Shown: piece after piece, positions 1 through 36,477 of the stretch
Layout of the letters: each line of letters opens with the position of its first letter
Numbering within the stretch: the stretch's first letter is position 1
From: Saccoglossus kowalevskii
Lineage: Eukaryota > Hemichordata > Enteropneusta > Harrimaniidae
Direction of reading: 5' to 3'
Assembly: GCF_000003605.2 (NCBI RefSeq)
Contig: NW_003122410.1
Coordinates: 896,056 to 932,532, forward strand
DNA: 36,477 nucleotides
Translations under genes and position numbers: made by a program
The notes under the pieces: generated by a model
Database searches by the model: none
What the model was told of the DNA's origin: nothing
What the model saw: only the letters and a program-made list of their open reading frames with translations

Positions 1-650
1 TAAAAGAGTCATCATCCAATAAACCTAAAGGCCATATGGGAAATAAAACGAGTCTAGTAAGTAACGCAGACCAATCTTAATTATGAAATCTTCTCATTTA
101 GATTTTGTAATACAGTCATCTTCAGATTATCGATTATAAAATCCAGTGTGTGATTAGTTGACTGTATGATGCCATGCAATGCTGAAAACACAATCACAAA
201 CTGATCTATGGGGATTCTTTGATAATTTTTTGGCTACAAGACAACTGTGAGCTGGAAAGTTTGTGGCATTTTGGAAATCTTACATACTACTTCATATGTT
301 CAGAGCTTCCAATAAAAATATTGGTGATAATACAGTTTGAGCCAGTATAATATGAAAATAGCTACTGATACATAGCATATTTTATTGAAAATGTCAGCAT
401 TACAAGAATATACAGCATAGCAGAGTTTTGGGTTGTTTTCTTGCTAGAGTCCACGATGCACAATATTGAGAAATCAACACTGGCTCACATTCAGTAATAA
501 ATCAACTAGAGAACTATTAATCTGTTGATTGGTGTATATAGCAGATATACTACACCTGATATTGCTTCATGTGTGCATGCTTTGAGAGTCATATTTTTTC
601 CTCTCACAACTGGGTGTGATGTCAATGGTAAATGTGCAGAAATGTCTTAC
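1..650 (-). other. RanGAP1 intron 15 and left edge
   Basis: AT-rich sequence downstream of the last recognised RanGAP1 exon. I looked for the final exon (the human protein ends about 22 residues later) and found no convincing one. No other feature is seen. Confidence 0.6.
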
Positions 651-772
651 CTTGATAGGAAAGCGATGAGTGTAGTAGCACATACAATAGGAAAATAGTT
701 TTGCTTTACAACATGTGCCAAAGTGATTATTGTTCCTTTGATCTGGAGAAATGGTTTGATTTTATCTTCACT
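651..772 (-). CDS. RANGAP1: RanGAP1 exon 15 (residues 510-549, last exon in window)
   Basis: Opens with SEDKIK, completing the LKSE sumoylation motif, then [20 protein letters not shown] and IAFLS. This corresponds to the part of the human protein about 22 residues from its end. Acceptor AATTACAG, donor TCAAG|GTAAGA, phase 2, so at least one more exon follows to the left. Confidence 0.92.
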
Positions 773-3700
773 CTGTAATTGCAAATAACATACATAGTAG
801 AATTTGTAAAGTTGTCAAAAATCATAAAAGTAGGAATGGACTCAAAATAGAGAGCAATCCGTATAAATTATTGAACACATTTAAACTAATCCAAGGTTAA
901 TTTAAAGTCTTTTCTTCATGCTGCCTTGTCAGATTTATCCAACTTTTCTGAATTGTAAATAGTCTAATTTATTGCTGTGATTGATCAATAAGAGAAGGTG
1001 TAAATAATCCACATTACTTTACCTTAAGAAGTCCCAAATAAACTAATACGCTATTTACTATTTCTTCTGGTCTAAGATCACTGCAATACGCTTTACTCAT
1101 AATAGCATCTAGACAAAAAATAACAAATTATTTTTGACGAACCCAATCATTATCAAAAACTGATTATGGTTTTACTATAAAGTAGCCTGTCAAGCTTAAT
1201 ATTCTATACAAAAATGTGTCACAAGACAAGAATCGTACATAGCAAATTGGCTCATACGGGCAGCAATAAAATGTTGGTACCCCTATTGGCTAAGACAGAC
1301 AGCTGTAAGATGTTCAGTCCCCAATTAGATAATAGACGTATATCGATGAATCACCTGAACATTGGTAGACAGCATTGGTAACATTCTCATTCTCTAAGTC
1401 CATGACTGATGACACTTTGAAGAACATCTTCACGATACTGTCTGAATTTTCCACTTTCTATGAGATGAGAAGTAATGATTAATTAAGTATTAAGTCTTAG
1501 CATATTCTGAATGGTACACCTCTGATACGGACATATTCATTTCTAGTTCAGTAAATGAAACTGACAATATACAAACTATTTAAAAATCTTTGAATAGAAA
1601 ATGTTATAATGTAGCAAATTAAAAATTGTGTTTGTTTGGAATAAAATTTAATAAAAAGTATTATAGAAAAAAATATGTACAACGTACAAACTAAACATTA
1701 CTGTTATGTTCAAAAGCATATATAAATGATGATATAAAGATATACTTGCCCCAAGTTCATCAACAAACAGCTGTGATCTGTTGCTACCTAATGCAAGTAA
1801 CTTATCAGATGAGGGAGACTGGAGGAAGTCACCAATAGTAACAGTAGCCTAAGCAACAGCATCAGTAGAAAAAAAGGTTCATTAGCAGATTGTCATTATT
1901 ATGAAGGTGGATTGAACGGATCTGAAGATTATACATCATTTTCTTTCATTACTATGGGTTCATATTATTACGATACAATGCAGAAATATCTTTTCATAAA
2001 CAAAAAGTCTGAACATTTTTGGGGGGGGGGGGAAATGTTTATCCAAACATTCCAAAGCATTAATATTTAATATAGCGTGATGATCTTTCTATGGAGATGG
2101 AATATATGCCCGTGGCAAACAGGCCAGGCCTGCCATTCTTAAACCTAGGTTCTCCCATCACACTCATTAAAAACGTGATGTAATTCCCATGTAGGATCTG
2201 TACTCAGGACTCGCTAATGATGGGTGTAACTATAATGCATTGTGGGTAAAAAAGGAGATTTAGTTTTGGAATTCAATGTTTTATCTACACCCATTATGTT
2301 TACAAGTCTGGATTTCCAGCACTTATGACAGAACAAAAACTATTTCTGAAAGTAGGAGAAGAATTTAAAAATTCAGGTCTAAAATGATTCAGAAAACTGA
2401 AATTAAAACAATGAATAATTAAAAATATTCCTGTTTCTGGTCATTGTCCGTCAAAAAGTGCATGTCACAGATTTTCTTTGATTATTTTCCAAAAAATACA
2501 TTTTTTATGAAAAATAAAAATTAAATTATTGATCATCTTATGTCATAATTATATCATTGTTAGTTTATCAAAACAATGTGCAATTTCCAGGGTGGAAGCA
2601 GGGGTATTTGTGAAGGATTCACTGACTTTCAGTTTAGTGGATATATGCGAGCTAAAATTATACTATCCATTATTGTAGAACATGATTTAGCACAGCACCC
2701 ATCAAACTTAACAGTATGCGCTCCAAAACAAAATAACTTTGAAACAGGTAATGCATTGTGGGCTTTAGATTACGGTGGGAATTATACTTGAATATGCTGT
2801 CATAGCAATTGAAGATTAAGGCTATAAATTTTTTAAAATAAATAAAATAAGTGTACATACATATGACACAATGTGTGAAATTGTACATGATGGAGCGAGA
2901 AACATCAAGAGATATGGGTACACATGTGCAGATTTCTCTCGCCAAAGTCGTGTTCAGATATATTATAATTTGCTATACTATTTGAGAACTTTTATTCATG
3001 TCATATTTCATACGGGACCACAAGATTAATATTATTCCTAAATGGACCTTGATTAAGCAAATCTTCATCAATATCTCCAAAAAATATACATGTCTAAATA
3101 TACATGGCTTCACAAGGATGATAAACATTTCAAGAGTTCACAAAAATTACAACAGATATTTAAACCATCATACTTTGCCATTTTACATATGAAGACTGGT
3201 ACTGTATTTGATAGGGTGTTTAAATTATACACATGTGATCATATGATAATTCATTGTAGTTAAGTGGAGAATGCTCCATGATACAAATAATCTCTGCATC
3301 TCCACAGGGAACCCAGGAACTAGAACTAAATATTTTTCTCTGCTTGTTAAATCCACACCCTCAATGCACATACCTCTATGTACTATATTGTCATTGCTCA
3401 TATTTAAATATGAATGAATTGAAAATTAATTAAATTATCATCAGTATATAAGGTTATTACAAAGATACCTCAAAGTATGCACGAAGACAGTACAGCGGCA
3501 GTATCGACGGACGCGCAGCGGAGGTCGATGCGACATTGTACTGTCTGAGTGCATACTTTGAGGTATCTTCGTAATGACCTCATTATTATACATCTTTTCC
3601 TACCAAAGATACATCATGGTAATGCCGACATCCAAAAAGTTTAGAACAGAATCAGTGAACTTCTTTGTATGGAGTCCGGTCAAATCCTGGTGGCAGCCAT

Positions 3701-6700
3701 GTTTGTTTTTATTATTATAGGACGCTTACGCGCGTAATTATTCCATATTTGGAATTCGCATTTCCTAATATAGTAGTATGAAAATACCCCATAAAATACC
3801 GCAAAAATTACGGCACGCTGTAACTTATAGCGTTACGGTGACAGATGTATAATAATAATATATTCTATATTCTATCCTAATGAAAGCATATTTTATAATC
3901 AATCTGTGATCATGTCTCAATATGTATAAATAAAACACATGAATAAAATTGATAAAATTGTTTGTTTATTGACAACATGATTTCATTAAACGGCAAACAA
4001 CACAAGTGTCTAACATCTAATAAACCTATCAATAACACTTGTATATATTCACTGGCTGCCTGTACATAAATATTGCAACACTTCACTGAGAAACCTGGGT
4101 TTAGAAAATAAACATTTTTTTTTGTAGAAATATATACAATAAAATTTAGATGTTGCATCACAACAAATAAATATACAACTGAATTATATTTGATGATGTT
4201 AAAAGGAAAGGTTCCTATCTGCTGTTTTCCAGTTATACATTGTTTCCATTGAAAACTATGGCAAGCACTTCTCCCATCAAGTTTAAATGTACAATGTATA
4301 TCTAAATTCAAAATTTAAGTTCAAATGTATATGTATGGAACTATGACTAACAAATGTATACACGTTTCATAAATCACAGAAAAACTGTACATGCATTCAC
4401 CACAAAACAGGAAATCTACAAAAATAGCTGCTTCTATTAAAATTGTCAAAAATTACATATTTACAGGACAGGATATAAACCATTAAAATGCTAAAAAGTT
4501 TTAAGATAAATTAAAATAAGTCAGTAAAATCGTTAAGCCAGAAACTATGAAATTGAAACATAAAGTACTCATGAATTTCATAAAAAAGTACAACTCAGTG
4601 AATATACAGATCATCTGAGACTGAAAATTCCACTCTTCATGCAAGAGTACAAGTATCAGAAACAAACTTGCATGTATTGGATCAAAATGCATGAATTATA
4701 TTTGTGAAAAACTTAAAACCTAGATTTATGTACATTGACAAGTAGTTGTCACTACCTATAATCAATTTCCTTTCAGACGTACAGTTTAGTGAAAAAGCTT
4801 AAAACCTGGATTCAATTTGATAAGATATTGGGCAATCGCTACTTTTAAGGGAAACTCGTAGTATTATTTGTAATACTTTCACGTCGCAAGTTGCTCTACA
4901 AAGTACATTGTAATTTATTGTAAAGAAGAAACTTGCACCACAAAAATTTCCTATATCACAATCTTCTAAAATCTTATATGAAGGCACAGTTAAAAAGCAG
5001 AAAAATATGTTGATGATAAAAAGTAATATTTGTGGACTTTAATACTGCCGTTTTAAAAACACAACATGTTGAAAAGACATTAAAATGTTTTTATATTTAC
5101 AACTATTTTCTCCTTGATGTGTTTTGACAACAGTAAAATAGCCAAAATATGAGCACGCAAATAGATAAAAAAAAAAAAAAAGTACGCAAAAGAGTCCTTC
5201 AACTGCAAATATCTCTCTCTGTCGGTTGTACAATGTATCATAGTTTTAGTTTATCCAAAGCATCTGCCAGGTCTTCTGTTGATTTCTGTAAAAGTCATAC
5301 CAAGAAAGACTAACTTCAGTCAATAGAATTTACTTTTCATTTTTATGTACAGACAAATACATTGTCAAAACTAGTACCCGTAATGAAAGAAATCCTTAAC
5401 GCTGAGCTGGCAAACACAAAACTCCTCGTTTTGTTCTTCAGTAAAAGAGATGGTGCTTTCTTGCCAAGAAAGACAATTGTTCAAATTTCTCGTTTGTTTT
5501 ATAAAAACTACTTTTCAAGAAACAACTCATTTTAGGATACAAAACCAGCTGACAATACAGTGTTCCAAGTCATGCCATCTATTATTGAAATGTATGTGAA
5601 ATAAATAAGGGACAGAAATTTTGTTCACATCGTCTGTTCTAATCCGTCAATAAATCACTTAAAATAAAGTCTAAATGACAAGCGAATACAAAGTGCTGAT
5701 ATTACCGATATTGTTTAAACCGATCTACATCATTTTCAAGAAACAGATGCTTTGTTGCCGAGGACATGGCTTGTAGGAAAAGTATATTACCAGAACAAGT
5801 TCAATTTGGGCTACAGGACTTTGTATAAATGAAGTAATATTGAATGTGGGGTATAATGTATGCACAGTACAGAGTATATTGAGACATGATCACAGATTGC
5901 ATGCAGGCAAGAATTGTGGCATGAATATAGATGGATTATCACTTGTTTTGGTTATCACAAGGTTCCTAACATTTCATCAAAATTTCTCTAATGGTTTAAC
6001 AGCAATTATTGTAACTTGTTATGGTAATCCTTGATGTATGCTGTTGCATCAAGCAATGTGGATTTAACAATGGTTACTACACATACTTACTCCATATCGT
6101 ATTTATCCTTGTACTAAACATACTGCGCAGTTGACTACACTTGATAGCAGTTACAGAATTAAATTTATTTCCAGTTGTGTAAAATTAATTCACTTCATAA
6201 TTATTAAAGATGCAATACGGACAAAAAAAAAATATTTTTTATTATTGTTGTTCAATACTTTAATACTGTTGACTAAATCACAGTCATTTTTTTATTTCAA
6301 CTAAAAAATGTGAACACCCAATAGTATTTGTAAGAAAAAGCAAAACCCCCTTATATGCAGAGGAAGTGAATGATACTGTGGAATACTTTATTTTCGCTTG
6401 GAATTAATTTTCGCTATTTTCGCTGAAGGAATGATTCAGTGAAAATATAATCCAGCGAATATACCTTTTTTCCTATCTTTTACATTCAACTCACTAAAAA
6501 ATCAGTGAAAATAAATTCCATACAACACACCTAAAAAGTCTTTTCAGCGAAAATTAATTCCAGTGAAAATAAAGTATTTTACAGTATTGAACATACCAAA
6601 AGAGCCAGTGCATATGTGTATCAGAGAAATTTATTATGTTATGTGCTATAAGAAAACTGTTTTCAGTTCATGATAAATCATAGTCCAATGTTTCACAGTA

Positions 6701-9700
6701 TCAAACAATAATACTACAAATGAAATGTTCTTCTCCATATTGCATCTTTAAAATTGAAATTTATTAAAACTATGGTAATTACCTTGTCATCTTGACTTCT
6801 TGGTGTAATCGCCGTACCTTGAATTTGTAACGCAGGATCTTCTGAAACGTCACCTTCTACCTCCTCTTTCACTTCTGATACTTCTTCTTCCTCCTCCTCT
6901 GCCTCATCATTACCATCTTCATCTTCACTGTCGCCTTCATCATCACTATAGTAATGACATAAAAGAGTGAATTTTTTTCCATTTGTGAATTTCTTATAAT
7001 GCCACAGGGTGATTTTTTATTGCCATCAAGTTTTGAGTTTTGTAGGTCAAATTTTTCTGTTAAGCGTGACCATGTTTGTCACATTTGAAAAGTTGCTTGA
7101 CAGGAAACACACTACTTTCCCCCCATGTGCAGGGAGAGTCAAAGATGTTTTTTATGACACTAGAGATAGTTCACCATTATTAGCAGTAACTAAGGAAACT
7201 ATTTTACAACTAGAATAGTAGTTGGCAGCAAGTCAAGATTCAATCTATCAAAGAGGGCAGTATTGATAATATTACAATTCATACAAGCTTTACTTACCTA
7301 AAAGAACCAAGCTTGTCTGTTATGCCAACAGATTCGAAAATCTCATTAATTGAATCTATCCCTTCTTCTCCAAGGCCATTACCTACATTAGAAAACAAAA
7401 ATAATGTGTACTGTAAATGTTTTAATTTGGCAAAACAAGAATATTTAGGAAATTTTTTCGGCATGAACTCTAAATAGAGTTCTTATGGAATGACTAAATT
7501 ATTGTGTTGCAAACTACATCCAATAGTCTTGCGTATTCCAGGAATGCCTTACTGATGGAATATGTTTGATGGATTTAACTAGATCATACAATTGAATCAC
7601 TCATATATCATATTACCAATACTCAATATCACAGCAGAAAAAAATAAGTGGTCACCAACTGGATTTTGAGATATAGTAGATTATGACGCAATGTTTATAT
7701 TGTCTGCCATGACGACAGGTGAATAGTATAGAATAGAGGACGAACCACTCTGAAAAGCAAGACACAGTAATGCCTTTAATTTATTTCACAGGATTAGCAA
7801 GCTAACAAAGCTGCCCTCGTTTCTATAGATATTATAACTAAAACTACTGTGATGGGGCAAGGTTTGTCGAGTCCCAGGAGCTGCTTTGAAGCAATAACCT
7901 ATGTTTGTTCTGTTTTTAATGCATGATTACATACATAATGTGGGCAAAGAGAGCAAATAGAGGTCCATCTACAGGTGAGGTACACATATATAGAAGTCAA
8001 CGATAACATTTTTGATAACAAAATGACAGATATATTTGCTAAAAATACTGAGCATTGAAGATATTATCACGAAATGAACAAATCTGTCAAAAGTCTACCC
8101 TAGGTACATTTACTTATATACATGTACTAAGTATCAAAGCAATTGAGCTAGTACCGGATTCTGCCGTAAATTCGCCCATCCAAAAAATCTCCCTGGGCGG
8201 TTTCACGGCTGGTGGGCACTTATTTGGGGGTAAAATTTCCAAAAAATGATCATCAAATATTTTTTTGGGACTTCTATTTTCATTCAAAAATTAACCAATG
8301 CTGACTTTCCACGCCGGCAGTTGGACCACCCAAGACAAGAGAAACTATTGCAGAAGCTAAACTAAAAATTGATACATTTTTACTAGTTGCTACAGTTACT
8401 GTTCTATGCACAGCAGGTTTCCCCAGACACCTGAATTAAAAAGTAGACCGCCTAAAATTTCACTATAATATCACCCAGTGTCATCTTTCTCAGTAAAAAA
8501 AACAAAAACAAAATCTGAAAATAAAACATGGTAATTGGTATATTCTTAGCAGATGTGGCGGTCCTGAAAAGGGTCGTTTGGTTTGAACATGTCATGAAAC
8601 ATGTTGTGCAATATTGACATCAAAGCGACAATTGCGTAGGATATCTTGAATTCTTGGAATCACCTGATCAATGGCAAGAAACCAAATGTTGCAAAAGTGC
8701 ATAACACCGACCCTCGGTGAGTGTGAGAACGCGTTTGTCTTTGGTTTAAGATAGTAACAACCATCAGCAGATAAATTCAAGTTCATTATTTTCACCAATA
8801 ATCTTGCTGCATCACGTTTTAAACTTGCCACTTTCTTTCCACGAAAAGTCACGGCGACTGCGTCTTTATCGTGAAGATTCTGGCGATCTCGGCAAAGGAG
8901 ATGTGAAGTACCCAATGGTAGTGAGCTACTGTAATGTGGCATTCCAACAGCAAGTACATTGCGAATAACAACTTTCTTCTTTCCCATGATGTAATGAGTG
9001 ATCAATCACTGACGACAGAATGTAATATTTTTTTCAGTTGACGACTCTTTATATGCAATTTGACCAATGCAAATCCAGTGTTCTAAAATACTAGTATCGA
9101 CAGGCACAAAACAACTCCACATATTTTTTATTATGGCTATGGCGAGACTTTGATTCGTCTTTGTTTTGCTTTAACTGGCCGTGAACTGACAAGAAAGTCT
9201 GTTTGTATTTTCCACATCCGTAAGCGCACACCACTATACTAATAAATATTTGAATGCGCACGCTATTGTTAGATTTAATGGTCTGCATTCCACACCATCA
9301 TTGTATAGTGAATAAAAGGATGACAAGTGATCAAGACGGTTGCAGTGACAGTGAGTACGAGTGACAGGAACACATTTTTATTTAACTTGACTTCGAAATT
9401 TTTGATTTTTTTTGGAAACAGAGAAGTAACTGTAGAGGTGAATAGTGCATTTAATGAAATAGAAGTCTGTCATGGCAGTGGGCAGTTATGTTTGTGATTT
9501 TTAATGCAGCTGAGGGACCATGCTTGGTTTAATTTGTAGGTTATTATTTTTAAAATTACGGGCACGGAGAATGATTTTGTGAACCACTAGATTTCAAAGT
9601 CCCGGATAATTCAAAGTAACGGGCCACCTATGACGTTATTAAATGCGGGACATCATTCGACTTTACGATTTCATTTGGACGTGATTAAGAAATTGCAGGT

Positions 9701-12700
9701 ACATTGAATTTAAGTGAGTGAACCCGTTTTGTATTACTAGGAAATAAAGGCTAAATATTGAATGCTATATACAAATCATTTTCGAAAGCACAATGGACGA
9801 ATGAGACTGTGATATTTTATTTTTATTCTGGCATAGTTTAATTGAACCATGAATTGATTTTGGGACAGAGGTAGAAAGACTAACAACAAATACAGGCTTT
9901 TCCGTGGGACAAATGAAAACCTTGTATATTAATTTGTAGACAGTTGTAAATCGCTGATTTCCAATAAAGTTGAGTGTTTTGTATATGGCTAGCATATCTT
10001 GTTACAAAATTCAAAGGAAGAAAAAATAATATATGACTTTACCAAAAACGAGTGGCATGTCATAATTATTGTGTTCGCAATGATACAAAGAGATTTTCAC
10101 ACGTGTAATCTGCGGCATTTTCTTTGCCAATGTCTGGCAATCACTGTGACTCCAACCCAAAGCTAAATTTAGCTAAAATTTGCTAAATATGGCTCGCACC
10201 CTTTACAAAAATTTGCCATAAATTACACAGCTCATACAAGGCAGAGTCACTTTTAGTCTATGTTCAAAACCGTGACCGTGACATGCCGACTCAGAAGTAA
10301 AAATTGAACACCATTGAAGACAAACTTCAAGTTGTTGCTGTTTGGAGAGACTGTGGCATCTTGACGTACATATATTGATAGAAAAAGACTGAGGGAGTGG
10401 TCAAAACGCGAAAGAGAATTTGTTACCGTAATCACGGTGACAAGAAGCATTGTAGAAATATGGAAGTTTTTTTTTTTTTTTTGTGATGACACCATTTACT
10501 GCCTTAGTACATATTTTGTGGTATTTTCGTAATAACATTATTATTGTACATCTTTTCTGCACAGCTAGAAATTAACTACGCATAATCCCTAGTTTGAAAA
10601 TTCATTCAAAAGCGATTGATCGCACAGGAACATCTGTCTGTTCTCCAAGAGATGACATATGGCATAGACGAAACACCCGTGTACATCAACATGGTTGCAG
10701 ATACCACTATCGACTTTATCGGCAACAAAACCATTGAGGCAGCAAACTGTGGTGCCACAAAAGCACGTCCATGAGTGGACAATATTTGAAGACGGCCGTC
10801 ATTCTGAAAGGCCTGAAAAACATTCCCAAAGTCACTGTTCCAAGTAACATTTTCGTAATGCTTGCAAATAAAGAAAGCAACACCTGTTAACTCATAGACA
10901 CGTGGGTAAATAAATTTTTCCGTGCACGAGCCGGGGCAACGCCACATAAAGGGGGCGATCTCCTGTCCTTGTTGGAAAGGTACAACACATCGGTCAAATA
11001 TATCCCACCCAAAACAACAAGCTACCTGCAGCCAGTAGATGTAATTTGCAACAGACCATTTAAGGCGGCGATGAGATGACAGTGCCGGGGGGTTGGTTTG
11101 CGACCATCTTGGGAAACAGTCTTTGCTGTTGTAAGTGCCGCCGTTGAAGAAATGAAAACTGCTGTAAATACCGGTACCAAGCGAGCATTTGAGTGTGGTG
11201 GGATAGCCACAAATGGCGGAGTCATTGGGAACAAGTCACTGAACAGCAACCATCAATAGGTGTTAGCTGGGGTGTTTGCTTGAGTCCTTAGAATGTAAAT
11301 GTACGAGTGCGTCAAGAAGATTATAACAATTGCCCGCCCACATGAACAAGGCATTCTCCCTGATCTGATCATAAAAAGCATACATCGGTTAAAAATAACA
11401 AATAGCAGCTCTCCAGCAGAGTTTCCCCACGCATTGGTGTATCACTTCCTGCAGTTTATTGTTTAAAAACCCCAACTGCCGTTTGACAGCCCTGGGCGAA
11501 TTTCCAGCAGAATCCAGTAGTTTTCAAGAAAATAGCATTTTTTACCAAAAATGTTCACCAAAAATAGAAAATTGAAGATATCAACATGAAATGAACAAAT
11601 CGGACAGAGGTTAACTCAAAGTACCTGTATACCAAGTATCAAAACAGTTGAGCTTGAAGTTTTCAAGAAGAAGATGGAAATGTAATTATTGAAGGATGAA
11701 CGAAAGAACAATCGCCTACATAAACAGCTCTGCTGTCATATATGGTGATAACTGAGCAAATAAGACTTATTTTTGTCCAAAGAGGCACATTTGTATTTAA
11801 GTATATTTTCATTATTCTGAATTTGTTTTTTGAGACCTTGCTGAAAAATCCTTATGAAAAACAATGTATGATAACAAACTCTTACCATTTAAGTCAAGTT
11901 TTTCTAAATTCTTTTTACTCTGCACACTTTTAGCTACTGCCAGGGCTGCATCTTTTTTGATCTCACCAAACGATAAATTCAATTCCTGTTGAAAAATATT
12001 AATTAGTCATTGTAAAACCACTAATACATATTTTCTGAAATCATATGCCATTCTATAAATAAGGATACAGCACATAAAAATGCAACTAAATGGACACTGA
12101 TCATGTAAAATAGCTATGGTACACTCATATGAAATCAAACAATAACCACGTACAAGAAATAGAACAGCAGCTGCAACTCATCTTGAAAACAAAAGTTATT
12201 GTTTTTTGGAAACTATGCTAGAGGGCGCTATAAACACCAAATCTCTATAGAGTCTGCATTTGAGATACAATTTCTAATTTATTTATACAGATGATTGATT
12301 TCATGAGGGGATACAATAGCACAAACAAACAGGTGTAAAAAACATATTTATATTACTAAGTATAGGTTGAGTTCAATAAGATTGGTCATCTGGAAAAAAT
12401 TTGGGGCAAAGAAAAATAGTAAAACTAATACTCACCTTGAGTTTAGGAACTCCATGCTCTAAGGCATTTGCTATTGCCTGTGCTCCAGCAGATCTAACTA
12501 AACAATCACCAAAGTTTATGACTTCTAATTCAGGTAGGTTAGCAAACGCCTGAAAGAACACAATCAAATCTCATTAACGAGTAAACCATACCAATTGTGG
12601 TCTTATCCCTTGTATTAAGAAATTTCCACAAATTATGCATTAATCTATGTTAATATATTGTACTATAGTACAACCAATGATATTAGTGCACATGAACAAA

Positions 12701-15700
12701 GTCACTAATAATGGGATAGGTAATTCTTCTGAAGGTTAGTCTCTCAGAAGTAGTAAACAGCATCTATCATTGTTTATTTGTGACTGGAAAATTGACTGAT
12801 ATTTCAAGACTGAATACAAACAGACAATGAGTTATGCAAAGTGGGACGATGTATCAGAGCATCATAAATCTTTCAAAAGCAAAATCCATGAAAACTGAAT
12901 AATAGTAATATTTGATATGCGTATATAGGGATAACATTACATGATAAACTATTAAGTCAAATAAAGTTATGAAATTGACAACCATCTTGACATTCAACTT
13001 ACAGAGGCCATTGATTTAGCTCCTGTTCCTGTAAATGTATTATCATTCAAATTTATTATCTGTAAAAACAAATAAAAAAAATTATTTAACTAATGAACAT
13101 TACCAATCAGCATCACACAGTAGGTTATTTTTTTTATCTTACCTAAATCTATTGATGTTAAATTAATTTTATTTTCTGCAAGTCCTAAATTGAATTGTAA
13201 ACCAAGAGTATACAACACTTCATACTGTAAAACCATTTATTTTCACTGGATTTTAACATCACTATTCTGATGAGTTCATGTTCACAAATTTGGCAGCTGA
13301 CAAGTTTTTTTTTCATGTTCCCATGGATTTTATTTATTTTAAACAGATTTTGTTTATCAACGAAAAAAGCACAGTAAATAATTACTAGCCTTACAGTATT
13401 TATTTCTGCTGATTTTAATACTCACTTCGGCATAAATAAATTACATGTGAAAATAAAATCTTCTACTGTAATACATGGGTTATATGATAGTTGTTGTATC
13501 TCAACCAGAGCAGTTGCTGACAACCAAGCACATTGCTGATAAAACATTATACTCGCCTTCAGTTTGTCGTTCTTTGCAAACGAATCTGCCAGTGCTGATA
13601 TTCCCTGGTGATTTATACCATTCTGTGGCATTGCTACGTGTTCGAGTGTTCCTATAGTCTGAAAAAAATAATTTTGGGATTATATGGATAACAAAATTGT
13701 ATGAAACTAATAATTTCAAAACATCTGTAGTAGTTCAAAACCAGGCTGAATGCAACTAATCAAAAATAAAATTTGGCAACAATTTCACACATTTTGAATT
13801 CCAGAATACTGTAAAATACATTGAAATAGCTACATGACATTTTATCGAATTTGACTGAATGCAATTATCTCATTGTGATAGTATAGCACCAATATTGTTA
13901 CCTTGAATGCTAATGCCAAGGCAGTGGCACCATCATTTTCTAATCGATTCCTTCCAGCGATAAAAAGCTGCAGTGATAATGGTTTCCCTGCAGCTGAACT
14001 TTTTTTATGACATTCAATTAATGCTGCTGATAAAATCTGTGAATTAGAAAATAAATACACACATTAGTTTTCAGTACATCTTGGACAGGTTTTGCTTTCT
14101 TAATAATTTGGTTGGTGATGAGAATGCAATGGCAAACAGGTCAGAGTACCCAACACCAAACTGCCAGTGGTCAGTCAACAACAGAATTCTTAAGAGCAAT
14201 ATAAAATAAATTGAATTCTTGTGAATTATCTCACTGAAAGTTTTTCAGGTGATAAATCTGAGAAGGTATTTTAACCTTTAGATCACCAGACTTTCTCGCC
14301 CAAATTTGTATGCAAATTTTTCTTGTATTCTTCAATATTTCAGGAAATGAACCCTAATTTTGGAGCCAACAGACAAAATTTGAGTCAATATTCAGTTTTT
14401 ACTCAAAAACTTTGGCTATTTTTGTCCCAATCTTCTGAAGGAAAGTGCAGACTATAAACATTATTTTGTGAATTGTTGATGAAAAGAGATGATGGTGAAA
14501 AGGATAAAGCATCTTGCTGTAGACATTATGGCATTTTGAGCTGAAATCAAATTTTACACTACTGAGCATGTTATTGCATATATATGCAATGCATTCTGGA
14601 AGAAAAGTTATTGCATAACAATGGACTACTGTTTTATTTTTCCCTTTTGGTATTCTGATGACATGTACCCATAAATGAAAGTATGACAAACATGACATTA
14701 TCTTGAATTCGGTTTGAACCTCCTTAAAGGTATTTTAATTAATTAAAGCAGAGGAGATGTCACCTGCGGATGTGTCAGATGGCCATAGCGTGTCATTGTT
14801 TACAAACAAGTGTCTACCCATGAACCTTTGCGTTTTTAGCGCGTGTTGTTATCATAGCTTTGGACTCAATTGCAGCATGTGTGCGGGTGACGACCCTCTC
14901 GCTTTAATAGAACAAAGAAACTTGAAGTGTAATGGGCTGGTCATGTATATTGCAAAGCTAGGATCATCAATGCAGAATATCTCGAAAGAGTTAGGATATG
15001 AACATTCTGTTTTATCAATCACAAGTGTTGTTTTTCTGCTGTAATAAACCAAAATTCCATCATCATAATAAACTTACTTTTCCCCCACCTATACCGAGTC
15101 CATTATTATTAAATCTAAGTTCTCTTATGGAATAACATGCTTCGCTTTGCAGCAGCTCTGTACATGCTCGCACTCCGTCTGCACCAAATGCATTATCACT
15201 TAAATCAAGTTCCACTAAATGGGCTTCAGCTGTGATAATGGCAGCTCCTAGGCTTTCCTGAAAGAAAAGAAATTTAACACAAAATATTATTATATGCAAT
15301 AAAATTGTTTGTATTTTTGTCTCACTTTTCTGTTAAGTTTGATCTAACAAAAAAACACAGACCTGGAGGTGTTGTAAGATGACATCACAACTAACTATTA
15401 AAATTATTCAGCCTATCATAGCACTTCTTACATGAAAACACACTAAAAGATGCATTTTAATTGGCCATTGAAAATTTATGAACTTGACTGAATGAATCCA
15501 GTTGTTTGGTAGTTGACATGCACAACATGACTATCAATAGTCCATTTTCTAATGACCGAATTTCCATGTTATGTGTGAAATAAAAAAACAAGAAAAAAAC
15601 AAAGGAGATAGCATCAGCACAGTGCACAAAATTCAACAAATGTTAAATGGATTTTTTTGAGTATTTCCATGTTAAATATTGTGCTATATAAATTTGATAG

Positions 15701-18700
15701 GCAATTCTCTGAAACATCGGCATTTCAACATTGAACTTTAAAATAAAAAAAAAAAAAAAAAAACCAAATCATTTGATTTTTGCAGCAGGATGCTCAATTC
15801 GCACCTTTCACACATTATGCGAGACAAACAGATAGCCATCTATTGAGTTATGCAAACTGAGCCAAACCAATTACATTAATCTCATCTACCAAATAATACA
15901 TACATACCAGTGCTACAGGAATCTCTGATCTCAGTCGTCCAGTAAACATGTCACTCCATCTTGCTCTCTGAATAAAATAATTTAAGACCAGGAATCACAT
16001 TACTGTAAATTGATTTAAATTCACTAGACGCAAATTTTACAAATTGTGTGAGTAAGAGAAAACTGCAACGTTCTGCACCAAGACAGGTGAGTCCCATCCA
16101 GTGTTGTAATAATTTGGCGAAATGACATCCATATCAAATAACCAACATTTCTAGCTGCCAACAGTTTATAATATTTAAAACAATGAAAACTCTACAAAAT
16201 TAATTTTTTTAAGTTTATGGCTACACCTGATATTATCAAAAGAACTGCCAATTAAAACAGGGTTCCCCCCGGGCATTATAGAACAGGGGTTCCCAACTGA
16301 TAAATTTGAGATAAACAATAGAGACAATCAAGCATAACAATGAACCAATAGAGATAATTAACAAACTATATTGTTATGTAAATTAGTCGATACTCAATTA
16401 TATTTTCTGAGGATAACATCGATTCCCATAATGCATCAACATGGCAGTAATCCCATGATGCATCACAAGCTATCATTACATTAGTAATGAAACCCTACAA
16501 CATGGCGGTACTCCCATGATGCATCTCAAGATATCACTACTTTGGTAATGAAACCCTACAACATGGCAGTACTCCCATGATGCATCTCAAGCTATCTTTA
16601 CATTAATAATGAAACCCTACAACATGGCAGTACACCCATGATGCATCACAAGATATCACTACTTTAGTAATGAAGCCCTACGACAAGGCAGTACTCCCAT
16701 GGTGCATCACAAGATATCACTACTTTAGTAATGAAGCCCTACGACAAGGCAGTACTCCCATGGTGCATCTCAAGATATCAATACTTAGTAATGAAGCCCT
16801 ACGACAAGGCAGTACTCCCATGATGCATCACAAGATATCACTACTTTAGTATTTAAGCCCTACAACATGGCAGTACTCCCATGGTGCATCACAAGATATC
16901 ACTACATTAGTAATGAAACCCTACAACATGGTAGTACTCCCATGGTGCATCAAAATATATCAATACTTTAGTAATGAAGCCCTACAACAAGGCAGTACTC
17001 CCATGATGCATCACAAGATATCACTACTTTAGTAATGAAGCCCTACGACAAGGCAGTACTCCCATGGTGCATCTCAAGATATAAATACTTAGTAATGAAG
17101 CCCTACGACAAGGCAGTACTCCCATGATGCATCACAAGATATCACTACTTTAGTATTTAAGCCCTACAACATGGCAGTACTCCCATGATGCATCACAAGA
17201 TATCACTACTTTAGTAATGAAACCCTACAACATGGTAGTACTCCCATGATGCATCACAAGATATCACTACATTAGTAATGAAACCCTACAACATGGCAGT
17301 ACTCCCATGATGCATCTCAAGATATCACTACTTTAATGAAACCCTACAACATGGCAGTACTCCCATGATGCATCACAAGCTATCACTACTTTAGTAATGA
17401 AACCCTACAACATGGCAGTACTCCCATGATGCATAACAAGCTAACACTACATTAGTACTGAAGCCCTACAACATGGCAGTACTCCCATGATGCATCTCAA
17501 GCTATCACTACTTTAGTAATGAAACCCTACAACATGGCAGTACTCCCATGGTGCATCATAAGATATCAGTACTTTAGTAATGAAACCATACAACATGGCA
17601 GTACTCCCATGATGCATCACAAGCTATCACTATATTAGTAATGAAGCCCTACAACATGGCAGTACTCCCATGATGCATCACAAGCTATCACTACATTAGT
17701 AATGAAACCCTACAACATGGTGGTACTCCCATGATGCATCACAAGATATCACTACTTTAGTAATGAAACCCTACAACATGGCGGTACTCCCATGATGCAT
17801 CACAAGATATCACTACTTTAGTAATGAAACCCTACAACATGGCAGTAAACCCATGATGCATCTCAAGATATCACTACATTAGTAATGAAACCCTACAACA
17901 TGGCAGTACTCCCATGATGCATCTCAAGCTATCACTACTTTAGTAATGAAACCCTACAACATGGCAGTACTCCCATGATGCATCACAAGCTATCACTACA
18001 TTAGTAATGAAACCCTACAACATGGCAGTACTCCCATGGTGCATCTCAAGCTATCACTACATTAATAATGAAACCCTACAACCTGGCAGTACTCCCATGA
18101 TGCATCACAAGCTATCACTACTTTAGTAATGAAACCCTACAACATGGCAGTACTCCCATGATGCATCACAAGCTATCAATACTTTAGTAATGAAACCCTA
18201 CAACATGGCAGTACTCCCATGGTGCATCACAAGATATCACTACATTAGTAATGAAACCCTACAACATGGTGGTACTCCCATGATGCATCACAAGATATCA
18301 CTACTTTAGTATTTAAGCCCTATAACACGGCAGTACTCCCATGATGCATCACAAGATATCACTACTTTAGTAATGAAACCCTACAACATGGCAGTACTCC
18401 CATGATGCATCACAAGATATCACTACTTTAGTAATGAAGCCCTACAACATGGCAGTACTCCCATGGTGCATCAGAAGTTTCAATGAACAAAGCTTTCTGG
18501 AAGAAGAACAGGAGCAACTTCACAATATTGTTCAATCATGCATGCTAGTACTTACCTCAAATTCTGCTTTATTTTCTAGAGCTTTAGCAATAGCTTTGGC
18601 GGCTTCTACACCAACCGTGTTACCTCCTAACCGTAATGATTGCACATCTTTGGATTCATTTATGGTTTTGACAATTTCGGCAGCTGGTGAGTGGAACACA

Positions 18701-19965
18701 AGTTGACATACATATATGCATAAAAAAACATATATTGTACAAATACATGTCAGTGTAGCATTACAATTATTACATGCTTTTTTTTCCACTTGTAATTTGT
18801 TTAAATAATGACGAGGATGCAATGACATGTGCATTGGGCCTTAACACAAGACCACTGAAGATTTTTGAATATACATCAAAATTCATTTCAATATGAATAA
18901 TTTATAACCAGTCTAGAACAATGGCTACATGTTCTTATATCAAACAAACCAACGTGTTTACTTGCAGAAAATAAAAAAGCGTAGAATAAACTGCCATTGA
19001 CCATGGACGTACTAGAGATGGACGGTGCACGGTGTTTACTCGCTTTGATGTATGTGCGTTGCCGCCACCAGATTACTGTTGATCCAGATCATGTCTGCAT
19101 AATTTCCTGTCCACAGGAAACGATCACGAACACGCCCGATTATAGCTCAGTTCATCTTCGTTTTGTCCCGAACGCCCCCGACGATCTGTTTACGATCGTC
19201 AAGAGAAAACAAAATGGCAACGAACAGGCACCAGAGAAAGTTTGGTTTTGGTTCGGATTTTGTAGATCCCGACATTTTAGAACTAGATGATAATGATTTT
19301 GATATTGAAGACATTGAAACTGTCGACTCAACCGTCCCTGAAGAGGACGAACAGCAGTATTGTTTCTCGCGAGAGCCCATCATGAACATGAAAGCTAATG
19401 TTAAAGAAGTCCATTTTTAACATCAAATTACGGCGGCCGAACTTTTCCGAACATTTTGAGCTTTGTGCCATCTGGAAATTTGACTCGAATTGAACATCGG
19501 ATAAAAAAATCGTCATCCGCTCACACCGGGTTTACTGGCAATATTAAATTAAAATTGTTAACAAATGCTGAAGATCGGTACAAACATGCTCGTAAACTTG
19601 CCTAGAACATACGGATTTGCGTTAAACCTTTGATTTACAACGTAACATTGCACCAGCTCATGGACATGGTCTGTATTTTTTTTTTTACCCAATATAATAT
19701 AAAATTTAAAATTCGAATCTTGTGAAAAATCAAAACTAAGATCGGGCGGCAACTCAGTCAAGATGAAAGTACGTCTGCCTATTCATGAATTTAAGATGAG
19801 TACAATAGAATGCGTCTTATCAGGTGTGAATCACCGTGCAGCGTCCATCTCTAGTACGTCCATGCATTGACAGTGGAATATACATTTCTGCTTTGTGTAT
19901 GTATTTCCGGTCCAGACACCTGTTTTAGTTTTTGTTCATATTTGTAAATCATAAGATCATAAATA

Positions 19966-20012
<47 letters not shown>

Positions 20013-20205
20013 CGATCACCATTGTAATGGGTCCATAGGGAATATATATATTACACATTGGTCAAACTTTGAGTTCAACATGCTACGTACCATCTTCGGC
20101 TGTGTCAAGTTTCAGGCCCTTTCCGGCGAATGACACTTCGTTTACTTGTTCAAGTTTTGCCTTGGCCAACAAATCGGCAACATCGGGTTCGCTTTTCACT
20201 GCCAT
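651..20205 (-). CDS. RANGAP1: RanGAP1, Ran GTPase-activating protein 1 (15 joined exons, 3' end outside window)
   Basis: RanGAP1 stimulates GTP hydrolysis by Ran in the cytoplasm and at nuclear pores, which keeps the RanGTP gradient that drives nuclear transport. Fifteen exons join in one frame (about 549 residues; human protein 587): 20205-20091, 18683-18556, 15967-15908, 15257-15078, 14036-13902, 13658-13557, 13059-13003, 12549-12436, 11985-11886, 7382-7298, 6945-6783, 1848-1750, 1457-1355, 1108-1023, 772-651. Residues 1-358 form the leucine-rich-repeat GAP domain. It includes FTGR (Arg92, position of the conserved arginine of yeast Rna1p) and the NNGLG motif (152-156, region of the catalytic asparagine). 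Residues 359-413 are acidic. Residues 414-549 are the C-terminal domain with the SUMO site LKSE (Lys509). An in-frame stop lies 24 bases upstream of the ATG. The final short exon was not found. Assignment is very secure; exon joins rest on phase and homology. Confidence 0.97.
1023..1108 (-). CDS. RANGAP1: RanGAP1 exon 14 (residues 481-509)
   Basis: Encodes [20 protein letters not shown] and then VLVYLGLLK, matching DALMQKAF...LLVHMGLLK of human RanGAP1. The last codon is the SUMO-acceptor lysine. Acceptor GTCTAG, donor CTTAAG|GTAAAG. Confidence 0.93.
1355..1457 (-). CDS. RANGAP1: RanGAP1 exon 13 (residues 447-480)
   Basis: Encodes [20 protein letters not shown] and then [13 protein letters not shown]. 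The FFKVSSV core matches FLKVSSVF of human RanGAP1. Acceptor CTCATAG, donor TTCAG|GTGATT, phase 1 at the 3' end. Confidence 0.92.
1750..1848 (-). CDS. RANGAP1: RanGAP1 exon 12 (residues 414-446), GC donor
   Basis: Begins the C-terminal domain: [20 protein letters not shown] and then [13 protein letters not shown], matching the STFLAFPSPEKLLRLG block of human RanGAP1. Acceptor GCTTAG. The donor is GGG|GCAAGT, a second GC-type site; the next exon continues in phase 0. Confidence 0.9.
3451..3580. repeat. Foldback element, 44-bp arms with GC-rich loop
   Basis: Left arm 3451-3494 and right arm 3537-3580 are inverted copies with about 4 mismatches (core GATACCTCAAAGTATGCAC). The 42-base loop is GC- and CpG-rich, unlike the surrounding AT-rich intron. 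A related right-arm sequence occurs at 10505-10557, which marks it as a dispersed element. Confidence 0.85.
3581..3857. repeat. Possible element with ATTATTATACATC inverted ends
   Basis: ATTATTATACATCT beginning about 3583 and its reverse complement AGATGTATAATAAT ending near 3857 bracket a CpG-rich stretch. It could be the body of the same element as the adjacent foldback; the true boundaries are uncertain. Confidence 0.4.
5238..5285 (-). CDS. RANGAP1: Candidate alternative terminal exon of RanGAP1 (NES-like tail)
   Basis: After a good acceptor (pyrimidine-rich, TTTTACAG) the frame compatible with exon 11 (phase 0) reads [15 protein letters not shown] and then stop. The tail fits the leucine-rich export consensus L-x3-L-x2-L-x-L. 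Using this exon would give a protein of about 428 residues with the GAP domain and acidic tail but no SUMO/RanBP2 domain, as in yeast RanGAPs. Candidate poly(A) signals (AATAAA on the minus strand) lie at 4914-4919 and 3965-3970. This is inferred from splice signals and phase only; no transcript evidence is available. Confidence 0.55.
   Translation of the reverse strand, partial: KSTEDLADALDKLKL
6374..6586. mobile_element. MITE family A, copy 1 (213 bp, TA-flanked)
   Basis: Begins TACTGTGGAATACTTTATTT and ends with the inverted GTATTTTACAGTA. The termini are long imperfect inverted repeats built on TTTTCGCTGGAATTAATTTT. No reading frame. A copy of identical length lies at 36199-36411, and degenerate copies at 28697, 31313 and 13223. 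Confidence 0.88.
6783..6945 (-). CDS. RANGAP1: RanGAP1 exon 11 (residues 359-413, acidic stretch)
   Basis: Encodes the acidic stretch ([20 protein letters not shown] and on), then a tail ending [11 protein letters not shown]. RanGAPs from yeast to vertebrates carry such a stretch after the repeats. Donor GACAAG|GTAATT, phase 0. It could be spliced to the exon at 1848 or to the short terminal exon at 5285. Confidence 0.94.
6946..7297 (-). other. RanGAP1 intron 10
   Basis: 352-bp intron between the acidic-stretch exon and the last repeat exon. No element or RNA gene recognised. Confidence 0.8.
7298..7382 (-). CDS. RANGAP1: RanGAP1 exon 10 (residues 331-358)
   Basis: Completes the last repeat with [20 protein letters not shown] and then KLGSF, equivalent to GNTLGEEGCEQLQEVLEG of human RanGAP1. 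Acceptor AATGTAG, donor TTTAG|GTAAGT, phase 2 at the 3' end. Confidence 0.93.
8003..8150 (+). repeat. Tandem repeat copy 1, left of the transposon
   Basis: Contains ATTGAAGATAT, GAAATGAACAAATC and AAGTATCAAAGCAATTGAGC in the same order and spacing as the copy at 11531-11655. The copies differ at many bases, so the duplication is old. Confidence 0.75.
8592..9005 (-). CDS. HIRAN-domain-like protein, 137 aa, inside the pogo-type element
   Basis: The 137-residue frame carries the HIRAN pattern: [20 protein letters not shown], then [20 protein letters not shown] and a later YYLKP. In the family the motif reads roughly G..hY...L..G..L...RE..N.hD..AVAV...G..VG.lpR. HIRAN domains bind 3' ends of single-stranded DNA in Rad5/HLTF and also occur alone in many invertebrate repeat-borne genes. 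The frame starts at [11 protein letters not shown] and is uninterrupted, while the transposase on the other strand is broken. It could be an accessory gene of the element or a captured fragment. Function is not established. Confidence 0.6.
   Translation of the reverse strand: MITHYIMGKKKVVIRNVLAVGMPHYSSSLPLGTSHLLCRDRQNLHDKDAVAVTFRGKKVASLKRDAARLLVKIMNLNLSADGCYYLKPKTNAFSHSPRVGVMHFCNIWFLAIDQVIPRIQDILRNCRFDVNIAQHVS
10283..11259 (+). pseudogene. Broken pogo/Tigger-type (DDE_1) transposase relic
   Basis: Pieces in different frames follow the order of a pogo-type transposase. [19 protein letters not shown] and, after a frameshift, [16 protein letters not shown] give the N-terminal DNA-binding helix-turn-helix (10300-10422). 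[20 protein letters not shown] (10661 on) holds the first catalytic Asp. [11 protein letters not shown] and [12 protein letters not shown] follow, then [18 protein letters not shown] (11019 on), then [11 protein letters not shown] and a C-terminal tail. The segment with the second catalytic Asp seems deleted near 10940. Stops and frameshifts show it is dead. Confidence 0.8.
10505..10557 (+). repeat. Dispersed repeat related to the foldback at 3451-3580
   Basis: Resembles 3546-3598 at most positions (GGTATYTTCGTAATRAC and ATTATTRTACATCTTTTC). It lies between the helix-turn-helix and catalytic parts of the transposase relic, so it probably inserted into the element. Confidence 0.6.
11531..11655 (+). 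repeat. Tandem repeat copy 2, right of the transposon
   Basis: Carries ATTGAAGATATCAACATGAA, GAACAAATC and CCAAGTATCAAAACAGTTGA in parallel with 8003-8150. The sequence just right of the transposon (AGTTTTCAAGAA) also follows GAGCTTGA at the end of this copy, which reveals the unoccupied target. Confidence 0.75.
11886..11985 (-). CDS. RANGAP1: RanGAP1 exon 9 (residues 298-330)
   Basis: Encodes [20 protein letters not shown] and then NLEKLDLNG, the next-to-last leucine-rich repeat. Acceptor TTTCAACAG, donor AATG|GTAAGA, phase 1 at the 3' end. Confidence 0.95.
11986..12435 (-). other. RanGAP1 intron 8
   Basis: 450-bp AT-rich intron. No element recognised. Confidence 0.8.
12436..12549 (-). CDS. 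RANGAP1: RanGAP1 exon 8 (residues 260-297)
   Basis: Encodes [20 protein letters not shown] and then [18 protein letters not shown], nearly identical to the [12 protein letters not shown] block of animal RanGAP1. Acceptor TTTCAG, donor CTCAAG|GTGAGT. Confidence 0.97.
12550..13002 (-). other. RanGAP1 intron 7
   Basis: 453-bp AT-rich intron. No element recognised. Confidence 0.8.
13003..13059 (-). CDS. RANGAP1: RanGAP1 exon 7 (residues 241-259)
   Basis: Short exon encoding [19 protein letters not shown], the leucine-rich-repeat segment equivalent to [14 protein letters not shown] in vertebrate RanGAP1. Acceptor TTTTTACAG, donor GCCTCT|GTAAGT, phase 0 at both ends. Confidence 0.92.
13060..13556 (-). 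other. RanGAP1 intron 6, GC-AG type
   Basis: 497-bp intron that starts GCGAGT (13556 leftward) and ends TTTTTACAG. It holds a degenerate MITE family A copy (13223-13398). Confidence 0.8.
13223..13398. mobile_element. MITE family A, degenerate copy
   Basis: Starts TACTGTAAAACCATTTATTT and TTCACTGG, like family A, and ends in one of two inverted ACAGTA sequences (13371-13376 or 13393-13398). The interior has diverged. Confidence 0.5.
13557..13658 (-). CDS. RANGAP1: RanGAP1 exon 6 (residues 207-240), GC donor
   Basis: Encodes [20 protein letters not shown] and continues to FAKNDKLK, matching the MPQNGIN repeat of RanGAP1. The homologous continuation (IINLNDNTF in exon 7) fixes the boundary at AAG|GCGAGT. 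The donor therefore begins with GC, not GT. Confidence 0.94.
13807..13885 (+). mobile_element. MITE family B, truncated copy
   Basis: TACTGTAAAATACATTGAAA followed by TAGCTACATGACATTTTA aligns with 29986-30100, with an internal deletion before TATCTCATTGTGA. It ends about 15 bp from the donor of RanGAP1 exon 5. Confidence 0.7.
13902..14036 (-). CDS. RANGAP1: RanGAP1 exon 5 (residues 162-206)
   Basis: Encodes [20 protein letters not shown] and then [17 protein letters not shown], a hallmark RanGAP1 stretch. Acceptor TTCACAG, donor TTCAAG|GTAACA, phase 0. A truncated TACTGTA-type MITE lies directly downstream in the intron. Confidence 0.96.
14037..15077 (-). other. RanGAP1 intron 4
   Basis: 1041-bp intron. 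Several short open frames on both strands show no recognisable protein and no codon pattern; nothing else seen. Confidence 0.75.
15078..15257 (-). CDS. RANGAP1: RanGAP1 exon 4 (residues 102-161)
   Basis: Two leucine-rich repeats: [16 protein letters not shown], then the [16 protein letters not shown] segment that carries the asparagine-rich motif near the catalytic centre of RanGAPs. Donor GGAAAA|GTAAGT, acceptor with CAG; phase 0 at both ends. Confidence 0.96.
15258..15907 (-). other. RanGAP1 intron 3
   Basis: 650-bp intron with an A run of about 19 bases (15745-15763). No element with clear ends found. Confidence 0.75.
15908..15967 (-). CDS. RANGAP1: RanGAP1 exon 3 (residues 82-101)
   Basis: Sixty-base exon encoding [20 protein letters not shown]. 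The FTGR arginine (Arg92) aligns with Arg74 of fission yeast Rna1p. Acceptor TTCAG, donor CTG|GTATGT, phase 0 at both ends. Confidence 0.95.
15968..18555 (-). other. RanGAP1 intron 2 (2.6 kb)
   Basis: About 80 % of this intron is the 61-bp minisatellite (16427-18475). The left 450 bp shows no other feature. Confidence 0.85.
16427..18475 (+). repeat. Minisatellite, about 34 units of 61 bp
   Basis: The unit runs CCCATGATGCATCACAAGAT, ATCACTACTTTAGTAATGAA, ACCCTACAACATGGCAGTAC, T. The CCCATG start recurs from 16452 to 18460, giving 33 periods with a mean of 60.9 bp. Most units differ by only a few bases (CCATGG for CATGAT, GACAAGG for AACATGG, TATTTAAG for TAATGAAA). Each unit has the palindromes ATGCAT, GATATC (or GCTATC) and AGTACT. 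Stops in all frames make coding unlikely. Confidence 0.98.
18556..18683 (-). CDS. RANGAP1: RanGAP1 exon 2 (residues 39-81)
   Basis: First leucine-rich repeat, including [20 protein letters not shown], which is strongly conserved in RanGAP1. Acceptor CACCAG|CT, donor TTGAG|GTAAGT. The 61-bp minisatellite begins only about 80 bp inside the following intron. Confidence 0.95.
19002..19864 (+). mobile_element. Non-autonomous DNA transposon, 863 bp, 33-bp TIRs, 7-bp target duplication
   Basis: The left terminal repeat starts CATGGACGTACTAGAGATGG (19002-19034). Its reverse complement ends the element (19832-19864) with one mismatch in 33. CATTGAC flanks both sides exactly (18995-19001 and 19865-19871). 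The interior is more GC- and CpG-rich than the intron. It encodes no full transposase, only a short acidic frame. The CA start, 30-bp-class repeats and 7-8 bp duplication are compatible with the P-element superfamily, but this is a guess. Confidence 0.93.
19163..19420 (+). CDS. Short acidic ORF in the 863-bp transposon (85 aa)
   Basis: Frame with an internal Met at 19214 in good context ([20 protein letters not shown]). It has a basic start followed by an acidic, Asp/Glu-rich middle ([15 protein letters not shown]) and a stop at 19418-19420. It may be the N-terminus of the transposase of a parent element, left in a deletion derivative. No domain recognised; it may not be expressed. Confidence 0.35.
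   Translation: MSRTPPTICLRSSRENKMATNRHQRKFGFGSDFVDPDILELDDNDFDIEDIETVDSTVPEEDEQQYCFSREPIMNMKANVKEVHF
19968..20009. repeat. TA dinucleotide microsatellite
   Basis: About 21 uninterrupted AT/TA units, roughly 80 bp from the donor of RanGAP1 exon 1. Confidence 0.97.
20091..20205 (-). CDS. RANGAP1: RanGAP1 exon 1 (residues 1-38)
   Basis: This exon encodes the N-terminus starting [20 protein letters not shown] and running to TAED, matching the animal RanGAP1 N-terminus. The ATG (20205-20203) has G at -3 and G at +4, and an in-frame TAG precedes it (20227-20229 on the plus strand). The donor is GATG|GTACGT; phase 1 at the 3' end. Confidence 0.93.
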
Positions 20206-20883
20206 AACCGACTGTGGGAACTTGTTCTAAATGCAATTGGTTAAAGTGATTATCGAGAGAAAGAGTAAAAAAATCCGGCTAAAAAAATCAACAGACAAAA
20301 ACTACTAATCAAATCACATGGAAACCCGGTGGAAACAAAATGGCGGCGATTTTTTGAAAGATGACGCAGTACCCGGATGTAGCTAAGGATTAAAATAGTA
20401 ATATTATGCCTTGCGTTTGAAAGTGACAATCGGGACAGTGGTTCCAGTTACTGGTTAAAATAACAATGTTTATCTTGAAACATTACGAATTTTAATGGCT
20501 AAAATATCATTATCCTTTATTTTTCAAATATTTTAAAAGTCCGCCCTCTATAGATCTACTATTCGTTTTCTTCGTTTTAGTGAGGTCAAAGGTTTATGTA
20601 GCCTCGTTGTCGTTACACGCGCGTTCGTTCAAATGTGTAAGTGAAGACGAATGTGTTCTGGATACCGATGTTTTACTAAGACTTGGAATTACGATACTTT
20701 GCTGAATTATTACTAAGATGACATATGGCAAGTGGTACAAATGACGAAAAGAGGTACCACACGAACTGATTAACAACATTCAAAGGGATTCGTTACGTAT
20801 TTATCTGAAAATTGTGTAGCTGTTTTTGTTTACGTTGGGTCTCGACTTTCAACAACCAGTGATCTGTAAGAGGTCAAGGTAAT
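20206..20883. promoter_or_regulatory. Shared 678-bp head-to-head intergenic region, likely bidirectional promoter
   Basis: The two start codons are 678 bp apart on opposite strands, so both 5' UTRs and both promoters must lie here unless there are distant upstream exons. No TATA box is clearly placed. The region has more CpG than the introns, a YY1-type motif at 20337, a TGACGCA element at 20362 and a CCGGATGT ETS-like site at 20373. Transcription starts are not visible from sequence alone. Confidence 0.7.
20337..20347 (+). promoter_or_regulatory. YY1-type motif AAAATGGCGGC
   Basis: The sequence AAAATGGCGGC matches the YY1 consensus (AANATGGCGGC), which in animals often sits at or just downstream of the start site of housekeeping promoters. 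Its orientation would suit a PLK4-directed start nearby. Function is inferred. Confidence 0.5.
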
Positions 20884-20919
20884 ATGGCTGTCCCCAGCGT
20901 CTTGGGGGACTGCATCGAG
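20884..20919 (+). CDS. PLK4: PLK4 exon 1 (residues 1-12)
   Basis: Encodes [12 protein letters not shown], after which the kinase domain starts in exon 2, as in other PLK4 proteins. The ATG has A at -3 and G at +4; an in-frame TGA lies 24 bases upstream. Donor ATCGAG|GTGAGT, phase 0. Confidence 0.9.
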
Positions 20920-23900
20920 GTGAGTTTTCACATTTTCTTAGGCTGTATTGGTATAAACCAATAACTTTTGGTGAATTTTATAATCTGTTATGCCCTAGTT
21001 AAATGACACCTTTCACGTTACTTCGTAAATTGTTTAGTTTGTGATGTGATTTAAACTGTCAGTCGATGTGTCACAACATGCCGCCTGCGGACCATTATTC
21101 GTTTCTGTGCCTACAACATAATGACGATGGTATGTTGGGCGGCAAAAATAAAGAGAGCGAAAACAGTTGAGCTTGGATTAACTTGTTTAAGTTACCGTTT
21201 GTATAATTGTGCGGATAACGTGCCAAACCCAGTATATAAGTGACATTCCGGTGAGATGAAATGAGACCGACGTCTTGTGGGCGACGTACGTTATGATCCG
21301 TAACAATACGACTTCCGTGGTTGATTTAAGTCTATGATTTGGTCAACATGTATTTTCATGGCAAGCCTGTCAACGCGGCATAACCGTCAATTTCACAAGA
21401 ATGGAGGTACGCACGTTTTGTCATGGTGACGCTTATATGCTTGTAAAGTGTTGGTTTTCACGTAACAACAGGAGTAATATATGCACTTTACCTACGGAGA
21501 ACGGAAAGCTATTGCATTATTTTTTTACTACGTCATAATTCTACATTTTATAGCATACAGTTATAACTATAAACACTCCCAGCAATGTAATGTCGTACAT
21601 TTAGTTAGAGTGATGATATTAATTCATTTAATACTTATTTTAATTTGTTGGTGTATATAATATTACAAAATATTTTACAAGTAATAATTTTAGTGTTTTT
21701 AAGGCATTTCAGTCTGTTTCAGCATGTAGGTCAATGGTTTCAGTTACTTGAATATCATGCCTGTATTATAGCTCTCTTAGTACATATTTGCATGTGTACT
21801 TGTCTACTTGGCACACCAGTAGTTATTTGTGTAATATCTAATATCTTATTATCTATTTATGTTAGTGATTGAAGAATTCATAAATTGAACCAGGCGCATC
21901 AGCACCACCACACACCACTGATCTTTGCTTTTGTATATGTCTATGTGGACATTGTTGTGATTACTTTATTTTTCTTGGTATCTATCTATTTAAGTGTACA
22001 CCTTCATATTCCTTACTTGTGGTACATTTGTAAAACTGGTTTCCCACTAATTTAATTTGCATCTAAATCTTACACAAACATGTCTAGGCTAGTTGTATTG
22101 TTCTGACTGTGATTGACTATGATTACATTTTGAAATAATGAATGAAAACTTCCCTAAAAGTGTTGTCCTATTTGTTACGCCTAATTTGCTCATTATTACT
22201 TTCAGACAATACTGTGAAAGACTTATTCTCCAATGTTAGAATCACAACTTCTTGCTCCTCTTGTTATTTGATTTTGTGTTGTCTTTTCATTTATCACTCT
22301 TGGATATATTTTTTTACGAGTCACACTTCACCACAAGTACATGTAGGTTATTACTAACATTGTGAAATTATTATGATTGCTAAACGAGCTGTGATTATGA
22401 TAATTTTTATCAATATCAATAATGACATTAGCCAATAAATTACAGGGACAACATGCGAAAACAGTTTTTTTCACGTTTTCAATCCATGTACCGTAAAATC
22501 TGTATTAGAAGCTGCATCTGTAATATAAGTCGCACCCATTCTTTTTGAAGGATTGAGAACCAAAAATTCACCATTTCTCATACATGTAGATAGAAGATAA
22601 TAGAAGCCGCATCCCCTCTGTTGCATTGTACATGTACCATTTTAATAGAAGCTGCGGCTTCTAATACAGATTTTACAGTACTATAATACCAAGGTAAAAT
22701 GTTGTTGTGGTACAAAAAAATGGATTGTGAGATAACAAGTAACATTAATTTATAATAATACAATGTAAATGGGTAGAAAGATGGTTTTAGAGATGAAGAA
22801 ATTATGGTAAAATATCTTTTACACACAGTTCACCAAAATATAACCTAGTCCATGTTAAAATATTTGCAGAAAGTCTATAATCTTCATCAAAACAGCAGAG
22901 CTGAGCCATTTCTTGTATATTTTTTTATCTTTTATTCTTTTTCTATTATTACTTTTGTAGGACTACCAGGTTCTTCATCTGCTTGGGAAAGGTGGGTTCG
23001 CCTGTGTGTACAGGGCCCGTTCTTTGAGTTCAGGACTTGAGGTGGCTATCAAAATGGTAAGTATTGCAGAGGGTCTATGGTTCAACACTATGATCTTCAA
23101 TAATTGATTCCATTGACACTTTGATTCTTACCACCCTGCTTGTTATATTCTACAATGACTGTGATGTGCTAATTGATATTCTTTAAAATATCACTGTACA
23201 TTATCAAGAAATTTGTAAATTGTATAGAGACTTTTATAGTAGTTGATTCCCACATCACCCAGGGTTAATTTTGGCCATAGAAAACCTCAGGAGTGACTAA
23301 TGGTCAATGTTCAAAGTTTCCAAACTTAACTGTTGGTGTTTTTCTTGAGATACTAGTACCCATTTTTTCTGAAGATGGGGACTATATCATGGTTAATAAT
23401 AGTCAATAGAATTTTGAGAATATACTGTATTGTGTTAAAACTGTTGTTTTTGAAATACTAAAATTAAAAATGAGAACCTGTATGAAAATACTAAATTAGA
23501 TTACTAAATTTTTCACGTTGCTAGTCATTATCCAAATTAGTTAAATGTACAGACGTGCAAATCATATTTTTTTATGTTTTTTGTTTGAATTTCAGAAAGG
23601 AACATTCAATTCACAGAAAAAAATAAAAATATTTCTTGACAATTTAAAAAAACAAAAAAAAAACAAGCTTGAATTGATTTGGAATATACAATGACCAGAA
23701 TTTATCTGGATTTATCTGTTTTCATACCATATATAGTACATGTATGTGAGTTCTGGTCCTATTATAAAAAATAAAATACTGTTTGTTTTTGTTTGTCTTC
23801 AAACATGAAATACTTGGCTTGGTGATAGTCTGTAAAGTTTGTCAGATGTCACGGTACACGTATATGAAATCTGAATCCTTCTCGCCATCATGCGTGAAAT

Positions 23901-26900
23901 CTACTTGAGTCAAGACAATGCCGACCTCACAGCTACCATACAATAAAACTGTTCACACGAATACATTATCTAAACGTTATACCGGTAACAGTGCTTTACA
24001 ATAACATGTATAGTGACAAGAACAATTGTTTACCTGTCTGGCCTAGTTTCAACTCACACCACCATTGTAATGATCAGAATTATTTTTTTTCAATTTATAC
24101 TTTTACATACCAATAAGTTGTAGCGCTTCATTTACATTGTCATTTTAAAGGAATAAAAAAACTGGACATTTTTCCCCCTGTTTCTATATTTCTGCAAAAG
24201 CAAGTCTGAACAGGCTGCATAGAATAGCGGGTTTAACAGTTCTAAAGTATCAATTGGCACATCTTTCATGAACACAATAGAGCTTACTTGAAAGTTGCTT
24301 CGATTCCAACGATTGGCAGACAATGTGTGTGACACTGACAGACTGTGCTTCCCTATTGATTTCACAGATAAATAATTACCTGTCGCTGAATCTGAGCTTA
24401 GCTTGGCTGTGATTATCTCATAAACAGAGCTACACACAAATGTGATAGAAAGCCTTTTTACTACAAAGGGTACATATTTATTCAGGGATACCCACAAACT
24501 TGGCAACCACATGTACCACAGTGATCTTAAGTTCTGGATTTCGTGTTTGTTTAGATTTATATTTGGTGCTGTTTAAATATTAGAGGTACAATATATAAGG
24601 GTACAATGACAAAGCAGAATTCTGACAAACTAATTTGTGTAGTGCATGTACATCACATCTTCATTTAGTTCAATATTGTACGATCCACTTTATTGTCTGT
24701 ACTTGTATCAACATTAGTAGTCAAGCTGTCATCTCCTCAAGACAGTGATAGGCAGAGAAGTACCGGTATGTGTAAGGCTGTTGGAAGAAAACTTATTGCA
24801 GCTGTATTGTCTGTTAAACTCTTTTGAAGTATTTAACAAATGTACTAAAATGAGCGATGAATTGGAATCGGCAGTGATTTTGTTGCCGAGTTATGTGTGT
24901 CAGAACTAATTTATTTTTTATCTGTAACACCTATCCTGAAATGAAATGCGGTTTAAAATTCTTCTTTGGAAAACGTTCAACACAACTAGCCTAGTAAGTG
25001 AGTAATGTTCTAAGTTCCATGTTTGGCAACGAAATAAATCTCTCATAAGACAAAGATGGGACAACTGTTCATCAAATAAATCCAGACTTGCTTCTCAACA
25101 AGTTTTGATTAATTTAAATAAGTAGGCTGTATTGAAGAGACATCAGTTTCGCAGACGATTGCATTGATTTGTTAGTGCTCTATAATGCTGAAAACTTAGC
25201 TACAACAGAATCTACATAAAATGTTGAATTTGGTATACGGCACATACTCTATTAGTATACTCCAAATGCTACATACAAAATATACCCAATAATATAGTAG
25301 CTTTAAAGGGATATTACATTGAAATCACATTTCAATAAATTTCCAACATTACATTGTCATTACTAGAATGCCATAGAGTTTGTTGTGTTTTATTGTCCCT
25401 GGATTTATTTTTACCCAAATACCTGAAGTGTATTTACATTGTAACTCATCTGCACTTGACATATTTAGATTGTTTATTGTTGTCTCGTTAGTATGGCAAG
25501 CAGTGTATTCTCCGACCCTGCATGATTTTCACCATATTGTTATACATGGGATAGTGGAAAAAACATGACCTCTTCAATTATAAAAAAATGTTCAGGTTTT
25601 CAACTCTGAATAATGAAACATTTGGGGGGATAAATCTATTTTAGTTTACCATTGAAACATGGACTGTACAAAGTATTTGTAAGACAACTTCTACACATCC
25701 ATTTCAAACCCATGTTTATTGATACAACTCGCACACCTTTCTTCATATTCCATAAGCAGTTTCTGCACATGTGTTGTCTTTTAGATTGAAATAGATTGTT
25801 ATGTAGAAATTAACATTGAAGTTGATTTCTATTCCAACATCAAATCTAAATAACATTAACTGAGGCTAAATCAAAAATGGCCAATTACTTGCATGGATAA
25901 CTACAAAAAACCTGAAAAACTGAAGGTGTATTCATGAATCTTAAAGGCCATATACAGTAATTAAATTGTTATTCAGCTACTTCACACTGATTAAAAATAA
26001 ACAGACACCCATTAAGTTTCATTATCCCACTTTGTCCAATACCATGGTCGTGAAATTACTCAAAGGGCAGGATTTGGTATTGATCAATCATTTTCTTTGT
26101 TCAGCACTCATAGTAGTATTTCAGGGTGATAGCTGATTTGCAACTAAATGTAGTATTATCAGATGTGCTGTAATTGGTTTAAGGCAGTCCATTTTATCTT
26201 TTTTATGCTGACTTATTCATAAAATAATATTATGTACAAAACCTATAAACTTGGAAATAAAACATGCAGTAGTGTAAGTATAATCACTACATTAAATCAA
26301 GTGTAAATGACAAAAGTAAGTCTATGGTCAAAATAAATCATATTTTAATAATCCACCATGCAACAATGCATTGCATTCCTTGTTTTGCGAGTTTTTATAT
26401 ACATGTAGCAATTTTTTTGAGGAGGGCAAAAAAAATAAAATTAATTCCTTTTTTCATTAGATTTGTGTGATTCTCAAAGAATTGTAAGTGAGATCATTGA
26501 TCGGAGAGAAGAAAATAAATAAAATAAAATGTTATTCCATGTATAACCTTGTTTCTCATCTGCGTGAGACTTTGGTACTTTGATCATGGTACTCCCATGA
26601 AAATGCAACTTGGATTTGTTATGCGGCGGGCAGTAAAAAAATGAAGATAAAAAAAATATTTTTTTTAGCATTTTTCTGCGCTTACAAGTCGGCGAGTGCA
26701 AGAAATTACGCTGAAATAAAATTATATTTTTATTTCATTTTCGGCTCCTGTTCATTCGGCGGGTTTGCGAAACAAGGGATAATAAAAGTCTGGCCTTAAC
26801 AAGGAAATAATGAGAATGCGCAAAACATTGCTCCAAAATGGCAACATGGAAAACAAAGATGTTCTGATGTACTCATTTATTTTATTAACGTTTGAATTTC

Positions 26901-29900
26901 AGATTGATAAAAAGATGATGCATGCTGCAGGCATGGTATCCAGAGTACGAAATGAAGTGGAGATCCATTGCCAGCTCAAACATCCTTCCATATTAGAGGT
27001 AAGTAAAAAAGTATCGCACAAGTGTGTTTTGTAATTATTCCTGTCATGCGTGTAAAATACAAGATTCATTGAAGTGCTTTGGACACACGCCAGATGGGGC
27101 TTTTTGTATTCCTGTTTTCACAACTTCAGTTCTTTTTTCTTAAACTTGGCTCCACTCCAAACCTATCTCCCAACAACAAATCCACCCATTTTATTTGTTA
27201 GATGTTATAGGGTCATTACTCTGCCACGGTTTGAGGTTGTTGGTTAACCATGGCTGGTAAGGAGGAGGTGAGAGATTCGTGTTTGATTTTGTTTTTCTCT
27301 TGTAACTGTTCAAACTGAAGAATTATACAATCATTCTCTATTTCTTTTAGTTGATAATGCAATACCTGTTGATATGTATGTATGTGTCTTTAATAGTGGT
27401 GATCTCAGATTCATCTGTAAGCACTGTGTGCGTAGCCGTTGACGTGTGTGCTATATCTGTGCCATAGTGTCATGTATTTGTGCAAGTCAATACATAAAAA
27501 GAGATATAGTTTTATCAAGTTGTTATTTTTGAAATTATTGAAATGTACACATGTTACTTCATACACCCTGATAATTCATACATTTCAATGGTTTTGAAAT
27601 TAGAAATTGTCATGCACATAATAAATTTATACAATAGATGCTATTGTCATATGGATGGTCTTCATGCATGTACATTTGTACCTTGACTGCAATCAGTATT
27701 GGCAGCGTGTCATTGGCAGCTATCCAATGTTCCCATTTCACACCATCTTCTCCTGTTGTTGTACCATCTCCTTCAACTCCCCCACAAACATACATGTTAG
27801 ATGTACTTTATAGCCGATGTTGGAGCATGAATAAAGCCAATGAATTGATTGATTTATTGATTGAAAAAAAATTCAGTACTACTATCTCCTATTGTAAAAG
27901 TGACTTGACATAGTTGGTATATTGAGTGCTGGACGTGAACTCTACTCCTAATGGGGGTATTAACACTATTGCTCAGTAATTGCCTACTGCACATTCTTAA
28001 TAATAATTTGTTGTCAGGCGTGTTTTTCTTCTTCACATACTCTTATCTGTGTTGAGCACTTCTGACTGTGGTTTCCTTTTATTTTCAGCTTTATAACTGT
28101 TTTGAAGACAACAACTATGTGTATCTGGTGCTTGAGATGTGCCACAAAGGAGAACTCAATAAGTATCTAAAGTCACACAATAAAATATTCTCTGAAGATA
28201 AAGGTAAAGCTATGTACTTTTCTCTTATGAGCGGTTTAATTCCTCGGTCTTATATTTGCTCTGAAAATTCCTCTGAATATGTGTATTATTTCATTTGCTA
28301 TACTTCAGTACTGGTATGCTACGTAGGAATGTTGCTAGTAATTATTTGATCTGTTATTGTCAATTTGAGAGCGTGTTATTATGTGGAATTACCTGCATAA
28401 AATGTCCCAACAAATTAAGAGTACCAGTACTATGTTATTTCCAATATACTGTTTGCATGAATTTGTAAAGAGATACCGGGGTACTACTAGCATCATACCT
28501 AGGTATTAGTAGAGTAGAACACTGCACACACACACACACTGGTATTCTAGGTAACAGTGAAAATATCAGTTTAATTCTATGCCATGATGTATAGTTAGAG
28601 AAAATCTTTCGTGTAACCCTCTTGCAAAAGTAATGTAAACGTTTAAATTTTCGTTACAAAATTATCCCTGACTTGGAAAATCACAGCAATTTAGAGTACT
28701 GTAAAATGCTTTTTCACTGAAGGGATGATTCAGTGAAAATAAAATTCAGTGAAATATACTCTTTTTCCTATATTTGACATTCAACTCAACAATAAGTGAA
28801 AATATACAACTCCATACACAAAATCCTTACGTTCTTTTCAGTAAAAATGAATTCACCTTAAAATAAATTATATTACAGTAATAGAAACTACCTTATTTTT
28901 AAAAGGGGAGAAGTAATTTGAGACACCGCCTCTAAACATGCGATAATACCTGTAATAGTTTTAGATATTATATTAGTCAATTTGTGTATCTACTTCCACA
29001 AATGTGCAGTCTTTCTAATTGTAATTCTGTTATTTTTTCATATTTTAGCACAACATTTTCTACGCCAAATAATTCTGGGTTTGCTGTACTTACACTCCCA
29101 TGGTATATTACACAGAGACTTGACTCTGGCTAATGTGTTACTGACAGACCACATGGAACCAGTATGTATAAATAAATTCATTATATAAATATACTTAATT
29201 AATATACTCAAAATTGTTATGTATTGAAAATATAGTATTTGCTCTATTGGTAGTGCATGTCCTCACGCAAATTACAGAGGTTAAAGATGTAATATTTTAA
29301 TGATTTACATTTTTTTTTTTGTATAGGCAATAGAGCAAATATGACAGTTATTGTAGTCTGTCATAGTATTTTAATAGTGGAATTTAATTTTTCACAATCT
29401 TGTGAATATTGAATATAGATTATTGTAAATTTGAGTTTAATAAGAATAATATTAAAAGTACCGATACTGTACAAATACATTATTTTTACTTGAAATTTAC
29501 TCTCACTGCTATTCTGCTGAAGGATCTGAATACTTTCATGCCATATGGTTTGCATAATTATGACATTAAATCCATGTGTCAATCCAATTTGCAGATTTCA
29601 GTTAAAACAATTCATAGCACATCAAGTACCACTGTCATGTCATGCGGCTTTGTGGATGTGCACCATCTTTGCAATAATCTCAATACACTACTTCTTTCAT
29701 CTGTTTCAAGTGACTTTTTTTTCCATTGAACAAAATAATACTGTTTTTTTCTCGTGTAGTGCTGTAAAAAAATTTAGTTTTTACGGTTTTTGACCCTTCA
29801 TAGTGTCTGGCATGTGTCCAAATAATACATCTAGTATGTGTTACCTGTCTATGACATGGTACTCCCCAAATAAGCAAATTGTAAACAAATTAAAATGCAA

Positions 29901-32900
29901 TCTGAGACAGAACAGCTTTCACGCAGCCTGTCATTCTTACCTGTTGCATTTATTTCATTATGGTTGCACATATATTGTGACGAAATACTGTAAAACACAT
30001 TGAAATAGCTGCATGCCATTTTAGTGAGTTTGACTCAATGCATGAATTAACAAAATCTTAATTTAGCTAAAGTGTCGACTATCTCATTGTGAGAATATAC
30101 TTTATTCTAAATTAGTGACATCTTGAATTAGCGAAATTACAGGTTAGCTAAAATTACATGCTAGCTAAAAAGACATGGTGTACAGTATGCAATGGAAGCG
30201 TGAGAAATGGGCGGCGTGAATGAAATAGTTTTATAAATAGTGACATGTATGTAGATGTGACATGTTTGCAAAAACTATACTATATGAATTCAAACACCTT
30301 TTTACAGGCATTTCTCATTTTTTCCACCATAGAAAATTGCTGATTTTGGTTTAGCAACGCAATTGAATTTCCCCACTGATAAACACTTTACCATGTGTGG
30401 AACTCCAAACTATATTTCACCGTGAGTACATTCTTCAACTTCAAAATCTTGTTTGATTTTTTTCATTTCCAGGATATGCAGTTACATAACCCATGTTAGA
30501 TTCAACTTTGTATATTCTCTTACTCAATATATTAACTTCATTTTCATCTTCCAATTTTCCTTGAAAATATTATTTATATAAATGAGTTGTACTGAGTAGT
30601 TAATCTGCATGATGATCACTTTAATGTTGAATTTGCCTAATTTTGCCTAACAGAGAAATCGCCACAAGAAGTGCACATGGTTTAGAATCTGATGTCTGGT
30701 CATTAGGATGTATGCTGTACACCTTCCTAGTAGGAAGACCTCCTTTTGATGTAAGCATAACTATTGTGTTACATTATACTAAACTAATATGTACATAGAC
30801 CTGGTTCAGAAGTTTTCTATTCAGTCAATGCATAATCGATTAATAGGACATTCCAGTACTCTGTTATGACCTCAGTTATCACAGGGGGAGTTTCATGATA
30901 AGATTGGCAAAATTGTCCTGTATTAATAAACTGTTGCAACATGTATTCGTGTACAGCAAATATATAATTTATTGTGAACATGAAATAAAATGCGATCCTA
31001 ATTACTGTCATGGACTCCTTTGCATGTGACATTTTCTTGATTTCAATGAATGCTATGAGTTTTACCAATTCTTATCGCATATAATTGATAGTGTAAGTTT
31101 TATATTATGTTTGGTGTTGTGTATTATACAAATTTAAATGTAACTATTCACAGGATTCTATGATTGGATAATAATTACATTTAGCATTCACAGTGCTAGT
31201 CATGATTTTTCTTTCTTTTTTTTAATTTTGCTTTTTTTGCTTCCCTAGTCTGATGCAGTAAAAAGTACATTAAATAAAGTTGTACTAGCGGAGTATGAAG
31301 TACCAGAGTAAGTACTGTGGAATACTTTATTTACTCTTGGAATTTTTCTGAAAGGGGAGGGTAAAACATTGAAAAAAAAATATAGTGAAAATACTTTTTT
31401 TGCAATGGTTTGAATGTCAATTATGACAATTTAGTGAAAATCTGTTATATGTGTCAACTAATTTGTGATTTTAAGCTGAAATTAAATTTGGCTAAAACAA
31501 AGTAATCTACGGTATTACTGTGGCAACAAATTTGTTTCATGTACCAAGTAGGCAATATCATCAGCTAATTGGTTGACAATGCATCTGTGTTGCAAACTGT
31601 GTTGTTTTAACATCTGATAATGATCTACTGACTTGTGATATTGCTGGCTTGGTATATGAATTCCTGGCCATTAGAACAATGGAATCAGAGATGTGTCATT
31701 ATTCTTGGAATAAAGTAAAAAAGTGATTATGATTATTGCATTTTTGGGCATTTATGAATAGTTGTTTTTGTTTAAGTATTCTGATACATTTATCACTTTC
31801 ATAAAATAATAATTAACGCTATTTTTTTGGTATTGATATTACCAGGGTATTAATACAGATTTTTTTTGTTTTTGTATGTAGTTATGTGTCAGATGAAGCC
31901 AAAGACTTGATTTTCAAAATGTTGAAAAAGAATCCTAATGATAGGATAACTCTCTCAGGTAATACACTTGTGATATTGTTATTTTAAATACCGGGAAAAC
32001 TGGAATATTCTGTTTCTAGTACCCCGGCAATTACCAAGATATGATGATATATTCGTTTAAACAAAAAAATAATAGTTCAAATTACTATGCATGTGCCACT
32101 GTTCAGGATACCGTGAATATGTCTATAACCTCTACAACTTTAGGACACACTGGCTCTACTTATTGCATTTAAAATTGTCGTAAAGTCACATTGCACTGTC
32201 GTGACCCAAACATGAAATACATGTATGGCTGCCATGTTGATAATAATTTGGTTTTTTTTGTGTGTTTTTTTTTCCTAGGTATCCTTGATCATCCATTTAT
32301 GATAAAATCAGAATCTTCTAAAATAGAAGATCAGAAAACTAAAATGAATGGAGTTCAGAATTTGGTAAGGACAGAAAATATATTTTATCCCAAATGTGAT
32401 GCTTTGTTGTTGATTATTAAGGTGTGGATAGCAGTCACCCCTATTTTCTAATGCCACTGCCAACATCTTAACCCCCCTCCATCCATAGAATAAGAAAGTT
32501 AAAACAAATATTAGAGGTATGTTTTTGTTTTCAATATTACCTCTAAAATTGTTCTACTGTATTTTGGGTGTACCTTCATACCGTACTAATTATAATCTAC
32601 TGTAGTTAACTCAATGCATGACACTGTCATGCTTCCATAAGTCCGTTCATATTATCTTACTTTATCAAGTCTACTATTATTTTACAAGTTGCTAAATCCT
32701 TGCCACTAATTTTTTTTCCCCCCAGAAAACAATTGACATGTCTGTTGACAGTGGTCATGCTACTATGGCAACCGTATCCACTGGTATCAATGTTCCTCGT
32801 CAGCCGTCTCGTACCAGACCACTGAAAGCTTTTAGTCAGGGTAATTTAACACCAGTGACATCAGAGAGTGAGAAACCTTCATATTTTAGCAAAGCAACTA

Positions 32901-35656
32901 CCTCAGATAGTATGAGTAAAGTGAATTCTAAACAATATGAAATGTGGCCTGCAGTTAAAAAGCATTCTCAATCATCTAATGACAACAGAAGAACAGGGTA
33001 AGTTCTCATCACGTTATCAGGTTATCTTTCCCAAGTGTATTGGCATGATATTTTACTTGTAAAATCTACACGGAAATATTCAATTTCAGAATATTTAGAA
33101 TAGAGTAAAACCTGTCTGAACTATCCTATTATGCAAAATAATAAATCGTCAAATACAAATCTTTGATTATAGAATATCAAAGTTAAAAACAACTTTCCTC
33201 GGAAGTCGAAGATGCAGCATTTTCCATGCGCGTGCATGCTGTTTTGGGGTCTAACGTAAATTTGCAGGTGTTATAATATTGTACTTCTGAATGTACTAAT
33301 CAAATTCTCTTCTATCGACTACCAGCAAACTGACATGTTTTTTTCAGCCATGACAAAGCAGCAGTGTTTTTGCACCCAAGTCTTGCTACTTCCGAGAAAG
33401 TCGTCAAAGATGTCAAAATATGTTGATAATTCTGCAGAAGGAAATAACTTCACATTACATATCAAATTATTTCTCAACCATAGTGCTTGATTTTGCTAGC
33501 ACTTTCATTTTAACTTACTTGTTTTGGTCTTAGGTCCTGTAACTGCAGTCAGAGTGGTTCAGGCAATCATGTGCAGTCGTCCTGTCAACATCATGCAAAC
33601 GTCTCATCACAAGATGTCAGGAGGAAAAATAATAGTTGGTTGGATGGTGATAGAAAAGCAGCAACACAACCTGCCTCTGGTGGTAAGTTATCTTTATGTA
33701 CTGAAATCAAAAATGATTTATGACAATCATTTTTGCACGTCAATAGGCCATGCAGAGTCTTTTTGTGCATTGTTGAAAAAGGCATTTTTTTAAAGACGTT
33801 TTTAAAAGTATCGTATCAGTAACTGAATCATTAGTCTTATTCAAACTCTCACACAAGCTCAACAGCTAGAATTTGTTAATTTAATATTGAAACTGCCCAC
33901 TTTCTATAAAAAAAAAAAAACTTGAGTATAAATTGAAAAGAATACTATATCTATTTTCATGTTTTGTTCTGTGGGTCTCAATTTTTGCCTGCCATATACT
34001 AAAAAAAAGTTGGATAATGTTATATTTAATTTAGAGTTTTTTAGTGTGATATTTGTTCATAGTATTTAGGGTAAGTTTAAATATTTGTTGACAACATGGA
34101 TTTTAATGTTTCACTATTCTCATATTTGGAATATGAACATGCAAAATTTTGTATTTCTCATGCATTGCATCATGGGAAAGGTCCACTTAAAAGGTGCTTG
34201 CAACAAACAAACAATTTATTAATATTTAACCCGTTCTTGAATATGAAAATTGTTAGCTTAATTCAACTATTGTCTCTAAATGCCTCTGGACTAGTGAGAA
34301 AAAGGTAGTGTACATAGTTTTCTTTTGATATGGGTTTTGAAGAGAGTTTATTTTATTTATTACAGTATTCATAAAATCTATTGTGAGTTGACAAGAAAAC
34401 CGCACAAGTACTGTAAATTTACGGGTCACTAACTAAGCAGTGTCTGTCACATCAAAATGACATGTAAATGAACAAAGGAAAAAGACAAGATATAACATGA
34501 CTTCTTATTGCAAATGCATGCTGGAAGTAGGGTGGGCAAACAAGTTTATGTGTTTTAACTGTCTTGTCTAGACTGACTTGTCAAAGAAAGTCAATATATC
34601 AAAACTACCAATTAATCTGAATTACAGTGTAGAATTCTGAAACGAGGTGCCATTCAACGGTTTACTGTTATATCATTTAAAATGCACCCATTGTATATTT
34701 CACAAAAGCAACTTGTCCAAACTGAACTCTTTCTAGCTCCTTCTATTCTCTGGGGATTTGCTGACACACAAAAACCAAACACTCATGTTTGTGTTTGCAA
34801 GTCATTTTCACAATCTATAGCTCAGTGATTTGATCAAGTTTCGTCTAATTAACTTTTCATATATCAGTAAAATGTAAAATTTATCTTCTTGTTTTGTATT
34901 TATAAAACATGTGTACTGGTTTATATTGTAGTTCGTGGAAGCCACTCAGTGACACAAAATATTTATACCTCAACTTCAGCAAATGATCACAGTTATAAGT
35001 GCAAGACGAGTCATTACAGTGAAATTAAAGAAAACGGAACTGGAGATCACAGGAGATCACACAAATACAATAACACTGGCAGTAGTAGTGTATTACATGA
35101 ACAATCGAGAAATGCTACAACAAATACGAGTAGCAGCGGTTACGTTGGTTCCAGCCTTGAAACTACTGACAATCATGACAATACCGATGAATATAGCTCT
35201 GTAGATGTCTCAAAATATTCCCGTGGTACTGTCAACGGAAAGGAGAATTCTACGTATCAAAACTGTGACAGGACTGTGAAAAGCTATAGTAATATGTATG
35301 GGAACGAAACCAGACTCCCTAGTGGAGTGAATGCGAGTGAAACTAGACACCCTAACTCTGTGTGTAATGAGAACAGACTCCCTAGCACCTCAGGAATAAA
35401 AACTGATCATTATAGATATAGGGAATGTAAAGAAGAAGGTCGAGTTGAAAGACAGGAGCACAGTACTATGACAAGGAATAGTAAAGAGCAGCTTGCAGAG
35501 GCCAGGATAGAAGGACGTCATGTACACACATCTAAACATGAAGTAAGGGAAGGATTACATGCTGATAGTAACAGTGCCAAAACATTAAAAGATGTCATAT
35601 CACCTCTGAAAGCACAGCGCTTAAGACCTTTCAGGCAAAGAACAAGAAATGCAGTG
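20884..35656 (+). CDS. PLK4: PLK4, polo-like kinase 4 (13 joined exons, 3' end outside window)
   Basis: PLK4 is the Ser/Thr kinase that starts centriole duplication at the centrosome. Thirteen exons join in one frame and give residues 1-670: 20884-20919, 22961-23056, 26903-26998, 28089-28203, 29049-29161, 30333-30421, 30654-30750, 31249-31307, 31882-31958, 32279-32364, 32726-32997, 33534-33682, 34932-35656. The kinase domain (about 14-267) has GKGGFACV (21-28), VAIK (Lys43), HRDLTLAN (Asp138), DFG (156-158), an activation-loop Thr172 before [11 protein letters not shown], and a DVWSLG block. DSGHAT (296-301) is the beta-TrCP/Slimb phosphodegron through which PLK4 dimers limit their own level. 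Residues 302-650 are a polar linker. The exon at 34932 ends in the basic segment that precedes the first polo-box domain. The polo boxes are not in the window. An in-frame TGA at 20860 supports the start. Confidence 0.97.
20920..22960 (+). other. PLK4 intron 1 (2.0 kb)
   Basis: First 500 bp is richer in CpG and may extend the promoter region. A MITE (22488-22681) sits near the 3' end. No other feature recognised. Confidence 0.75.
22488..22681. mobile_element. MITE family C (about 194 bp, TA-flanked)
   Basis: Starts GTACCGTAAAATCTGTATTA and ends with the inverted TAATACAGATTTTACAGTAC; only one of the terminal 25 bases differs. Inside are further copies of GAAGCTGC/GAAGCCGC. No reading frame. 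Confidence 0.9.
22961..23056 (+). CDS. PLK4: PLK4 exon 2 (residues 13-44, ATP-binding loop)
   Basis: Encodes [20 protein letters not shown] and then GLEVAIKM: the glycine-rich loop and the ATP-binding lysine (Lys43). Acceptor TTTTGTAG, donor AAAATG|GTAAGT, phase 0. Confidence 0.97.
23057..26902 (+). other. PLK4 intron 2 (3.8 kb)
   Basis: The largest PLK4 intron in the window. Short frames (the longest, 24132-24512 on the minus strand, is 126 codons) resemble no protein I know. CCTTGTTTTGCGA near 26377 and an inverted TCGCAAACAAGG-like match near 26765 may mark a degraded element. Otherwise nothing seen. Confidence 0.65.
26903..26998 (+). CDS. PLK4: PLK4 exon 3 (residues 45-76)
   Basis: Encodes [20 protein letters not shown] and then [12 protein letters not shown], including the alpha-C helix glutamate (Glu62). 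Acceptor AATTTCAG, donor TTAGAG|GTAAGT, phase 0. Confidence 0.97.
26999..28088 (+). other. PLK4 intron 3
   Basis: 1.1-kb intron. No element or RNA gene recognised. Confidence 0.75.
28089..28203 (+). CDS. PLK4: PLK4 exon 4 (residues 77-114)
   Basis: Encodes [20 protein letters not shown] and then [18 protein letters not shown], the hinge of the kinase domain with the PLK4-typical LVLEMCH. Acceptor TTTTCAG, donor AAAG|GTAAAG, phase 1. Confidence 0.97.
28204..29048 (+). other. PLK4 intron 4
   Basis: 845-bp intron holding a short CA repeat (about 28524-28541) and a MITE family A copy (28697-28880). Confidence 0.8.
28697..28880. mobile_element. MITE family A, copy 3 (184 bp)
   Basis: Starts TACTGTAAAATGC, contains the family core CTGAAGGGATGATTCAGTGA, and ends TATATTACAGTA. 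Shorter than the 213-bp copies through a deletion near the left end. Confidence 0.8.
29049..29161 (+). CDS. PLK4: PLK4 exon 5 (residues 115-152, catalytic loop)
   Basis: Encodes [20 protein letters not shown] and then [26 protein letters not shown] holds the catalytic Asp138 and the metal-binding Asn; vertebrates usually have HRDLTLSN. Acceptor ATTTTAG, donor GAACCA|GTATGT. Confidence 0.97.
29162..30332 (+). other. PLK4 intron 5
   Basis: 1.2-kb intron with a MITE family B copy (29986-30187). GGCAATAGAGCAAATA at 29325 is an inverted partner of TATTTGCTCTATTGG at 29236, giving a small possible foldback. Nothing else seen. Confidence 0.75.
29986..30187 (+). mobile_element. MITE family B (202 bp, TA-flanked)
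   Basis: Starts TACTGTAAAACACATTGAAA and TAGCTGCATGCC, ends GTGTACAGTA, and has internal TTAGCTAAAATTACA motifs. It is related to the truncated copy at 13807. The TACTGTA terminus is shared with families A and C. Confidence 0.75.
30333..30421 (+). CDS. PLK4: PLK4 exon 6 (residues 153-181, activation loop)
   Basis: Encodes [20 protein letters not shown] and then MCGTPNYIS: the DFG motif and the activation loop with its phosphorylatable threonine (Thr172). Acceptor CACCATAG, donor CACC|GTGAGT, phase 2. Confidence 0.97.
30654..30750 (+). CDS. PLK4: PLK4 exon 7 (residues 182-214)
   Basis: Encodes [20 protein letters not shown] and then [13 protein letters not shown]. Apart from conservative changes it is the same as other PLK4 kinases (APE-like PEI and DVWSLG). 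Acceptor CTAACAG, donor TTTGAT|GTAAGC. Confidence 0.97.
30751..31248 (+). other. PLK4 intron 7
   Basis: 498-bp intron with a strong pyrimidine tract before the acceptor. No element recognised. Confidence 0.8.
31249..31307 (+). CDS. PLK4: PLK4 exon 8 (residues 215-233)
   Basis: Encodes [19 protein letters not shown]. Acceptor TTCCCTAG, donor CCAGA|GTAAGT, phase 2. A MITE starts at intron base 6, so part of the donor is shared with the element's TA target site. Confidence 0.95.
31308..31881 (+). other. PLK4 intron 8
   Basis: 574-bp intron whose first third is a MITE (31313-31514). Nothing else recognised. Confidence 0.8.
31313..31514. mobile_element. MITE family A, diverged copy next to a splice donor
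   Basis: Starts TACTGTGGAATACTTTATTT and TCTTGGAATTTTT like the 213-bp copies, and ends in the inverted AAGTAATCTACGGTA. The interior is diverged. The element starts six bases into the intron. Confidence 0.7.
31882..31958 (+). CDS. PLK4: PLK4 exon 9 (residues 234-259)
   Basis: Encodes [20 protein letters not shown] and then DRITLS, with the NPxDR block near the end of the kinase domain. Acceptor GTATGTAG, donor CTCAG|GTAATA, phase 1. Confidence 0.95.
31959..32278 (+). other. PLK4 intron 9
   Basis: 320-bp intron ending in a T-rich tract. No element recognised. Confidence 0.8.
32279..32364 (+). CDS. PLK4: PLK4 exon 10 (residues 260-288)
   Basis: Encodes [20 protein letters not shown] and then [15 protein letters not shown] closes the kinase domain; a lysine-rich linker follows. 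Acceptor TTTCCTAG, donor AATTTG|GTAAGG, phase 0. Confidence 0.93.
32365..32725 (+). other. PLK4 intron 10
   Basis: 361-bp intron. No element recognised. Confidence 0.8.
32726..32997 (+). CDS. PLK4: PLK4 exon 11 (residues 289-378, phosphodegron)
   Basis: Starts [26 protein letters not shown] fits the DSGxxT beta-TrCP/Slimb phosphodegron known in PLK4, whose trans-autophosphorylation triggers degradation. The rest is a Ser/Thr-rich linker with basic SRTRPLK. Acceptor CCCCCCAG, donor ACAGG|GTAAGT, phase 2. Confidence 0.95.
32998..33533 (+). other. PLK4 intron 11
   Basis: 536-bp intron. CTTTCCTCGGAAGT (33192) and an inverted ACTTCCGAGAAAG (33390) could be the arms of a small degraded foldback; support is weak. 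Confidence 0.65.
33534..33682 (+). CDS. PLK4: PLK4 exon 12 (residues 379-428, linker)
   Basis: Polar linker rich in Ser, Asn, Gln and His ([20 protein letters not shown] at the start). Sequence conservation is low here, so the exon is called from its splice signals (GTCTTAG and GGTG|GTAAGT) and from the phase match to both neighbours. Confidence 0.85.
33683..34931 (+). other. PLK4 intron 12
   Basis: 1.25-kb AT-rich intron. No element or RNA gene recognised. Confidence 0.75.
34932..35656 (+). CDS. PLK4: PLK4 exon 13 (residues 429-670, linker and pre-polo-box basic segment)
   Basis: A 725-base exon of hydrophilic linker. It holds three short imperfect repeats around 35300-35390 ([24 protein letters not shown]). 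It ends [19 protein letters not shown], matching SPLVAHRLKPIRQKTKKAV just before the first polo-box domain of human PLK4. Acceptor ATTGTAG, donor GCAGTG|GTGAGT, phase 0. The next exons are outside the window. Confidence 0.94.
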
Positions 35657-36477
35657 GTGAGTATAAGCTGCTTAAATTTGACACAATACAGGCAGTAAGT
35701 CAGAGCAAACAGAATATTATATTATATTGCTTTTGATGCCCCTTCGAAATTATAGTAAGATATTTCTTCTACATTTTCAATAAAATAAGTATTTACCACT
35801 CCATGTCACTACTTGGTACCTGCCGCCAATCATTTAAAATTCAAATTATGTATGCTAACACTGAATTACATGTAGTGTTCATGATTAGACTTTTTTTTTA
35901 TATACAAACAAAATAAACAAAGAAAGGTTGGTGTTGTTAATTCAAACCCACATTCATCTTGAAATTGAAACTTAATTACAAATGGTATAGTACAGTTTTC
36001 TGTTCGGCAGCATCACTGGTAGAAAACGCTGAAATTTGTCATCAATAAAAATTTACGTTAGTAGTTTAGCCCATTTGTAATTATGAACATTCCTTTTTTT
36101 TACTTTTTGCTATCATCTCTTCAACAACAAGTTTGGTTATTAATTCTCTCCAAATTCAGAAATGTGTATATGTTTTCTTTATCTCGCATTGATACAAATA
36201 CTGTAGAATACTTTATTTTCGCTTGGAATTAATTTTCGCTATTTTTGCTGAAGGAATGATTCAGTAAAAATAAAATCCACCGAATATACTTTTTTTTCCT
36301 ATATTTTACATTCATCTCGTCAAAAATCAGTGAAAATGAAATACACACAAAACACCCAAAATGTCTTTTCAGCGAAAATTAATTCCAATTAAAATAAAGT
36401 ATTTCACAGTATATCATTTTCCAGTAATCAGTGGGTGATTTAATATTTGAGAAACATTTGCTGATCCAAATATAACT
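35657..36477 (+). other. PLK4 intron 13, running off the right edge
   Basis: Holds a MITE family A copy (36199-36411). The next PLK4 exon, expected to open the first polo-box domain, is not in the window. Confidence 0.75.
36199..36411. mobile_element. MITE family A, copy 2 (213 bp)
   Basis: Starts TACTGTAGAATACTTTATTT and ends AAAGTATTTCACAGTA, with the same layout and exactly the same length as the copy at 6374-6586. The core AATGATTCAGTRAAAATA is shared. No reading frame. Confidence 0.88.

Follow-up and report, generated by a model that had tools for sequence, protein, structure and literature searches.

The window, by which we mean the whole 36,477-nucleotide stretch of Saccoglossus kowalevskii DNA that was analyzed, carries on its minus strand a gene for RanGAP1, a key regulator of nucleocytoplasmic transport. 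The window lies on contig C1492 of the 572-Mb assembly (4,830 contigs) in which the genome searches were performed. Head to head with RanGAP1, a divergently oriented PLK4-like kinase gene extends over about positions 20890 to 36477 of the plus strand. The kinase match (28056-28349) and the Plk4_PB1 match (34871-35698) of this neighbor are both just below or below the cutoffs. Fifteen RanGAP1 coding exons were positioned by eye, and their 549-residue translation contains no internal stop:

20205-20091, minus strand: RanGAP1 exon 1
18683-18556, minus strand: exon 2
15967-15908, minus strand: exon 3
15257-15078, minus strand: exon 4
14036-13902, minus strand: exon 5
13658-13557, minus strand: exon 6
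13059-13003, minus strand: exon 7
12549-12436, minus strand: exon 8
11985-11886, minus strand: exon 9
7382-7298, minus strand: exon 10
6945-6783, minus strand: exon 11, acidic region, donor AAG/gtaatt, common to both predicted isoforms
6783..20205, minus strand: span of exons 1 to 11, 413 codons, encoding the catalytic LRR and the acidic region
1848-1750, minus strand: canonical exon 12, leading into the RanGAP1_C (SUMO) domain, with a weak acceptor and a GC donor
1457-1355, minus strand: exon 13
1108-1023, minus strand: exon 14
772-651, minus strand: exon 15

The encoded protein matches human RanGAP1 over residues 8 to 548 (E 1e-168) and S. pombe Rna1 over residues 25 to 389 (E about 1e-52). 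It has the LRR catalytic domain homologous to Rna1/RanGAP1 and, at residues 404 to 549, the Pfam domain RanGAP1_C (PF07834, E 1e-33). Furthermore, the SUMO motif LLKSEDK, encoded in canonical exons 13 to 15, aligns with the human LLKSEDK that holds the SUMO acceptor lysine. Fourteen of the 15 genome matches to the RanGAP1 protein lie at this gene, whereas the remaining one, on another contig, has 28% identity, and the RanGAP1_C profile gave a single match in the genome, at this gene. No last RanGAP1 coding exon was recognized within bases 650 to 1, and the next 10 kb beyond them are N.

Several other features were noticed along the gene. Two of the 15 placed donors are GC donors, namely those after exons 6 (13557-13555) and 12 (1750-1748), and the latter follows the exon with which the alternative ending described below would compete. 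Intron 2 contains a 61-bp tandem repeat (33.5 copies, 91% matches, window positions 16437-18477). Intron 9 harbors two open stretches on the minus strand: a 137-codon frame at 8592-9005 that matches the HIRAN domain (PF08797) above its cutoff (E 4.3e-6), possibly a transposon remnant or a nested gene, and a 209-codon stop-to-stop stretch at 10606-11235 with no Pfam match.

Intron 11 is 4,934 bases long and contains, on the minus strand, an additional acceptor, TCTTGGTATGACTTTTACAG, followed directly by AAATCA, with the junction at 5286/5285. The features around it are the following:

5286..5305, minus strand: alternative-exon acceptor, with the next upstream AG at 5311 and a branch-point-like TTGAC whose A is at 5320
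5238..5285, minus strand: coding part of the candidate alternative last exon, 15 codons plus TGA, in phase 0 after exon 11
3950..5237, minus strand: putative 3' UTR with a presumed end, containing ATTAAA at 5043 and AATAAA at 4919 and 3970

Since exons 1 to 11 total 1239 bases, that is, 413 codons, the donor after 6783 is in phase 0. The acceptor is thus in phase with exon 11, and a stop codon follows it, as in an alternative last exon. Splicing of exon 11 to 5285 would give a predicted isoform of 428 residues (413 plus 15 codons) without the SUMO/RanBP2 domain. As RanGAP1_C covers residues 404 to 549, a swap after residue 413 would occur close to where that domain begins. The original prediction had placed a tail, its stop codon, and its phase after exon 11 at 5238 to 5285, and had deduced an isoform of about 428 residues with the SUMO/RanBP2 domain swapped out; all of this was right.

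It had also called the acceptor strong. We scored it with a position matrix built from the 14 real acceptors of the gene and with a pooled model; the candidate was scored with the full model, while each real site was left out of its own model. With the position matrix, the alternative acceptor scored 5.8 and the exon 12 acceptor -2.2, the lowest value of the 14. With the pooled model, the respective scores were 3.9 and -4.0, the latter ranking 13th of 14 in a range of real acceptors from 10.2 to -4.1. The alternative acceptor is therefore nearer to exon 11 than the competing exon 12 acceptor and outscores it in both models. Scores at least as high are nevertheless reached by 19 of the 792 intronic AGs of the gene with the position matrix (8 of 221 in intron 11 alone) and by 10 of 792 with the pooled model. 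Furthermore, when introns as long as intron 11 were simulated, 585 of 600 contained at least one acceptor this good, so that such a site is by itself unsurprising in so long an intron. Strength thus holds for the acceptor when it is set among the real ones and against exon 12, but it is not exceptional among the AGs of the introns.

Among the GT donors between 5280 and 4701, only the one at 4782 scores above 4 (4.6), a value exceeded by 14 of the 15 real donors, and a terminal exon is therefore likelier here than an internal or cassette exon. Farther along the putative 3' UTR, the AATAAA at 3970 is followed by a plausible GU-rich stretch, TTCATGTGTTTTATTTAT. Since these introns contain AATAAA at 1.45 copies per kb, the hexamers in the putative 3' UTR represent no enrichment. 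A spliced copy was not found in the animal's own genome, where a 269-base query hit nothing but the gene itself, in two separate pieces. Pattern scans of viral and prokaryote contigs returned 11 and 154 matches, respectively, with no relatives among them, and Rfam gave no match at the gathering threshold. None of the seven pairs of inverted repeats in intron 11 has an arm inside the 48-base exon. An inverted repeat at 3448-3583 of the same intron, beyond the putative alternative 3' UTR, has 47-base arms that are 89% complementary and resembles a small mobile element.

The coding-likeness of the 15 codons was assessed on 7,073 intronic open windows of 15 codons, from which the neighborhood of the candidate was excluded. 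With a codon model trained on RanGAP1, only three of these windows scored as high as the tail, and when this coding score was combined with the acceptor score, the alternative site ranked first of the 792 intronic AGs. A model trained on PLK4 linkers disfavored the tail: 2,451 windows scored as high and the site fell outside the top ten, the training material being two presumed linker stretches whose coding status comes from open frames and one sub-cutoff Plk4_PB1 match. A third model, added after the PLK4 result and combining a generic amino acid composition with local synonymous usage, gave an intermediate result, with 132 windows scoring as high. The coding score therefore provides moderate support, which depends on the training set and is driven by amino acid content.

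The tail fits L-x3-L-x2-L-x-L, as had been predicted, with L6, L10, L13, and L15 at the phi-x3-phi-x2-phi-x-phi spacing of class 1a (PKI) export signals. How often would such a pattern occur by chance? Among the 417 real intronic AG tails of 8 to 40 residues, 47 had the strict spacing and 89 a wider one, and among 600 simulated introns, 174 had the former and 286 the latter behind an equally good acceptor. The loose export pattern was therefore rejected as evidence, being too common in real and simulated introns. The all-leucine pattern is rarer: the candidate is the only 1 of the 417 real intronic tails to carry it, and it was seen in 22 of 14,113 Markov tails and in 2 of 600 simulated introns. 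When the last 23 residues were searched against the PDB, the single hit (E 0.35) seemed to be a designed coiled coil.

In human RanGAP1, an N-terminal helix (Ile6, Leu9, Leu13, Thr16, and Val18) fills the export-signal pocket of Crm1, as described from cryo-EM in 2025 (PMC12246119). According to the same report, residues 1 to 18 hold GFP mainly in the cytoplasm, and conservation of the helix extends across vertebrates and invertebrates, is lower in insects, and is absent from yeasts (PMC12246119). The corresponding segment of the gene studied here is in exon 1:

20152..20196, minus strand: exon 1 codons 4 to 18, corresponding to the N-terminal Crm1 signal of human RanGAP1; of all segments, this one is most similar to the alternative tail

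Aligned without gaps to residues 4 to 18 of the same protein, the tail is identical at 9 of 15 positions (BLOSUM62 score 38), in a comparison that was post hoc, the paper and both sequences having been seen first, a point that the six-frame and whole-protein controls below answer in part. The match covers the tail exactly, from acceptor to stop, and sets V9, L13, A16, and L18 of the N terminus opposite L6, L10, L13, and L15 of the tail. None of the remaining 416 real intronic tails scored above 25 against the N-terminal helix. A score of 38 was reached by none of 20,000 Markov tails (maximum, 30), by none of 50,000 random tails on the four-leucine scaffold (maximum, 33), and by 1 of 20,000 permuted tails, or 14 of 20,000 when the leucines were fixed. 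Against the whole protein, 2 of 3,000 permuted tails equaled the score of the tail. Among all 29,008 open six-frame 15-mers of the window, the tail came second after the N terminus itself, and the third scored 24. Against the human helix itself, the tail scored 21, which is not significant (2,303 of 20,000 permutations as high), and its scores against export signals of six other proteins were 13 to 18. The likeness to the protein's own N-terminal helix is thus far beyond the controls and strengthens the predicted export role of the tail.

At the DNA level, tail and exon 1 counterpart share 24 of 45 bases and their flanks have no similarity, and a recent duplication of exon 1 was rejected as the source of the tail on these grounds. 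With no sign of a recent event, an old duplication or convergence remain. The second of these is made plausible by a match elsewhere in the Ran system. A genome search with the Ran_BP1 profile found one match, which reads as RanBP1 rather than RanBP2 (L018, positions 795-520, minus strand). The match has an acidic C terminus with KETEDVAKQLEDLTV, in register with the alternative tail of RanGAP1. We take this gene to be RanBP1 and presume that the RanBP1 export signal lies in that acidic C terminus. Aligned to KETEDVAKQLEDL of this C terminus, the tail scored 33 in the same register, a score found in 45 of 5,000 permutations. A genome search for the IR region of RanBP2 (PF12185) gave no matches, and since the positive controls were equally silent, it is uninformative on absence. 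The tail may accordingly be read either as an ancient duplicate of the N-terminal helix or as a case of convergence on the type of signal used by soluble proteins of the Ran system, and in both cases it would be an export signal. Both likenesses strengthen the export-like reading that had first been proposed for the tail.

Nuclear transport is driven by the Ran gradient, which in turn is set by where RanGAP is located. The yeast enzyme has no SUMO domain, whereas in vertebrates this domain anchors RanGAP1 at the pore; in the fly, entry of a truncated RanGAP into the nucleus leads to meiotic drive. Alternative last exons and intronic polyadenylation can alter the localization of a protein. We favor the view, with a probability of roughly 0.6, that 5238 to 5285 is part of a genuine alternative last exon and that the gene would make a soluble, Crm1-exported RanGAP1 of 428 residues beside the pore-bound form. 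In this scheme, the exon 11 donor would join the nearer acceptor at 5286, and the transcript would be cleaved at a poly(A) site within intron 11. The short product would consist of the LRR catalytic domain and the acidic region and would end in a short export signal of the Crm1 type. Missing from it would be the domain in which vertebrates have the SUMO site, the RanBP2/Ubc9 interface, and a nuclear localization signal (NLS). Use of exon 12 instead would give the pore-anchored form. The choice would most likely be decided by the 5286 acceptor together with intronic polyadenylation on one side and the weak exon 12 acceptor on the other. Because the counterpart of the N-terminal signal lies in exon 1, common to both forms, the tail would add a second signal, and the short form would be soluble and cytoplasmic, kept from the nucleus by two Crm1 signals, the N-terminal helix and the tail. 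The original prediction of a free, exported isoform is supported in part: the sequence agrees with its gene model, phase, length, domain swap, and export-like tail. It is refined in two respects: the tail would be a second signal beside that of exon 1, and the lost domain does more than anchor. Indeed, in mammals, the SUMO domain is reported to bring RanGAP1 to RanBP2 and to contain an NLS (PMC4624696), and the C-terminal domain is reported to make a second contact with Crm1 (PMC12246119).

The acceptor and the short frame could also be an accident of a 4.9-kb AT-rich intron, that is, a cryptic splice site used by no stable transcript. This explanation, which we judge rather unlikely, would account for the ease with which equally good acceptors arise in intron 11 (8 of 221 AGs) and in simulated introns (585 of 600), for the 174 of 600 simulated introns in which such an acceptor precedes a strict-spacing export pattern, and for the verdict of the PLK4-trained codon model. 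It does not account for a match to the N-terminal helix that runs from acceptor to stop, was reached by no Markov tail, and stands alone among the open 15-mers of the window.

Poison exons and termination within introns are widespread means of gene regulation, and the exon could be spliced merely to lower the amount of full-length RanGAP1, by premature termination in intron 11 or as a poison exon, the tail peptide having no role. That the nearer acceptor outscores the canonical one of exon 12 would suit such regulation. We nevertheless hold it to be improbable: the single GT donor above the cutoff between 5280 and 4701 makes an internal poison exon less likely, the truncated protein retains the catalytic LRR region, and the tail looks as if it had been selected as an export signal, judging from its matches to the N-terminal helix and to the RanBP1-like protein. 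Finally, the exon could be real and its tail an amphipathic helix for a partner other than Crm1. The tail is indeed charged and amphipathic and its Crm1 role is a predicted one, but the class 1a spacing with four leucines and the match in register to the counterpart of a Crm1-bound helix render this very improbable.

A broader proposal can also be made, which we consider possible but put forward tentatively. The animal would make two RanGAPs by choice of the 3' end, one anchored at the pore through SUMO and one soluble, and the soluble one would be placed by a C-terminal copy of its own N-terminal Crm1 signal, whether this arose by intragenic duplication or by convergence within the Ran system. 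It would be a natural and harmless counterpart of Sd-RanGAP and would amount to a switch between yeast-like and vertebrate-like placement of RanGAP in one animal. This would show how cells could tune the balance of pore-bound and soluble RanGAP, and it would provide an unanchored RanGAP form with an export signal of its own. What anchoring contributes could then be tested directly by preventing the use of one 3' end. In the open-access full-text literature, which formed the scope of the search and did not include subscription papers or automated genome annotations, we recognized no description of such a RanGAP1 isoform.

Like the tail, the N-terminal signal described for human RanGAP1 is an amphipathic helix with phi-x3-phi-x2-phi-x-phi spacing (PMC12246119). 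However, the tail is C-terminal, lies in an alternative exon, and has leucine at all four positions; at the phi3 position, the human helix has threonine, the N terminus of this gene alanine, and the tail leucine. S. pombe Rna1, as described in PMC4624696, resembles the 428-residue form in having the LRR and acidic regions without a SUMO domain, but in yeast this layout is the regular form and not an alternative product. The layout of the short form would also be that of RanBP1, with a functional domain, an acidic tail, and an export signal, the acidic C terminus at L018 indeed containing a class-1a-like stretch. RanBP1 is, however, a different protein, and the stretch lies inside its acidic tail rather than at the end.

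The Sd-RanGAP of the Drosophila Segregation Distorter system is, like the short form, a truncated RanGAP. It is reported to be enzymatically active and, having lost one of two export signals, to be nuclear and to disrupt transport (PMC7263674). In contrast to this mutant, truncation here would bring a new export-like tail, and a truncated RanGAP with such a replacement signal would escape nuclear entry of the Sd-RanGAP type. More generally, RanGAP1 of S. kowalevskii would resemble those genes with alternative last exons in which a nearer terminal exon competes with distal exons that encode a targeting domain.
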